This document shows positions 1 to 64,000 of a stretch of DNA of 64,000 nt, piece after piece. The position numbers and the translations under genes were made by a program. The stretch comes from Sedimentibacter sp. zth1 (GTDB lineage: Bacteria > Bacillota > Clostridia > Tissierellales > Sedimentibacteraceae), in the NCBI RefSeq assembly GCF_017352195.1, contig NZ_CP071445.1:930001-994000 (forward strand), read 5' to 3'. Below the pieces are notes generated by a model, which worked only from the letters and a program-made list of their open reading frames with translations, ran no database searches and was not told where the DNA came from. Position 1 is the stretch's first letter. The number at the start of each line of letters is the position of its first letter.

Positions 1-11
1 ATAGAATCCTC

Positions 12-2069
12 CTATTTTATTGGAAATGCGCTTAGCATACCACCATCATCTGATAAAATAATTTTAATCATTTCTTCGCCTTTAGTACCGACTTGCTTAC
101 CTGCCTTGATTATAATTTCATAGGACTGCCTACCTTGACTAGTAAGTCCATTATCAAGTACATCCACTATACTTCCATTCTCCATCGCATCTCTCAATAT
201 GGCTTCTGCGGCTTCTTTTGAATCTCCAAGGAATTTCGCACCATTTCCACCTGTTGTAGATAAATGCTTTGGCTTTACATAAGTACTTTTTAAATCGAAC
301 TTATTAAATACTTTAGTTCCATCTTGTACGAGTTTACTAATCCCCTTAAACAAGTACCCTGTACTATTAATTAAGCCACCAAGCATTTCTCCACCAACAT
401 ATCCCAAAGACATATCTAATGCTATTTCTGCTACTTCTCGATCACTAGGATTTATTGCACTAAGATAACTATTATTAGCATTATTAAATCTAATTTTCCA
501 AACAATGGATATTGCTTTTGCATGTGCTTTAGTCTTAACAAACCAGTTGTTACTATTCATTTCATTTCTTACTTTTTCAATCTCTTCATCTACATAAATT
601 TCAGTAACATATTCTGGATTCAATTGTTCAATAACAGTAGCTCCACTGTCTTTTCTAGTTTTATAATTATCCAAGTCATCCAAGTTAAGAAAATCTGATT
701 CATTAGGTTCAGTTTCATATATTTTCTCATTCCACTCTAAATCAATACTTCCTGCTGATATTTTTATAGCCTCTTGATTTGATTTTGCTAACTCTGCTGC
801 TGTTACTGTTACATCATATTTTTCTACTCCATTACCGAATATTTCTTTTGTATCATAATCATTTTTATAAATTTCAGTAATTTTTACAGTTCGTTCATAT
901 GTATATATTATTCTACTACCATTGTCATCTTTAATTGCTTTATTCCAATCACCATATTTAGTATTTGTATCGGCAAGATAATATGTCTTTGGTCGTAATT
1001 TTCTCATCAACTCAGCATTTTGATGTGCTATGTTTTGCTTTTCTGTATACTTTCCTGTCTCTAAGAATTCATCTTCATCCTCAAACCATATGTCACTCAT
1101 TTCCTTAAGTTTATCATCTAGCTCATCTCTAGACATATTTTTTATTTGGTCTTCTGTATATTCAGCTAAGTGTCCTGTAGGGTCTACATAGTTTACTGGG
1201 TTATTTAATGCGTATGCATATTGGTTTAATGATTGTGGATTTGATATATTACCTCTATAGGTATCTTCTGTCATAAATCTTCCTACATTTGGATTATACC
1301 ATCTTGCATTCATATATACAAGTGATGCTTTATCATCATATAGATGTCCTGTATAACCTCTTAAGTTATATGGTGATGTTATGCCTGTTTGTATGTTTCC
1401 AAATACATCATATCTATAGTCTTCTATCTTGTCTCCATGTCTATCTCTTAAGGCTGTTGTTGATGATAAGCCATCAAATTCATAGTACATTAGCGCGCCA
1501 TTTGTATTTATTGTTTCTTCTTTTGATGGTGATATTCTTCCTTTTAGTCCAAACATCTTTTGTGCTACTACTTCTCCATTTGCATAGTAGTATTCATTCA
1601 TTGGCGAACCTTTTTCTGAATATACTTTATGCTGAACATTTGATGTACCTATATAGTCATATCTTTCTATTTCTACGTCTAATTTAGGTAATTCTGGTCC
1701 TTCTTGTCCTGGTTGTCCTTCTAATTTTTTGTATACTCCATATGCTTTTGCATTTTCATTGTCTATTAGACCTTTTGGTATTTCTTTTTGTTTGTCATTT
1801 TTGTTATTCTTTCCTTTGTTATTTGAGTTGCCTGGAGCACTGTCATTGCTTGTATTTGACTTAAATTCTTCCATTAATTTAAGTCCATTTTCATTGTACT
1901 CAGCTACTAATTTAGGGTCATATTCTGCTACTTCTCTTGATACTAATCTTCCTATTCCATCATATTTATATGATGAATATGTACCATTGTCATTTAGTGT
2001 TCCTGTTAGCTGATTTGCTCCATTGTATGTGTATTCAACTTTTTCTTCTGGTGATTCTGATAGCATCAA
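12..2069 (-). CDS. Orphan RHS core plus C-terminal toxin cassette 1
   Basis: This 685-residue frame carries an RHS-associated core ending in NPVNYVDPTGH near residue 300, then a pre-toxin stretch and a variable tip. It has no ribosome binding site, and homology to the intact RHS gene continues upstream through a stop codon, so it is probably silent DNA rather than an expressed gene. The tip (last ~90 residues: KPKHLSTTGG, GTKGEE, ILSDDGG, AFPIK) has the spaced His, GTKGE and terminal AFP pattern seen in small RNase toxins of the BECR fold; that assignment is inference. The stop codon overlaps an AGGAGG site at positions 8-13, as at the intact RHS/immunity junction, so an immunity gene probably starts just off the left edge. 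Confidence 0.85.
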   Translation of the reverse strand: MMLSESPEEKVEYTYNGANQLTGTLNDNGTYSSYKYDGIGRLVSREVAEYDPKLVAEYNENGLKLMEEFKSNTSNDSAPGNSNNKGKNNKNDKQKEIPKGLIDNENAKAYGVYKKLEGQPGQEGPELPKLDVEIERYDYIGTSNVQHKVYSEKGSPMNEYYYANGEVVAQKMFGLKGRISPSKEETINTNGALMYYEFDGLSSTTALRDRHGDKIEDYRYDVFGNIQTGITSPYNLRGYTGHLYDDKASLVYMNARWYNPNVGRFMTEDTYRGNISNPQSLNQYAYALNNPVNYVDPTGHLAEYTEDQIKNMSRDELDDKLKEMSDIWFEDEDEFLETGKYTEKQNIAHQNAELMRKLRPKTYYLADTNTKYGDWNKAIKDDNGSRIIYTYERTVKITEIYKNDYDTKEIFGNGVEKYDVTVTAAELAKSNQEAIKISAGSIDLEWNEKIYETEPNESDFLNLDDLDNYKTRKDSGATVIEQLNPEYVTEIYVDEEIEKVRNEMNSNNWFVKTKAHAKAISIVWKIRFNNANNSYLSAINPSDREVAEIALDMSLGYVGGEMLGGLINSTGYLFKGISKLVQDGTKVFNKFDLKSTYVKPKHLSTTGGNGAKFLGDSKEAAEAILRDAMENGSIVDVLDNGLTSQGRQSYEIIIKAGKQVGTKGEEMIKIILSDDGGMLSAFPIK

Positions 2070-2195
2070 GTTACCTGATGTATCATAACTAAAAATTTGT
2101 TGTATTCATAGTTTGATCTTTCACCTTCTTAGTTTAACTCGGATATTATGTTTTCATATAAATCATAAGTGTAGCTCCAGCTGTTTTTATACTTT
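2070..2195 (-). pseudogene. RHS repeat remnant upstream of cassette 1
   Basis: This stretch matches the intact RHS gene around 10905-11005 (NSWSYTYD and GERSNYEYN are readable). It is joined to sequence that matches 9540-9567, so about 1.3 kb of the RHS gene is missing at the join. It contains an in-frame TAA within the ELN-EGERS stretch and a frameshift at the join. This shows that cassette 1 is a recombined fragment and not an independently started gene. Confidence 0.75.
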
Positions 2196-2304
2196 GTTAA
2201 TCAATAAGAATCGTCCCTATGTTCTTTCAATTAATGGTAATATTATCTATGTCTATTACTAATAACAGACTTGAGAAATATTTACATTTAAAACTAAATA
2301 TACT

Positions 2305-2349
2305 ATTAAAAATAACAGCATTCGACTTTTCGAATCTGTCGAATGCTGT
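2305..2349 (-). terminator. Intrinsic terminator after the 2547-2873 gene
   Basis: A perfect 12-bp inverted repeat (ACAGCATTCGAC / GTCGAATGCTGT) around an 11-base loop is followed on the minus strand by TTATTTTTA. The interval 2350-2546 between it and the small gene upstream shows no other feature I can support. Confidence 0.7.
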
Positions 2350-2546
2350 ACTTTAATTTACATTAGTATTTTTATCAAAAGTTGGTAAATACACAAAATT
2401 ATTAACACGGTCTTATATAGCTTTATAAAGCCCTAAATCCATCAATGGGAAATTTCATAAAATTTTGGTATGTGTACTACAAGGGTTAAGTCTTATAGTA
2501 ATAATAGTTTTTGTTTGTTAGGCACTGGGTTTGACCCACCACATGA

Positions 2547-2873
2547 CTACATATAAACATAATCATTAATTGTCCCTTTGCCAACTAAACGTGATGCACT
2601 TTGAATCTTGAAATTATTTCCTATAATCAATAGTGATTTTATTGCTTCATATGCTTCATCTTCAATTGTTGGCATTTCAATACTAACATTGTATACTCTC
2701 CCTCGTTTTATTTGCTTAACAATAGAATCAACCTTAATGTCGCCAGAGAACAGTAAATCATTTCCAAAATTAATCGCTGGTCTTATAGCATATTTAGTAT
2801 CTAGGTCGTTATCCAATGCAGTTTCATTTGTATCTGGTGTATCAAACAATATTTCAGCTTCAATAATCAGCAT
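2547..2873 (-). CDS. Putative immunity protein for the degraded toxin cassette at 2882-3584
   Basis: A 108-residue acidic protein with an AGGAGGG site three bases before its ATG. It begins 8 bp after the end of the toxin-like frame 2882-3475. Its position directly behind a toxin tip is the usual place for an RHS immunity gene, and its alternating strand-like composition would suit a small beta-rich binding protein. I do not recognise the family, so the role is inferred from context only. It stays intact although its toxin gene is decayed, which is common for orphan immunity genes kept as protection against kin. Confidence 0.6.
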   Translation of the reverse strand: MLIIEAEILFDTPDTNETALDNDLDTKYAIRPAINFGNDLLFSGDIKVDSIVKQIKRGRVYNVSIEMPTIEDEAYEAIKSLLIIGNNFKIQSASRLVGKGTINDYVYM

Positions 2874-2881
2874 AATCCCTC

Positions 2882-3584
2882 CTAATATTTATGTGTAATT
2901 TCTTGAATTATATTATTAAATTCCTCCAGTTTGTCTGCTTGAATAGTAATTGTACCATTCTTAAAAATAAATCCATCAACTTGAGTAAAATCACCCACTT
3001 TATCTAACATATTAGTCGGCACTTTTACTTCTATGATAGCACTAATATCTGAATACTTTTCGGCAAACTGCAATGTTTCTTCAAAACTCATACCAAACTG
3101 TTTAGCTTGCATACCGTTAGGAATTACATTAAATGTCCCTGTTTCCATAACTTTGTAAAATTCATCAGGTCCAACAGCACGATACAAACTTGTAAGTTCA
3201 TCCGTCCCCTCAACAATATTACCAACATTTTTAGGTTGTGTAACAGTTTCAACGACTGCTTTAGCTTTTTTACTGCCTTTGAATAAATTACTAATACCAC
3301 CAAATAATTTCTTCGTTGCTTTACAAGCAGTATCAGCTATTTCAGATGCTACATTAACAACTTTTTTAGCTATAGGTACTAGTTTATCTATATGCTTTAC
3401 AGCTCCAACTACTGGAATTATACCTAATAACCCAACTCCTAATTTAATATGTTTCTTTTGTTCCTTCTGGATATATTATACTTTTTCTATTTCCATTTGT
3501 ATAGTAGGTATATTTTGTTGTTTTATCTCCAGTTTTTACACTATATAGACGTCCTACTTTGTCAAATGTTTTCTCCGTATACAA
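2882..3584 (-). pseudogene. Degraded RHS cassette: YD repeat, pre-toxin linker and ADP-ribosyltransferase-like tip
   Basis: Two overlapping frames add up to a broken RHS end. Positions 3444-3584 encode an RHS/YD repeat (DKVGRLYSVKTGDKTTKYTY, then NGNRKSIIYPEGT) that ends in TAA. A second frame, open from 3475 to 2882, reads a LGVGLLGIIPVVGAV pre-toxin segment, a linker, and a tip starting LYRAVGPDEFYKVMETG. The tip's RAV/EF opening and later KQFG and FAEKY resemble ADP-ribosyltransferase-type effector domains; this is family-level inference. One frameshift between 3444 and 3475 separates the parts. No RHS core is left. The last 101 residues could be read alone from an ATG at 3187, but no good ribosome binding site is visible. 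Confidence 0.7.
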
Positions 3585-3639
3585 TTAAATTAATATTGGC
3601 AATGTAGGATTGGTTTCGCTAGGCACTGGTTGCCCGATC

Positions 3640-3676
3640 AAAAGAAAAAGCGATAGCAGGAAAATCCTACTATCGC
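3640..3676 (-). terminator. Intrinsic terminator after immunity gene 3682-4035
   Basis: The minus strand reads GCGATAGTAGGA, a TTT loop, TCCTGCTATCGC, then TTTTTCTTTT. This is a near-perfect 12-bp stem with a U tract, starting about 6 bp after the stop of the upstream gene. It ends the orphan cassette 2 unit. Confidence 0.85.
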
Positions 3677-3681
3677 AAATC

Positions 3682-4035
3682 TTATAGATTAAAAACTATG
3701 TTGTTACTTGATGATATCACTTTTAAAGGAATATTGTGATATGATATTTCAGAATTAGCCCCCTCAACAATATCTTCTCTAGAGGGAAATGAAATACTAG
3801 CAATAAGTATCTCTGGTAAGCTTATAACGCTTGTGAATTTAACTGTGCATGCATTATACTCTTCATATCCTTCTTCCTCCATTTCTAATCCATTATCAGT
3901 TTCATAAAATGTTGTGATTACTGCTTTGATTATAGTTCCATCTTTCCACTCAAAAGTTAGTTCCTCCTGAGGATTCATTTTCCAATAATACGTTAAAGCA
4001 GTCATTATTCTTTCTTCAAGTTCATTTTTATACAT
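3682..4035 (-). CDS. Putative immunity protein for cassette 2 toxin (Ntox50-like)
   Basis: A 117-residue acidic protein that starts 8 bp after the toxin frame 4044-6047 and ends just before a strong terminator. It has no signal peptide or membrane segment, as expected for a cytoplasmic immunity protein. I do not recognise a named family. The immunity role is inferred from position, size and charge. Confidence 0.65.
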   Translation of the reverse strand: MYKNELEERIMTALTYYWKMNPQEELTFEWKDGTIIKAVITTFYETDNGLEMEEEGYEEYNACTVKFTSVISLPEILIASISFPSREDIVEGANSEISYHNIPLKVISSSNNIVFNL

Positions 4036-4043
4036 AGTTCCTC

Positions 4044-6047
4044 CTACGGCATTGGTCTTGCAGGTATAATGTGAACACCCTTGTTAGAATAGTGGATAAT
4101 CCCGATTGAAGTATCTATTGCTTCACCTGTCGCTTGGTCAACAAATTGACCTATCGTCCGACCAAAATCAACTCTTTCTTTATTTGATGTAATCCATTCT
4201 CCTGTACCAGCAAAATCATCAACCAATTTTTGAGCATCATCTAGAGTGCCATTTAAAATACTTCTTCCAGTAGTATAATTATTGTGACCTAAAATATGTT
4301 TTCCTTGTTTCCCTGCATGAACAGTTGTGTCAAAACCATTGACTAGTTTTCCCGTCCCCTTAGTAATATCATCAATAGAACCACTTACAATTCTTAATGT
4401 ATCTCCAGAATAGTGAAGTATTGTATCTCCATGAACCAAATACTTAATACCTTTTGCCGCTTCATCTGCCCAAGGAACAATAACTGATATAAGCAAACCA
4501 CCCTCTGTAAGTGTTCTATCAAGCTCACTTAATTCCTCACCAGTGAATAAATTTGTATTCGTTTTTAATTCATATACATCTAATATAGACCCCACAATAG
4601 GCGTTGCTCTAATAGTATATTGTCCAACAGGTGTGCTGAAAAATTTTTGCCAGCTCATAGCACTTCGCATGCCTCCCATTGCTTGGCTAATATATCCTTG
4701 TGGTATACCCATAGATTTCATAGATAAATATGCATATGCTTCTGTTGCCGAACCATACTGCTCTGTCAATTGTTCAATCAACTCATTTTCTATCAAATCC
4801 TGTAATTGATTTTGAGTATCTTCAGTTAAGTTATTAGAACTATTCCCAGCTGTACTTTTATCAGGTTCAGTTTCATATATTTTCTCATTCCACTCTAAAT
4901 CAATACTTCCTGCTGATTTTTTTATAGCCTTTTGATTTGATTTTGCTAACTCTGCTGCTGTTACTGTTACATCATATTTTTCTACTCCAGTACCTATTCT
5001 TTCTTTTGTTTTATAATCATTTTTATAAATTTCTGTAATTGTTACAGTTCGTTCATATGTATATATTATCCTACTACCATTATCGTTTTTATTTACTTCT
5101 TTCAAATCACCATATTCAGTATTTGTATCGGCAAGATAATATGTATATGGACGTAACTCTCTCATCAACTCAGCATTTTGATGTGCTGTGTTTTGCTTTT
5201 CTGTATGCTTTCCTGTTTCTAAGAAAATATCATAATCCTCAAACCATATGTCACTCATACGTGATATTTCACTATTTACTTTTGACCTTGACATAGCTAA
5301 TATCTTTGATTCTGTATATACTGCTAAGTGTCCTGTAGGGTCTACATAGTTTACTGGGTTATTTAATGCATATGCATATTGGTTTAATGATTGTGGATTT
5401 GACATATTACCTCTATAGGTATCTTCTGTCATAAATCTTCCTACATTTGGATTATACCATCTTGCATTCATATATACAAGCGATGCCTTATCATCATATA
5501 AATGTCCTGTATAGCCTCTTAAGTTGTATGGTAATGTTATACCTGTTTGTATGTTTCCAAACACATCATACCTGTAGTCTTCTATCTTGTCTCCATGTCT
5601 GTCTCTTAAAGCTGTTGTTGATGATAATCCATCAAATTCATAGTACATTAGCCCGCCATTTGTATTTATTGTTTCTTCTTTTGATGGTGATATTCTTCCT
5701 TTTAGTCCAAACATCTTTTGTGCTACTACTTCTCCATTGGCATAGTAGTATTCATTCATTGGCGAACCTTTTTCTGAGTATACTTTATGTTGAACATTTG
5801 ATGTACCTATATAGTCATATCTTTCTATTTCTATATTTAATTTTGGTAATTCTGGTCCTTCTTGTCCTGGTTGTCCTCCTAATTTTTTGTATACTCCATA
5901 TGCTTTTGCATTTTCATTGCCTATTAGACCTTTTGGTATTTCTTTTTGTTTGTCATTTTTGTTATTCTTTTCGTTATTATTTTTTCCGTTTTTATTTGAG
6001 TTGCCTGGAGCACTGTCATTGCTTGTATTTGACTTAAATTCTTCCAT
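4044..6047 (-). CDS. Orphan RHS core plus type 50 polymorphic toxin cassette 2
   Basis: This 667-residue frame carries an Asn/Lys-rich linker, the RHS-associated core (YRYDVFGN, ending in YVDPTGHLA near residue 240) and a long variable tip. The last ~90 residues (KQGKHILGHNNY, GRSILNG, GIIHYSNKGVHIIPARP) match the pattern I know as polymorphic toxin type 50, a predicted RNase tip. Homology to the intact RHS gene continues upstream to about 6250 but meets an in-frame TAA where the intact gene has SESPEE. There is no ribosome binding site at the ATG. It is therefore probably a silent cassette, kept intact together with its immunity gene. Confidence 0.85.
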   Translation of the reverse strand: MEEFKSNTSNDSAPGNSNKNGKNNNEKNNKNDKQKEIPKGLIGNENAKAYGVYKKLGGQPGQEGPELPKLNIEIERYDYIGTSNVQHKVYSEKGSPMNEYYYANGEVVAQKMFGLKGRISPSKEETINTNGGLMYYEFDGLSSTTALRDRHGDKIEDYRYDVFGNIQTGITLPYNLRGYTGHLYDDKASLVYMNARWYNPNVGRFMTEDTYRGNMSNPQSLNQYAYALNNPVNYVDPTGHLAVYTESKILAMSRSKVNSEISRMSDIWFEDYDIFLETGKHTEKQNTAHQNAELMRELRPYTYYLADTNTEYGDLKEVNKNDNGSRIIYTYERTVTITEIYKNDYKTKERIGTGVEKYDVTVTAAELAKSNQKAIKKSAGSIDLEWNEKIYETEPDKSTAGNSSNNLTEDTQNQLQDLIENELIEQLTEQYGSATEAYAYLSMKSMGIPQGYISQAMGGMRSAMSWQKFFSTPVGQYTIRATPIVGSILDVYELKTNTNLFTGEELSELDRTLTEGGLLISVIVPWADEAAKGIKYLVHGDTILHYSGDTLRIVSGSIDDITKGTGKLVNGFDTTVHAGKQGKHILGHNNYTTGRSILNGTLDDAQKLVDDFAGTGEWITSNKERVDFGRTIGQFVDQATGEAIDTSIGIIHYSNKGVHIIPARPMP

Positions 6048-6250
6048 TAGTTTAAGTCCATTTTCATTGTACTCAGCTACTAATTTAGGGTCATATTCTG
6101 CTACTTCTCTTGATACTAATCTTCCTATTCCATCATATTTATATGATGAATAGGTACCATTGTTATTTAGTGTTCCTGTTAGCTGATTTGCTCCATTGTA
6201 TGTGTATTCAACCTTTTCTTATGGTGATTCTGATAGTATAAAGTTCCCTG
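6048..6250 (-). pseudogene. RHS remnant with nonsense codon upstream of cassette 2
   Basis: It translates as FILSESP-stop-EKVEYTYNGANQL and continues into the 4044-6047 frame. The match to the intact gene stops abruptly at about 6250, where an IS3-type transposase fragment begins. The insertion or deletion at this edge cut off the 5' part of the RHS gene. Confidence 0.8.
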
Positions 6251-6253
6251 AAA

Positions 6254-6437
6254 GGCAATTGTTGGGACAATGCTGTTGCTGAAAGTTTTTTCAGTCACTT
6301 TAAATGTGAAAGTAATGAAAAATGAAATAAGATATTCTCAAGATGTAATTAATGTTACAGAGGAATATATTGAGTACTATACAAATTTTTGTCCACAAAA
6401 GAAATTAGGTGGAATAACCCCTATTTCATATAGAAAC
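6254..6437 (+). mobile_element. IS3-family transposase C-terminal remnant (frameshifted)
   Basis: The plus strand reads GNCWDNAVAESFFSHFKCE, the conserved DDE region of IS3/IS150-type OrfB. It reaches a TGA at 6323 and continues in the next frame as EEYIEYYTNFCPQKKLGG and ITPISYR, the usual IS3 transposase end. Only the last ~60 codons remain and they are frameshifted. It lies exactly at the edge of the truncated RHS copy. Confidence 0.8.
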
Positions 6438-6527
6438 GCTAATAATATAGTTTTAAAAAATCTATTATATTATGTGTACCTAAATTGTACACCTTTAAGC
6501 AGTCACTCCAAACCGTCCCTATGTTTT

Positions 6528-6918
6528 TAGACTCTGATTTCTCCAGATGAAACAACACCGATTCCAAGGTTTCTTCTGAATAGACTTCCACAGGTTTTTC
6601 AGAACCTTTGGCATTTTTGATTCTATCTCGTTCCATTTCAACAACCTATTCTGTCATGATGCCTTGATGAATGAGAAAATCATTGAAACTCTGCAAGCTG
6701 TTCAATTTCTTGTTGATGGTGGTTGGTTCATAGTTTTCCTTGATGAGATAATTCTTGTAGCTGTTGATGGTGAATCTGTTGAGAATGCCATCAAATGATA
6801 GTTCCTTTGTTTCTAGGTATGTGAGAAATCCCATTGTGTCTCCTGTGTAGCTTTGAATGGTTTTCTCTGCTTTTCGTTGTTCTCTGAGGTGTGACTCGAA
6901 TGTTTCAATGTAGTTCAT
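6528..6918 (-). pseudogene. Tyrosine recombinase, N-terminal part, broken by a stop codon
   Basis: From an ATG at 6918 with AAAGGAGA upstream, the frame reads MNYIETFESHLREQRKAEKT and then a core-binding (SAM-like) domain (TINKKLNSLQSFNDFLIHQG). A TAG at 6655-6657 interrupts it; the same frame then continues VVEMERDRIKNAKG, SEKPVEVYSEETLESVLF to about 6528, as in phage-type integrases between the arm and catalytic domains. The catalytic domain is missing. The stretch 6919-7127 upstream shows no gene I can support. Confidence 0.7.
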
Positions 6919-7127
6919 TTGCATCTCCTTTCTCAACGAAAAAACCAATGACACTTTCACCATTGGTCTCTTCCCTCGCATTTGACGTTTTATCGTGTTT
7001 TCATCCCAGCTCTTTTGGAATGTCCCCACTTCCCAAACAAAACTGATTTTTACTACTTTCCGTTTGATTCTGATGCATCTCACACCCCAGTGACTGCAGA
7101 ATCATCATTATGCAGTGTGCTATCATT

Positions 7128-7180
7128 TTACAAAAATGAAAAAAGTGATGGAACGACTTGATTTGTCATTTCCACCACTT
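7128..7180 (-). terminator. Terminator ending the RHS-immunity operon
   Basis: The minus strand forms AAGTGGTGGAA / TTCCATCACTT (11 bp with one G-T pair) followed by TTTTTTCATTTTT. It lies about 45 bp after the stop of the immunity gene 7225-7506. Confidence 0.7.
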
Positions 7181-7224
7181 GATTATTATTTAATGCTGCT
7201 AGTTTTTTATACTATTGTAGTTAG

Positions 7225-7506
7225 TTACTCATTAATATTTAGCAATTCTGCTATCTGAGTCACTTTATTTTTCACTTGTAACTCATCATAATATAGATTA
7301 GGAATCTTCAAATCTTTTTCATCATTAGAGAACCTTGCAGTCATATTACTCAAGTCACTAAAGCACTGATTTTCTTGGTCACTTAGTGTAGAATAATCTG
7401 TCTCAATATCATATTGAATAGTAAATTCATCACAAAAGATATCAATTTTGTAATTGCCTTTCGTAAATTCTCTTGTCAAATAATAGAGTTTTTCTTTATC
7501 AGTCAA
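7225..7506 (-). CDS. Immunity protein of the intact RHS toxin, colicin D immunity-like
   Basis: A 93-residue acidic protein starting with TTG at 7506, seven bases after AGGAGGT. This ribosome binding site overlaps the TAG stop of the RHS gene, so the two are translationally linked. The spacing of REFTKGN...FCDEF...LSDQE...ARFSNDEKD...VKNKVTQIAELL follows the plan of the colicin D immunity / bacterial self-protective colicin-like immunity family. It should bind and block the tip of the RHS protein in the cytoplasm. Family placement is from memory of the pattern; the immunity role is well supported by position. Confidence 0.75.
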   Translation of the reverse strand: MTDKEKLYYLTREFTKGNYKIDIFCDEFTIQYDIETDYSTLSDQENQCFSDLSNMTARFSNDEKDLKIPNLYYDELQVKNKVTQIAELLNINE

Positions 7507-7517
7507 TATTCTACCTC

Positions 7518-10500
7518 CTATTTTATAGCATCAAACGGACCAATTGATTTCTGTGTGTACTTAAAATGCATTATAGTATTTGTTACTTCATCATACAAGA
7601 CTTCCATGTTATATTTTTTCCCATTCTTAAACATAGTTGTATAATGCATCAACGCATCTGTTCCCTGTGGGTCTGCAAATCCTTTTGTTGATGTAATAGC
7701 ATCTTTTAGTGTTTCTACTGGAATATATCTTCCTGAGTTATCCATATGTTTTGCAGTAGTAGTTGTAAAGTTAAGTCCTTCATCTATATTCTTGAAGACA
7801 GTTTCACACGTATCCTTAAACAAGCACCCTGTACTATTAATTAAGCCACCAAGCATTTCTCCACCAACATATCCCAAAGACATATCTAATGCTATTTTTG
7901 CTACTTCTCGATCACTAGGATTTATTGCACTAAGATAACCATTAGTAGCATAATTTAATCTATTTTCCCAAACAATGGATATTGCTTTTCCATATGCTTT
8001 AATCTTAACAAACCAGTTGTTACTATCCATTTCATTACTTACTTTTTCAATCTCTTCATCTACATAAATTTCAGTAACATATTCTGGATTCAATTGTTCA
8101 ATAACAGTAGCTCCACTGTCTTTTCTAGTTTTCCCAGCTGTACTTTTATCAGGTTCAGTTTCATATATTTTCTCATTCCACTCTAAATCAATACTTCCTA
8201 CTGATCTTTTTATAGCCTCTTGATTTCCTTGTGCCAACTCTGCTGCTGTTACCGTTTCATCATATTTTTCTACTCCAGTACCAATTCTTTCTTTTGTATC
8301 AGAATCATTTTTATAAATTTTTGTAATTGTTACAGTACGTTCATATGTATATATTATTCTACTACCATTGTCATCTTTAATTGCTTTATTCCAATCACCA
8401 TATTCAGTATTTGTATCGGCAAGATAATATGTCTTTGGTCGTAACTCTCTCATCCGTTCAGCATTTTGGTGTGCTATGTTTTGCTTTTCTGTATGCTCTT
8501 CTGTTTCATCGAAAATATCTTTATCCTCAAACCATATTTTACTCATACTTTCTATTTCTTTATCTAGCTCTTCTCTAGACATATTTAGTATTTGGTCGTC
8601 TGTATATACCGCTAAGTGTCCTGTAGGGTCTACATAATTTACTGGGTTATTTAATGCGTATGCATATTGGTTTAGTGATTGTGGATTTGATATATTACCT
8701 CTATAGGTGTCTTCTGTCATAAATCTTCCTACATTTGGATTATACCATCTTGCATTCATATATACAAGGGAGGCTTTATCGTCATATAGATGTCCTGTAT
8801 AGCCTCTTAAGTTATATGGTGATGTTATGCCTGTTTGTATGTTTCCAAATACGTCATATCTATAGTCTTCTATCTTGTCTCCATGTCTATCTCTTAAAGC
8901 TGTTGTTGATGATAATCCATCAAATTCATAGTACATTAGCCCGCCATTTGTATTTATTGTTTCTTCTTTTGATGGTGATATTCTTCCTTTTAGTCCAAAC
9001 ATCTTTTGTGCTACTACTTCTCCATTTGCATAGTAGTATTCATTCATTGGCGAACCTTTTTCAGAGTATACTTTATGTTGAACACTTGATGTGCCTATAT
9101 AGTCATATCTTTCTATTTCTGTATTTAATTTTGGTAGTTCTGGTCCTTCTTGTCCTGGTTGTCCTTCTAATTTTTTGTATACTCCATATGCTTTTGCATT
9201 TTCATTGCCTATTAGACCTTTTGGTATTTCTTTTTGTTTGTCATTTTTGTTATTATTTCCATTATTATTCTTTCCGTTATTATTCTTATCTTTGTTATTT
9301 GAGTTACCTGGAGCACTGTCATTGTTTGTATTTGACTTAAACTCTTCCATTAATTTAAGTCCATTTTCATTGTACTCAGCTACTAATTTAGGATCATATT
9401 CTGCTACTTCTCTTGATACTAATCTTCCTAGTCCATCATATTTATATGATGAATATGTACCATTCTCATTTAGTGTTCCTGTTAGCTGATTTGCTCCATT
9501 GTATGTGTATTCAACCTTTTCTTCTGGTGATTCTGATAGCATCAAGTTACCTGATGTATCATAACTAAATGTTTTATTTCCTGCTTGTACTACCCTATTG
9601 GCTCTATCATAGTTATAGTTTATTGTCTGACCATCTGATGTCATGCTTAATCTATTTCCAACTCCATCGTATGTATAGTTCACTGTTTCATATACTGGTG
9701 TTAGATAGTTTGTTGTTGATAGTATTAACTCTTTAAATGTAAATTCTTCTGATGAACCAAATGATGTTGAGTCAGTATTATTATTTTTCTTTTGCTGTCC
9801 TGGTGGTATCTTATCCTTGTTTTTATCTTTATTGTTTGACTTTCCGTTATTTTTATCATCAGGCTTAGTCTTATCTTTTGGTTTATTTTTGTCATTTGGG
9901 TTATTCTTATCATTTTTTGTTTTATCGTTTGAGTTATTATTTTTATCTGTGTTTGGTATTAGGTCATCACCAGGTGTTTCTTTTTTATCATTTTGTGAAT
10001 TAGAATTAACATTTGGAAATTTGTCAGTAGTTTCTTTATCATAGTTTGAATTATTATTTTTACCAATTAATTTTATGTTTGACAATGATGCAAACAACAC
10101 TGGTTCTTCTGATATTATATCAAAAATACTACTTATTCCATCTATGCTTTTTTCTTTTTTATTATTTGACTTGCCATTATTTTTGTCTGGCTTGCCATTG
10201 TTTTCATTTGGCTTACTATCATTTTCATTTGATTCAGTTTTATTGTTTGATGATGGCTGTTTTATGTCTTGTGCTGCTAATAATGCTTCTATTTTTGATT
10301 TCGGATAATCAACTTGTGTTATTCTGCCTAAAGCATCATATTTGTATGATGTCTCAGCACCATCTTCTTCTATTACCTTTGTTCTATTTCCATTTACATC
10401 ATACTCATAGATAAAGCCTGATTCTATTTCATCAACTCTTAGATTTATTAATTCTTCCAAATGTCCATCTTGATTGTATGTCCTTTTTTCTGTCATTCCA

Positions 10501-13500
10501 TTTGGCAATGATTTTTCTATTTGTCTGTCTAGAGCATCATATTTGTATGTTGTTATGTTTTCATCTGGATCTGTAAATGTTAATAGTCTACCTTTGCTAT
10601 CATATTCATAGTTAAATACTCTATCTTCTTCATTTATCATCTGTGTAATGTTGCCTGCAACATCATATTTAAAGATTTTTGTTTTATCTAATGTGATATT
10701 ATGCTGTTTTGTTATTCTTCCTGCAACATCATATGTATATTCTTCTACTGAATCTGGTGATTCTTGCCTAATTAGTCTTCCATATGTATCGTACTCATAT
10801 GATGCATATGTATCTCCATAGTTAATATATGTTGGCATTTCTTCACTGTTGTAGGTATATGTAACTTCTTTATTACCAACATGTTTTCTTACTAATTCAC
10901 CAAATTTGTTGTATTCATAGTTTGATCTTTCACCTTCTGAATTTAACTCAGATATTATATTCCCATTTGCATCATAAGTGTAGCTCCAGCTGTTTTTATT
11001 TGCATCAACGATACTATTTATATTTCCTATTGAATCATAATTGTATGATGTAACATATCCTAATGCATCTTGAACCTCTATTAGATGATTATTTTCATTA
11101 TAGTTATAGCTTGTTGCGGTACCAGAAGGGTCTATAACCTTTGTAATATTATTATTTGGGTCATATTCATATATTGTTTTGCTTCCACTAGGTGTTATTG
11201 ATGCTATTAGTCTTGATAAAGTATCATATTCAGAAACCCATTTGTTCCCTAGCTTATCTACTGTTGTTACAACATTTAATGCATCATCGTATGTAAATGT
11301 TGTGCTTAATCCTTCTTCATCAGTTTCTTCTAAAATTCTTCCTACTTTGTCATATGTATATCTTGTCAATTCACCTAATGGTGTTGTAACTTCTGCTAAT
11401 GTACCATCGTCATGGTAGCTATATTGAGTTTTATCTCCTAATATGCTTTCTACTGATACTATTCTGTTTAACTCATCGTATTTGTATGATGTACTATATC
11501 CACTTCCTGATTCTGACGATATTATATTTCCTAAAGCATCGTATTTATAGTTTTGAGTCCTTCCTGTAGAAGTAACCGCATCTGTAACTCTTCCAAGAGC
11601 ATCATATGAGTATGATGTACTTATTTTACCAATTATATTTTCTTTTGTAAGATTTCCATTTTTGTCATATGAATATTCTGTAACTTTACCTAATGGATCT
11701 GTTGATGTTATAACTTGATTATTTTCATTGTATTGATAATTATATATACCTCCGTTTGGAGCTGTTACGCTTATAGTTCTTCTCAATTCATCGTATTTAT
11801 ATGTTGTAGCATTTCCTAATGGATCTACTATTTTTTCTAAGTTACCAAGATTATCATATGTGTATAAGGTATTAAAGCCTTTATAGTCACTTTGTGATAT
11901 TAGCTGACCAACCTCGTCATAGGTAAATTGTTTTTGGTAACCCATTTTGTTTGTTACTGTTTGTACTTGTCCTAGTAAATCGTACGTAAATGTTTCAGTA
12001 TTGTTTTGCCAGTCTGTCCTTTTTATTAATTGGTTTTGCAAGTCAAATGTATCTACTGTTTTTCTGTTTAGTGGATCTATTGTTGTTATTGTGCCATTTA
12101 AGTCATCGTATTTATACTTAGTAATTTTCTCTCCAGGCTCAATTACTTGCAAAATTCTATCAGATGTATCATATTCATAGCTTGTTTGTTGATTCTTTCT
12201 ATTTGTGTGTTTAATAAGCTGACCTTTTATATCATATTCATATTTGTCATTTAACCCATCTGGATATGTCAGATCCTCTACTAAACCATCAATTGTATAT
12301 TTATATGATGTTGTATTTCCAAGAGGGTCTACTACTGATGATATTTGATTCATTTCATCGTATGTAAATAAAGTTATATATCCCTCTGGGTCTGTTGTAG
12401 ATAATATATTTCCATTTGAGTCATATTCAAAATTTGTTTTATTTCCTAATGGGTCAATTACACTAATTACCTGAGATAAAGCATCATAAGTATAGTCTGT
12501 GCTATAGCCTAGTGCATTTGTTTCTTTTATTACATTACCAACTAAATCATATGTATATTCTGCATCTACTTGTCCATTTGCATTTATTATTTCCTCTACT
12601 TGATTCATTGGTGTGTATTTATATGTAGTAATTCTTCCTAGTGCATCTGTTAACTGCTCTAGGTTTCCTTTTTTGTCATATTGGAAATTTTGCTCGTTTC
12701 CAAGAGGATCTATTATAGAAGTAACTCGACCTAATATATCATATGAATATTTAGTTTTAGCGTTATTTTCATTTTTTTGCTCTATAATATTTCCTAAATT
12801 ATCATAAGTGTAACTTGAAAGTACTCCTCTTTGATTTTTTACCTTTATTATTTGTCCATATTTATCATATGTGTTTTCAATAAATGTATCTTTAGTTTTT
12901 TCAAGTATTAAGTTTCCATATTTATCGTATTCATAGATAGTTTCTACACCTTTTGCATCTATAACTGAAGCTAATTGATCAAGTATATTATATGTGTAAG
13001 TATTTTTAGCACCATTTAATTCTTGTCTTTCAATTAATCTTCCATGATCGTCATATGTAAATAATACTTGTCCACCATTAGATACTTCTATATTTATTAG
13101 CTTGTCATTTTCATTGTATGTATATGTTGTTTTATTGCTATTGGCATCTGTTACAATCATTTGATTGTCAATATCATTATAGGTTATAGTTACTGTATTG
13201 TTTAAGGCATTTGTGTACTCTATTAACCTGTTTTTTACATCATAAGTAAATGTAGTTTTATTGTCTAATGGGTCTGTTACAGAAGTAATATTACCTTTTT
13301 TATCATACTCATATGTAATTATCCCACCGTTTGACAATGTCACAGCAGTTATTTGATCTTTTTCGTTGTATCTGTATTTTGTTTCATAGCCTGCTTGGTC
13401 TTTAATATTAATTAACTGTCTGTATTCATTATATTTATAGTCTTCTCCAAAACCTAAACCATCTTCACAACGTATCATTTTACCGTCTTTGTCATAGGTA

Positions 13501-15764
13501 TATAATGAAATTATGTTACCATTTAATGATTCTTTTATTACTCTTCCCCATATATCATATTCATAGGATACAAGTCTTTCACCTTGTTTTACTGATATAA
13601 CTCTGTCAAATATATCGTATGAATAAATTAATTCTAAATCATTAAAGTCTTTTATCTTGGTTATTTTACCATATTTGTCATATTCGTATGTTTTTGTAAG
13701 ACCTGTAGGAGATACCACTTCTATTAATAAGTCATCTACATATTTGTATAGTATTTCTCTATTTCTATGGTCTACTACTCTTGTAGTTCTACCTAAGTTA
13801 TCAGTATATACAGTTAATGTACCTTCGTTTGTTATTATGGTATATGTATTATTTTCGTATATATAGTCTATCTGATAATTATCATTTTTAACTTGTATTA
13901 CTCTTCCTTGACTGTCATATGTATAATTTGTTGTTCCACTACTATTTGCTACTGAAGTTAGCTGTCCCATTTTATCTCTTGTATATGTAACAGTTTCCCC
14001 ATTTTGTGTAATAGAATCAGCTAAGCTAGTATTTGAATAGTTATATGTATTTTCATTTCCATCTACATAAGATTTTATAAGTCTACCAAATAAATCATAT
14101 TCAAATTTAGACATTCTACTTATATTTGATATACTTGTTATGTTACCTAAAGTATCATATGTGTATACTTCTTCATAACCTTCTGGTGATGTTTCTTTTA
14201 CAAGTCTACCTAACTTATCAAATACATAGTTTGTTTCATGACCACTATAATCTTTTTTTATTAAGTATCCATTTGCATCGTAATTATATGTTGTAGTTTT
14301 ATTATCAGCGTTTGTTACAGTTTCTATTAAGCCTTTTTCATTATATGTAAATGTATTTGTTCTACCCTTTTCATCTGTTGATGTAAGCATATCTCCATTT
14401 GCATTGTATGTATATGTTTTTGTTCCTATATCTGATGTTTGGCTTAATAAAGAGTTATATGCATCATCAGCATATGTATAAGTAGTTTCTTTGCCAAATA
14501 TATCTATTGTTGATAATAGATTGCCGTCTTCATCATAGCTATATGATGTTGTGCCAGCTTTTGTAGTTTCTTTTATCATGCGATTTTCTTTATACTCATA
14601 TTTATATGTATCGCCTAATAAATCTACATGTTTTATTAGATTACCTTCTTCATCATATGTTAATTCCTCTACACCACCATTTGCATCTATAATGGTAGTT
14701 TTGTTTCCATCGTATGCATAGTTGTATATAGTATTGCCATTTATTGATACTGATGAAATTTTGTCATTCTCATATGTGAAGTTCTGTGTTAATCCATTTT
14801 CACTTATTTTAGTTAGCTTTCCAGATGTATATTCATAACTAGCTATCTCTCTGTCTGTTGTTTTTACTGATGTTAAATATCCATTTGCGTATGTAAAATA
14901 TACTTCTAGATTATGTGGACCTGTCATTTTAGATATATATCCATTGCTACCATATGTTATTATTAATTTTTGCTGACCATTTTCTAAGGCTGTTAATCTT
15001 CCATTATTGTCATACTCATATGTTATTTGGTTGCCATATACATCTTCTCTTTTTAGTAGCTTTCCTTCTAAAACGTGTCCGTCTGTTCTCCATGGTGCTT
15101 TATAACCGTAGTAAGTTAATTTTTCACCTTTTTTTGTTGTTACTATATATTCTGTTTTACTAATTCTTTCTAAACTATCACCTGCTGCTAATTCATAATG
15201 TCCTTCGTGAAGTTTATAGTTTACTAATGGATCATCATCGTACGATGTTACGTCACCATTTTCTAAATCTTTTACAAATTTAAATGCTCTTTTTGTTCCG
15301 TTTACCCTTATTTCTCCAATATCATAGGCTGAATACATTTTTAATTCTGTGTAAAAGTTTAAGTCCCATCCCTTTCCGAATGAACCTTCTGTATCGTCAG
15401 AATTAAATCTTGCTAGTTTCAAATCATATCCAAGTGCGCCTATATTTATGTCATAATATTCTAAGTTCAATTTACCTGTAGATTGATTTACTTTAGAGTC
15501 ATATCTACTTGTTTCTTGTGGACCTGTCACTAGCTCCGATGGTTTGTTGTATGCCTGTGGTGATATATTGCCATTTGGCAATTGTGGTATGTTTAACTGG
15601 GTGTCTGTTGTAGGCAAATCAACATTTGGTGTGATTTGATTTTCATTTAGCATTTCTAACATTTCAAGAGGGTCATAAACTAAGTTGCTTTGTGCGAATG
15701 CTGGTGTAACTGATTGGATCAATAATTGTAGCATAATTATTATTACTAAAATTTTCTTCTTCAT
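7518..15764 (-). CDS. Full-length secreted RHS repeat polymorphic toxin
   Basis: A 2,748-residue WapA-type protein. The start is the ATG at 15764, with GAGGGG four bases upstream. Residues 1-25 are a signal peptide (MKKKILVIIIMLQLL, then TPAFA). An N-terminal domain (to ~residue 190) is followed by dozens of YD repeats of about 20-21 residues (to ~1800), an Asn/Lys-rich linker at ~1835-2010, a second one near 2150-2175, and the RHS-associated core ending in NYVDPTGHLA near residue 2380. In related proteins the repeats form a shell around the toxin, and cleavage follows the core. The tip (KHMDNSGRYIPVETLKDAI, MHYTTMFKNGKKYNMEV, IMHFKY) looks like a BECR-fold RNase and is paired with a colicin D immunity-like gene; activity is inferred. 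It is transcribed from a riboswitch-controlled leader. Confidence 0.95.
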   Translation of the reverse strand: MKKKILVIIIMLQLLIQSVTPAFAQSNLVYDPLEMLEMLNENQITPNVDLPTTDTQLNIPQLPNGNISPQAYNKPSELVTGPQETSRYDSKVNQSTGKLNLEYYDINIGALGYDLKLARFNSDDTEGSFGKGWDLNFYTELKMYSAYDIGEIRVNGTKRAFKFVKDLENGDVTSYDDDPLVNYKLHEGHYELAAGDSLERISKTEYIVTTKKGEKLTYYGYKAPWRTDGHVLEGKLLKREDVYGNQITYEYDNNGRLTALENGQQKLIITYGSNGYISKMTGPHNLEVYFTYANGYLTSVKTTDREIASYEYTSGKLTKISENGLTQNFTYENDKISSVSINGNTIYNYAYDGNKTTIIDANGGVEELTYDEEGNLIKHVDLLGDTYKYEYKENRMIKETTKAGTTSYSYDEDGNLLSTIDIFGKETTYTYADDAYNSLLSQTSDIGTKTYTYNANGDMLTSTDEKGRTNTFTYNEKGLIETVTNADNKTTTYNYDANGYLIKKDYSGHETNYVFDKLGRLVKETSPEGYEEVYTYDTLGNITSISNISRMSKFEYDLFGRLIKSYVDGNENTYNYSNTSLADSITQNGETVTYTRDKMGQLTSVANSSGTTNYTYDSQGRVIQVKNDNYQIDYIYENNTYTIITNEGTLTVYTDNLGRTTRVVDHRNREILYKYVDDLLIEVVSPTGLTKTYEYDKYGKITKIKDFNDLELIYSYDIFDRVISVKQGERLVSYEYDIWGRVIKESLNGNIISLYTYDKDGKMIRCEDGLGFGEDYKYNEYRQLINIKDQAGYETKYRYNEKDQITAVTLSNGGIITYEYDKKGNITSVTDPLDNKTTFTYDVKNRLIEYTNALNNTVTITYNDIDNQMIVTDANSNKTTYTYNENDKLINIEVSNGGQVLFTYDDHGRLIERQELNGAKNTYTYNILDQLASVIDAKGVETIYEYDKYGNLILEKTKDTFIENTYDKYGQIIKVKNQRGVLSSYTYDNLGNIIEQKNENNAKTKYSYDILGRVTSIIDPLGNEQNFQYDKKGNLEQLTDALGRITTYKYTPMNQVEEIINANGQVDAEYTYDLVGNVIKETNALGYSTDYTYDALSQVISVIDPLGNKTNFEYDSNGNILSTTDPEGYITLFTYDEMNQISSVVDPLGNTTSYKYTIDGLVEDLTYPDGLNDKYEYDIKGQLIKHTNRKNQQTSYEYDTSDRILQVIEPGEKITKYKYDDLNGTITTIDPLNRKTVDTFDLQNQLIKRTDWQNNTETFTYDLLGQVQTVTNKMGYQKQFTYDEVGQLISQSDYKGFNTLYTYDNLGNLEKIVDPLGNATTYKYDELRRTISVTAPNGGIYNYQYNENNQVITSTDPLGKVTEYSYDKNGNLTKENIIGKISTSYSYDALGRVTDAVTSTGRTQNYKYDALGNIISSESGSGYSTSYKYDELNRIVSVESILGDKTQYSYHDDGTLAEVTTPLGELTRYTYDKVGRILEETDEEGLSTTFTYDDALNVVTTVDKLGNKWVSEYDTLSRLIASITPSGSKTIYEYDPNNNITKVIDPSGTATSYNYNENNHLIEVQDALGYVTSYNYDSIGNINSIVDANKNSWSYTYDANGNIISELNSEGERSNYEYNKFGELVRKHVGNKEVTYTYNSEEMPTYINYGDTYASYEYDTYGRLIRQESPDSVEEYTYDVAGRITKQHNITLDKTKIFKYDVAGNITQMINEEDRVFNYEYDSKGRLLTFTDPDENITTYKYDALDRQIEKSLPNGMTEKRTYNQDGHLEELINLRVDEIESGFIYEYDVNGNRTKVIEEDGAETSYKYDALGRITQVDYPKSKIEALLAAQDIKQPSSNNKTESNENDSKPNENNGKPDKNNGKSNNKKEKSIDGISSIFDIISEEPVLFASLSNIKLIGKNNNSNYDKETTDKFPNVNSNSQNDKKETPGDDLIPNTDKNNNSNDKTKNDKNNPNDKNKPKDKTKPDDKNNGKSNNKDKNKDKIPPGQQKKNNNTDSTSFGSSEEFTFKELILSTTNYLTPVYETVNYTYDGVGNRLSMTSDGQTINYNYDRANRVVQAGNKTFSYDTSGNLMLSESPEEKVEYTYNGANQLTGTLNENGTYSSYKYDGLGRLVSREVAEYDPKLVAEYNENGLKLMEEFKSNTNNDSAPGNSNNKDKNNNGKNNNGNNNKNDKQKEIPKGLIGNENAKAYGVYKKLEGQPGQEGPELPKLNTEIERYDYIGTSSVQHKVYSEKGSPMNEYYYANGEVVAQKMFGLKGRISPSKEETINTNGGLMYYEFDGLSSTTALRDRHGDKIEDYRYDVFGNIQTGITSPYNLRGYTGHLYDDKASLVYMNARWYNPNVGRFMTEDTYRGNISNPQSLNQYAYALNNPVNYVDPTGHLAVYTDDQILNMSREELDKEIESMSKIWFEDKDIFDETEEHTEKQNIAHQNAERMRELRPKTYYLADTNTEYGDWNKAIKDDNGSRIIYTYERTVTITKIYKNDSDTKERIGTGVEKYDETVTAAELAQGNQEAIKRSVGSIDLEWNEKIYETEPDKSTAGKTRKDSGATVIEQLNPEYVTEIYVDEEIEKVSNEMDSNNWFVKIKAYGKAISIVWENRLNYATNGYLSAINPSDREVAKIALDMSLGYVGGEMLGGLINSTGCLFKDTCETVFKNIDEGLNFTTTTAKHMDNSGRYIPVETLKDAITSTKGFADPQGTDALMHYTTMFKNGKKYNMEVLYDEVTNTIMHFKYTQKSIGPFDAIK

Positions 15765-15849
15765 AAAACCCCTCAATAAAAATATATTTTTGTGTAATTT
15801 TCCAAAACTATATCACTACAAATAAAGTTTTGGTTTATAGTCAATGTTA

Positions 15850-15888
15850 ATAAAATAAAAAATCCCTATGCAAAAAAGGCATAGAGAT
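15850..15888 (-). terminator. Riboswitch-linked intrinsic terminator in the RHS leader
   Basis: The minus strand reads ATCTCTATGCC, TTTTTT loop, GCATAGGGAT, then TTTTTTATTTTATT. It sits between the c-di-GMP aptamer and the RHS start codon, about 85 bp before the ATG, so it is the likely expression platform for transcription control. Confidence 0.85.
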
Positions 15889-15899
15889 ACAAATATACA

Positions 15900-15985
15900 T
15901 ACGCTTACTACAACTGGCTATCATAATTTTCATCTTAGACCCTTAGCTTTGCGTCACCAGATTTCTCTGGGTTTGCCATTTTATC
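15900..15985 (-). ncRNA. Cyclic di-GMP-I (GEMM) riboswitch aptamer
   Basis: On the minus strand this segment has the GEMM-I consensus in order. GGCAAACC is followed by a CCAGA-GAAA-TCTGG tetraloop stem, then GGTGACGCAAAGCTAAGGG, TCTAAG (receptor side) and ATGATAGCC. It lies between a sigma-A-type promoter and an intrinsic terminator, in the 5' leader of the RHS toxin gene. Cyclic di-GMP should therefore control how often transcription reaches the toxin and immunity genes. Whether the ligand turns it on or off cannot be read safely from the sequence. Confidence 0.93.
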
Positions 15986-16059
15986 ACATTTAAACTATAT
16001 TTAATTTTAATTAGTTGGTCACTCACTGATTTTCGTATATTTACCAATTAACAAGCCAT

Positions 16060-16088
16060 ATAATACCATGTTTTAAATTTTAAGTCAA
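16060..16088 (-). promoter_or_regulatory. Promoter of the RHS toxin leader
   Basis: TTGACT (16083-16088) and TATTAT (16060-16065) are separated by 17 bp on the minus strand. Transcription would start near 16053, about 70 nt before the riboswitch aptamer. Confidence 0.7.
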
Positions 16089-16339
16089 CAATATTCTATT
16101 TATTTCGACATGTATAAACGTACAAAATTATATATTATTATTTAGTAGTGCACAAAGAAAATTTGTGCTTTTTACATATCTTAAAATATTGTGACGTTAT
16201 TTGTGAACTAAAAGTTCACGTGCATTTGAGTATATACCACTTTTGCAATTCTATTTTATTATTTTTATTATATTCGCATCTTAAACTGTCAATTATATGT
16301 CTTTACTTCTAAGGCTAGCTGTAAAAGATATTACTTTTT

Positions 16340-17612
16340 CGACAACGACCTACCTTCAAAAAGACCCACAGAGACTGGTTGTAACATAACCTCAGAGACT
16401 AGCTGTAACACTATTAAATTAACCAACGCAAGACTAGCCACATATCAAAAAAGAATAATTTCACTGTCAAAGCATTGTGGAGCATAGGAAGAATTGTACA
16501 AAGTGGAGTGAGCGTTCTAAGTCAATTTAGACTAGCTTTAAAAACTTGTCACACGCATTTGACTTATGCGAACAAAACTGCAGTTACAATTCTCTATGCG
16601 CAACATAGCTGAGTAAAGGAAATTATTATTCCTTTTTATGACCAAATAGACTAGCTATAACAAGACCTCAGAGACTGGCTGTAACAAGACCTCAAAGACT
16701 AGCTGTAACAAGAACTACAAGAACTATCTATAATACATTTAAATTGACCAACGCAAGACTAGCCACATATCAAAAAAGAATAATTTCACTGTCGAAGCAT
16801 TGTGGAGCATAGGAAGAATTGTACAAAGTGGAGTAAGCGTTCTAAGTCAATTTAGACTAGCTTTAAAAACTTGTCACACGCATTTGACTTATGCGAACAA
16901 AACTGCAGTTACAATTCTCTATGCGCAACATAGCTGAGTAAAGGAAATTATTATTCCTTTTTATGACCAAATAGACTAGCTATAACAAGACCTCAGAGAC
17001 TGGCTGTAACAAGACCTCAAAGACTAGCTGTAACAAGAACTACAAGAACTATCTATAATACATTTAAATTGACCAACGCAAGACTAGCCACATATCAAAA
17101 AAGAATAATTTCACTGTCGAAGCATTGTGGAGCATAGGAAGAATTGTACAAAGTGGAGTAAGCGTTCTAAGTCAATTTAGACTAGCTTTAAAAACTTGTC
17201 ACACGCATTTGACTTATGCGAACAAAACTGCAGTTACAATTCTCTATGCGCAACATAGCTGAGTAAAGGAAATTATTATTCCTTTTTATGACCAAATAGA
17301 CTAGCTATAACAAGACCTCAGAGACTGGCTGTAACAAGACCTCAAAGACTAGCTGTAACAAGAACTACAAGAACTATCTATAATACATTTAAATTGACCA
17401 ACGCAAGACTAGCCACATATCAAAAAAGAATAATTTCACTGTCGAAGCATTGTGGAGCATAGGAAGAATTGTACAAAGTGGAGTGAGCGTTCTAAGTCAA
17501 TTTAGACTAGCTTTAAAAACTTGTCACACGCATTTGACTTATGCTAACAAAACTGCAGTTACAATTCTCTATGCAAAACATAGCTGAGTAAAGAAAATTA
17601 TTCTTCATTTTC
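16340..17612. repeat. Four-copy 325-bp tandem repeat containing a long palindrome
   Basis: The motif ACCAACGCAAGACTAGCC begins at 16422, 16747, 17072 and 17397, exactly 325 bp apart, with very few differences between copies. Each unit has a ~190-bp imperfect palindrome (AAAGAATAATTT at one end, AATTATTATTCCTTTTT at the other; about 16447-16637, 16772-16962, 17097-17287, 17422-17612). Short degenerate 24-bp units like AACAAGACCTCAGAGACTGG flank it, and similar degenerate units lead in from 16340. There is no credible open frame. The last palindrome ends inside the stop codon region of the carrier protein gene. Related palindromes occur at 35604, 41124, 41463 and 41842. Confidence 0.9.
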
Positions 17613-17838
17613 TATTAATTAAATTACAAATTGCAATTGGATTTCTTAAATCCCTTTTGGATATTTGTGTTAATTGCAATTCAATATCTAGTAATTCTAA
17701 TTCATATATAAACTGAATAATTGCATAAGAATCTAATATTCCACTATCTAACAATTCAGTATCTTTACATATTTCGTTTTCACTTGCACAAACTTTATTT
17801 AAAATTTCTAATATTTTATCTATCATACGCCAATCCAC
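17605..17838 (-). CDS. Acyl/peptidyl carrier protein, DltC-like
   Basis: A 77-residue acidic protein with TELLDSGILDSYAIIQFIYEL. The Ser of LDS is the expected phosphopantetheine site, and the spacing is as in DltC and small carrier proteins. It follows the adenylation enzyme by 6 bp and is likely its acceptor. The start is unsure: GTG at 17838 or ATG at 17826, neither with a strong ribosome binding site. Its stop codon lies inside the end of the 325-bp repeat array. No DltB or DltD homologue is next to it, so the final acceptor of the activated acid is unknown. Confidence 0.75.
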   Translation of the reverse strand: MDWRMIDKILEILNKVCASENEICKDTELLDSGILDSYAIIQFIYELELLDIELQLTQISKRDLRNPIAICNLINRK

Positions 17839-17844
17839 ATTTAT

Positions 17845-19254
17845 TTATTTAATAAATCTCTTTCTATTTGAATTAAGAGGAATTTCATTTGTAATTACAA
17901 TTGATTTTGGTATTGAATATTTAGGTAACATCCTACTTAACTCTTCATAAATATACTTTTCATCAATTGTTTTATCTGCACAAACAACATAAGCCATTAA
18001 TCCTATTACATCTTTAGAAGTATTTAATTTTGTACACACTTGAACTTGCTCAACACCTCTAATTTTATATATCGTATTTTCTATTTCATCTAATTCTATT
18101 CTATAGCCTTTATACTTAATTTGATTATCTATTCTACCATCAAAATATATCATACCATTCTCTATATGTCCTAAATCTCCAGTATAATAATAAATTTTAT
18201 TATTAATTAGCTTAAATTGTTTATTATCATAATTTGTATATCCTTTTGATACACTTTTGCCACTTAAAACAATTTCTCCACAACTTAAATCATTAATAAA
18301 TACTCCATTAGAGTCAATTATTTTAACTTCTACAGCACAATTATTCATATCACCAATTGGAAGTTTATTGTATTTTGTCATGTCTTCATTTATTTCAACA
18401 GCTGAAACACAACAAGTAGCTTCACTTGGACCATATGCATTAATGATATGCACATCTATAAAACGTTCCATAAATTTTTTTGCAACAAATGGTTTTAATA
18501 CTTCACCGCACAAAAACATTATCTTTAAATTAGGTAACAATGTAGAATTAAATGATTTATCACATAAGCATAATTCTAAAAACGATGGAGTAAAAACAGC
18601 CATTTCTGCATTAGATTTCTTAATATAACAAAATAGCAAATTAAAATTTGACATGATATTATCATTTAAGCAAAACAAAAGAGATTTATTCCAAAGCGAA
18701 TAATATATATCTAACACAGATAAATCAAATGAAAACAGAGCTTGATTGAGTATAATTTTAGGCTGAATTTCAGATATAATTTTAAAATTTGTAAACCAAT
18801 TCAAAAAATTATTTATGTTGTTATAACTAATTTTTATACCTTTTGGATAACCAGTACTTCCAGAAGTATATATTTGATATGCTATATCATTTTCTATGCA
18901 TTTATCTAATTTTTCATAATATTTATCGGAATAAAACTCCATATCAATTGAAGATATACACTCTATGTCATCAAGTACCATATTCTCGGTACATAAAACT
19001 AAATTTGCATTTGAATCTTTAATAATATAATCAATTCGGGCTTTTGAAATACTTGTATCACAAATAACATATGCAATGCGTCCAATTATACAAGCAACAA
19101 TAGATATAAACATCAGTTGATTTTTATGTCCATATATTATTACTCTTTCTATATTTCTATTTCTTAAATAGCACGCTAAATTTTTTGATTTTTTATATAA
19201 ATATGTTCTTTCAATACTATCATTTTCACATATATACGCATAATCTAGATTCAT
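17845..19254 (-). CDS. AMP-forming amino acid adenylation enzyme, DltA-like
   Basis: A 469-residue stand-alone adenylation protein. Core motifs are visible: IYTSGSTGYPKG (~residue 150, ATP loop), NAYGPSEATCC, YYTGDLG and GRIDNQIKYKGYRIELDEIE. The C-terminal A10 region is PLNSNRKRFIK, so the catalytic Lys is probably kept although the usual NGK is altered. It should activate an amino acid with ATP and load it on the carrier protein encoded 6 bp downstream. DltA (D-alanine) is the closest type by size and partner, but an NRPS-like substrate is possible. The start follows the vanW stop by 8 bp, with AGGTGAT upstream. Confidence 0.8.
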   Translation of the reverse strand: MNLDYAYICENDSIERTYLYKKSKNLACYLRNRNIERVIIYGHKNQLMFISIVACIIGRIAYVICDTSISKARIDYIIKDSNANLVLCTENMVLDDIECISSIDMEFYSDKYYEKLDKCIENDIAYQIYTSGSTGYPKGIKISYNNINNFLNWFTNFKIISEIQPKIILNQALFSFDLSVLDIYYSLWNKSLLFCLNDNIMSNFNLLFCYIKKSNAEMAVFTPSFLELCLCDKSFNSTLLPNLKIMFLCGEVLKPFVAKKFMERFIDVHIINAYGPSEATCCVSAVEINEDMTKYNKLPIGDMNNCAVEVKIIDSNGVFINDLSCGEIVLSGKSVSKGYTNYDNKQFKLINNKIYYYTGDLGHIENGMIYFDGRIDNQIKYKGYRIELDEIENTIYKIRGVEQVQVCTKLNTSKDVIGLMAYVVCADKTIDEKYIYEELSRMLPKYSIPKSIVITNEIPLNSNRKRFIK

Positions 19255-19262
19255 TTTATCAC

Positions 19263-20102
19263 CTAATTTATTTGTCTACTAGTATACATAATTTCTTCTT
19301 TTGGTATTAAAGAATAATCATACATAACCTTAGAGTGATTGTTCAAAATCAACTCTTTTTTTACTATTTGCTTGTCATTATCAAAAACTAATCTATAAAT
19401 CTGACTAACTCTAAAATATTCACCATTTTCTTCTACAAACCCATGGTTTTCTTCTGTAATTTGATATTTATACTCAAATTTTTGTGTTGACCGCAGTTCG
19501 CCACATAAATAGCCTTCACTTTGCCATATAATTAATTGTACAGGTAGATTAGTATTATTTTTAAATCTATAATCAATATGCTTATAAAACACACTCGTTC
19601 CTGTTCCAAAAGGCACTCTTCTATTTGAATCCGGGAAAAGAGCATCAGTATGATGGTGTAACTCTACTACCTCCATAGGAGAATGCAATACTAACCAATG
19701 TATTAAATTAGCCAGCTGACATAATCCTCCTCCTATATTTTTACCAACTGCTCCTTTTGAAATAGTTAGTCCATCAAGGTATCCTTTCTTAGCTAAAGGT
19801 TTACCTACAAGCTTCCAAAATGAAAATGTCTGTCCCGATTTTATTATTATACAATTTATCCTATCTCCAGCTAATTTTAAATTTTTAGCTTTATTATGCT
19901 GTAAGTTTATATCAACTCCATTCAACATTCTAAGTATTTGAGAACTGTGTCCTTTAATTATAACCGGTAGCTTCTCAGTACTTATTTTTTTACTAAATTT
20001 AGTTTTATTAATTATATCCTTTAAATCATATATAAAATATTCCTTTAATAATGATATTTTATAAGTTAATGGACATATTTCACAAAATAGCTTTCTTTTC
20101 AA
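19263..20102 (-). CDS. vanW: VanW family protein
   Basis: A 279-residue protein with the VanW signature: SGQTFSFWKLVG, GKNIGGGLCQLANLIHWLVL, then HHHTDALFPDSNRRVPFGTG. VanW occurs in vanB-type glycopeptide resistance clusters and in many genomes without them; its biochemical role is unknown. There are no van ligase, VanX or VanRS genes here, so vancomycin resistance should not be inferred. The start is TTG at 20102 with GGGGG upstream and a good promoter at 20164-20192. It heads a tight three-gene operon with the adenylation enzyme and carrier protein, which suggests a cell-envelope role. Confidence 0.85.
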   Translation of the reverse strand: MKRKLFCEICPLTYKISLLKEYFIYDLKDIINKTKFSKKISTEKLPVIIKGHSSQILRMLNGVDINLQHNKAKNLKLAGDRINCIIIKSGQTFSFWKLVGKPLAKKGYLDGLTISKGAVGKNIGGGLCQLANLIHWLVLHSPMEVVELHHHTDALFPDSNRRVPFGTGTSVFYKHIDYRFKNNTNLPVQLIIWQSEGYLCGELRSTQKFEYKYQITEENHGFVEENGEYFRVSQIYRLVFDNDKQIVKKELILNNHSKVMYDYSLIPKEEIMYTSRQIN

Positions 20103-20163
20103 AATATCCCCCTATAGCAATCAGAGATTGTATTTCCATATTTTAGCGTGGTTTATATTTATT

Positions 20164-20192
20164 ATTATACCAAATATTTACTATTTTGTAAA
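20164..20192 (-). promoter_or_regulatory. Promoter of the vanW operon
   Basis: TTTACA (20187-20192) and TATAAT (20164-20169) are 17 bp apart on the minus strand, about 62 bp before the vanW start. Confidence 0.7.
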
Positions 20193-20214
20193 CTATTCAA
20201 TAAACACCTTACCT

Positions 20215-21786
20215 TTACAAATTCACTTCCTTTGTAGCAATATTATTACTGAACATATAATCATGCTCTACAAATAATAAAGTCGGCTCATATTCTAGAA
20301 TTAATTTTTCTATTTGCATTCTTGAAATAACATCTATATAATTCAACGGTTCATCCCAAATATGAAGATGTGATTTTTCACAGAGACTTTTTGCAATTAA
20401 AACTTTTTTCTTCTGTCCCATGCTTAACTCTTCAAGCTTTTTATCAAACAATATCGGGCTAAAATCAAGTTTTGCAAGCATTGCTCTAAACAAAGTTTCA
20501 TTAATTCCTTCATGCTCTGTAAAATCTCTGAATTTACCGTTAAGATATGACGTATCCTGTGAAATATATGAAATCATGAGATTACTACCTATTTTAACAT
20601 CTCCTGTATAGTTAATTTCATCACCTAATACTAATTTAATAATACTTGATTTACCTGAACCATTTTTCCCTTTAATTGCCACTCTGTCACCCTTATTAAT
20701 TGTAAAGCTAATATTTTCAAGTAGCATATTATCACCATATGATATAGATAAATTCTGAATGTTTACAAAATTATCCTTAAAGTATTCTAACTGATATATT
20801 TTTAAATTATCAACTCTCTCTATGTTTTTTAATAAAGATTTCTTTTCATCTAAATTTTTTTCTATTCTATTCTCTAAATTCTTAGCCTTTTTCATCATTC
20901 TTGCAGATTGTGCACCGATTGCCCCTCGGTCGCAAGGTCCATTACCTATTTTAGTTTTTTCAACTAAATCACTCCATCCTTTTGACCTTCTGAAAGAATA
21001 TTCCAAATGCTTAATTTCGCCCTTTAACTTTTCATTTGTAGCAATTTCAAAATTATCCTGAAGCTCCTTGTTATAGCTGTAACTCGAAAAATTACCCTTT
21101 TGTATTTCAATATTACTTTTATTGATTGAAATTATATGATCTATAATTTTATCAACAAAATATCTATCATGTGATACAAGAATAAAGCCTTTTTTTGAGT
21201 TTAAATATTCAGCTACACATTCTCTACCTTCTAAATCCAGATGATTTGTTGGCTCATCTATTAGTAAAAAGTTTTTTTTCTTTAAGAACAGTGCCGCTAA
21301 TAACAATTTGGTTTTTTCACCGTTGCTAAGTGTATTAAAATTCCTGTTGAGTACATTAACATCAACATCAAGCTTTCTTATTTCTTTCTCAATAAGTTCA
21401 TCTATGATAAATCCATCATGTAACATAAATAAATCTAATAAATTTCCATATTCATTTATTGATTCTTCTGAGTTTTCTTCTATACACTCATTCATTCTTT
21501 TGTTCCATTCATCAAATGGAGCTATGCTGTTTCTTACAACCGACAACGTATTGTCATTTTCATTCACTTCAAATGGAAAATATTCAAACTCTACTGAACT
21601 TGAAATAGTTCCTTGGTATTTGTATTTACCCATCAAAAGATTTAAAAACGTTGTTTTACCCTTACCGTTTCTTCCTATAAATCCCAATTTCCAATCAGTA
21701 TCTATTTCGAACGATGTATTTTCAAATATATTCTGATAATTTGTTTCATAACTAAATGTTAAATTCTTTACACTTATTTTAGACAT
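20215..21786 (-). CDS. ABC-F ribosomal protection protein, Lsa/CplR-like
   Basis: A soluble protein (523 residues from the chosen start) with two ABC domains and no membrane segments. Walker A sites are GRNGKGKTT (~residue 38) and GKNGSGKSS (~355). Signatures are LSNGEKTK and LSMGQKKK; Walker B regions are LLIDEPTNHLD and HIWDEPLNYID. The basic linker between the domains is the part that reaches the peptidyl transferase centre. The opening KISVKNLTFSY and WKLGFIGRNG are typical of the Lsa family (lincosamide, streptogramin A, pleuromutilin protection). The second ATG (21786) is preferred because GGGAGG lies seven bases before it. It is 12 bp after the tet-like pseudogene and shares its attenuated leader. 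Confidence 0.85.
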   Translation of the reverse strand: MSKISVKNLTFSYETNYQNIFENTSFEIDTDWKLGFIGRNGKGKTTFLNLLMGKYKYQGTISSSVEFEYFPFEVNENDNTLSVVRNSIAPFDEWNKRMNECIEENSEESINEYGNLLDLFMLHDGFIIDELIEKEIRKLDVDVNVLNRNFNTLSNGEKTKLLLAALFLKKKNFLLIDEPTNHLDLEGRECVAEYLNSKKGFILVSHDRYFVDKIIDHIISINKSNIEIQKGNFSSYSYNKELQDNFEIATNEKLKGEIKHLEYSFRRSKGWSDLVEKTKIGNGPCDRGAIGAQSARMMKKAKNLENRIEKNLDEKKSLLKNIERVDNLKIYQLEYFKDNFVNIQNLSISYGDNMLLENISFTINKGDRVAIKGKNGSGKSSIIKLVLGDEINYTGDVKIGSNLMISYISQDTSYLNGKFRDFTEHEGINETLFRAMLAKLDFSPILFDKKLEELSMGQKKKVLIAKSLCEKSHLHIWDEPLNYIDVISRMQIEKLILEYEPTLLFVEHDYMFSNNIATKEVNL

Positions 21787-21798
21787 ATACATTCCTCC

Positions 21799-23656
21799 CT
21801 ATTTAAAAGACTTTTGTTTATGCATTATATATTCTTTTTTATTTAATGCATTTATATAACCACATTTAAAAACTTTGCTCTCATCAAATACAGTTTCTTT
21901 ATATCCATGAAATTTGTAAGTATACAGTCCCTTTCCTTCTGTATAGGACAAAACCTTTATTTGATAATTTTTTGAATTGTCCAAGGGTATTGTCCCTTTA
22001 AACAAATATTCGTTATTTTTAATATTTGGTTGTTCATAGACTGCATTCATCATTTTTAAATCATACATTGCTTTACTTACTGTATTTTCTGGAACAATAA
22101 GTTCAAATTCATTTACAGGCTCTAAAAGCTTTGTCTTAGCATTATCAACAGCTTCCATCAGTACCATCGGTGTTAAATCTCTAAAATCTGACGGAGTGCT
22201 TGATACACTGTCATATTCTGTGTAGAAAAGTGTAATTAACATATCTGTTAATTGCCATCCATATAGTCCATGTTTGCAAGTAGTGTATACACTATCCTTT
22301 ATAGCCTGTAAAAAAGATTTAGGAATAAACCCTGCAGTAACCTCTGATTTATATTTTATTCCTTCTCCTAAAGGCAGCGGTTCTACTCTCAACTGAATTG
22401 TAGCATTATATATATTAGGATATTTTCTAAAATACATAATTGCTTCACCACTTGATACCGGAGTTTCCTTGTATATAGTTTGAGTATTGTTGAATATTAC
22501 ATCTAAACCATAATCCCTTTTTAAAGTTTCCTCGATAATTTCCTTTTGAACTTCCCCAAATAAATTAATGTATATACCTTTATTCTCATTATCTAATTCA
22601 ATTTGCAATAATGGATCCTCATCCGATAAATTTAAGAGTGCTCTGTACAACAAATGATTATCCGTATTATCCAATAATGAGATTTGTGTTTTTATTGTTG
22701 GCTTTGCAATATTTAGATATTCTATACCATCTCTTTTATGTCCAATAACATCACCTATTTTCAAATTTTGCATTCCATAAATAATACCAATATCTCCTGT
22801 ACCAATTTTACTTCCATTAACAATATGTGTATTCTCAAGAGCACCTAGCTTTTTAACCTTTAATAAATTTTTGTCATTATTTACACATATCATATCTCTA
22901 ATATTGATTTCACCATCAAAGACTCTGACATATGCTTTTTTCTCATTATCTGATGTTCTTTCAATCTTAAACACAACTGCGGATAATGTTTTTTTGTTTT
23001 CCTGGTTAATCGGCAAAAATGTAATTATTTTATCAAGAAGCGCTTTAGTTCCTATATTTAATATTGCTGAACCCAAAAATACAGGGTACAACATGGATGA
23101 TTTAGTATTAGTAACTATTTTATCAACTAAATAATCAATAGATAAGTTTTCATATGACAAATATGCATCTAATACATCATCATCAATTTTTGATAACACA
23201 TCAATTGCATTGTCAAATTCAGCATCATCTTTTAAACTTGTTTCAATGTTTATATCTTTCGTTGCTTCATTATTACATTTTTCCATTAACACAGTATTTT
23301 CTGACAGATATTTGTAGATATCTTTAAATACTCGCTTATAATCTGAACACATTCGATCTAATTTATTGATATAAATAATTGTAGGTATTTTTAACCTTTT
23401 TAACGTTTCAAATATAATTTTTGTCTGTGATTGTACTCCTTCTACTGAAGAAATCACTAAAATTGCACCATCAAGTACACTAAGTGCCCTTTCTACCTCT
23501 GCAATAAAATCCATATGCCCAGGTGTATCAAGTATATTAATTTTAACGTCTTTGTAGTTAAATGAGATAGCTGTTGACTTTATTGTTATTCCTCTTTCTT
23601 TTTCCAGCATCTACATGTGCCAATATGCCTATATTAATTGTTTTTAAAATATTCAT
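21799..23656 (-). pseudogene. Tetracycline ribosomal protection-like GTPase gene with internal deletion
   Basis: From an ATG at 23656 the frame reads MNILKTINIGILAHVDAGK, the standard start of Tet(M)-type proteins, and then shifts out of frame. A second frame, starting within the same ATGCTGGAAAAA string, gives LEKERGITIKSTAISF and the rest of an EF-G-like protein (DTPGHMDF, NKLDR, EF-G domains III-V) to the end. The GKTT loop end and switch I region (~45 residues) are missing. Both deletion edges in intact homologues would contain ATGCTGGAAAAA, so deletion between 12-bp direct repeats is likely. Translation from the internal ATG (23610) would lack a working G1 site. It is therefore judged non-functional. 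Confidence 0.85.
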
Positions 23657-23687
23657 ATATTTATATACTCTCCATAAAATTTTAGAC

Positions 23688-23725
23688 ACAAAAAAACCTA
23701 TGCAAAGAATAATCTCGCATAGGTT
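23688..23725 (-). terminator. Attenuator terminator upstream of the tet-like/ABC-F operon
   Basis: The minus strand reads ACCTATGC, an unpaired loop, GCATAGGTTTTTTTG. It lies between the leader peptide and the tet-like start codon. A TATAGG at ~23750 could pair with the 5' arm as an antiterminator; that is a prediction. Confidence 0.7.
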
Positions 23726-23915
23726 AAATTTAGCGTCATTAATTTAAAGAGCCTATAACTAATTTCTTACAAAATCATATAAATACATGTATACAGTTGA
23801 AAATAAAATATTTATTTAAAATTGATGAGATTATCCTTATAAAATATTTCATGTACAACAAATAAAGCAAATTACTTGCCGTCCCCGAAATATAAAGCTA
23901 TTAACTTTTTTTAAT

Positions 23916-23936
23916 TTATAAGAATATTTTTCTCAT
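23916..23936 (-). CDS. Six-codon leader peptide (MRKIFL)
   Basis: An ATG at 23936 follows CAGGAGATTGATAGAA and is read MRKIFL-stop. It lies about 50 nt after the promoter start and ~190 nt before the terminator. Short translated leaders of this type govern inducible antibiotic-resistance genes such as tet(M) and ABC-F genes: a stalled or slow ribosome changes RNA folding and prevents termination. Confidence 0.6.
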   Translation of the reverse strand: MRKIFL

Positions 23937-23988
23937 TTCTATCAATCTCCTGTTTTGTGTAAAAAAATTACAGTTATAGTACATTTAT

Positions 23989-24017
23989 AGTATATTCAAA
24001 TTGTTATGTTTTGTCAA
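23989..24017 (-). promoter_or_regulatory. Promoter of the tet-like/ABC-F resistance operon
   Basis: TTGACA (24012-24017) and TATACT (23989-23994) are separated by 17 bp on the minus strand. A ~330-nt leader separates the promoter from the tet-like start. Confidence 0.75.
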
Positions 24018-24086
24018 CAGTATATACTATTTATTTATTTTTTAACCTTTTATGATATAATTTATATAGCAAAGTTTATAACCATT

Positions 24087-24647
24087 TTATGTAAATGAAA
24101 CAATACAGTTAGGCTGATTCAATTCATAAGTACACTCAACTATTTCAGCTGGTGTCATATGCTCAATATAAGTTAGTGTTTTTAACGCCATGCCATGACC
24201 AACAATAATTACTTTATCGTAAGATGCATATTTATCAGCTACTGCTCTGACTCTATTTCTCAAATGAGATAGACTTTCCCAGCGCTTTTCTTCATCTTTT
24301 GGATATTCTCCATGACATTTATTATAATCATTAGTTAACTCAAGACATTCATCTAAATTATCATATGTAAATGTTAAATCAGGCATCCACTCATGTAAAT
24401 CCATTTCAACTTTTATATCTATACTCAATTGTTTAGATATTATACTAGCAGTTTGCATTGCCCTTGTGTATGGAGAACATACGATTAATTGAGCATCCTT
24501 TAATCTTGCATCTTTTGACGTTTCAATTACCTGCTCTATTCCTTTTTCTGATAGTGGTGCTAAATCTCTTCCATGCCCTTTATATTTTCTTTCGTCACAA
24601 CCAGAATAATCCGGTTGTCCATGACGTATTAAATAAAATAAAGCCAT
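24087..24647 (-). CDS. Histidine phosphatase family protein
   Basis: A 186-residue protein opening with LIRHGQPDYSG, the RHG motif whose His takes the phosphate. CSPYTRAMQTA supplies the second Arg and VIIVGHGMALKTL the second catalytic His. Length and motifs fit the phosphoglycerate mutase-like branch-1 superfamily, but not the full GpmA pattern, so a small-molecule phosphatase is more likely than a glycolytic mutase. Single gene with AGGAGAGAGAAT before the ATG. Substrate unknown. Confidence 0.85.
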   Translation of the reverse strand: MALFYLIRHGQPDYSGCDERKYKGHGRDLAPLSEKGIEQVIETSKDARLKDAQLIVCSPYTRAMQTASIISKQLSIDIKVEMDLHEWMPDLTFTYDNLDECLELTNDYNKCHGEYPKDEEKRWESLSHLRNRVRAVADKYASYDKVIIVGHGMALKTLTYIEHMTPAEIVECTYELNQPNCIVSFT

Positions 24648-24711
24648 ATTCTCTCTCCTTTTAAATAAATAGTTACTTATAACATTGAAGCACTGTATTT
24701 TTATCTATATA

Positions 24712-25524
24712 CTATTTTTTACCTATAAACATAGCATGTTCTGAATATGCCAATAATTCAGGCAATTCTAAAAATTTCTTAGCTGTTTCAATCCACAAAT
24801 CGAACTCTTCTTTTGGATAAGTTAGAACTTGATTTTCATTTGGTGACATTATGCCCTCTTGTCCGAATAGATGTAACTTTTTTAAACCAAATTGTTTCAT
24901 AAAAGGCTCAATTTGCTTCTGATTATAAAAACAAGATGAAGTAAAAGAAGGTCCGTCATAAATAGTTCGATTTACTATTGAATCTATAATTGATTTTGAA
25001 TCTTGGTCTTCTAAATGTTTAGATAACAATCCAGGACCATTTTTTAAGTCATATATAATACTAGCAAAATCTAAAATAAATGAGCAATATAAATTCCCAC
25101 TGCTTTTCAGATGATTTAGTGCTATTTTAACTGCCTTTATTCTATCTTCTTCTTCAACAAGATGATACAGAGGACCCATTAAAAACACATGATCAAATTC
25201 TTTTAAATTTAATTTATCCAATTCCAAGCAATTTTTTGAAAAAGCATTTATTGATACTTTTTTCTCTTTAGCCTTTTCTTTAGCAAACTGTATATTGCCA
25301 TCAGATAAATCTACTAAAGTAACATCACATCCCTTTTGTGAATAATACATTGAATATCTACCAGGACCACCTCCAATATCTAATATTGTATCTCCCGGTT
25401 TAATATACTTATCCATCATATAGGTAGTAAAAATAAATTCAAATGGATGCCTATCAATTCTATCCCATTCATATTCAGTATTTTCATCATAATACTTTTT
25501 TACATTTACAATTGTATCTTTCAT
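24712..25524 (-). CDS. Class I SAM-dependent methyltransferase
   Basis: A ~270-residue protein with motif I ILDIGGGPGRYSMYYSQKG (~residue 48) and VTLVDLSDGNI, then FDHVFLMGPLYHL, the usual motif IV region. These form the SAM-binding Rossmann fold. The ATG at 25524 is chosen since GAGGTG lies eight bases before it; a GTG further up would sit inside that site. The target is not evident. It faces the histidine phosphatase in the same direction with a 64-bp gap, so co-transcription is possible. Confidence 0.85.
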   Translation of the reverse strand: MKDTIVNVKKYYDENTEYEWDRIDRHPFEFIFTTYMMDKYIKPGDTILDIGGGPGRYSMYYSQKGCDVTLVDLSDGNIQFAKEKAKEKKVSINAFSKNCLELDKLNLKEFDHVFLMGPLYHLVEEEDRIKAVKIALNHLKSSGNLYCSFILDFASIIYDLKNGPGLLSKHLEDQDSKSIIDSIVNRTIYDGPSFTSSCFYNQKQIEPFMKQFGLKKLHLFGQEGIMSPNENQVLTYPKEEFDLWIETAKKFLELPELLAYSEHAMFIGKK

Positions 25525-25687
25525 TTTAATCACCTCTATATTAAATATTTTTTTACATATTATAAAAATATAACCAGTTTATCATAGAATTTTTATATGT
25601 TCAAGTTAAATTTATGTATAAAGTTGATTACCGTCCTTTGCAATCCTCATTTTTTATATACTAGGAGAATAGAACTTTCCTAGTATA

Positions 25688-25713
25688 CAAAAAACCAGTC
25701 ATTACAACTGGTT
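25688..25713 (-). terminator. Terminator overlapping the perR stop codon
   Basis: The minus strand reads AACCAGT, TGTAATG loop, ACTGGTT, TTTTG. The stem begins inside the last codons of the Fur-family gene. A second weaker inverted repeat (ACTAGGA/TCCTAGT) follows at ~25661-25687. Confidence 0.75.
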
Positions 25714-26109
25714 CTTAAATTTTTTATTTTTACTGTTACATTCAGAACATACACCTTTAAAAACTATATCATGGCCCAAAATATTATATTTTGTTGCTTT
25801 TGATACCTTATCATCTATACCACTCATATATTCTAATTCAACGTCTTCAAATTTACCACAATTCATACATTTAATGTGATAATGCATATGTGTAGTCTGG
25901 TCAAATCTGTCAGCAGCATCTGGAACAGATATTTTTAATAAAAGTCCATCCTCAGATAATGAATTCAGATTTCTATAAACTGTACCTTTACTTATGTTCG
26001 GATGTAGCTGTACTACATAATTATATACATCTTCAGCAGTTGGATGATTCGCTAACTGTTTTACTGCATCTAGTACAAGCTGTCCTTGTATAGTATTTCT
26101 TTTCCTCAT
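25702..26109 (-). CDS. perR: Fur family peroxide-type repressor, PerR-like
   Basis: A 135-residue winged-helix protein (NISKGTVYRNLNSLSEDGLL recognition region). The metal-sensing part follows: RFDQTTHMHYHIKCMNCGKFED (His-rich site plus first CxxC), and near the end CSECNS (second CxxC of the structural zinc site). The Asp in RFDQ next to HMHYH is as in PerR proteins, which sense peroxide by metal-catalysed His oxidation. The gene ends at a terminator. The reverse rubrerythrin gene upstream has a perfect 17-bp palindrome close to the PerR box, so it is the likely target. Confidence 0.85.
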   Translation of the reverse strand: MRKRNTIQGQLVLDAVKQLANHPTAEDVYNYVVQLHPNISKGTVYRNLNSLSEDGLLLKISVPDAADRFDQTTHMHYHIKCMNCGKFEDVELEYMSGIDDKVSKATKYNILGHDIVFKGVCSECNSKNKKFKNQL

Positions 26110-26190
26110 ATCAGACCTCTTCTATATTTTATATAGGTATAAGCTATATTATAATACCATTATTTAGCAAGGTCAACTTTATTACACCTA

Positions 26191-26736
26191 TTAATTAAAA
26201 TATCTTTTTAGTAATCCTTCAAATGCCTTTCCATGTCTTGCTTCGTCTTTAGCCATTTCATGTACTGTATCATGAATTGCATCTAAGTTTAGTTTTTTAG
26301 CAAGTGTTGCTAATTCTTTTTTACCTGCTGTTGCTCCATTTTCAGCTGCAACTCTTAATTCTAAGTTTTTCTTTGTTGAACTTGATACAACTTCACCTAA
26401 TAATTCAGCAAATTTTGCTGCATGCTCTGCTTCTTCATAAGCTGCTTTTTCATAATACATACCTACTTCAGGATATCCTTCTCTATGTGCTGCTCTTGCC
26501 ATAGCTAAGTACATCCCAACTTCTTTACATTCACCTTCAAAGTTTGCTCTTAAACCTTCTATAACCTCTTCATCTACGCCTTTAGCTATTCCAATCACAT
26601 GCTCATCTGCCCATACTAAGCCTTCACTTTTCATTTCTTCAAATTTATCTGCTCCTACATGACAAATTGGACACTCAGCAGGTGCTGTTTCTCCTTCATG
26701 AACGTATCCACAAACTTTACATACAAATTTTTTCAT
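26191..26736 (-). CDS. Reverse rubrerythrin
   Basis: A 181-residue protein with the rubredoxin-like domain first: [10 protein letters not shown] and CPICHVG hold the four Cys iron ligands at ~5-40. The ferritin-like di-iron domain follows ([50 protein letters not shown]). This swapped order defines reverse rubrerythrin, an NADH-linked oxygen and peroxide reductase of clostridia. The ATG at 26736 is chosen because GGAGGA is eight bases upstream; the earlier ATG overlaps that site. Its promoter region carries a PerR-like operator. Confidence 0.93.
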
Positions 26737-26768
26737 TTTCAAATCCTCCATAATTTTTAATATTTTTT

Positions 26769-26785
26769 ATAGTAATAATTACTAT
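26769..26785. promoter_or_regulatory. Perfect 17-bp palindrome, probable PerR operator
   Basis: ATAGTAATAATTACTAT is an 8-1-8 perfect inverted repeat about 35 bp before the reverse rubrerythrin start. It resembles the PerR box TTATAATNATTATAA. Control by the adjacent Fur-family gene is inferred. Confidence 0.65.
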
Positions 26786-26898
26786 TTGATAATCTTTATC
26801 ACTTACCTTAACAATAATATATACTATTAAATAACTTTTGTCAATAGTTTTTTAAAAAATATTTATATAATTATATATAAATATTTTGCAAAGTATAC

Positions 26899-26952
26899 TT
26901 GACATATAATGCAAAGCGTGCTATTCTTTATTTGCAAAGCAAACTTTGCAAA
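26899..26952 (+). promoter_or_regulatory. Promoter with TTTGCAAAG operator of the XRE operon
   Basis: TTGACA (26899-26904) and TATTCT (26922-26927) are 17 bp apart. At 26931-26952, just after the -10 box, TTTGCAAAG-N4-CTTTGCAAA forms a perfect inverted repeat over the likely start point. Two more TGCAAAG half-sites lie at 26887 and 26910. This layout suggests autorepression by the XRE protein encoded downstream. Confidence 0.75.
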
Positions 26953-26969
26953 TCGAGTGGGAGGTATAA

Positions 26970-27176
26970 TTGAAAACTAAAATAAGGGAATTAAGAAAAC
27001 AAAATAAGCTTTCACAGGAAGAACTTGCTTTAGCTGTAGGGACTACAAGACAGACTATAACATCAATAGAATGTGAAAAATATACAGCATCGCTTGTTTT
27101 AGCTTATAAGATTTCAAAATATTTTAATTTAACTATTGAAGATGTATTCAATTTTTCAGATGTGGAGGATATTTAA
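26970..27176 (+). CDS. XRE family transcriptional regulator (single HTH)
   Basis: A 68-residue protein that is almost only a helix-turn-helix (LSQEELALAVGTTRQTITSIE), followed by ISKYFNLTIEDVFNF. The start is TTG at 26970 with GGGAGGT five bases upstream. The next gene's ATG directly follows its TAA. Such short XRE proteins often pair with a small membrane protein and repress their own operon; the TTTGCAAAG palindrome over the promoter is the likely binding site. Confidence 0.9.
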   Translation: MKTKIRELRKQNKLSQEELALAVGTTRQTITSIECEKYTASLVLAYKISKYFNLTIEDVFNFSDVEDI

Positions 27177-27629
27177 ATGGAAAATTACAAAAAGAAAATT
27201 CAAAAAAAATTAATGCTTTTATCTTTGTTATGTATTATATGTGGTGTTATTTTGACATTAAACATATTTGATATGATTAGCATTGAAAGTAACCATGATT
27301 TTATATCAGGTGCAATCTCAGGATTTCAAGAGGGTCTTGTTTGCGCAATAATTGTATTGTGTATTATACAAATAGTACGTTTTAACAAAGCACTAAAGGA
27401 TGAAGAAAAATTAAAGAAACTATACAATAAAGAAAATGACGAACGAATAAAGTACATAAAACAAAAATGTGGTGCTAACGTCATTATTTTTACAACTATA
27501 ATTACTATAATTGCCGCTGTTATTGCCGTATATTTTAACAGAATTGTATTTTTCTCTTTACTTGCATGTGCATTGTTACAAATAACAGTATGCGCTGTTT
27601 TAAAGATATACTATTTAAAGAAATGTTAA
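27177..27629 (+). CDS. Membrane protein co-transcribed with XRE regulator
   Basis: A 150-residue protein with four hydrophobic segments (about residues 12-32, 45-65, 95-118 and 122-142) and a charged, coiled-coil-like middle (KALKDEEKLKKLYNKENDERIKY). Its ATG touches the regulator's stop codon, so the two are co-translated. It resembles the membrane partner in XRE/DUF-type two-gene operons of Firmicutes. No enzyme motif is visible. It may sense the membrane state and affect the regulator, but that is speculation. Confidence 0.8.
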   Translation: MENYKKKIQKKLMLLSLLCIICGVILTLNIFDMISIESNHDFISGAISGFQEGLVCAIIVLCIIQIVRFNKALKDEEKLKKLYNKENDERIKYIKQKCGANVIIFTTIITIIAAVIAVYFNRIVFFSLLACALLQITVCAVLKIYYLKKC

Positions 27630-27654
27630 ATTTTTTCCATCAATATTTTATATA

Positions 27655-27718
27655 AAAATAGCCCTATATTAACCGAGATTTTTAAATTGTCTCAATTGTT
27701 AATACAGAGCTATTTTTG
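27655..27718 (+). terminator. Terminator of the XRE operon
   Basis: AAAAATAGC and GCTATTTTT flank inner pairing TATTAAC/GTTAATA and GAGA/TCTC, followed by GATTTTATG. The outer arms are U-rich on both strands, so it may also serve the small minus-strand gene that ends at 27759. Confidence 0.7.
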
Positions 27719-27758
27719 ATTTTATGAAGTTTCTTCATTGACTTCTCTACCTTTAATA

Positions 27759-27899
27759 TTAATAATTTCTTATTACGTAAGTATTATTTTCTATTTGTTC
27801 AAGACGTAAGATAAATTTTACATCTTCTTTAGATAATTGTGTCATTGGTTTTTTAAAATATATAGAAGCCTTTTCTCTTATTGAATCTACTAATCTCAT
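27759..27899 (-). CDS. Small 46-residue protein
   Basis: ATG at 27899 follows a strong AAGGAGGTGATAGAA site. The frame codes for MRLVDSIREKASIYFKKPMT, then QLSKEDVKFILRLEQIENNT and YVIRNY, then TAA. It is basic and amphipathic with no membrane segment. I do not recognise it. The near-perfect ribosome binding site and a matching terminator region downstream support that it is translated. Confidence 0.65.
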   Translation of the reverse strand: MRLVDSIREKASIYFKKPMTQLSKEDVKFILRLEQIENNTYVIRNY

Positions 27900-28129
27900 T
27901 TCTATCACCTCCTTCAAATTACGATTATTTTTTCTGCCTAGATATATATATCCGCTTATTCACTATTTAAACATTTTTTTATAATTATTTTTTAAAATAA
28001 ATTCTGTAGATATTGAAAGCTAAACAGAAGCAATCTGTACCCTACAATAAATATAAATCTGAGCATTTTCAAATGTACAATTGTTATATATAATAACATT
28101 ACAATATAAGAATACATAGGAGATGGAAA

Positions 28130-28699
28130 ATGAATAAAAAAAGATTTACAACTAGAAGACTTGCAGTAATAGGTTTAATGTCTGCAATGGTATTTATAGC
28201 AACAAATTTTAGAATTGATATTCCAACACCACTTGGAAAAACAATGCTTCATCTTGGAAATGTTATGTGTCTACTAAGTGGTTTGTTGTTTGGAGGATTG
28301 ACAGGTGGGCTAGCATCTGGATTTGGCTCAGCAATGTTTGATTTATTTGACCCTCAATATGTTTCAACGGCGTGGATAACTTTTATCATGAAGTTTGCTA
28401 TGGGATTTATTGCTGGTTCTATAGCACATAGAAATAATAAAAACGGCGAAAATAAAAAATATAATATCATTGCTGCTATAGTAGGAGCAATAAGTTATGT
28501 TATTTTGTACATATCTAAAACAATTGTAATGAGTTATTTTTTGGTAAGCACAAAGCCTGAAGGAATTATAGCTGCAACTATAACAAAAGCTACAGCATCA
28601 ACTGTTAATGCAATAATGGCAGTAATATTTTCATTAATTTTAACTTTTGCATTACGTCCAGCACTAAAGAAGGCGGGATTATTTAAAAAACTAAGTTAA
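28130..28699 (+). CDS. ECF transporter S component
   Basis: A 189-residue integral membrane protein with about six membrane segments, opening with the TTRRLAVIGLMSAMVFIAT segment typical of S components that couple to an EcfAAT energy module encoded elsewhere. HLGNVMCLLSGLLFGGLTGGLASG and AWITFIMKFAMGFIAGSIAH fit this family (riboflavin-type/HmpT-like branch). The ligand cannot be told. AGGAGATGGAAA precedes the ATG. The ~230 bp upstream contain no riboswitch that I can recognise. Confidence 0.85.
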   Translation: MNKKRFTTRRLAVIGLMSAMVFIATNFRIDIPTPLGKTMLHLGNVMCLLSGLLFGGLTGGLASGFGSAMFDLFDPQYVSTAWITFIMKFAMGFIAGSIAHRNNKNGENKKYNIIAAIVGAISYVILYISKTIVMSYFLVSTKPEGIIAATITKATASTVNAIMAVIFSLILTFALRPALKKAGLFKKLS

Positions 28700-28710
28700 A
28701 TAAAAATTAG

Positions 28711-28747
28711 AATGGTACATGTTTCTTTCATGAATGCATGTACCATT
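28711..28747 (+). terminator. Hairpin after the ECF S component gene
   Basis: AATGGTACATG and CATGTACCATT form an 11-bp stem starting 11 bp after the stop. The U tract is weak (AGTTTAG), so termination efficiency is uncertain. Confidence 0.5.
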
Positions 28748-28942
28748 AGTTTAGTACTTCCCACCATGAAATATTTTATATTTGTTCATAGTCTAAAAAA
28801 CTACGCTAAATTCATACATAAAATTAATATAGAACTTTATTACAATTTGTGATATAATTTTTATAGTTAAAATATGGAATTATTTTTTTATTTTAAATTC
28901 ATGGAATTATTATGGCACCAAAATTTGTTAAAGGAGAATTAT

Positions 28943-29887
28943 ATGTTTGGAAGACGGTTCGATGGTTGGTCTTTACGTTCTAAAGATCCATTTATGAAAA
29001 TGATACCTTTGATTATGAAAAAGCGAAATGATGCTCAGGTATTTTTGAACTTAGAAGTTGACTGTAAATATGCTGATGAATACATAAAACGCAAACGACT
29101 AGAAGGTATAAAGGTTTCACATATGGCAATCGTTCTTGCTGCCTTTGTACGTACTGTATCTCAACGACCAGAAATAAATCGTTTCATTGTAGGAAACAAA
29201 GTATTTGTAAGGAATCAATTGACTATATCATTTGCTATTTTAAAGCATAGGTCTACTGAAAGTGTTGAAGAAACTACTGTAAAATTACACTTTGATCCTA
29301 CTGATACTTTATATGAAGTTGCGGATAAAATTGAAAAAATTATCGAGAAAGAAAAAAATGCTAACAGTGTATCTCAAGTTGACAAACTTGCAGCAACAAT
29401 TTTTCGTATACCACTTATTCCGCCAATCTTAGTTGGCTTTTTAAAAATTATAGATAGAGTTGGTATACTTCCAAAGCCAATAATAAATGTATCACCATTT
29501 CATACTAGTATGTTTATAACCAATATGGCTTCAATAAGAATGAATAAAGTTTATCATCATATTTATAACTTTGGTACAACCAGCGTATTTACAAGCATCG
29601 GTAAAAGAGAAAAAAAACTTGTTATATCTAAAGATGGTAAGTTAAATACGAAATGGGTTATGCCACTAGGATTTGTTATTGATGAACGTATTGCTGCCGG
29701 AGCTACATATGCTGTAGCCCTTCACTTATGGGAAAAATACATGAGAAACCCTGAACTACTTGAAATTGTACCTGATAAAGTTCGTTATGATGATGGACGT
29801 ATATATCAGTGTAAGAAAAAACACCTAAGAAAAAAATTTCAAGAAAACTTAACAGACGACTTAGAAGAAAATTTGCAAGAAGCTTAA
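28943..29887 (+). CDS. E2-like acyltransferase domain protein lacking catalytic His
   Basis: A 314-residue protein related to the catalytic domain of 2-oxoacid dehydrogenase E2 and CAT-type acyltransferases (MAIVLAAFVRTVSQRPEINRF; HTSMFITNMASI; FGTTSVFTSIGKRE; MPLGFVIDERIAAGA). It has no lipoyl or E3-binding domain. The catalytic motif is DERIAAGA here, in place of DHRxxDGA, so the essential His and Asp are both replaced. It is likely a non-classical member that is common in anaerobic Firmicutes. The ATG at 28943 is preferred, six bases after AAGGAGA; longer upstream starts lack such a site. Confidence 0.75.
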   Translation: MFGRRFDGWSLRSKDPFMKMIPLIMKKRNDAQVFLNLEVDCKYADEYIKRKRLEGIKVSHMAIVLAAFVRTVSQRPEINRFIVGNKVFVRNQLTISFAILKHRSTESVEETTVKLHFDPTDTLYEVADKIEKIIEKEKNANSVSQVDKLAATIFRIPLIPPILVGFLKIIDRVGILPKPIINVSPFHTSMFITNMASIRMNKVYHHIYNFGTTSVFTSIGKREKKLVISKDGKLNTKWVMPLGFVIDERIAAGATYAVALHLWEKYMRNPELLEIVPDKVRYDDGRIYQCKKKHLRKKFQENLTDDLEENLQEA

Positions 29888-29900
29888 TAAAATATCAATT

Positions 29901-29940
29901 AAAAGAAGTAACCCTTTTTATTTAAAGTTACTTCTTTTTT
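29901..29940. terminator. Bidirectional terminator between convergent genes
   Basis: AAAAGAAGTAAC and GTTACTTCTTTTTTT form a strong stem with A and T tracts on both sides, between the E2-like gene and the flavodiiron gene. Confidence 0.85.
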
Positions 29941-29955
29941 TATATAATTTTTGTA

Positions 29956-31158
29956 TTAATGCATTGTTTCAATAAGTGCTTTTGCTAGTCTATCAAATTC
30001 ATCAATTTGGGTAGCTTTTACTGAAGATTTTATTGATATCATATCATTTAAAATATTGATATTTTTCATATTAGATAAAATTTCTTTCATTTGTCTGCCG
30101 CTAGTTGCAGCCCAACTGCCATTTTCAATCAATGCAACTGTTCTATTTTGTAAATTATGAGCTTTTAAATCTAAAAGCAATGTCTCCATATTGCAAAATA
30201 TACCTGCATTATATGTTATAGAAGCAAAAACAAGATGACTAAATCTAAAGCTTTCAGAAACTATGACTGATGGATGTGTTGCAGAGACATCATATAGTTT
30301 TATATTCTTAACACCTAAATTAGCTAGCTTACAAGCAAGTATATTTGCTGCATTTTCGGTATTGCCATATATTGATGCATATGCAATCATTACACCGTTT
30401 TGCTCAGGAGCATATGTAGCCCATTTTGTGTGTTTTTCTATAAACCATGCTATATTATTTCTCCAAATTGGTCCATGCAATGGGCAGATAGTTGCTATAT
30501 CAAGAGTTGACACTTTTTTCAAAAGTGCCATAACCTGTGCTCCATATTTACCAACAATATTTGTGTAATATCTTCTTGCATCATTCAACCAATCTTTTTC
30601 AAATTCAATTTCATCATTAAAAATATTGCCATTCAAAGCACCAAACGTACCAAAGGCATCAGCAGAATACAATACCTTATCAAGAATATCATAAGTAACC
30701 ATTACCTCAGGCCAGTGAACCATTGGAGCAGTTATAAATTTAAGCGTATGCCTTCCTGTATTTAATGTATCTCCCTCTTTTACAATTAAAGCTCTAGAGT
30801 CTATATCAAAATCAAAAAACTGTTTAATCATATTAATTGTTTTTGAATTACCCACTATTTTAACATTAGGATATCGAAGAACAAGTTCCCCCATTACAGC
30901 ACAATGATCAGGTTCCATATGATTAACTATAAGATAGTCAAGATCACGCTCTCCTAATAAATATACCAAGTTTTCAAAAAACTGTCCGCTAATACTCTTA
31001 TCAACCGTATCAAGTAATACTGTTTTTTCATCATCTATATAGTAAGCATTATATGATATTCCTCTCGGTATCGGAAATACATTTTCAAACAATGCAAGTC
31101 TTCTATCACTTCCACCTATCCAAAACGTATCATTATTAATTTTTCTAACACAATGCAT
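29956..31158 (-). CDS. fprA: Flavodiiron protein (A-type flavoprotein)
   Basis: A 400-residue protein. The N-terminal metallo-beta-lactamase-like part binds the di-iron centre (NHMEPDHCAVM, i.e. HxExDH; MVHWPEVMV; YSADAFGTFGA; CPLHGPIW). A flavodoxin-like part follows from residue ~255 (IAYASIYGNTENAA, FASITYNAGI, LIENGSWAATSGRQM). Clostridial FprA-type enzymes reduce O2 to water, and some reduce NO. No fused rubredoxin or reductase is present, so it needs a separate electron donor. It fits with the nearby reverse rubrerythrin as oxygen defence in an anaerobe. Confidence 0.92.
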   Translation of the reverse strand: MHCVRKINNDTFWIGGSDRRLALFENVFPIPRGISYNAYYIDDEKTVLLDTVDKSISGQFFENLVYLLGERDLDYLIVNHMEPDHCAVMGELVLRYPNVKIVGNSKTINMIKQFFDFDIDSRALIVKEGDTLNTGRHTLKFITAPMVHWPEVMVTYDILDKVLYSADAFGTFGALNGNIFNDEIEFEKDWLNDARRYYTNIVGKYGAQVMALLKKVSTLDIATICPLHGPIWRNNIAWFIEKHTKWATYAPEQNGVMIAYASIYGNTENAANILACKLANLGVKNIKLYDVSATHPSVIVSESFRFSHLVFASITYNAGIFCNMETLLLDLKAHNLQNRTVALIENGSWAATSGRQMKEILSNMKNINILNDMISIKSSVKATQIDEFDRLAKALIETMH

Positions 31159-31342
31159 AATACTAATCTCCTAACATTTAAAATTTTTTTATTAAATTAT
31201 ATCATACTCTAAAGTAATAATAACTAAAATTATGTATATTTCAATAATTTAGTATAATCATTAATATTAGTTTTATGTATATATTTTCTATATAATAGAT
31301 AGGATATGTTTAAGATAGAGCATATATGTGCGTTGAAATGTC

Positions 31343-31425
31343 GGTGAAATAATAGAAGTTGACGAGACTTTTTTAGGAAATTTTTTAAGGAAAAGTAATA
31401 TTTATATAATAGTGTTAAATACTTG
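31343..31425 (+). mobile_element. Possible IS1595-like transposase fragment
   Basis: The frame GEIIEVDETFLGNFLRKSN resembles the first catalytic block (EVDET) of IS1595-type transposases. It is only 27 codons long and surrounded by stops. The rest of 31160-31500 shows no gene that I can support. Confidence 0.3.
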
Positions 31426-31509
31426 AAAATTGAATTATTATCCAGTATACTGAAATAAAGGGACATAGTAAACTATTGCGAAGCGTATATATATAACGGA
31501 GGATAATTT

Positions 31510-32028
31510 ATGAAAGATTTATTTTTAGTTGAGCCTAATAAAATATATCAAAAGAGTTTTGAAAATTATGCTTTAGCCTACAAAAAAACAAATGATAAAC
31601 ATTACTTTAATAAATATAAAAAAGCATTAGAAAATTTCCAAGATTATTTAAGCGATTTGCACAATTATTCCGAGGTAAAAGACCTACCTCAAGGAGAGGT
31701 TATAACTTCAACCTTCTGGTTAATTGATAAAAAAGATGTTGTAGGAGTAGTGAGAATTAGACATCAAGAGATAGAATGTGCTGGTCACATAGGTTATGAT
31801 ATATCACCAGATTGTAGAAATAGAGGCTATGGTTTTCAGATTTTAAAACTGGCATTGGAAAATGCTATAAAGATAGGAATAGAAGATGTAATTTTAACTT
31901 GTAATATAAACAATACAGCCTCAAAGAAAATTATAGAAAAGAATAATGGGAAATTATTAGGAACTATTTTTGATGAAGAAGAAAATGAGTATCTGTATAA
32001 ATATAGTATTACATTAATAAACAACTAA
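31510..32028 (+). CDS. GNAT family N-acetyltransferase
   Basis: A 172-residue acetyltransferase. GHIGYDISPDCRNRGYGFQILKLAL holds the acetyl-CoA binding R/Q-x-x-G-x-G/A loop, and NINNTASKKIIEKNNGKLLG is the usual alpha-4 region. CGGAGGA is seven bases before the ATG. Single gene; substrate unknown. The VITSTFWLID and VVGVVRIRH strands match small-molecule GNATs of the RimJ-like/streptothricin-type group. Confidence 0.85.
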   Translation: MKDLFLVEPNKIYQKSFENYALAYKKTNDKHYFNKYKKALENFQDYLSDLHNYSEVKDLPQGEVITSTFWLIDKKDVVGVVRIRHQEIECAGHIGYDISPDCRNRGYGFQILKLALENAIKIGIEDVILTCNINNTASKKIIEKNNGKLLGTIFDEEENEYLYKYSITLINN

Positions 32029-32253
32029 CTTAATTCACTTTATTCCTATAATATTAATTAAGGGAAGTCTTAAAATGACTTCCTTTAAAAATGAATAACC
32101 ATCAACATTATTTTTAACATAGATAAAAGATAATATCATTAAGCTATAAAGAAATTATATAGAATTTTTGAAAAAGTATGCAATGTAAATATTTTTGTTA
32201 TATCATATGACGTAAACGGTCTACGCTTTATCTTATTAGGTTACATATAATTC

Positions 32254-32652
32254 TCATGGTAAGTCTGTTACATGTTCTAAAGACTTGTCAATTTTATTTA
32301 TAGATTTTTCTAATAGATTTTTTGCTATTACTAATTGGTTTTCTGTAACTAATAATTCATTATATGCTTTTTTTAGCATAGATTCAGCACTTTTCATAAT
32401 ACATATTTTTTTATCAGTATCATTTCCGACATTATCATAAATCTCATCTAAGTTAAATAACTTTTTAATATCACTCAAAGATAAATTTAATTTTTTTAGC
32501 ATAATAATTATTTTAACTTTTTCTAAATCATCATTATCATAACTTTTAATGCCATTTTTCAATTTCATTGGATGAATCAATCCTAATTTCTCATAGTACC
32601 TTACTGTATCTATAGAAATACAACACTTGCTTGAAAATTCACTTACTTTCAT
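32254..32652 (-). CDS. MerR family transcriptional regulator
   Basis: A 132-residue regulator with the MerR winged helix (MKVSEFSSKCCISIDTVRYYEKLGLI, a stretch with the family's RYYE motif), then a dimerisation helix and a variable effector end. No Cys-based metal site is obvious. The ATG at 32652 is supported by AGAGGTGATATT before it; a longer reading would run into the promoter. The promoter has a 19-bp spacer with a palindrome, so the gene is autoregulated. No partner gene is adjacent on the same strand. Confidence 0.85.
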   Translation of the reverse strand: MKVSEFSSKCCISIDTVRYYEKLGLIHPMKLKNGIKSYDNDDLEKVKIIIMLKKLNLSLSDIKKLFNLDEIYDNVGNDTDKKICIMKSAESMLKKAYNELLVTENQLVIAKNLLEKSINKIDKSLEHVTDLP

Positions 32653-32670
32653 AATATCACCTCTAAGTAT

Positions 32671-32701
32671 ATTATAAAGCATGGAGTTGACTCCATGTCA
32701 A
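32671..32701 (-). promoter_or_regulatory. MerR-type promoter with 19-bp spacer and palindromic operator
   Basis: TTGACA (32696-32701) and TATAAT (32671-32676) are separated by 19 bp on the minus strand. CATGGAGTTGACTCCATG (32680-32697) is an 8-2-8 perfect inverted repeat inside the spacer. Over-long spacers with the operator between -35 and -10 are the hallmark of MerR-controlled promoters. Confidence 0.88.
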
Positions 32702-32732
32702 TATAAAATCTATAACAGTTCTTTTTTCTTAA

Positions 32733-32768
32733 GTTTGACTACCATATGAAATTACACTATTCTTAAAC
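32733..32768 (-). repeat. CRISPR-repeat-like 36-mer, copy 1
   Basis: It begins GTTTGACTACCATATGAAAT and ends TTCTTAAAC on the plus strand, and differs at about three positions from copies 2 and 3. The ends are near-inverted (GTTTGA/TCAAAC type), as in 36-nt type II CRISPR repeats. It lies 20 bp after the stop of the 36-residue membrane peptide gene. Confidence 0.8.
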
Positions 32769-32788
32769 AATATAAATATACTATTGTT

Positions 32789-32899
32789 CTATGTTATTGA
32801 ATCTTCATCAAATTCTATGGGTTTTAGTTCAGCTTTATAAATAATAAAAGAAATAATGACTAAAATTAATATAATAATTATGATAGTGTTTTTTCTCAT
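32789..32899 (-). CDS. 36-residue single-pass membrane peptide
   Basis: ATG at 32899 follows AGAGGTAGTAT. The product is MRKNTIIIIILILVIISFII, then YKAELKPIEFDEDSIT. It has one hydrophobic helix after a positive N-terminus and an acidic tail. I do not recognise a family. It is the only gene between 36-mer copies 1 and 2. It could be a short toxin-like or regulatory membrane peptide, but nothing in the sequence proves that. Confidence 0.5.
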   Translation of the reverse strand: MRKNTIIIIILILVIISFIIYKAELKPIEFDEDSIT

Positions 32900-33007
32900 A
32901 TACTACCTCTGTAATATAATTATTTTTTATTTGTAAAATCAAATATTTTAACTGTCAGTATACCTGTTAGACATAACCATATTGTTATTGTATTTGCAAA
33001 GACAAAA

Positions 33008-33087
33008 TTAAGTAGATATTTTTTTATCTAAAAGTTTCTGAGTTAAATATAATGCACATTCTCTAACTATTTCGTGTAATCGTTCAG
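33008..33087 (-). pseudogene. 3' gene fragment beside 36-mer copy 2
   Basis: A frame reading SERLHEIVRECALYLTQKLL, then DKKIST and TAA, starts just after 36-mer copy 2 and has no start codon. A second short frame with a membrane stretch (FANTITIWLCLTGILTVKIF) lies at about 32920-33005. Both look like ends of lost genes. Confidence 0.35.
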
Positions 33088-33104
33088 ATTAACATTCATG
33101 CTTT

Positions 33105-33140
33105 GTTTGACTACCATATGAGATTACATTATTCTCAAAC
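33105..33140 (-). repeat. CRISPR-repeat-like 36-mer, copy 2
   Basis: Identical over 36 bases to copy 3. The plus strand starts GTTTGACTACCATATGAGAT and ends TTATTCTCAAAC; the GTTTGA and TCAAAC-type ends are inverted. Confidence 0.85.
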
Positions 33141-33238
33141 TAAAAGAGAATGATGTGAGTTTTATTGAAAAGTTTTTTTACAATGGCAATATACAAAATA
33201 ATAAGGTTATGTCTATATGTTTTAAAATGAATATGGTT

Positions 33239-34183
33239 TTATTCAAAACCAGCACTGAATATATTTAAAAGTGACATAGGTGTTTCATCATCTATTAATT
33301 TATAAAATTCTTTATTTTCTTCATAGGAAAGCTCTATATAATAATCCTCAATATTATTATATGAATATGCTTTTAAATATGCTTTTTTACCTTGATAATA
33401 ACATTTAATATTTATTGTAGGTTCGTTTATATTATCAGGTAATTTATCTATTTTTACAGTATCTTTTGGCAATATTTCTAAAATAATATATCTTATTTGT
33501 GAATATGAAACAATAGCACTATTTCCATTCATATGTTTATAAGAAAAGAATTTAGAATTTAACAACATTTGTTTAACAGTATAAATATTATTATTTAATT
33601 CATCTTGTAATGGAAGTAATGCTTCAGCTACATTATATAAATATATATTTTTACACATATAAGCTTCATGTACAAATCCTCCATTGGATAATGTTATTTC
33701 TTTTGAAAAATCATCAAAGTAAAACGTATATTTATATGCTTTAGAAATTTTACTAGTCATATAATATTCGAATTCAAAAGTTCTTAACATATTGAAATAA
33801 AAAGGATCTTTTACAATATCACTATCTGTTATATCTATAGTAGTACCACTCGAATTAGTTAAAGTAACTTTATTCCAATTATGATTTTGTATCCAATTAA
33901 AAGTATCCTCTATTATTTTTTCCTTTTCATTTTGAAATTTTGTTGCCGCTAATTCATTTTTAAAACGTAGTTGTGTAGTTTCTAACTCTTTTGAAAGAAA
34001 TTCATTCTTTTCTTCTAGTTGTTTTATTGTACTTTTTAAATTTTCTATTGTTGTATTTTTTGACATAAAAATAAGTGTATCATTTGAATCTTTGTTGAAA
34101 ATATATAAAATTAGAATTCCCATAACTCCTAAAATTAATATAATACAACTTAAAACAAGTATTGTTTTTAGTGATTTACACAT
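33239..34183 (-). CDS. Membrane-anchored coiled-coil protein of unknown function
   Basis: A 314-residue protein. Residues 8-30 form one membrane anchor (TILVLSCIILILGVMGILIL). Residues 43-90 are a coiled coil (STIKQLEEKNEFLSKELETT). The remaining ~210 residues are outside and rich in aromatic residues and strands. No enzymatic motif is seen. GGGGGGTAAT precedes the ATG. It lies between 36-mer copies 2 and 3 and points the same way as its neighbours. I do not recognise a family. Confidence 0.7.
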   Translation of the reverse strand: MCKSLKTILVLSCIILILGVMGILILYIFNKDSNDTLIFMSKNTTIENLKSTIKQLEEKNEFLSKELETTQLRFKNELAATKFQNEKEKIIEDTFNWIQNHNWNKVTLTNSSGTTIDITDSDIVKDPFYFNMLRTFEFEYYMTSKISKAYKYTFYFDDFSKEITLSNGGFVHEAYMCKNIYLYNVAEALLPLQDELNNNIYTVKQMLLNSKFFSYKHMNGNSAIVSYSQIRYIILEILPKDTVKIDKLPDNINEPTINIKCYYQGKKAYLKAYSYNNIEDYYIELSYEENKEFYKLIDDETPMSLLNIFSAGFE

Positions 34184-34227
34184 ATTACCCCCCTCTTTAA
34201 TAATATAAAAATAAATTTATAAGTATT

Positions 34228-34421
34228 TTATTTTCTAAACTTACTGAAAAAGCTCTTTTTCTTCTCAATTTCCTTTGATTGTTCTTCATCATCACTTGAA
34301 GTCAAAAGCTGTATGCCTTTTGCTTATAATGCTTGACTTGCATGTAAAGATAGGGTTGTATTTTCTAAAGCATTTACAAGTTTTATATTTTCTTCTTGTA
34401 AGCTCTCAATTTGTTTGTTTT
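34228..34421 (-). pseudogene. C-terminal coiled-coil gene fragment starting at 36-mer copy 3
   Basis: Directly after copy 3 the frame reads NKQIESLQEENIKLVNALEN, TTLSLHASQAL, a TAA, and then AKGIQLLTSSDDEEQ and KKKSFFSKFRK-stop. The heptad pattern and basic FFSKF end recall C-termini of plasmid/phage-type DNA-binding proteins. It has no start codon and one internal stop. The fragment begins at the very edge of the repeat. Confidence 0.55.
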
Positions 34422-34422
34422 T

Positions 34423-34458
34423 GTTTGACTACCATATGAGATTACATTATTCTCAAAC
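34423..34458 (-). repeat. CRISPR-repeat-like 36-mer, copy 3
   Basis: Identical to copy 2. The stop codon of the 140-residue protein gene is 3 bp from one edge, and a truncated coding fragment starts at the other edge. Confidence 0.85.
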
Positions 34459-34461
34459 CTA

Positions 34462-34884
34462 TTATTCAAAATAGTCTTTTAAATATTCAGGAAAAAAACC
34501 TGTCATGCAGTCAACTCTATAATCTATAACTAAGTTATCAGTAATATTAATTTCTATATGTGTGGAATCTTGTTCTGGTGGAGAGTTTCCATAGCTAGGC
34601 ATATAGTCTAGTATTTCAAATAAATGATTATTTGTTTGTTTCGTCATTATTATTAAAGGTTCGCCTAACAAATTAATTATATCTTCTTTAGTCATATTAA
34701 CAAATGTTTTGTCATAAACATATTCTTGCCAATCATCGGTTTTAATACCCTTATTCCTATTGAAATTTTCTATGTAAGTATATTCAATTATCTCAGGCTT
34801 TGAATTATTTACTAAAATAATTATACTAAAAACAAATAAAATAATATTACAAATAATAATTAAACTTATAATATGTTTTTTCAT
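34462..34884 (-). CDS. Small exported/membrane-anchored protein with BamE/SmpA-like motif
   Basis: A 140-residue protein with an N-terminal hydrophobic anchor (LIIICNIILFVFSIIILV) and a short outer domain. FVNMTKEDIINLLGEP has the pattern of the BamE/SmpA/OmlA-type fold (MTxxxVxxLLGxP). It has no lipobox Cys. It lies between 36-mer copies 3 and 4. AAGGTGGTG precedes the ATG by about seven bases. A 14-bp inverted repeat around the probable -10 box (34891-34934) suggests regulation. Function unknown. Confidence 0.7.
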   Translation of the reverse strand: MKKHIISLIIICNIILFVFSIIILVNNSKPEIIEYTYIENFNRNKGIKTDDWQEYVYDKTFVNMTKEDIINLLGEPLIIMTKQTNNHLFEILDYMPSYGNSPPEQDSTHIEINITDNLVIDYRVDCMTGFFPEYLKDYFE

Positions 34885-34890
34885 AACAAC

Positions 34891-34934
34891 GCACCACCTT
34901 TATGTGCAAATTATACCATATAAAGGTAGTGTGC
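34891..34934 (-). promoter_or_regulatory. Promoter within an inverted repeat
   Basis: GCACCACCTTTA and TAAAGGTAGTGTGC flank TGGTATAAT (extended -10; TATAAT at 34910-34915 on the minus strand). The arms could be an operator or an RNA hairpin in front of the 140-residue protein gene. Confidence 0.5.
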
Positions 34935-34948
34935 TCAATTCTAATTTA

Positions 34949-35035
34949 TTATGGTATTAAAGGATATACCTTTAACCTAACTCCATTTCTTATTTCTGAC
35001 ATTACATTAAATATATTTTCACCTGGCAAGTTGTT
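34949..35035 (-). pseudogene. 3' gene fragment beside 36-mer copy 4
   Basis: The frame NLPGENIFNVMSEIRNGVRL then KVYPLIP-stop has sensible codon use and no start codon. It begins close to copy 4, in parallel with the fragment after copy 3. Confidence 0.45.
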
Positions 35036-35049
35036 AAGTCAACATCTCG

Positions 35050-35085
35050 GTTTGACTACCATATGAGATTACACTATTTTTGTAT
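35050..35085 (-). repeat. CRISPR-repeat-like 36-mer, copy 4 (degenerate end)
   Basis: The first ~26 plus-strand bases match the other copies (GTTTGACTACCATATGAGAT, then TACACTATT), but the last ten have diverged. One degenerate outer repeat is also usual at the trailer end of CRISPR arrays. Confidence 0.75.
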
Positions 35086-35603
35086 ATGTTTACAAATAAT
35101 AAATTAAATGCTATCTTTCTAAAATTTGAAGTCACATTGCACAATTCAAGCCATAGTGTAAACTTCGGTACAAAAATATACGTTCTTTTCGAGATAACAT
35201 TTAGGAAAATAAAATTTAAATACATCTCATGTTAAGGTTCAACCATAGCAAAATAGCCATTCTTAAATTGTGTTTTCAGGCAATTTTGTTTAAATATCAA
35301 CATTTTTTAATTTTTTTACCAGTTATTTTAAATATTTTATATTTTTAAAAAAACTAATAACAATCATTAATTTTTCAGTAGTTTTATTCATTATTGTTAT
35401 TTATTCAACTGGTAAAATATTTATTATTATACTATTTTTTATATTAACATAATTTATATAAATTTATAAATTATTATTACAAACAAATTACTTCTTCCTT
35501 TATAAAAACTATCCATAGCATAAACTACAGAGACTAACCAAAGCAATGACTAAGAAGCATAGCTAACCAAAAACATACCCCCTCATAGACGTTCTAACCA
35601 AGC

Positions 35604-35805
35604 AAAAGAATAATTTAATTTTTAAACCTTGTGGAGCATTGTCAAGAATTGTACAAAGCGAAACGAACGTTTTAAGCCAACTGTTTGAGCGAAGCTTACC
35701 CTTTAGCTAAACTCTAGGACAGAGCGAGTTTTGGCTTATGTGAGTGAAACTGCAGTTACAATTCTCAATGCGTAACACAGCTTGAGAAAGAAAATTATTC
35801 TTTCC
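35604..35805. repeat. Dispersed ~200-bp palindromic repeat, copy at 35.6 kb
   Basis: AAAGAATAATTT and AAATTATTCTTT are the outer arms. TTGTGGAGCATTG, AAGAATTGTACAAAG and AAGCC pair with GGCTT, TACAATTCTC and AATGCG-AACACAGCTTGAG on the other side. Degenerate ~24-bp units (AGCAAGACCTCAGAGACTAG) flank it at 35500-35600 and 35806-35885. The preceding stretch 35226-35500 is extremely AT-rich and holds no gene that I can support. Confidence 0.85.
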
Positions 35806-35890
35806 ATTTTAAGGACCTCAAAGGATAGCAAACAAGCCTAAAAAAACTAGCCATAGCAAGACCTCAGAGACTAGCTACAACTTAATAAAA

Positions 35891-35943
35891 TATACCCTGC
35901 AAGACGAACACAGAAATAATGTGCTTCATTCTCACAGGGTATA
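35891..35943 (-). terminator. Hairpin after the asparaginase gene
   Basis: ATACCCTG and CAGGGTAT enclose a 37-base loop that can pair internally (AGCACAT/TGTGTT region), followed by TTTTATT on the minus strand. It lies 46 bp after the stop. Confidence 0.45.
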
Positions 35944-35989
35944 AAAAATTAATAATATAATTTAGGCTATATTTTTTAAACTATCTTTG

Positions 35990-36994
35990 CTAAACAGTTT
36001 TTAATTTAAAACATGCTTCACTAGACCCTACAAACTCACCTTTATGATTATAATCTTTAGGCTTATATTCAGCATCAAAGTAAGCTAAATCTTCTTCTGG
36101 TATTAAACCAATTTGATGTAATAATTCAATCAATGCAACATTTCTCATTTTTGATAATCCATCATTAGTCTTAATTGCAAAACCTATTCCTCTATCAGGC
36201 AAGCATCCTGCAAAATATCCATTAGCACCAGATTTTACAACTACTTTTCCTGGATACTTACTAATAATTTTATAATCAATTCTATCTGATCCAGAAGTAT
36301 TTAAAGGATATTTCATTACTGCATTAATTACAGTTTTAGCAGACTCTTGTAAATCTTTATCTAATGTTGATGGGTCCCCCATTCTTGCCATACCATATGC
36401 AAATGTTCTTAAAGGCATTGCATGAACTGGAACTCCACATCCATCAAGTCCAATTATGATTTTTTTAGGATCATAATTACAAATTCTACCTATCATATCA
36501 ATTATTCTTTTTTGATGAGGGTGCTCAGTTTTATAATATGTATCTAAATCTTCATTCATATATTTTACAGTAGTAAGCATACCAGTATGTTTTCCACTAC
36601 AATTATTATGAATATCTAAAGGTTTTATACCATTATCTTTCATATTCTGAGCTACATCTTCTTTAAATGGATAATGTGGTCCACATTGTAGATAACTTTC
36701 ATCCAATCCTATTTTCTTTAAAATACTTCTTACAGTATTAACATGAATTTCTTCTCCAGAATGTGATGCGCATATTTGTGCAATTTCTTGTTCTGTATAA
36801 TTATATTCTTTAGTTGCTCCACATGCTACTGGTACCATTGCTTGCATTAATTTTGCAGATGAACGAGCATATGATACTTTATCAGGATTACCTGCGTAAT
36901 ATAATAAGTTATTGTGTAAATCTACTACTGCTATTGAACCTGTTGTAAAAAGGTCTAACAACTCACTTCTATATGTATTTACTAATTTTTCCAA
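35990..36994 (-). CDS. L-asparaginase, thermolabile/Rhizobium type (Asparaginase_II)
   Basis: A 334-residue protein of the family of Rhizobium etli AnsA, unrelated in fold to E. coli asparaginases. Family blocks include YARSSAKLMQAMVPV (Ser-Ser-Lys active-site region), CASHSGEEIHV, LQCGPHYP, NNCSGKHTGML and VVVKSGANGYFAGCLPD. It hydrolyses asparagine to aspartate and ammonia. It follows an NhaC-family transporter by 14 bp in one operon, so that transporter likely carries a related substrate or exchanges products. A divergent RpiR regulator probably controls the pair. Confidence 0.85.
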   Translation of the reverse strand: MEKLVNTYRSELLDLFTTGSIAVVDLHNNLLYYAGNPDKVSYARSSAKLMQAMVPVACGATKEYNYTEQEIAQICASHSGEEIHVNTVRSILKKIGLDESYLQCGPHYPFKEDVAQNMKDNGIKPLDIHNNCSGKHTGMLTTVKYMNEDLDTYYKTEHPHQKRIIDMIGRICNYDPKKIIIGLDGCGVPVHAMPLRTFAYGMARMGDPSTLDKDLQESAKTVINAVMKYPLNTSGSDRIDYKIISKYPGKVVVKSGANGYFAGCLPDRGIGFAIKTNDGLSKMRNVALIELLHQIGLIPEEDLAYFDAEYKPKDYNHKGEFVGSSEACFKLKTV

Positions 36995-37008
36995 TTTATT
37001 TGTCCTTT

Positions 37009-38433
37009 CTAATTTATAAGTCCTTGTTCCCTAAATTCTTGCATTTCTTCATCTGTATACTTAGCCATACCTATGCCTGTTATTCCACATAATAATGAGA
37101 ATATTGGACATAAGAAACAGAAAAATGCAAAAGGGAAATATGTTGCAAATGGAATATTTAAAGTATTTATTATAAATATTGCAGTTACTCCCCAAGGAAT
37201 AATTGTAACACCTATAGTACCACAATCTTCACAAATTCTAGATAGGTTTTCTGGTTTCAAACCTCTCTGTCTATATAAATCAAGCATAGTTGATTGTACC
37301 ATGATAGCTGAGAAACAATGTGATCCTGTTATACCAATTGATAAATAACTAACGCCTATTGCACTTGCAACCAAACCACCAACAGTTTTGATTTTACTAG
37401 AGAATTTTGAAACTAATACTTTAATTATACCAATTTCTCTAATCATACCACCTATACCTGTTGTAAATATAACAGCTTGAACAGTACTATTCATACAATT
37501 CATACCACCACGATTTAATAACTTACACAAGTAAGCTTGTTCAAATGGTTGATTATAACCTTTCATAAAAGAAGTTAATACTGTTTTTGGATCTAATCCC
37601 TGATAGAATATAGCTATAAATATTGCCGCTATAACACCAGATAATATTGAAACAACAGCTGATTGTTTCCTTAATAACATTGTAACAACTATAATCATCG
37701 GTACTAACGTTATTAATCCAATATGGAAATTTGCTGCTAATCCGTCTGAAATTTGATTCATTAGTGTGAAATCTGCCTCAGCTCCAGAAATTCTGAATCC
37801 TAAGAACAAGAAAATAATTGCTGATGTTATTAGTGCTGGTATTGTAGAATAAAGCATATGTTTAACGTGAACCATTACATCAATTCCCATAACTCCTGCT
37901 GCAAAGTTTGTAGTATCAGATAATGGTGATAATTTATCACCAAACCAAGAACCACTGATAATAGCTCCTGCAATCATACCCAAAGGAATTCCTAGACCTT
38001 CGCCTATTCCTAATAAAGCTACACCAACCGTTCCTATAGTACCCCAAGAAGTACCTGTAAACATTGATACTATTGCACATAATAATAATGTTGTTACAAG
38101 ATAATATTTTGCACTAATTATTTTCATACCATAAAAAATAATTGTTGGTACTGTACCTGCTGCTATAAACACACCTATTAATGCACCAACAGCAAGCATA
38201 ATTACAACAGATGATAAACTTCTCCTAATTGTATCTAGGGCTACGTTTTCCAACTCTCTATAAGTAAACCCTAATTTAATTGATAACAAACTTATAAAAA
38301 TCCAAGCTATAAACATAGCCACATTAAGTGGTGCCCCAAATGCTCTTATCATGACAATTAAGAATGTAGCTAAAGCCAACAATGTCATAAGAGAAAACGC
38401 AAACGATGGTGTTTTCTTTTCTTTAGTTTTCAT
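37009..38433 (-). CDS. Na+/H+ antiporter NhaC family transporter
   Basis: A 474-residue membrane protein with about 11-12 membrane segments. Signature blocks are FTGTSWGTIGTVGVALLGIG, SGSWFGDKLSPLSDTTNFAAG and CEDCGTIGVTIIPWGVTA. Family members exchange Na+ and H+ or carry malate/lactate or amino acids. Coupling with asparaginase points to amino-acid-linked transport, for example asparagine uptake or aspartate exchange; this is inference from the operon. AAGGAGATATTTA precedes the ATG. Confidence 0.85.
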   Translation of the reverse strand: MKTKEKKTPSFAFSLMTLLALATFLIVMIRAFGAPLNVAMFIAWIFISLLSIKLGFTYRELENVALDTIRRSLSSVVIMLAVGALIGVFIAAGTVPTIIFYGMKIISAKYYLVTTLLLCAIVSMFTGTSWGTIGTVGVALLGIGEGLGIPLGMIAGAIISGSWFGDKLSPLSDTTNFAAGVMGIDVMVHVKHMLYSTIPALITSAIIFLFLGFRISGAEADFTLMNQISDGLAANFHIGLITLVPMIIVVTMLLRKQSAVVSILSGVIAAIFIAIFYQGLDPKTVLTSFMKGYNQPFEQAYLCKLLNRGGMNCMNSTVQAVIFTTGIGGMIREIGIIKVLVSKFSSKIKTVGGLVASAIGVSYLSIGITGSHCFSAIMVQSTMLDLYRQRGLKPENLSRICEDCGTIGVTIIPWGVTAIFIINTLNIPFATYFPFAFFCFLCPIFSLLCGITGIGMAKYTDEEMQEFREQGLIN

Positions 38434-38743
38434 TAAATATCTCCTTGAAATAGAATTTTCACTGTACTTATGTATGATAATATTATATAATAAGTATAGG
38501 TTTTACAATAGTGCTGCAGCAACTAATTAAAGTGTTTACTTTAATTTATACAAATTATACTATATTTTTTAAGATAAGTAAAGTAATAAACATACTATTT
38601 AAGATATTTTTATAATATTAAGTGTTTTTACTTTAATAATAATTATTATTTTGTTATATACATAATCTAGCAAAATAAATAAATACATGCAAACTAATGT
38701 CGCAAATAATATGAGTTATAAAGAAATAGAAAAGGATAAATTT

Positions 38744-39553
38744 ATGAATATTATAGAAACAATAAATAAAAAATACAATGTTTTAACTAATAAACAAAAA
38801 ATAATAGCAAATTACTTGAAAGAAAATCCTTCTGATATCTGCTATATAACGCTTTCTGAACTTAGCAAAAAAATAGGTTGTTCAGAAGTTACAATATTAA
38901 AATTCACTCAAAAAATAGGTCTTACTAATTTTGTAACTTTAAAAAAGGAATTCAGGAATTATAATTTAACATTAGTAAATAAATTATCTACATCATCATA
39001 TACAATTAATTTTTCTAATGAAGAAGATAATGCTTCTCTAATAAATACTATGTGTGATAACGAATCAAAAAAAATGCAAGATTTTCTCCAAAATTTTGAT
39101 TCTAATTATATTTTAGAAGTTGCTGAAGAAATAGCTAGCAAACGCATTATATATCTATTTGCACATGACAGTTCTAAAATACTTGCTAAAACATTAGAAT
39201 GCCGATTATTGCTAATGCAATTTAATCCAGTAATAGTTGATCTCGCAGATATGAAAATTGTTCAACAAGTTCTAAAACATATAGATGAAAATGATATTTG
39301 CATATTTTTTGCATTTCCTAACTATTATTATTGTAACGATAGTATAGCAGAAACTGTTAGAGAAAAAAATTGTGATATTATTTTAATTACTGACGATAAG
39401 AATTGCCCTGTATCTAAATTTTCAAAACATATTCTCGTTTGTAACTCTAAAACTATAATATTTAGGAACTCTCTTACTGTACCTATATCAATGATAAACT
39501 TATTGACGTCTGCTATGGCTTTAATAATAGGAGAAAAAGATACCTATCTATAA
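38744..39553 (+). CDS. MurR/RpiR family transcriptional regulator
   Basis: A ~269-residue regulator with an N-terminal HTH (KIIANYLKENPSDICYITLS, CSEVTILKFTQKIGLTNFVTLKKEF) and a C-terminal SIS-like sugar/phosphate-binding domain (IIYLFAHDSSKILAKTLECRL; ICIFFAFPNYYYC). The ATG at 38744 is favoured (AAAGGATAAATTT before it); the frame is open back to 38687. It diverges from the NhaC/asparaginase operon with ~250 bp between, so it likely controls that operon. Confidence 0.8.
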   Translation: MNIIETINKKYNVLTNKQKIIANYLKENPSDICYITLSELSKKIGCSEVTILKFTQKIGLTNFVTLKKEFRNYNLTLVNKLSTSSYTINFSNEEDNASLINTMCDNESKKMQDFLQNFDSNYILEVAEEIASKRIIYLFAHDSSKILAKTLECRLLLMQFNPVIVDLADMKIVQQVLKHIDENDICIFFAFPNYYYCNDSIAETVREKNCDIILITDDKNCPVSKFSKHILVCNSKTIIFRNSLTVPISMINLLTSAMALIIGEKDTYL

Positions 39554-39562
39554 TTATAATAA

Positions 39563-39592
39563 AAAAGACCAACAAATTATTGGTCTTTTTAT
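39563..39592 (+). terminator. Terminator of the RpiR gene
   Basis: AAAAAGACCAA, CAAATTA loop, TTGGTCTTTTTATT. Perfect 11-bp stem that is U-rich on both strands; it lies 9 bp after the stop. Confidence 0.9.
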
Positions 39593-39614
39593 TAAATAAT
39601 TAATTGATTATTAG

Positions 39615-39917
39615 TTATTTTTTATAATATACAGGATAAATTTTTTCTATATCTAGTTTATTAAAAAAAATATTTCCTTCATCACCTTGAAAACCATATT
39701 CGTAAAAATATCCTAAATATTCATAATTGGTATTACTATCTAATAATACTACGTTTTTACCTACAACGATTACTTCTTTACTTATTCCATGTAAAATAAC
39801 TACATCTCCTATTTTTATTTCATCTTGTAATTCAATTTCATTTTGTTTACTGTTATTAGAACATGAACATAAAAACATTAACATTATTATTGTAATAAAT
39901 AATTTAATTTTTTTCAT
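39615..39917 (-). CDS. Lipoprotein with DUF4176-like domain
   Basis: A 100-residue protein. The lipobox LCSC follows a hydrophobic signal (MKKIKLFITIIMLMF). The mature part (IKIGDVVILHGISKEVIVVG, YEYLGYFYEYGFQ, IFFNKLDIEKIY) matches the pattern of DUF4176 proteins, usually small cytoplasmic proteins near type VII secretion loci. Fusion to a lipoprotein signal is unusual. The ATG at 39917 is chosen since it gives the signal peptide; the longer frame has no ribosome binding site. Confidence 0.65.
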   Translation of the reverse strand: MKKIKLFITIIMLMFLCSCSNNSKQNEIELQDEIKIGDVVILHGISKEVIVVGKNVVLLDSNTNYEYLGYFYEYGFQGDEGNIFFNKLDIEKIYPVYYKK

Positions 39918-39998
39918 GCAAATGTATCCTTTCTTTTTGTAAAATATCAACATTTTTCAAATTTTTCACCACCTTTTTACATTGATTTTCTAAGATTT

Positions 39999-40919
39999 CT
40001 AATCAGTTGCTGGTAAAATCATTTCTATAGTTTCTATACCTGCTAAAAATCCCATTTTGTGATATACCATTTCTGCATCATTTCCTAATGTTACAAATAG
40101 TCTAATCACTGGATAGTCTTTTTTTAATGAAGATAGTGCAAATTTCAACATATTTGTAGCTAATCCTCTATTTTGAAAAGACGGTTTTACTGCTAGTTCA
40201 TACACATTTGGCCATTCTTCCCAAATTGATATTAAACATGCTCCAACAAGTTCATTTGTATCATTATCATAAATTAGTACTGATGCTTTATTTACTATGG
40301 TATTTTCCAAATTTTCATCCAAATAAAATTGTACTGATTTATTTTGTATTTCTAATTTTGTTTCTTCACAGTCTTCATTCATATCAGTAAATGATTCTGC
40401 AAATAACTTACTGATATCACTCTTGCTTTCTTCTGTAACTTTAGTAATTCTATATTTATTATCCCAATTTATTTCGAATTCTTCAGTAGGCCTTATCATA
40501 CATCTTCTTGTCTCTATTGCTTTAAAACCATTTCTTTGATAATGCTCAATTCTATCTGGTTTAACTGTGCCTACGCAAATTGGTTGTTTTTTATCTGACC
40601 AGCATAATAGTAAACTTTTTAACTTAGATATAATAATATCGTATTCGTTATACGGTGGTTCTAAAACTAAACAATTCATATAATTGGGCTCTAGCAAAAC
40701 TCCACCTATTCTATAACCATTCTTTTTAATCCAAAAACACCCTTCATAATCTAATAAAATAGAAGAACTCATTTGAAAACTCTGTCTAAACCATACATTT
40801 CCACTAAATACTTCGTATACAGCAAAGTAAATCGAATACTCCTTACTATCCGCCTGCTCAATACTGTAACCATCACATAAATCATACTTTTTTAAATTTT
40901 TTGACCACTTTCTATTCAT
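39999..40919 (-). CDS. GNAT family N-acetyltransferase
   Basis: A 306-residue protein with a degenerate N-terminal half and a clear C-terminal GNAT domain (VYELAVKPSFQNRGLATNMLKFAL, with the QNRGLA acetyl-CoA loop; VTLGNDAEMVYHKMGF). It may be a double-GNAT protein. The ATG at 40919 is chosen because TTGGAGG lies eight bases upstream. Target unknown; single gene. Confidence 0.8.
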   Translation of the reverse strand: MNRKWSKNLKKYDLCDGYSIEQADSKEYSIYFAVYEVFSGNVWFRQSFQMSSSILLDYEGCFWIKKNGYRIGGVLLEPNYMNCLVLEPPYNEYDIIISKLKSLLLCWSDKKQPICVGTVKPDRIEHYQRNGFKAIETRRCMIRPTEEFEINWDNKYRITKVTEESKSDISKLFAESFTDMNEDCEETKLEIQNKSVQFYLDENLENTIVNKASVLIYDNDTNELVGACLISIWEEWPNVYELAVKPSFQNRGLATNMLKFALSSLKKDYPVIRLFVTLGNDAEMVYHKMGFLAGIETIEMILPATD

Positions 40920-41123
40920 GATAAATACCTCCAAGTATCATAAAATCATAGCAAAAAGCTATCCCCTTGTATTACGTCATATGCAAAAATTATTTTGTAT
41001 ACATATGGTATTATTGTAACATTTTAATATTTGTTATGCAATGACAAGACCTCAGAGACTAACCACAACAAACCCCCAGGGCATAGCTAAACAAAAATAG
41101 AACGCCACAAAAACGTTCTAAAC

Positions 41124-41326
41124 AAAAAAGAATAATTTAATTTCTAAGCCTTGTGGAGCATTGTCAAGAATTGTACAAAGCGAAACGAACGTTTTAAGCC
41201 AACTGTTTGAGCGAAGCTTACTATTTAGCTAGGCTCTAGGCGAAGCGAGTTTTGGCTTATGTGAATGAAGCCGCAGTTACAATTCTCAATGCGTAACACA
41301 GCTTGAGAAAGAAAATTATTCTTTCC
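41124..41326. repeat. Dispersed palindromic repeat, copy at 41.1 kb
   Basis: Same element as at 35604: AAAGAATAATTT at one end, AAATTATTCTTT at the other, with the TTGTGGAGCATTG and CAGTTACAATTCTC arms between. Degenerate 24-bp units (ACAAGACCTCAGAGACTAAC) precede it from 41040. Confidence 0.85.
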
Positions 41327-41462
41327 ATTTTAAAGACATCAAAGAATAACAAAAAAGTCTAACATAGCCAAGCCCTAGCAAAACAACAGAGACTAGCTAT
41401 AGCAATGCCATCAGGGCATATCTAAACAAAAATAGAACGCCCCAAAGACGCTCTAGCCAAGC

Positions 41463-41662
41463 AAAAGAATACTTTAATTTCTAAGCCTTGTGGAGCATTG
41501 TCAAGAATTGTACAAAGCGAAACGAACGTTTTAAGCCAACTGTTTGAGCGAAGCTTACTTTTAAGCTAGGCTCTAGGCGAAGCGAGTTTTGGCTTATGTG
41601 AGTGAAGCTGTAGTTACAATTCTCAATGCGTAACACAGCTTGAGAAAGAAAATATTCTTTCC
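41463..41662. repeat. Dispersed palindromic repeat, copy at 41.5 kb
   Basis: As the previous copy. The outer arms have small changes (AAAGAATACTTT and AAATATTCTTT), which leaves the pairing in part intact. Short degenerate units fill 41327-41462. Confidence 0.85.
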
Positions 41663-41841
41663 ATTTTAGGACATCAAAGGATAACACAAAATCTGAGAAA
41701 GCAAGCCATAGCAATGACCTCACAAGTTATCCATAACAATAACCTCAGAAACTAGCCATAACAAGCCCCAGAGTATAGCCACACAAACCCTCAGAGCACA
41801 GCTAAAAAAAATAAAACGCCACAAAGACGTTCTAGCAAACA

Positions 41842-42046
41842 AAAAAAGAATAATTTAATTTCTAATCCTTGTGGAGCATTGTCAAGAATTGTACAAAGCG
41901 AAACGAACGTTTTAAGCCAACTGTTTGAGCGAAGCTTACCCTTTAGCTAGGCTCAAGTGCGAAGCGAGTTTTGGCTTTTGTGAGTAGAGCTGCAGTTACA
42001 ATTCTCAATGCGTAACACAGCTTGAGAAAGAAAATTATTCTTTCCA
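41842..42046. repeat. Dispersed palindromic repeat, copy at 41.8 kb
   Basis: Full-length copy with both outer arms. Units like AACAAGACCGCAGAGGTTAG and CATAGCCATAACAAAAGC continue on both sides (41663-41841 and 42047-42163), right up to the stop codon of the DUF362 gene. No coding frame in this block is convincing. Confidence 0.85.
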
Positions 42047-42163
42047 TTTTAAGGACATCAAAGGATAGCAAACAAGTCTGAAAAATCAAGCCATAACAAG
42101 ACCGCAGAGGTTAGCTATATCAAGACCACAGAGCATAGCCATAACAAAAGCTACAAAGCATAG

Positions 42164-43303
42164 CTAAATGTTTAGTCTTCTTTTCATGTCTATTGCTTTC
42201 ACTGGGCACATTTCATGACAACAAAAACATTTTATGCATTTTCTATAGTCAATAACAGCCTTCCCATTTATAATTTCTATAGTATTCTGCGGACAGCTTT
42301 CAGCACACTTTCCACATCCAACACATTTATCAGTATTAATAACAGGTCTTGACACAAGAAATTTATTAAGAACAAAATTAGAAGGTCTCCTAAATATTTT
42401 TGGTACAAAATTTACAAAATCAACACTAACACTTTTAGGTAATTTAAAATCATTTATAGGTTTAAGCGCATCCTCATCACCAATAAAGTCTAAATCATTA
42501 CCACTAATATCACAAAGTCCCCTTTCACTAGATGCTACAATCGTTGGTACAGATTTTGGCTCAAGTCCAATCTTTTTAGCCAAAAAAACATCCAACTCAA
42601 AAGGATTTTGAGAACCTGCAATAAAATTACATGTTTTTGGTGTACCACCAGAAGGTCCATCCCCCTCCATACAAACAATTCCATCCATGATTGAAATATT
42701 TGGCTTTACACAAAGAGCTAAATCTACAAGCATTTCGCTAAATTGGTCAAGTACGTTAAATCTACAATGCATTTCTGGCTTCTGAAGTCCAGGTATACTA
42801 CCAAAAATATTTTTAACTGCTCCCGACATCGTAGTCATTCCATGAGTTTTAACCTTTCCAACTGAAATTATAAAATCTGCATCATGAATTGGTTTTATAA
42901 TATTAAAAGTCTTACATGCCTTTCCTTCTTTTATATACTTTGTATCATATTCTACATTAGTATTTAATTTAGCACCTGATTTGATAGATACATCTTGCAT
43001 ACCACATACCTTGTAAATATCTTTCAAAGCTTGCTTAGTGTATAATCCAGCTGGACTATCTGCTATAACAATATTATCGACACCAAGAGCCTTTAGTCTA
43101 TTAACTATAGCCAATATTATAGTTGGATGAGTAGTTGTTGCTTCTGCAGGCTTTCTCTTCATAAGAAGATTTGGTTTTATTAAAACTTTATAATTTGGTT
43201 TTACTAAACTATTCAATTCAATTATTTCAAACAATCTATCTATTGCTTTTTGTACTGTATTAATCTCATAACTACTTGCATCAACTGCACAAATTTTAGA
43301 CAT
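42164..43303 (-). CDS. DUF362 protein with C-terminal 2[4Fe-4S] ferredoxin domain
   Basis: A 379-residue protein. The DUF362 part has YKVLIKPNLLMKRKPAEATT, ISVGKVKTHGMTTMSGAVKN and CMEGDGPSGGTPK. The last ~55 residues hold two CxxCxxCxxxCP clusters (CVGCGKCAESCP and CIKCFCCHEMCP), so it binds two 4Fe-4S clusters. The exact redox role is unknown. It is a single gene with AAGGAGTAAAAT before the ATG, and it is followed at once by the palindrome repeat block. Confidence 0.85.
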   Translation of the reverse strand: MSKICAVDASSYEINTVQKAIDRLFEIIELNSLVKPNYKVLIKPNLLMKRKPAEATTTHPTIILAIVNRLKALGVDNIVIADSPAGLYTKQALKDIYKVCGMQDVSIKSGAKLNTNVEYDTKYIKEGKACKTFNIIKPIHDADFIISVGKVKTHGMTTMSGAVKNIFGSIPGLQKPEMHCRFNVLDQFSEMLVDLALCVKPNISIMDGIVCMEGDGPSGGTPKTCNFIAGSQNPFELDVFLAKKIGLEPKSVPTIVASSERGLCDISGNDLDFIGDEDALKPINDFKLPKSVSVDFVNFVPKIFRRPSNFVLNKFLVSRPVINTDKCVGCGKCAESCPQNTIEIINGKAVIDYRKCIKCFCCHEMCPVKAIDMKRRLNI

Positions 43304-43407
43304 AATTTTACTCCTTATATTTCTATATGTCTATTTTAACACTTAAAAGCTGTCTAATCAAAGCAAAAATATGTCAAGTTTTTTTGCAGATTTATATAAT
43401 ACAAATA

Positions 43408-43436
43408 TTTACAAATAATAATAGTAATGGTATAAT
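43408..43436 (+). promoter_or_regulatory. Promoter of the AIM24 gene
   Basis: TTTACA (43408-43413) and TATAAT (43431-43436) are separated by 17 bp, 38 bp before the ATG. Confidence 0.7.
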
Positions 43437-43474
43437 TTAATACATAATCAATAAAAAATAAAGAGGTATATAAT

Positions 43475-44161
43475 ATGAAATATAATATTTTAGGTGACAC
43501 TCTACCAGTTGTAGTTTGCGATGTAGAAGCAAATCAAACACTGATAACAGAAAGAGGCTCTATGTGTTGGATGAGTCCAAACATGAAAATGGATACTACT
43601 AGTAATGGTGGCATTGGTAAAGCATTGGGCAGAATGTTTTCTGGTGAAGCACTTTTTCAGAACAAGTATACTGCAATAGATGGCGCTGGAATGATTGCTT
43701 TTGCTTCAAGTTTTCCAGGAACAATTAAAGCATTTAACATTACTCCATCAAACCCGCTAATTGTACAAAAATCAGCTTTTTTAGCAAGTGAGGAAAGTGT
43801 TGAATTATCAGTTCACTTCAAGAAAAAACTAGGTGCTGGTTTCTTTGGTGGTGAAGGATTTATCATGCAAAAATTATCTGGAAATGGTATAGCATTTTTA
43901 GAAATAGATGGTCATGCAGTAGAATATGATTTGACTGCTGGTCAGTCTATGATAATCGATACCGGATACCTTGCAGCAATGTCAGCAACCTGTTCTATGG
44001 AAATTCAAACCGTTCCAGGAATTAAGAACATGGTATTTGGTGGCGAGGGTGTTTTCAATACTGTTATAACTGGCCCAGGACATATAATTCTACAAACTAT
44101 GCCAATCAATTCTGTTGCTAATACACTTATTCCATATTTGCCATCTACAAACAAAAGATAA
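43475..44161 (+). CDS. AIM24 / TIGR00266 family protein
   Basis: A 228-residue all-beta protein with the family's repeated Gly-rich turns: GSMCWMSPNMKMDT, LGRMFSGEALFQNKY, GAGFFGGEGFIMQKLSG and GEGVFNTVITGPG. The fold is related to the TRAP-like beta-helix; the cell role is unknown. AGAGGTATATAAT precedes the ATG. It stands alone between its own promoter and a strong terminator. Confidence 0.88.
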   Translation: MKYNILGDTLPVVVCDVEANQTLITERGSMCWMSPNMKMDTTSNGGIGKALGRMFSGEALFQNKYTAIDGAGMIAFASSFPGTIKAFNITPSNPLIVQKSAFLASEESVELSVHFKKKLGAGFFGGEGFIMQKLSGNGIAFLEIDGHAVEYDLTAGQSMIIDTGYLAAMSATCSMEIQTVPGIKNMVFGGEGVFNTVITGPGHIILQTMPINSVANTLIPYLPSTNKR

Positions 44162-44183
44162 AAAATATATAATAAATATAAAT

Positions 44184-44222
44184 AAAGCGTATTTGATATT
44201 AAATCAATACGCTTTATTTTAT
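44184..44222. terminator. Bidirectional terminator between AIM24 and fumarase genes
   Basis: AAAGCGTATT and AATACGCTTT form a 10-bp stem, followed by ATTTTATTT on the plus strand and by TATTTATATT on the minus strand. Confidence 0.8.
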
Positions 44223-44245
44223 TTACATACTATTAGAACATCAAA

Positions 44246-44776
44246 CTATCTATCATAAAGATTGTTCCCTTTACTATCGATAACTACTATTGCCGGAAAA
44301 TTCTCCACATAAAGTTTATGAATAGCTTCAGTACCTAAATCTTCATAGCAAATAACTTCTTTTGATTTAATTGACTTAGAAATCAAAGCAGCAGTTCCGC
44401 CTATAGCAGCAAAGTATACACAATTATATTTCTTAATTGATTCAATAACTTCCTTAGAACGAAGTCCTTTTCCAATCATGCCTTTTAATCCTCTTTCAAG
44501 CAATTTAGGTGCATAAGGATCCATCCTATATGATGTAGTAGGACCCGCAGGTCCAATTGGATATCCTGGCTTTGCTGGTGCCGGACCAACATAGTATATT
44601 GTTTGATTTTCAACATCAAAAGGTAATTCTTTATTTTCATTTAAAAGTTGTATAAGTCTCTCATGTGCCGCATCTCTGCCTGTATATATATACCCCGTAA
44701 GCAATACACTATCACCAACATTTAAATTTTTCACTACTTCATCTGTTAATGGTAAACTAATATCAATATCTTTCAT
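44246..44776 (-). CDS. fumB: Fumarate hydratase class I, beta subunit
   Basis: A 176-residue protein of the Fe-S hydro-lyase beta family: GDSVLLTGYIYTGRDAAHERL, GPAPAKPGYPIGPAGPTTSYRMD, and GKGLRSKEVIE. With the alpha subunit it makes the oxygen-sensitive [4Fe-4S] fumarase that interconverts fumarate and malate. An L(+)-tartrate dehydratase is the alternative, but the order and motifs favour fumarase. It follows the alpha gene by 4 bp. Confidence 0.88.
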   Translation of the reverse strand: MKDIDISLPLTDEVVKNLNVGDSVLLTGYIYTGRDAAHERLIQLLNENKELPFDVENQTIYYVGPAPAKPGYPIGPAGPTTSYRMDPYAPKLLERGLKGMIGKGLRSKEVIESIKKYNCVYFAAIGGTAALISKSIKSKEVICYEDLGTEAIHKLYVENFPAIVVIDSKGNNLYDR

Positions 44777-44780
44777 TTTA

Positions 44781-45629
44781 TTACCTCACTATTCCTGATT
44801 TGTGTCTATATGCATGACAACAAATATTTACAGCTACTGGTAACCCAGCTATATGAGTTGGAAAATACTCAATATTAACACCTAATGCTGTAGTTTTTCC
44901 ACCAAGTCCTGCCGGTCCAATATTTAATTCATTTACTAACAAAAGAATCTCTCTTTCTAGACTTTCATAGCTTTGATTTAAATTATGACACCCTATTTCT
45001 CTTGTTAATGCTTTTTTCGCTAGGTACGCTGCTTTTTCAAATGTTCCACCAATTCCAACTCCAACAATAATAGGAGGGCAAGGATTAGGTCCTGCTTTTT
45101 TTACAGTTTCAACAACAAAATCTTTGACACCATCTACTCCGTCTGCTGGTTTAAGCATTTTTATAGCACTCATATTCTCGCTGCCAAATCCCTTTGGAGC
45201 TACTGTTATTTTAATCTCATCACCATCAACTATATCTGTATAAATAATTGCTGGAGTGTTTTTGTTTGTATTTTTTCTTTCGAACAAAGGATCATCCACT
45301 ACTGACATTCGAAGATATCCTTTTGTATAGGCTTTCTCTACTCCACCATTTATTGCATCATATAAGCTTTTACCCGTTAAAATAACACCTTGACCTATTT
45401 CTAAAAATATAACTGCCATACCTGTATCTTGACACATTGGTATACGCTCATTCTCAGCAATATCATCATTTTCAATTATTTTTTGTAAAACCAATTTTGG
45501 TAATTCTTTAGTTTCTAATTCAATACCTTTATTTATACTGTCTAATACATCGTTCCCAATTGAATAATTTGCTTCTAATAACAACTCTTTAACCTTTTCT
45601 TCAATTAAGATTGTATTTATTTGCTTCAT
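44781..45629 (-). CDS. fumA: Fumarate hydratase class I, alpha subunit
   Basis: A 282-residue protein carrying the Fe-S cluster Cys (PMCQDTGMAVIFLEIG; KKAGPNPCPPIIVGVGIGGT; GCHNLNQ). It acts with the beta subunit encoded 4 bp downstream. The pair lies in one direction behind the BrnQ gene (35 bp), which may form a three-gene unit of amino-acid and C4-acid metabolism. Confidence 0.9.
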   Translation of the reverse strand: MKQINTILIEEKVKELLLEANYSIGNDVLDSINKGIELETKELPKLVLQKIIENDDIAENERIPMCQDTGMAVIFLEIGQGVILTGKSLYDAINGGVEKAYTKGYLRMSVVDDPLFERKNTNKNTPAIIYTDIVDGDEIKITVAPKGFGSENMSAIKMLKPADGVDGVKDFVVETVKKAGPNPCPPIIVGVGIGGTFEKAAYLAKKALTREIGCHNLNQSYESLEREILLLVNELNIGPAGLGGKTTALGVNIEYFPTHIAGLPVAVNICCHAYRHKSGIVR

Positions 45630-45664
45630 AGTATCTCCTAATCAATTATTTAGATACTTCAAAA

Positions 45665-46975
45665 TTAATTAGCTTTAACCTTTTTCTTTGAATCATCAGA
45701 ACGGCCAGCCTTAAGAAATTCACCGAACATACCACCTATTACACCGCCCAATATAGCTGGAATAATCCAATGTAATTCATATTCAAACAATGGTAGTGAT
45801 TTGATAAATTCTATATCTATTCCAAAGCTATTAATAACACTTAAAAAACTTATTAAAAAAGCTCCAAATACTGCTCCATAATTTACAAACTTATTTTTAT
45901 GTTTTGAGCTAAGCGACAACGCTATCATTGTTAATACTATAGGATACGTTAAATTCAATATTGGTGCCGCAATAGCAATGATTTTATTTAAACCTAAATT
46001 TGCTATCAAGAAGCTTATAACTGTGCTTAAAATAACTAAAACTTTATAAGTAACTTTGCCCTTTGTTAATTCTTCAAAATAATTAGCACAAGAAGATGTT
46101 AATCCAATTGCTGTTGTCAAACATGCTACCGATACTATAAGGCTTAATGCCAATGAACCCAATCTACCTAATAAACCATTTGTTACTGCTACTAATAAAG
46201 AAGTTCTATCTATATCTAGTCCAAATTTTGTAGATGCTGTTGCACCTAAAAATGTAAGTCCACCATATACAAATAATAACAGAACACTTGCAACTATACA
46301 AGCTCTAACCGTTACTTTACTTTGAGATCTTTTATCTTTGTAACCTTTTGCAACTACTGATTCTATAATTATTCCTGCTAATACCAAGCCACCAAAAACA
46401 TCCATAGTTTGATAACCTGTAGTAACACCTTCCTTAACTACGCTATCGATCATTGCTACATCACTAATTGGTCCTAAAGGTTTCGCAATACCATACACAA
46501 TCAAAAAAGTCAAACCTGCAAATAATATAGGAGTTAGTAACTTTCCTACGATATCTATAACCTTAGACGGCCTAATGGATAGGAGTACAACTATGCCAAA
46601 ATAAATAATTGAAAATATTATATTACTTGACTGTGATACTACATTTGTATTTACCAACATTTCAAATGTAGTAGCTGCTGTACGAGGAATAACAAAAGCT
46701 GGTCCAATACATATAACCAATATAATGCTTATAATTAATGCTGGAGTTTTTCCAATTTTATCAGTAACTCCTTCTAATTTTCCACCATTTTTCGTTATCG
46801 CATATATACCAACTAAAGCTAATCCTATATCAAATATAAAATAAATGATAAATCCTAAAACCCATTGTTTTCCTGCTGCCATTCCTAAAAAAGGAGGAAA
46901 GATTAAATTTCCAGCTCCAAAGAATAACGCAAACAATGCTAAACCAATAACTAAAGCATCTTTGTTTTTTTTCAT
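45665..46975 (-). CDS. brnQ: Branched-chain amino acid transport carrier BrnQ
   Basis: A 436-residue membrane protein with about 12 segments. GLALFALFFGAGNLIFPPFLG and PRTAATTFEM are typical of the LIVCS family, which takes up Leu, Ile and Val with Na+ or H+. The ATG at 46975 follows GGAGGGCGTAATT. The tail ends in a basic stretch (RSDDSKKKVKAN). Confidence 0.92.
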   Translation of the reverse strand: MKKNKDALVIGLALFALFFGAGNLIFPPFLGMAAGKQWVLGFIIYFIFDIGLALVGIYAITKNGGKLEGVTDKIGKTPALIISIILVICIGPAFVIPRTAATTFEMLVNTNVVSQSSNIIFSIIYFGIVVLLSIRPSKVIDIVGKLLTPILFAGLTFLIVYGIAKPLGPISDVAMIDSVVKEGVTTGYQTMDVFGGLVLAGIIIESVVAKGYKDKRSQSKVTVRACIVASVLLLFVYGGLTFLGATASTKFGLDIDRTSLLVAVTNGLLGRLGSLALSLIVSVACLTTAIGLTSSCANYFEELTKGKVTYKVLVILSTVISFLIANLGLNKIIAIAAPILNLTYPIVLTMIALSLSSKHKNKFVNYGAVFGAFLISFLSVINSFGIDIEFIKSLPLFEYELHWIIPAILGGVIGGMFGEFLKAGRSDDSKKKVKAN

Positions 46976-47209
46976 AATTACGCCCTCCAAATAAATAAAT
47001 AGACTTATTAAAACGTTTTCTATAATTTATTTAGTTTACTATATAAGGCGTATATTTACAAATGCAATATTATTTCTTGTAAATATAATATTTACCAATT
47101 TTGTTTCATAAAAGGAAACTATTTGTTAATATTATCACAATTCACATATCCATAATTAAATTTTGTCAAAATATACAAAATTATTATATTTATACGATAC
47201 TATTTTAAG

Positions 47210-47917
47210 CTATAAAATTCTTTGATTTGTAAAGAAATTATACTTTTTCATCAATCTAACATCTTCTTTATTTATTATTAAATCATTTATCAACTCATTA
47301 TCCTCTTTTATACTCTTCAAAGATATAATACATTTTATAGAAACTGGTATAAACGGATTGCCTGAAATTCCAGTCATCAAAGCAGATACATTACTTGCAT
47401 TATTGATTGGATTTATTGCAATAAAATTTATTCTCTCAATATCATTTGCTTGGTTAACAAATGTTAAATTTGTAACGATATCATGTATTTCTATTTTTCC
47501 ATAATATAATGTTTCACAATTAATATAATTATTAAAACTTTCAATACCTGTATAAAGTGTAGCATCTCTTTTACTCTCATATGTAAAATCATTTATTTTC
47601 ATGTAACAGCGATTAATCTTATTTTTACGTCCATCATAAAAATATACATAGAAATGATTGTTTGAAAAAAATCCTCTAATATCATCTACAGCATTTTCTT
47701 TTGGTTGTTCATAGTCTACAAGTTGATTAATTTTAATTCCAAGTACATTTGCAATATCAAATAATGTCTCAATGTCAATAACTATACTTCCACTTTCGTA
47801 TTTTGACACTGTTGATTTACTCTTGCTTATATTTTTTGCTAATTCCTCAATACTCAATTTTTTTTGTTTTCTGTAAAGCCTAATACGATTACCTATATAA
47901 TCAGTCAAATTACTCAT
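47210..47917 (-). CDS. XRE family transcriptional regulator with C-terminal sensory domain
   Basis: A 235-residue protein. Residues 8-62 are an HTH (IRLYRKQKKLSIEELAKNIS, KSTVSKYESG). The remaining ~160 residues are strand-rich and not recognised; they may bind a ligand. It lies 230 bp upstream of the BrnQ/fumarase unit on the same strand, so regulation of that unit is possible but not proven. The 47930-48210 stretch upstream is AT-rich with no gene seen. Confidence 0.8.
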   Translation of the reverse strand: MSNLTDYIGNRIRLYRKQKKLSIEELAKNISKSKSTVSKYESGSIVIDIETLFDIANVLGIKINQLVDYEQPKENAVDDIRGFFSNNHFYVYFYDGRKNKINRCYMKINDFTYESKRDATLYTGIESFNNYINCETLYYGKIEIHDIVTNLTFVNQANDIERINFIAINPINNASNVSALMTGISGNPFIPVSIKCIISLKSIKEDNELINDLIINKEDVRLMKKYNFFTNQRIL

Positions 47918-48210
47918 TATATTATTCCTCCATATATAGCTAAGATATGCTATTAATTGTTATTTTATTAACAATTTGCCGATTGCAACAAATATATTAT
48001 AGCTATAAAACACTATAAAGTCAAACAAAATTAATATAAAAATCCATATAATTACAATGATAAATTATACTTATTATAATCAATATTCTATGGAATACCT
48101 AAAACTACTATCTATTTTTCATATATTAGTACTAATTTTATATTATTTAGTTAAATTAATAACATATTAATCATTTAATGCATTTTTATGATACTTTTTC
48201 TAATAAAATA

Positions 48211-48241
48211 AATAAAGAAGGTAAAATTTCATTTACCTTCT
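48211..48241 (-). terminator. Terminator after the Cys/Arg-rich small protein gene
   Basis: AGAAGGTAAA, a short loop, TTTACCTTCT, followed on the minus strand by TTATTTATTTTATT. It lies 14 bp after the stop codon. Confidence 0.8.
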
Positions 48242-48254
48242 AGTTATTATTCAT

Positions 48255-48467
48255 TTAATAAAGTACTACTTCTCCTCTAAATCTTTTTCGTATATATCTT
48301 CTTCTCCTACACCAGCAAGGACAACGAGAATCACAGTTTCTATTATCCATTCCATGTTCTGGTATACATGCATAGCCATCTACGTAAACTCTCATGCCCT
48401 CATTTGGCATACAATTTTCTTCAGCTAATTGTTCTTGAAAGTTATCAAAATCGTTCATTTCACACAT
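48255..48467 (-). CDS. Cys- and Arg-rich 70-residue protein
   Basis: The N-terminal half is acidic (MNDFDNFQEQLAEENC). The C-terminal half has CDSRCPCWCRRRRYIRKRFR, with several Cys next to a basic patch. It could bind metal or nucleic acid, or be a spore-coat-like or ribosomally made peptide. No family is recognised. AAAGGATG precedes the ATG, and a good terminator follows. It has its own transcription unit, divergent from guanine deaminase. Confidence 0.65.
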   Translation of the reverse strand: MCEMNDFDNFQEQLAEENCMPNEGMRVYVDGYACIPEHGMDNRNCDSRCPCWCRRRRYIRKRFRGEVVLY

Positions 48468-48658
48468 TATTATTTCATCCTTTCAGTCTATTATATAATA
48501 ATATATGATAAAAAGGACAACATGTTACATAATAAAACTATTTTACGCAAAATAATTATGTTGAAATACACAAATATTTATAATAAAATATCTATACTGC
48601 TTAATTATTTTTAGCAGTTGTAGCAAAAAATTTAGATGTTATTTCATAAGGAGAAACA

Positions 48659-49930
48659 ATGACTAATAAAAAAGCCTATAAAGGAAATGTAATATACAGT
48701 AAAGATAAAGATACGTTGATAGTTTATGATAATTCATATGTAATCGTTCAAGATGGAAGAATAGTGGATATATTAAAAGATTTACAACCGGATTTTCCGA
48801 ATGAAAATGTCATTAACTATGAAGGCAAGCTAATTATACCAGGATTTTGCGATATGCACGTACATGCACCACAATTTCTGCAAATGGGTATCGGAATGGA
48901 CAAAGAGCTTTTAGATTGGTTAGATACATACACATATCCAAATGAAGCAAAATTTAAAAATATAGAACACGCAAATGAAGTATACTCTCAATTTGTCAAT
49001 GAATTACTTCGTCATGGAACGCTTCATGTAAATTGCTTTCCTTCTATTCACTATGAAGCTTCAAGTATATTATTTAAACTACTTGAAAATAAAGGAGTAT
49101 ATGCTTTTACAGGCAAACTAAATATGGACCAAAATAGTCCAGATTTTTATATAGAAGATACAAATAAATCTATAGAAGATACAGAAAAGTTTATTATTGA
49201 GCATAAAAAAAGTAAAAATGTCACTGCTTCTATAGTTCCAAGATTTGCTATAACATGTAGTGAAGAATTATTAAATGGTTTGGGAAATGTTTCTTTAAAA
49301 TACAACGCACCAGTTCATTCGCATATGTGTGAAGCTGTAAATGAAATGAAAATTTGCAAGGAATTGTTCCCTAATTATAAAAACGGTGCAGAAATATTTA
49401 ATCAAAATAATTTACTTGGTAAAACACCTACTATCATGGCTCATTGTATTTTCATGGATGATGATGTATTAGAACTAATGAAAAATCCAAATTGCATGGC
49501 AGTACATTGCCCTGATGCTACATCAAATGTAAATGCAGGCGGCATAATGCCTGTTAAAAAACTTCTGGACTTAGGTATTAATTTAGCAATTGGAAGCGAT
49601 GTTGGTGGTGGAACTAGCCTTTCTATACCTAGAATGATTGCTACTACAATTCAACATTCAAAAATTAGGAACATGTTTGATAATCAGTATGAGGCTGTAA
49701 ATTTACAAGAAGCATTCTTTATGGCAACACGTTCTGGTGGAAGATATTTTAACAAGGTTGGAGCATTTGATAAAGGATATCATTTTAATGCGCTTATAAT
49801 TGATGATTTCAACATGTATGGAGATAATTATTCATCACTTGAACGTTTGGAACGTTTTTGCTATAGTGGTGACGATAGAAATATCATTAAAAGATATATT
49901 GATGGAAACGAAATAGAAATAAAAATATAA
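48659..49930 (+). CDS. guaD: Guanine deaminase / amidohydrolase
   Basis: A 423-residue metal-dependent amidohydrolase. PGFCDMHVHAPQFLQMG holds the HxH metal site and the HAPQ string typical of guanine deaminase. VHSHMCEAVNEM and MAHCIFMDDD give further metal ligands, and AIGSDVGGGTSLSIPRM the catalytic Asp. It converts guanine to xanthine. It fits with the nucleoside ABC transporter at 54974-59888 as purine salvage. AAGGAGAAACA precedes the ATG. Confidence 0.9.
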   Translation: MTNKKAYKGNVIYSKDKDTLIVYDNSYVIVQDGRIVDILKDLQPDFPNENVINYEGKLIIPGFCDMHVHAPQFLQMGIGMDKELLDWLDTYTYPNEAKFKNIEHANEVYSQFVNELLRHGTLHVNCFPSIHYEASSILFKLLENKGVYAFTGKLNMDQNSPDFYIEDTNKSIEDTEKFIIEHKKSKNVTASIVPRFAITCSEELLNGLGNVSLKYNAPVHSHMCEAVNEMKICKELFPNYKNGAEIFNQNNLLGKTPTIMAHCIFMDDDVLELMKNPNCMAVHCPDATSNVNAGGIMPVKKLLDLGINLAIGSDVGGGTSLSIPRMIATTIQHSKIRNMFDNQYEAVNLQEAFFMATRSGGRYFNKVGAFDKGYHFNALIIDDFNMYGDNYSSLERLERFCYSGDDRNIIKRYIDGNEIEIKI

Positions 49931-49950
49931 TATGGTTTATAAAAGTTGAA

Positions 49951-49986
49951 AAAATGCTGTAGAAAATAAATATCTACAGCATTTTT
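49951..49986. terminator. Bidirectional terminator
   Basis: AAAATGCTGTAGA and TCTACAGCATTTT form a 13-bp stem with A/T tracts on both sides, between guanine deaminase and the convergent ABC exporter. Confidence 0.9.
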
Positions 49987-49995
49987 ATATTGATC

Positions 49996-51654
49996 TTATA
50001 CTATTTTGCCATTCTCTAGACTAATAATTTTATCGCTTTGCAAAACTTCAGATAATCTGTGTGATATTGACAGTAGTGTACGGTTTTTTCCTGCTTTTTT
50101 CAATACTTTTATTATATATCTCTCAGTATCTGAATCAAGGTTAGCCGTCATTTCATCAAGAAGCATAATTGGTGGATCACATACCATTGCTCTAGCAATT
50201 GAAAGCAACTGGCATTGTCCTTGAGAAAACATATTCTTTTGAGCTACGGTGTCATATCCATGCTCTAAGTTCAAAACATAATCGTGCAATCCAACAAATT
50301 TCATGACATTTATGATTTGTTCAAAGCTAATACTATCGTCCTTTAGATTTATTTGTTCCTTTATTGTTCCATTTATAAAATGAAAACTTTGCTCAACATA
50401 TCCAAATATGTGTCGCTTATAACTATTTGGAATATCATTTATATTTACTTCACCAATCTTAATCGTTCCGCCAGAAGGCTCTAATAAACCCATCAAAAGC
50501 TTGAATAATGTGCTTTTCCCTGCACCTGTTCTACCTGTAAATGTTACACTTTGATTTTTATCTATTTCAAATGATACATCCTTCAGAACATCATTACTGC
50601 CAATATACTTAAATGTAACATGATTAAATTCTATTGCTTTGCTTTTAATTGTCTCAATTTCAAATTCTTCTTTTTTAGCAACTATCTCTTCTTCATTTAA
50701 AAATTCATTAACTCTTTTTATACCAGCAATAGCTTGCTGAATACTTTGAAACTCCTTACCTAAGTTCTCAATTGGTCCAAAAATGTTTGAAATTAAATCA
50801 ATAGCAGCAGCAACCATTCCTATTGAAATACCTAATAAGGACAATGAATCTGAGCTTAATATTACCATCAAAGCAATTACTATAGCACGAATAACTAGTA
50901 TTATTGGCGAAAATACAGAGTCATAGAAGTTTATTTTTTCCTTAGATTTATAACTATCAACAATATATTGTGCATATTTTTCTTCGAAATAATCTTCCTT
51001 GCAAAATGATTTTATCATTTCTATATTTTGAACACTTTCAGGTATATGGTTGTTAACTTTAGCAATAAGCTTCCTATTGTCAAGCTGAGCACCTAACATT
51101 CTTTTTTGAAATAATCTAGTTATAAAATATATGATAGGTATAATAACTAATACCATTAGTGCTAATTCATAGCTAAATATACATATAGAAGCCACGATAC
51201 CTATAAGCTTAAATACATCTATAATCATACTAATAATTCCATTGGTAAATAGAGAACCTATAGTCTCTACATCATTGGTAAATCTTGATACTATGCTACC
51301 TGTCGTATTGATAGAAAAATACTCTGCTCTCAACACATTTTTCTTTTCCATCATTACTTTTCTAATATTATTTACAATGCCTTGACCACTTATTGTCAAT
51401 AAGCATTCCTTTGCAAAATCGAGTAAACCTATTATTAATAGAGTCAAAAAATATATTAGTCCGATAGTAGCCAAGCCTTTTGTTTTACCAACTAGGAGAT
51501 AATTATCAATGATTATCTTCAATATTTGTGGTGGAACAAGACTTATGATAACTACACCTATTATAATAATAACCAAGCTGATAGTTATAAATATATGAGT
51601 TTTTAAAAATCCTGTAATTATCTTAGAAACACTTTTACTATGATTATTTTTCAT
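49996..51654 (-). CDS. ABC exporter half-transporter 2 (membrane plus ATPase)
   Basis: A 552-residue type IV half-transporter: about six membrane segments (to ~residue 310), then an ATPase with GRTGAGKSTL (Walker A), FSQGQCQLLSIARAM (signature, LSGGQ altered to FSQGQ) and IMLLDEMTANLD (Walker B, Glu kept). The ATG at 51654 overlaps the end of the first half-transporter gene (11 bp), with GGTG before it. The two halves probably form a heterodimer for export of a peptide, lipid or drug. Confidence 0.88.
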   Translation of the reverse strand: MKNNHSKSVSKIITGFLKTHIFITISLVIIIIGVVIISLVPPQILKIIIDNYLLVGKTKGLATIGLIYFLTLLIIGLLDFAKECLLTISGQGIVNNIRKVMMEKKNVLRAEYFSINTTGSIVSRFTNDVETIGSLFTNGIISMIIDVFKLIGIVASICIFSYELALMVLVIIPIIYFITRLFQKRMLGAQLDNRKLIAKVNNHIPESVQNIEMIKSFCKEDYFEEKYAQYIVDSYKSKEKINFYDSVFSPIILVIRAIVIALMVILSSDSLSLLGISIGMVAAAIDLISNIFGPIENLGKEFQSIQQAIAGIKRVNEFLNEEEIVAKKEEFEIETIKSKAIEFNHVTFKYIGSNDVLKDVSFEIDKNQSVTFTGRTGAGKSTLFKLLMGLLEPSGGTIKIGEVNINDIPNSYKRHIFGYVEQSFHFINGTIKEQINLKDDSISFEQIINVMKFVGLHDYVLNLEHGYDTVAQKNMFSQGQCQLLSIARAMVCDPPIMLLDEMTANLDSDTERYIIKVLKKAGKNRTLLSISHRLSEVLQSDKIISLENGKIV

Positions 51655-53437
51655 TATTTTCACCGTCCTCTGAAGCTTGTAAATTAAACAATTCATGATA
51701 TAGAGATGACGATTTAATTAGCTCTTGATGATTTCCGTACTCATAGGTTTTATTATTATTAATTAAAATAATGTTATCTAGTTGTGTAAATATTTTTAAT
51801 CTATGAGAAATTAATATGATTATTTGTTCTTTATAGATTAATTTTATATTACTTATAATATCATTTTCTGTTTTAATATCTACTGCTGAAAATGGGTCAT
51901 CCAATATAAGTATCGGTGTTTTATGATATAAACATCGAGCAAGTGATACTCTGGCTTGCTGACCTCCACTAAGTCTAACTCCACTATTGCCAACTACAGT
52001 ATCAATTCCATTCTTCATTGCATTTATCTCATTATCCAAGCAAACTATTTTTAAAATTTCTTCTATGCCTCCATCTTCTCCTAGAGTAATATTATTATAT
52101 ATTGTGTCTGTAATTAAACTAGGATTGTGCCCAACGTATGATATTAATGTGCTACGTTCAAACTCAGATAAACTACTTAGTTCTACGTTATTGATATATA
52201 TATGTCCATCATAATTGTACTCTCCTAAAAACAATCTTCCGATTGTTGATTTCCCACATGCGATAGGACCGGTAACACCTATTATTTGTCCCTTAAAGGC
52301 ATCCAAATTCAATCCATCAATAATTAAATTAGAATTGTCTTTTGATACTGTCTTATCATTGTTATTAATTATTTCTAAACGCTTAGGATAACTGAATTTC
52401 AAATCAATTATTTTTATATCTATCTGCTCAAATTTATTATAAATTGTCTTGTCAATAGTTTTGGAATTATCTAAGTAAGGTTTAATTCTTTTCCATGATA
52501 CACTTGCTTTTTGTATAGAATTGAACAATTTAGCAGTTTTACTTGCCTTGAATGCAAGAGTTGTAAAAATAACTAAAAAGCTTGAGAATTGACCAACTGT
52601 CCAAATATTATATATAACATTTTTGCCACCTAAAGTTATCACTATTATTACTCCCATCATAGCAATAACGTTATATATTGGTTGCATTGAGTTTTCCCAA
52701 ACATGTGCTAGAACAGCACTTTTATTTAATTTATCTATTTGTTCATTATATGATTGATTATTATCTTCCTCTTGACCATATAATCGAAATAACAATGCAT
52801 TATCAATTTGCTCATATGTTGTTTGAGACAAACTACTTAATTTTTTTCTATAATCACTTGTAAATTTATATATAACCTTTTTTAACTTTTCGGCTATTAA
52901 AATTGCAACAGGAATAAAAAAACATGAAATTAGTGTAATTTTAACGTCATAAAATAACATATAAATTATATATGCTATCAAAAATACACCTGTATCAAAT
53001 ACTTCAGTTGTAAATTTTCTCATTCCTTCTACACAAACATCAACATCTGAGATAGATTTAGTCATTAGACTTCCCATACTCTCATATTCTAATTGCAATT
53101 TAGTTTTATTTAATAGATTATTGTATAACAAAGTTCTCATGGCTGCACTAATATTATTTGCAAATCTTCTGACGTAAAATCTTTTTACATATCTAAATGA
53201 TTGTACAATTGCAATTGATGCTATAAATATAGATGAAAGAATAATGATGTATTTAGAGCTTTCCTTTAAAATTAAAGCATCAATTAATTTTCCTTGTAAA
53301 ATTGGACCTAATAATAATCCGACATTATAAAAAACACCTGAAATAATTATTAAAATTACAGCAAGCTTTTCCTTTTTCCAATAACTAATAAGCTTATTCG
53401 GTTCTTTAATTTGATTGAATTTATTTTTGTCCACCAT
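51644..53437 (-). CDS. ABC exporter half-transporter 1 (membrane plus ATPase)
   Basis: A 597-residue half-transporter with six membrane segments, then TGPIACGKSTIGRLF (Walker A), VRLSGGQQARVSLARCLY (canonical signature) and ILILDDPFSAVD (Walker B, with Asp in place of the catalytic Glu). That degenerate site paired with the partner's intact Glu is typical of heterodimeric exporters with one active ATP site. The gene starts within the 3' end of a tyrosine-recombinase-like gene (17-bp overlap), so the three genes are co-translated. Confidence 0.88.
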   Translation of the reverse strand: MVDKNKFNQIKEPNKLISYWKKEKLAVILIIISGVFYNVGLLLGPILQGKLIDALILKESSKYIIILSSIFIASIAIVQSFRYVKRFYVRRFANNISAAMRTLLYNNLLNKTKLQLEYESMGSLMTKSISDVDVCVEGMRKFTTEVFDTGVFLIAYIIYMLFYDVKITLISCFFIPVAILIAEKLKKVIYKFTSDYRKKLSSLSQTTYEQIDNALLFRLYGQEEDNNQSYNEQIDKLNKSAVLAHVWENSMQPIYNVIAMMGVIIVITLGGKNVIYNIWTVGQFSSFLVIFTTLAFKASKTAKLFNSIQKASVSWKRIKPYLDNSKTIDKTIYNKFEQIDIKIIDLKFSYPKRLEIINNNDKTVSKDNSNLIIDGLNLDAFKGQIIGVTGPIACGKSTIGRLFLGEYNYDGHIYINNVELSSLSEFERSTLISYVGHNPSLITDTIYNNITLGEDGGIEEILKIVCLDNEINAMKNGIDTVVGNSGVRLSGGQQARVSLARCLYHKTPILILDDPFSAVDIKTENDIISNIKLIYKEQIIILISHRLKIFTQLDNIILINNNKTYEYGNHQELIKSSSLYHELFNLQASEDGENNEK

Positions 53438-54287
53438 TCTCTTTTATACTTTCCTTAAATAAGTTTTTATACATTCTATCATAATTGTCCTTACTCCAGT
53501 TAAATTTTATAGCTACATCACTTTTATCGTACCCATTTTGCTTTATGTAATAATATACTGCAGAATGTCTAAAACAGCTGGGTGTAAATTTTTTTACTTT
53601 AGCATTTTCACATGTATCCTGAAAAACTTTTCTCAAATATCTATCTGTATATACATGTCCATAAGAATTTAATAGTATATACGCGTTATTTTGATTAATA
53701 TTGTTACTATCCAGCAGTTTAAAATAAATTTTTTCTATTTCTTCTGGTAACTCTATATCAAAAGGATTGATTTTTAATATTTTATTTCTAAATACAAATT
53801 TACCTTTTTCGTTATATAAAAAATCAGAATATTTTAACTTTATCAAATATTTTGCCTTTAGACCTGTATAAAGTGCTATGTAAAATAAAAACTGTTTTTG
53901 ATAATTCTTTTCTTGTTCAAGAAAATCTATAATTTTATTAAAATCATCTTTTGAAATAATTTCGTCTTTGCTAACTACTTTATTATCAATTGTTTGAACA
54001 TTGTTGTGAAAGTTAACTATATACCCTTTCATATCCAAATAATTAAAATAATTTATTATTACCTTAACAAATGAATTTATAGAGGCATTTGTGTAACTAG
54101 CTTTCAAATAGTCTTTAAATTTATCCATGATATATGAAAAATAGGAATTATCTATATCTAATTTAATGTTATTTTTATAAATAAATTCATAAAAAAGTTT
54201 AAGAGCAAGCTTATACATCCTTTTAGAGCTTGGCGACTTAAATTTTTTATAGTTGATATATTCATCGATATAATCAAAATATTTCAT
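53421..54287 (-). CDS. Tyrosine recombinase-like protein with altered active site
   Basis: A 288-residue integrase-type protein: an arm/SAM-like domain (to ~110), then a catalytic domain. The usual first Arg (GLRxxEL) is Lys here (TGLKAKYLIKLKYSD). The HxLRH box is SCFRH, which keeps Arg and the second His. A Tyr is present near the end (DRMYKNLF). With the first Arg and first His changed, normal strand exchange is doubtful. It overlaps the ABC exporter gene, so it may be a regulator or exapted integrase rather than a mobile-element enzyme. AAGGAGAATTT precedes the ATG. Confidence 0.75.
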   Translation of the reverse strand: MKYFDYIDEYINYKKFKSPSSKRMYKLALKLFYEFIYKNNIKLDIDNSYFSYIMDKFKDYLKASYTNASINSFVKVIINYFNYLDMKGYIVNFHNNVQTIDNKVVSKDEIISKDDFNKIIDFLEQEKNYQKQFLFYIALYTGLKAKYLIKLKYSDFLYNEKGKFVFRNKILKINPFDIELPEEIEKIYFKLLDSNNINQNNAYILLNSYGHVYTDRYLRKVFQDTCENAKVKKFTPSCFRHSAVYYYIKQNGYDKSDVAIKFNWSKDNYDRMYKNLFKESIKENGGQK

Positions 54288-54325
54288 AAATTCTCCTTTG
54301 CGGTTATATAATATAAACTTATGAA

Positions 54326-54356
54326 CAAAAGGTCGTAAACCATATCACGACCTTTT
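54326..54356 (-). terminator. Terminator between tdk and the recombinase gene
   Basis: AAAAGGTCGT and ACGACCTTTT form a 10-bp stem. It separates the thymidine kinase unit from the recombinase/ABC operon. Confidence 0.8.
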
Positions 54357-54364
54357 TATATTTT

Positions 54365-54955
54365 CTATTTATTTTTTTGTTCTTCTTCATGCTTTAATCT
54401 AAGCCAACATTTTGTGCACATAGCAATGTATCTATCATTGCCACCTAAGCAAATTTGCTCACCCTCAAAAATAATCTTTCCATTTTGGTCAAATCTTGCA
54501 TTGATTGTAGCTTTATTACCACATTTGCATATTGATTTGATCTCTTGTATTGAATCTGCCATTTCAAACAATCTTTTGCTTCCAGGAAACATATGAGTAG
54601 CAAAATCTGTCCTTAATCCAAAACATAGCACTGGTTTGTTGAAATAAACTACTATATCAGCAAGTTCATCAACCTGTTTCTCTGTTAAGAACTGACATTC
54701 ATCAATTATTATAACATCATACTTTTCCTCTGCCTTATTAAATATATCAAATACATTATCATCAGGTCTTATAACGAATGCTAATGCACTAAGTCCAATT
54801 CTTGACTTAACGACATTTTCTCCATCTCTATTATCTATTGAAGGTTTCATAAATAAAACCTTCATATCTCGTTCTTCATAGTTAAATTTTGTTATAAGTG
54901 CTTGTGCTGTTTTACTTGAACCCATAGCACCATATTTGAAGTAAAGTTTAGCCAT
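54365..54955 (-). CDS. tdk: Thymidine kinase (type II)
   Basis: A 196-residue protein with the P-loop GAMGSSKTA, VIIIDECQFL (Walker B/DEAQF-like), the lasso region, and two zinc-binding Cys pairs (CKCGNKA; CTKCW). It phosphorylates thymidine with ATP for salvage. It lies 18 bp after the nucleoside permease genes on the same strand, so uptake and phosphorylation are probably co-expressed. Confidence 0.93.
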   Translation of the reverse strand: MAKLYFKYGAMGSSKTAQALITKFNYEERDMKVLFMKPSIDNRDGENVVKSRIGLSALAFVIRPDDNVFDIFNKAEEKYDVIIIDECQFLTEKQVDELADIVVYFNKPVLCFGLRTDFATHMFPGSKRLFEMADSIQEIKSICKCGNKATINARFDQNGKIIFEGEQICLGGNDRYIAMCTKCWLRLKHEEEQKNK

Positions 54956-54973
54956 TAATTTTTCCCCTATTTA

Positions 54974-55939
54974 TTATCTCACACTCTTATCGTATGGTAT
55001 ACCCTCTGCTTTTGGTGCACGTGATTTTTTAGAAGTGAATGCAAGTACAACCATTGTTGCAATATAAGGTAACATTTTATAAAATACATTGTTTATACCT
55101 AAATTATTTAAGAAAGGAATTAGCGGTATTGAATATGCAAGTGTTCTCAAAAATGCAAAGAACAAAGATGCAAATAAAATTCTAACAGGTTTCCATTGTC
55201 CAAATATCATAACTGCTAATGCCAAGAAACCAAACCCAGCTACACCAGTGTGTCCATTTGCATTACCACTCATTACACCTACTGAATAGAAATATCCACC
55301 AATGCCAGCCAATACTCCAGAAATTATAACACCTAAATACCTCATCTTTTGAACATTTATACCAACACTATCTGCTGCTTGTGGGTGCTCTCCACAAGCT
55401 CTAAGTCTAAGTCCTACCTTAGTTTTATAGAAAAATATTGTTGCTATAATCATAATCACTGCTGCTATAAATACTGTCAAATAAGTGTTTTTAAAGAATA
55501 AGTCTCCTATAACCGGAATTTGACTTAATCCTGGTACCTCTTTAATAAATAACTTAACTGTTGTTGTAACTCCATCAGAGTTAAATTTCATCCTTGAAAA
55601 CAATAAAACACTTGCTGGAACGAGCATGTTTAATGCTGTACCTATGATAGTTTGGTCTGCCTTCATATTTACTGAAGCAAATGCAAGCATCAATGAGAAT
55701 ACAGCACCAGCTAATGCTGCTATAATCATAGCCAACAATAATAGCATTTGAGGATTTATACCAGAGTCTTGCATTGAATATACAAATATACATCCAAAAA
55801 ACGCTCCAAACAACATTATTCCTTCAAGACCTATATTGATTATACCACTACGTTCGCAAAACATTCCGCCTAATGCAACTAATAATAAAGGTACAGCTAC
55901 AGGAAGAGTATTTTGTATCAAATAATAAAAAGTATCCAT
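54974..55939 (-). CDS. Nucleoside ABC transporter permease (NupQ/BmpD type)
   Basis: A 321-residue permease with about ten membrane segments and the family opening VALGGMFCERSGIINIGLEGIM. LRACGEHPQAADSVGINVQKMRY is the coupling-helix region. It partners with the other permease, one base away, and with the ATPase for uptake of nucleosides or related BMP-family ligands. Confidence 0.88.
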   Translation of the reverse strand: MDTFYYLIQNTLPVAVPLLLVALGGMFCERSGIINIGLEGIMLFGAFFGCIFVYSMQDSGINPQMLLLLAMIIAALAGAVFSLMLAFASVNMKADQTIIGTALNMLVPASVLLFSRMKFNSDGVTTTVKLFIKEVPGLSQIPVIGDLFFKNTYLTVFIAAVIMIIATIFFYKTKVGLRLRACGEHPQAADSVGINVQKMRYLGVIISGVLAGIGGYFYSVGVMSGNANGHTGVAGFGFLALAVMIFGQWKPVRILFASLFFAFLRTLAYSIPLIPFLNNLGINNVFYKMLPYIATMVVLAFTSKKSRAPKAEGIPYDKSVR

Positions 55940-55940
55940 A

Positions 55941-57098
55941 TTATTCTTCCTCCCTATTTTCAGTATAATTTAAAGCATTGTTATTTGTTTCAGCAGCTAA
56001 TCTTTTGTTGTTTTTTCTCTTTAATGATTTTGATAAAGTTTCTTTCATCATCATTGCAAATGCAGAGAAATATATAATAATTGATATAACGATATCTATA
56101 ATTTCAGGCTTAAATCCATATAAATTTGCCATGGTTCCTCCTCTTTGCAACAAGGAGATGAAAAATGCTGAAAAAATAATTCCAATCGGATTTGATGCTG
56201 CTAAAAGTGCTACTGCTATACCGTTAAAACCATTCGCAGCTATAATATTGATTGGCTCATACGTCATACTGCTACCAGCTATAGTTGAAGGTGCAAGTAT
56301 GGCAAATGCACCACCAAGCCCTGCCAAACCACCAGCAATAGTCATTGACAATATAATGTTTTTCTTTTCATTCATTCCCGCATAATTGCTAGCATGTTTG
56401 TTATAACCTGTTGCTTTTAATTCATAACCAAATGTTGTTTTATTTAAAATAACATACAATATTATCGCAAATATTATTGCAAATATTATTGAAAAGTTAA
56501 GATTTGTACCTGTTACACCAAGTGCTGGAATTTGTACTGATGCTGGCAAATAATTTGTTCTAGCCATATCTGAAATATACATAATAGAATTTTCTTGAAC
56601 CATCATATCTACCAAATACATACCTATATAGTTAAACATAATTGAAGTTATAACTTCGTTGACGTTAAAAAATGCTTTAAATATACCGGGGATTGCTCCC
56701 CAAATCATACCGCCAATCATACCCGCTAAAATAGCAACTATCCAATGTACACCTGAATTCATGGGAATCATAAAACCTACATACATAGCAAAAAACATAC
56801 CCATAGTATATTGACCAGATGCCCCAATATTGAACATTCCCATCTTAAACGCAAATCCTACTGCTAGACCTGTCATTAAAATTGGTGTAGCGAAGTATAA
56901 TACATTTGGCAAGCTAGTAAAACCACTAGTTATAATAGTAATAAAACCTGGTATTGCTTCCATTGGGTTTGCTATGAGCATTACTACCAAACCAAAAGCT
57001 AAACCTAAAGCAATAGCAAGCAAAGATGAAATAAATGCATCGTATCCACTTGTTTTAGTCACTCTTTTTATTAAATTTTCATTTTTTTTCTTACTCAT
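55941..57098 (-). CDS. Nucleoside ABC transporter permease (NupP type)
   Basis: A 385-residue permease with around ten membrane segments (GLAVGFAFKMGMFNIGASGQ; ELKATGYNKHASNYAGMNEKK). It overlaps the ATPase gene by 8 bp. The charged tail (SLKRKNNKRLAAETNNNA) is cytoplasmic. It forms the membrane channel with the second permease. Confidence 0.88.
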   Translation of the reverse strand: MSKKKNENLIKRVTKTSGYDAFISSLLAIALGLAFGLVVMLIANPMEAIPGFITIITSGFTSLPNVLYFATPILMTGLAVGFAFKMGMFNIGASGQYTMGMFFAMYVGFMIPMNSGVHWIVAILAGMIGGMIWGAIPGIFKAFFNVNEVITSIMFNYIGMYLVDMMVQENSIMYISDMARTNYLPASVQIPALGVTGTNLNFSIIFAIIFAIILYVILNKTTFGYELKATGYNKHASNYAGMNEKKNIILSMTIAGGLAGLGGAFAILAPSTIAGSSMTYEPINIIAANGFNGIAVALLAASNPIGIIFSAFFISLLQRGGTMANLYGFKPEIIDIVISIIIYFSAFAMMMKETLSKSLKRKNNKRLAAETNNNALNYTENREEE

Positions 57099-58647
57099 TT
57101 TTTAATTCCTCACAGTTGATAGCTTTATCTTTCTTAGCACCAGACATATAAAGTCCTAATTCCTGTACTGTTGTTTTTTTAGGATCTAATTCACCAACAA
57201 TTTCGCCTTCATACATAACTAAAATTCGATCTGATAAGTTCATTACTTCATCAAGTTCAAGAGAAACAAGTAAAATTGCAGCTCCTTGATCTCTCTCTTT
57301 TATAATTTGTTTATGAATATACTCTATAGCACCTACATCAAGACCACGAGTAGGTTGTACAACAACTACAAGTTCTGGGTTTCTGTCAAGCTCTCTTGCA
57401 ACAATCGCCTTTTGCTGATTACCACCTGACATGCTTCTTGTTTTTGTGATTGAGCCTTGTCCACTTCTAACATCATATTTATCAATTAAGTAATCTGAAT
57501 ACTTCATAATAGCATCTTTTTTCAAAAAACCATGCTTTTGAAATTCAGGCTTCCAATAGCTTTGTAAAACAGAATTTGCAGCTAATGAATAATCTAATAC
57601 AAGACCATGCTTGTGTCTATCTTCTGGTATATGTCCCATCCCGATTTTACTACGATTTCTAATACTTGCGTGAGATATATCCTTGCCAAGCAGAGATATT
57701 TTGCCACTACTTTGTTTCTCAAGTCCGGTTATAGCATATACCAACTCACTTTGACCGTTTCCATCTATACCAGCAATACACACAATTTCACCTTTACGCA
57801 CACTGAATGAAATATTTTTAACAGCATTGTTTTTGTGTATTTTACTTGGTACTGTTAAATTTTCTATATCTAAAACAACTTCTTTAGGCTTACTATCATC
57901 CTTTTCAACATTAAAATTAACTTTTCTTCCTACCATCATTTCTGACAGTTCTTCTTTATTAGTGCTTTTTATGTCTACTGTTCCTATATATTTACCTTTT
58001 CTTAATACAGAACACCTATCAGCTACTTCCATAATTTCATTTAATTTATGAGTAATAAAAAGTATTGATTTTCCTTCATTTGCAAGTTCTCGCATGATTT
58101 TCATTAAATCTTCGATTTCCTGTGGAGTAAGAGAAGCTGTAGGTTCATCAAAAATCAAAATCTCATTATTCCTATATAACATTTTTAATATTTCTACACG
58201 CTGTTGCATACCAACAGTTATATCTTCAATAATTGCGTCTGGGTCAACTTTTAACCCATATTGTTCACTAAGCCTAACTATTTTTTCTTTAGCTTCTTTT
58301 CTTTTTAAAAATCCTAATTTACTAGATTCTACACCTAATATAATATTTTCAAATACTGTAAAAATTTCAACTAATTTAAAATGCTGATGCACCATACCAA
58401 TTCTTAAATTATTTGCATCATTTGGGTTATTAATTTTAACGACTTTTCCATTTTTTAATATTTGTCCATTTTCAGGTTGGTAAAGGCCAAACAGCACACT
58501 CATAAGTGTAGATTTACCTGCTCCATTTTCACCTAGGAGTGCATGTACTTCACCTTTTTTTAGCTGTAAAGTGATATCGTCATTAGCAATTATTCCTGGA
58601 AATTTCTTTGTAATATGGAGCATTTCAATTATATAATCTTGCGCCAT
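57091..58647 (-). CDS. Nucleoside ABC transporter ATP-binding protein (two ABC domains)
   Basis: A 518-residue tandem ATPase. The first half has GENGAGKSTLMSVLFG and LIFDEPTASLTPQE. The second half has GIDGNGQSELVYA, a degenerate Walker A as in the sugar/nucleoside class, with SGGNQQKAIVARELDRNPEL. The ATG at 58647 is chosen because GGAGGTTAAA precedes it. It energises the two permeases encoded right after it. Confidence 0.92.
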   Translation of the reverse strand: MAQDYIIEMLHITKKFPGIIANDDITLQLKKGEVHALLGENGAGKSTLMSVLFGLYQPENGQILKNGKVVKINNPNDANNLRIGMVHQHFKLVEIFTVFENIILGVESSKLGFLKRKEAKEKIVRLSEQYGLKVDPDAIIEDITVGMQQRVEILKMLYRNNEILIFDEPTASLTPQEIEDLMKIMRELANEGKSILFITHKLNEIMEVADRCSVLRKGKYIGTVDIKSTNKEELSEMMVGRKVNFNVEKDDSKPKEVVLDIENLTVPSKIHKNNAVKNISFSVRKGEIVCIAGIDGNGQSELVYAITGLEKQSSGKISLLGKDISHASIRNRSKIGMGHIPEDRHKHGLVLDYSLAANSVLQSYWKPEFQKHGFLKKDAIMKYSDYLIDKYDVRSGQGSITKTRSMSGGNQQKAIVARELDRNPELVVVVQPTRGLDVGAIEYIHKQIIKERDQGAAILLVSLELDEVMNLSDRILVMYEGEIVGELDPKKTTVQELGLYMSGAKKDKAINCEELKNE

Positions 58648-58689
58648 TTTAACCTCCATCTATTTTTGGGAGTATACCCAATTTTTATA

Positions 58690-58722
58690 AAGTAAACAAA
58701 AGGGAAAAGCTTCAGCCTTCCC
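58690..58722 (-). terminator. Hairpin between the binding-protein and ATPase genes
   Basis: The minus strand reads AAGGGGGAAGGCT, then AGCTTTTCCCTTTTG. It is an imperfect stem with a short U tract. It probably reduces read-through so that the binding protein is made in excess, as is common in ABC operons. Confidence 0.55.
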
Positions 58723-58766
58723 CCTTAACTCAAAAATGTTACATCTTAGGTATTACCTCTAGATGT

Positions 58767-59888
58767 TTATTGAACTGTAGTAACAGAAACTTTGTCTAAG
58801 CTTAAATTTGTAGTTAATTCATCTTTAGTAGCATATCCACTAGCATCTTCTACATCAAATGTTCTAACTAGTGATATTTCATTTTTAGCTAATTTATCAA
58901 ATATTACTTTGTAGTCATCTGTTGTAAATTTTGAAAATCTATCAAAATTATCCGGAAGTCCAACACCATCGTTTTCAGCTGTAAAGAATGTAGTATTACC
59001 AGCATAATCATCAAATTTATCAGCATATATTGCTTCTAAAACTTGAACAACTGATGAGCCTAAACCTTTTGTAGCACTTGTTATAACTGTTTCTGAATCT
59101 TTTCTTTGGTCAACATCAACACCTATAACTTTTGCTTCTGCTTCTTCAGCTGCAGACATTACAGATTTACCTACAGAACCACCACATGCAAATATAACTT
59201 CTGCACCATTTTGGTACATTGTTTTAGCAGTTTGTTTGTTTGTATCATTTTCATCAAAGTTTCCAGTATAGTGATATTGAACTTCAACTTCTACACCTAA
59301 TTCTTGAGCAGCTGCCTCAGCTCCTTGTAAATAACCATAACCAAAAGCTTGTACTGCAGGAACAGCCATACCACCCATGAAACCTAATTTAGTATATCCA
59401 TCTATAACTGCTGCATATCCAGCTAAGTAACCAGATTGTTCTTCCTGGTACATAACACTTGCAACGTTTGCTTCTGTATTAAAAGTTGCGTTTCCCTCTT
59501 TATCCCAAGCTGTATGAGGTGCACCATCAAGAAGTATAAATTTAACATCTGGGTATTTAGTTTGTGCTTCGTAAACAGGAACCTCAAACAAGAAACCTGG
59601 AGTTACGACAATTTTAGCTCCACCTTTAACTGCTAAATCGATTGATGCTAAATAACCAGCATCTGATCCTTCTTCTGGTTTATAATATTTATGTGATATA
59701 TTATTTTTTTCTGCATATTCTAAAACACCTTCCCAAGCACCTTGATTAAATGACTTATCATCAATATTACCTTTATCAGTAATAAGTGCTATGTCACTAG
59801 TTTTTCCACATGATGAAAATAACATTGCGCAACTCAATGATAAAACAATCACTAAAGCTGCAGATATAATTTTTCTTAAATTTTTCAT
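58767..59888 (-). CDS. BMP family nucleoside-binding lipoprotein
   Basis: A 373-residue lipoprotein: signal MKNLRKIISAALVIVLSLSC and lipobox FSSC, then GKTSDIALITDKGNIDDKSFNQGAWEG, the BMP/TmpC/PnrA opening. It also has KIVVTPGFLFEVPV and GGSVGKSVMSAAEE. It is the outer substrate-binding part of the transporter encoded downstream. The ATG at 59888 follows AGGAGGAAAAAA. The promoter is at 59934-59962. Confidence 0.92.
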   Translation of the reverse strand: MKNLRKIISAALVIVLSLSCAMLFSSCGKTSDIALITDKGNIDDKSFNQGAWEGVLEYAEKNNISHKYYKPEEGSDAGYLASIDLAVKGGAKIVVTPGFLFEVPVYEAQTKYPDVKFILLDGAPHTAWDKEGNATFNTEANVASVMYQEEQSGYLAGYAAVIDGYTKLGFMGGMAVPAVQAFGYGYLQGAEAAAQELGVEVEVQYHYTGNFDENDTNKQTAKTMYQNGAEVIFACGGSVGKSVMSAAEEAEAKVIGVDVDQRKDSETVITSATKGLGSSVVQVLEAIYADKFDDYAGNTTFFTAENDGVGLPDNFDRFSKFTTDDYKVIFDKLAKNEISLVRTFDVEDASGYATKDELTTNLSLDKVSVTTVQ

Positions 59889-59933
59889 TTTTTTCCTCCT
59901 GTTTTTTGGCATATAAAAACCATTTACTAATAA

Positions 59934-59962
59934 ATTTTAATACATTCTAGACCGTTTGTCAA
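59934..59962 (-). promoter_or_regulatory. Promoter of the nucleoside transporter operon
   Basis: TTGACA (59957-59962) and TAAAAT (59934-59939) are 17 bp apart on the minus strand, 46 bp before the lipoprotein ATG. Confidence 0.75.
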
Positions 59963-60066
59963 ATAGTTTAATTTATAACAAAAATATGTAAATATGTATT
60001 ATGTTCCTTTTTTATCAGCAATGGTAATTATATAGCTTATTCTTAAAGCATAAGCTTTATAGAATA

Positions 60067-61053
60067 TTATTTATTTGCAATTGCTACCGCTAATTTAATA
60101 CACTCGTTAACGTCAAATTTACTAACTATTTCATGTCCTGAGTGTATGTTTCTTGAAGGAATAGAAATACAACCACTTCTTATACCACTTTTGTTAATAT
60201 GAGCTGCTCCTGCATCTGTTCCACCGAATTCTAGAACTTCATATTGATATTTAATATCATTTTTTTCAGCAACTTGTGTCATAAGTTCTTTTACCTCAAC
60301 AGGAACTAATAAAGAATTATCTCTTAACTTAATTGCTGCACCACCATCTAATTTAACTGCCATTTTTATTCCGTTTAATGTATCACCTGTTGCTGTAACA
60401 TCAAGTGCTACAAATAAATCAGGCTCAACTGCAAAGCTTGATGTTTTAGCTCCTCTACATCCAACTTCTTCTTGTACAGAGAATGAAAAATATAAATCAT
60501 TGTCTGTTTTAAAGTTCTGCTTTAAGGCTTCAATCAAAACATAACATCCTATTCTATCATCAAGAGCATTGCACATAACGTATCCATCATTTTCATAATA
60601 GCTTGTCTTAGAAACACACATATCACCAATGCTTACAACTTTCTCTGCTTCTTCTTTAGATGTAGCCATGATATCTATATATAAATTGCTTATTTTTAAT
60701 TTACCATAATCGTCAACTTTTTCTACGCATACTATTCCTTGAGTTTTATTGTCAAAAACAACTCTTTGATCAAGCATCTTGTATGGACTAACTCCACCTA
60801 CTGCGCAAAATCTCAAAAATCCTTTATCATCAATATCAGTTATAAGTAAACCGATTTGATCCATATGAGCTGAAAACATAACTTTTTTTCCAGTACCTTT
60901 TTTATGGCAAACTAAATTTCCCAATGCATCTACAGTTATTTCATCTACTAAACCCTTTACTTGTTCAGTAATATATTCACGTACATTTTTTTCTCTTCCT
61001 GATGGTGAAAAACAATCAGAAAGTTCATTCATTAATTTTGAATTGAATTGCAT
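60067..61053 (-). CDS. M42 family metallopeptidase (third of three)
   Basis: A 328-residue aminopeptidase of the glutamyl aminopeptidase/PepA-like M42 family. Metal and catalytic residues are seen in SAHMDQIGLLI, NALDDRIGCYVL, SVQEEVGCRGA (catalytic Glu pair), ALDVTATGD and SRNIHSGHE. It acts on short peptides as a large tetrahedral oligomer in the cytoplasm. It lies 15 bp after the second paralogue. Confidence 0.9.
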   Translation of the reverse strand: MQFNSKLMNELSDCFSPSGREKNVREYITEQVKGLVDEITVDALGNLVCHKKGTGKKVMFSAHMDQIGLLITDIDDKGFLRFCAVGGVSPYKMLDQRVVFDNKTQGIVCVEKVDDYGKLKISNLYIDIMATSKEEAEKVVSIGDMCVSKTSYYENDGYVMCNALDDRIGCYVLIEALKQNFKTDNDLYFSFSVQEEVGCRGAKTSSFAVEPDLFVALDVTATGDTLNGIKMAVKLDGGAAIKLRDNSLLVPVEVKELMTQVAEKNDIKYQYEVLEFGGTDAGAAHINKSGIRSGCISIPSRNIHSGHEIVSKFDVNECIKLAVAIANK

Positions 61054-61068
61054 AATATTTACACTCCT

Positions 61069-62076
61069 CTATTTAATTTCTTCTATTATCGCTTTAGTTA
61101 ATTTTACAACGTTTTCATAGTCATCCTTACTTGCAACACTTATTGGTGAATGGATATATCTACAAGGTGTTGATAAAGTTACTACTCTTGAACCAGCTTT
61201 TCTGGTATTTATAGATCCGGCATCAGTAGAACCAGCATTACTTCTTCTAAACTGATATGCTATATTATTTTTCTTAGCAACTTCTTTAACGAAGTTAACG
61301 TCATCTAAATTGTAAATTGTGCTACCGTCCATCAATGATACTGCTGGACCTTTACCTAAAACTGTTACTTTATCATTGTCTTTAACTTCTGGCATATCTG
61401 CTGATATTGTACCTTCGAGAACTATTGAAAAATCAGGATCTACTACATCCGCTACTACTTTAGAACCTATTCCTCCAACTTCTTCCATAACTGCAAAACA
61501 GCCATAATAATCTATATCTAATTTCATAGCCAATAATTCTAAAATAGCGCTACATCCAGTTCTATCATCTAATGCCTTTGCTTTTATTAAATTATCTCCA
61601 AATTCTACATAATCACTTTTAAATGATACATAATCTCCAATGTTAACTTTTTCTTCTGTACTTTCTTTTGAAGTACTTCCTATATCTATGTATAAACTTT
61701 TTACAGGTATTGTAGCTCCTCTTTCCTCTGCTGTCATAAGGTGAATAGCCTTAGATCCAATTACACCTGGAACTTTGTCTTCACCTATTTCAACAAGCTT
61801 AGAGTTTAATGTTCTTGGATCAATCCCACCAACTGTAGAAAACTTGATAAATCCGCTATCATCTATTGATGAAACCATAAAACCAACTTCATCCATGTGA
61901 GCTGTAAGCATTATTTTTTTACTCTTTGCTTTCCCGATATTATGAGCAATAACATTGCCTATTTTATCAACTTTGTACTCGCAACCTATTTCATCTAACT
62001 TTTGTTTTATGTAATTTCTTACTTCAAATTCACATCCTGATACTCCAGATAATGTAGTTAATTCCTTTAAAAACAT
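61069..62076 (-). CDS. M42 family metallopeptidase (second of three)
   Basis: A 335-residue paralogue with TAHMDEVGFMV, KALDDRTGCSAIL, AVMEEVGGIGSK, EGTISADMPE and CRYIHSPIS. Active-site residues are kept. It overlaps the first paralogue by 10 bp. Differences around the metal loops suggest a different peptide preference. Confidence 0.9.
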   Translation of the reverse strand: MFLKELTTLSGVSGCEFEVRNYIKQKLDEIGCEYKVDKIGNVIAHNIGKAKSKKIMLTAHMDEVGFMVSSIDDSGFIKFSTVGGIDPRTLNSKLVEIGEDKVPGVIGSKAIHLMTAEERGATIPVKSLYIDIGSTSKESTEEKVNIGDYVSFKSDYVEFGDNLIKAKALDDRTGCSAILELLAMKLDIDYYGCFAVMEEVGGIGSKVVADVVDPDFSIVLEGTISADMPEVKDNDKVTVLGKGPAVSLMDGSTIYNLDDVNFVKEVAKKNNIAYQFRRSNAGSTDAGSINTRKAGSRVVTLSTPCRYIHSPISVASKDDYENVVKLTKAIIEEIK

Positions 62077-63113
62077 GTTATCTCCTCCAAATCAGAATTA
62101 TCTATCTCATTGATAAATCTTGCTATCAATGAACCTATGCTCTTTACATCATTCATACTAATTACTTCAACTGAGGTATGCATATATCTAAGTGGTATAG
62201 ATATTAGTAAACATGGTACACCAGTTTGAGTTACTTGTATAGCTATAGCATCAGTTCCACTTCCTGCTGGAGCTATTTCTAACTGATAATCATAATTGTA
62301 TTCTTTTGCTACCTCTATTAATTTTTTATTAAGCTTTGGATTAAAGTTTGCACCCAAACAAATTCCTCCGCCTTTACCCATTTTCATAGTATTTGATGGC
62401 AATTCTGGTGTACTACCAAATCCTACATCAACTATGATTGCAATATCAGGGTTTATTTTATAGCTCGAAGTTCTTGCACCTCTAAGTCCAACTTCTTCTT
62501 GTGTTGTTGCTGTATAGTAAACATCACTTTTATGTCCAATTTTACTTAGTTCTTTTGCTACTTTGTACATAACTGCTACACCTGATTTATTGTCAAGTGA
62601 TTTACAAGTAACCATATCGTTTTCAAGCAACTGAGCTTGTCTATTAATTGTCGCTACGTCACCTATTGATACAATCTTTTTAGCATTATCTTTTGACATT
62701 CCTATATCTATGTACAGCTCGCTAATTTTTGAAGCTTTTTTCATTTCTTCAGCACTTGTTATATGTGGTGGCTTAATACCAATAACTCCTCTGACATTTT
62801 CTTTGCCACATACAACTACATCTTGAGCTATAAGTGATGCAGGATTTATTCCTCCAACTGTAGTAAATGATAAAAATCCATTGTCTAAAATATCAGTTAC
62901 CATTAAACCTATTTCGTCAATATGTGCTGCTAGCATTATTTTTTTGCCATTACTACCAGTGCTTTTAAATATGTAACTTCCTAAATTATCTTGTTCAAAG
63001 TTATCAGTATATTCAGAAAAATATTTTTTTAATACTTGACCATTTTTATATTCTGAACCTGAAACAAAAGGACTGCTACATAATTCAAATAAAAAATCTT
63101 TTGTCTTTGACAT
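62067..63113 (-). CDS. M42 family metallopeptidase (first of three)
   Basis: A 348-residue paralogue with AAHIDEIGLMV, KSLDNKSGVAVMY, TTQEEVGLRGARTSS, IVDVGFGSTPE and LRYMHTSVE. The DDR block is DNK here, which keeps the first Asp. AGGAGGTAAGT precedes the ATG. It heads the three-gene tandem operon, downstream of the S1-domain gene. Confidence 0.9.
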   Translation of the reverse strand: MSKTKDFLFELCSSPFVSGSEYKNGQVLKKYFSEYTDNFEQDNLGSYIFKSTGSNGKKIMLAAHIDEIGLMVTDILDNGFLSFTTVGGINPASLIAQDVVVCGKENVRGVIGIKPPHITSAEEMKKASKISELYIDIGMSKDNAKKIVSIGDVATINRQAQLLENDMVTCKSLDNKSGVAVMYKVAKELSKIGHKSDVYYTATTQEEVGLRGARTSSYKINPDIAIIVDVGFGSTPELPSNTMKMGKGGGICLGANFNPKLNKKLIEVAKEYNYDYQLEIAPAGSGTDAIAIQVTQTGVPCLLISIPLRYMHTSVEVISMNDVKSIGSLIARFINEIDNSDLEEITCF

Positions 63114-63179
63114 ACTTACCTCCTATAGTATATAAATATTGCTTTGGCGCAAACCAAAGCAATTATTAACTATTTATAT

Positions 63180-64000
63180 TTATTTAAATAAATCTTCTAA
63201 TCCTTTTAATTTATCACCTATTGTAAACTCTTCATTATTGTTTGAAGAGTATGAAACTGGACCTTTTTTACTAGAAAACTCATCAGTTTCCTTTTCTTCA
63301 AGAACAAATGTTAAATCTAGTTTTTTACCTTTTCTATCTATATAAGTAATTTTTGCATCTTTTTCTTCACCAATTTTTACTACTTTTGCAGGTGTTCTTA
63401 ATCTTTCTGAAGAAACTTTAGCAATAGGCACAAAACATTCTACATCTTCACTAGCGTGAACATATACACCCTCTAATAATATTCTTGTTACTTTTACAGG
63501 AATAATTTGTCCAACAGTTAAATCTTTTGCAAATTTATCAAATGGATGCTCAACTAATTGTTTCATTCCTAAATTAACTTTTCTTTCTTTTTTGTTTATG
63601 TTAATTATTTTAACAGATATTTCATCTCCAACGTTAACTACATCAGTAACTTTTTCAATTCTTAACCAAGAAATATCTTTAATGTGTAGTAAACAATCTA
63701 TATCATCAACTGTTACAAATGCACCAAAATCTACTACTCTTACTACTTTGCCAGTTACGATTTGTCCAACTTTATTATCATCGCAGAATATTGCCCAAGG
63801 ACTTTTTATAGTTGCTTTATAGCTTAATGATAATTTTTTGTTTTCTATATCTATGCTCTTAACTTTAACTTTTATTTTGTCTCCAACATTAACTACTTCT
63901 GATGGATGCTTAATTCTGTTCCAAGAAATTTCATTGATATGAAGTAATCCGTCTACTCCGTTGATGTCTACGAAAGCACCATAAGCTTGAAGATTTTTAA
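63180..64000 (-). CDS. S1 RNA-binding domain protein, ribosomal protein S1-like (3' part)
   Basis: The frame is open from the right edge (first full codon 63998-64000) to the stop at 63180. It encodes at least the last three S1 domains: AYGAFVDINGVDGLLHINEI with SWNRIKHPSEVVNVGD; then VRVVDFGAFVTVDDIDCLLH; then a weaker one (ILLEGVYVHASEDVECFVPI). A Ser/Asn-rich tail and GDKLKGLEDLFK end it. It is related to bacterial S1/RpsA-type proteins that bind mRNA. The length and number of domains are unknown since the start lies outside. ATG codons inside this frame (for example 63566) are internal. Confidence 0.85.
   Translation of the reverse strand, partial: KNLQAYGAFVDINGVDGLLHINEISWNRIKHPSEVVNVGDKIKVKVKSIDIENKKLSLSYKATIKSPWAIFCDDNKVGQIVTGKVVRVVDFGAFVTVDDIDCLLHIKDISWLRIEKVTDVVNVGDEISVKIININKKERKVNLGMKQLVEHPFDKFAKDLTVGQIIPVKVTRILLEGVYVHASEDVECFVPIAKVSSERLRTPAKVVKIGEEKDAKITYIDRKGKKLDLTFVLEEKETDEFSSKKGPVSYSSNNNEEFTIGDKLKGLEDLFK

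Follow-up and report, generated by a model that had tools for sequence, protein, structure and literature searches.

A variant aptamer of the c-di-GMP-I (GEMM-I) class, followed by an intrinsic terminator, lies directly upstream of a giant RHS polymorphic-toxin gene on the minus strand of a 64,000-nucleotide stretch of the Sedimentibacter sp. zth1 genome (hereafter the window). The reading that we favour on balance is that this leader is an OFF switch and, by transcription attenuation, controls the gene for a secreted RHS toxin whose tip could be exchanged. As comparable leaders recur in several unrelated clostridia, a second messenger probably governs the timing of contact-toxin production in these bacteria; judging from folding models and from characterised relatives, the gene is most likely turned off when the messenger is abundant. 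The first-pass annotation had placed promoter, GEMM-I aptamer, terminator and RHS gene in this order, which the minus-strand coordinates bear out: promoter-like site at 16088..16060, aptamer at 15987..15906, terminator at 15888..15862, ribosome-binding site at 15774..15769 and ATG at 15764. Its interpretation holds for the aptamer, the terminator and the polymorphic-toxin locus; the sign that it implied, with a biofilm or surface state and high c-di-GMP turning the toxin on, finds no support, since the topology of the leader, the folding model and the OFF behaviour of class-I switches in Clostridioides difficile all favour the opposite.

The aptamer (15906..15987) matches the Rfam covariance model RF01051 over its full length (model positions 1-87) with 66.4 bits and an E value of 8.4e-11, against a gathering score of 35 bits. 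The covariance scan that had been proposed for this site therefore returns a real match, far beyond chance. Residues were mapped by register: as far as the tetraloop-receptor stem, subtracting 9 from the Vc2 number gives the model column. In this alignment the aptamer keeps the GAAA tetraloop and its receptor, G20 (15977), the G21-C46 pair and A47. At columns 10 and 84, beside the binding pocket, a U-A pair stands in place of the A-U pair of family relatives; the pair is kept by a double change, which speaks against decay of the aptamer.

One ligand-contacting position differs. The nucleotide at 15910 (column 83), which by sequence register would correspond to C92, is a U, while each of the 48 other aptamers sampled has a C in column 83. 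C92 is expected to form a Watson-Crick pair with one guanine of c-di-GMP. It has been described as a ligand contact that is less conserved than A47, and changes of C92 in Vc2 weaken c-di-GMP binding (PMC9049102). The published figures, 0.011 nM for wild-type Vc2 and 4,900 nM for the G20A/C92U mutant, cover the double mutant and not the single change (PMC9049102). The affinity of the Sedimentibacter aptamer is probably reduced by the U and its specificity may be changed; for this reason it is termed a variant aptamer here, with c-di-GMP as its presumed ligand. The natural change from C92 to U also offers a ready test of how well the aptamer tolerates losing a ligand contact.

The promoter-like site (16060..16088, minus strand) is of the sigma-70 type, TTGACT-17 nt-TATTAT with a TG before the second hexamer, and matches the consensus at 10 of 12 positions. 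Such sites are common in this AT-rich 2.4-kb region (19 seen, 11.5 expected from shuffles), so that the match is weak evidence by itself; if this candidate promoter is used, transcription would start near 16053. Just upstream of the riboswitch, window positions 16414-17611 hold 3.7 tandem copies of a 325-bp unit that are 98% alike. The unit is a dispersed repeat, with 42 matches spread over about 18 genomic locations, and its 24-bp sub-repeats are also found at 41704-42164.

An expression platform is present between the aptamer and the RHS gene. The intrinsic terminator (15862..15888, minus strand) reads ATCTCTATGC-CTTTTTT-GCATAGGGAT and continues into a T tract to about 15850; it has a 10-bp stem, followed by TTTTTTATTTT, and a hairpin energy of -11.4 kcal/mol. 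Two terminator-like sites were seen in the same 2.4-kb region, where shuffles give 0.9. The aptamer and the terminator are separated by 17 nt and have no base in common; they can therefore coexist, and the ligand would be unable to disrupt the terminator directly.

Folding of growing transcripts suggests how the two elements may communicate. In the free RNA, UGCC of the terminator 5' arm pairs with GGCA of the aptamer pocket, and it is released once the aptamer is enforced. In partition-function folding at the decision length (15865), 6.0-6.2 of the terminator-arm bases are paired to the 3' arm with the aptamer enforced, compared with 2.6-3.8 when it is not. The antiterminator helix of Sedimentibacter has 4 bp (GGCA/UGCC) and is not better than chance (p 0.58 against shuffles). 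The equivalent pairing spans 6-7 bp in the leaders of Anaeromonas, one Anaerosolibacter and a further clostridial genome (G269), and when the complementarity between pocket and terminator is summed for six RHS-linked leaders, it is greater than in shuffles (p 0.0015). The terminator arm CUAUGCC is common to the Sedimentibacter, Anaeromonas and Anaerosolibacter leaders. TGCC occurs in 11 of 48 GEMM-I terminator arms; this general enrichment is not taken as proof, because it is modest and GCTC is just as frequent.

In C. difficile, every working class-I switch is an OFF switch (PMC6200980). A topology in which aptamer and terminator coexist is that of the Cd1 OFF switch, and a mutually exclusive topology that of the pilM ON switch (PMC9262584). 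From the non-overlapping topology, the folding and the uniform behaviour in C. difficile, an OFF switch is expected, with toxin made at low c-di-GMP. The aptamer would fold as soon as it is transcribed. With ligand bound, the terminator 5' arm would be left free, the hairpin at 15888..15862 would form and transcription would stop; when ligand is scarce, the pocket GGCA would pair with UGCC of the terminator arm and some polymerases would read through into the RHS gene. In view of the U at position 92 and an antiterminator helix weaker than in relatives, ligand-dependent control of this particular copy is something that we infer.

The same two features are the starting point for the strongest alternative, which we regard as possible though distinctly less probable: that this is a decaying or very weak riboswitch, having lost affinity (C92 to U) as well as its antiterminator, and that the terminator holds the RHS gene low at all ligand levels. 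Besides the U at a position that is otherwise invariant in our sample, the AAAGGCA/UGCCUUU helix, kept in Anaeromonas and in one Anaerosolibacter leader, is interrupted here by the U at column 10, and the score of 66.4 bits lies below those of the other RHS-linked RF01051 matches (82-88 bits). In equilibrium folding, moreover, no alternative reaches the stability of the finished terminator, whether or not the aptamer is present, and the terminator would form regardless. Decay is harder to reconcile with the fact that the tetraloop, its receptor and every other contact residue are intact, and with a column 10-84 pair in which both bases differ from those of family relatives while the pairing is preserved.

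An ON switch appears unlikely. Here bound ligand would let GCGUA of the linker (15902-15898) pair with UAUGC of the terminator arm (15881-15877), and high c-di-GMP would give more toxin. In transcripts that end at 15868, enforcing the aptamer does leave 5-6.5 arm bases paired to the linker, and in the free RNA the linker GCGU is able to pair with ACGC in the aptamer core. The helix between linker and terminator arm is weak, however, and yields once the terminator 3' arm appears, so that at 15865 the enforced aptamer favours the terminator; nor do terminator and aptamer overlap, and the working class-I switches of C. difficile behave in the opposite sense (PMC6200980).

Finally, it is quite improbable that the variant aptamer, with G20 and U92, senses another cyclic dinucleotide such as 3',3'-cGAMP, the adenine pairing with U92, and marginally more so that it has shifted to an adenine-bearing messenger of this kind and couples it to a contact toxin with a swappable tip: the pairing logic would allow it, G20 contacting one base and position 92 pairing with the other, and binding of c-di-AMP is known for the G20A/C92U double mutant of this class (PMC7288161, PMC9049102), but those GGDEF domains of the genome that could be read have the GHxxGD residue found in ordinary diguanylate cyclases.

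The genome (a single contig of 3.13 Mb, 98.8% complete) encodes 11 GGDEF and 3 EAL domains. As the readable GGDEF domains show the pattern canonical for diguanylate cyclases, c-di-GMP is presumably made; a Hypr-type cGAMP cyclase signature was not seen among them. The riboswitch at the RHS gene is the one c-di-GMP-I riboswitch found in the genome, and family relatives carry up to 12. A search for class-II c-di-GMP riboswitches gave no match in the genome and was equally silent in control genomes. As a separate observation, GEMM-I-type aptamers with an A at position 20 (TAGCAAA) occur in the same order and class (L004, L009, L013, L016, L026 and L112). A at position 20 is the change known from the cGAMP-type GEMM-Ib riboswitches, and by their sequence these Firmicutes aptamers could be cGAMP or dual sensors.

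The gene behind the leader (7518..15764, minus strand) encodes 2,748 amino acids, as the first-pass annotation's claim of a giant RHS gene led one to expect, with 20 RHS-repeat stretches (Pfam E 2.5e-212), an RHS core domain at residues 2303-2383, a pre-toxin region and a short tip at the C-terminus. The start requires a small correction, from the TTG at 15776 given in the open reading frame list to an ATG at 15764, preceded by a proper ribosome-binding site, GAGGGG (15769..15774). The N-terminus resembles a signal peptide, which suggests that the protein is secreted. This N-terminus has no close relatives among 84,980 species, and within the order only weak matches to the repeats were seen; the tip matched no toxin family or solved relative. 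A 93-aa open reading frame directly after the RHS gene (7225..7506, minus strand) is by its position a candidate for the cognate immunity protein, and it has no meaningful Pfam or NCBIfam match.

Behind the RHS gene are 13 homology blocks with 82-95% identical DNA, extending from genome position 936,251 to 898,893 (about 37 kb); the array thus runs past the window, to about position 898,893. We interpret the blocks as orphan C-terminal RHS cassettes whose tips differ: the core motif DPTGH is in frame in 8 of the 13 and is followed by mutually different tips, those with matches being Ntox50, Ntox37 and DUF6883. Orphan cassette 1 (4044..6251, minus strand; ORF 4044-6047) has 91.5% DNA identity to the main gene up to the tip, carries PT-TG and Ntox50, and is followed by a 117-aa open reading frame (3682..4035, minus strand) that has no family assignment and is a candidate immunity gene by position. 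Orphan cassette 2 (12..2190, minus strand; ORF 12-2069) is 91.3% identical to the main gene up to a different tip. One expressed RHS gene with orphan tips is a well-known layout. The RHS/YD repeats and core before a variable tip, together with orphan cassettes bearing toxin domains, point to a polymorphic-toxin locus of which the RHS gene is a part, and its product is presumably toxic. The expressed gene would carry one tip at a time, which the 13 silent downstream cassettes, about 85-95% identical to that gene ahead of their tips, could replace by recombination; any tip would therefore fall under the same leader.

A fragment of a phage-type integrase, comprising the N-terminal SAM-like domain only, separates the main RHS unit from orphan cassette 1 (window 6646-7083); it possibly has a role in cassette traffic or is a relic of it. 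The genome also has a second large RHS gene near position 1,804,620 (L081/L089, 1,796,000-1,820,000), a 2,813-aa open frame without GEMM-I; upstream of it is an open frame of 1,607 aa whose start resembles a signal peptide. Elsewhere in the window, positions 17605-23610 encode an AMP-binding enzyme, a VanW-like protein, a duplicated-ABC (ABC-F-like) protein and an EF-G-like protein resembling ribosomal protection factors, and a small open reading frame in this cluster (17605-17823) may encode a carrier protein. The CRISPR repeat family RF01316 has one match in the window (35214-35243; 52.3 bits, cut-off 41), which has no further direct repeat around it and is perhaps the remnant of a CRISPR array.

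The linkage of GEMM-I to RHS genes recurs in other clostridia. Among the GEMM-I-carrying genomes of the order, 2 of 15 RHS-type genes have GEMM-I upstream, those of Sedimentibacter and Anaeromonas frigoriresistens (G158); twelve more RHS genes of the order have no GEMM-I in their upstream sequence, some stretches of which are shortened by contig ends. A class-wide sample of 391 genomes, 57 of them with RHS genes, contains 117 RHS genes and 147 GEMM-I sites outside the Sedimentibacter genome. For two of these RHS genes, a GEMM-I site on the same strand lies no more than about 3.5 kb upstream, against 0.16-0.18 expected by position (P about 0.01). In one (G269), GEMM-I stands directly before an RHS-type gene; the other is from Lutispora saccharofermentans (G572), and its locus, which includes two orphan cassettes, has an operon in common with Anaeromonas, consisting of GEMM-I, a terminator, a gene for a secreted PD40 beta-propeller and an RHS toxin. 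The propellers of these two are 42% identical, as are the RHS proteins over 1,289 columns.

A scan of 84,980 species found 17 relatives of the propeller. The four closest belong to L. saccharofermentans, A. frigoriresistens, Anaerosolibacter carboniphilus and an Anaerosolibacter MAG, representing three orders (Lutisporales, Tissierellales and Peptostreptococcales), and in each of the four loci the propeller gene is flanked by an upstream c-di-GMP-I-type aptamer and a downstream RHS gene. Between the RHS proteins of the two Anaerosolibacter genomes, identity per 100 columns reaches 96% in the core and is 11-20% in the tip, and the open reading frames in the immunity position are different. With GEMM-I/RHS linkage in at least five other clostridial genomes, this is a conserved arrangement and not an accident of one genome.

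Among characterised systems, the Sedimentibacter leader resembles Cd1 of the C. difficile flgB operon in aptamer class, in a downstream terminator able to coexist with the folded aptamer and in its clostridial host. Cd1 has the canonical C92, unlike Sedimentibacter with its U. It also differs in governing flagella, not a toxin, and its OFF sign is experimental (PMC6200980, PMC9262584). The operon of Anaeromonas, Lutispora and Anaerosolibacter likewise has a GEMM-I leader and terminator with an RHS polymorphic toxin downstream, but there the beta-propeller intervenes between leader and RHS gene and C92 is canonical; in Sedimentibacter the RHS gene comes directly after the leader, and its product has a different N-terminus, without close relatives. 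In Vibrio cholerae, low c-di-GMP favours TfoY and the T6SS, and Vc2-tfoY is thus another case of a GEMM-I element feeding a contact-dependent killing programme (PMC6618264), although control is indirect there, via the regulator TfoY. By analogy, an OFF sign in Sedimentibacter would parallel V. cholerae. The protein itself is like the WapA-type and Rhs toxins with orphan C-terminal cassettes, being a putatively secreted YD-repeat protein with an RHS core, a variable tip and orphan tips downstream; to our knowledge, no riboswitch control is known for WapA or Rhs, and no report of a riboswitch on an RHS gene was found in the literature searched. The parts are of known kinds, while their combination, its recurrence in three clostridial orders and the U92 variant appear to be undescribed in that literature.

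If the OFF-switch reading is true, polymorphic RHS toxins would make up a small, conserved c-di-GMP riboswitch regulon across several clostridial orders, and the contact-dependent competition of these Gram-positive anaerobes would be tied directly to the decision between motile and sessile life. The sign would be unexpected, with toxin made at low c-di-GMP. One RNA switch would then govern whichever toxin a lineage adopts, its tip probably being swappable from the 13 silent cassettes.
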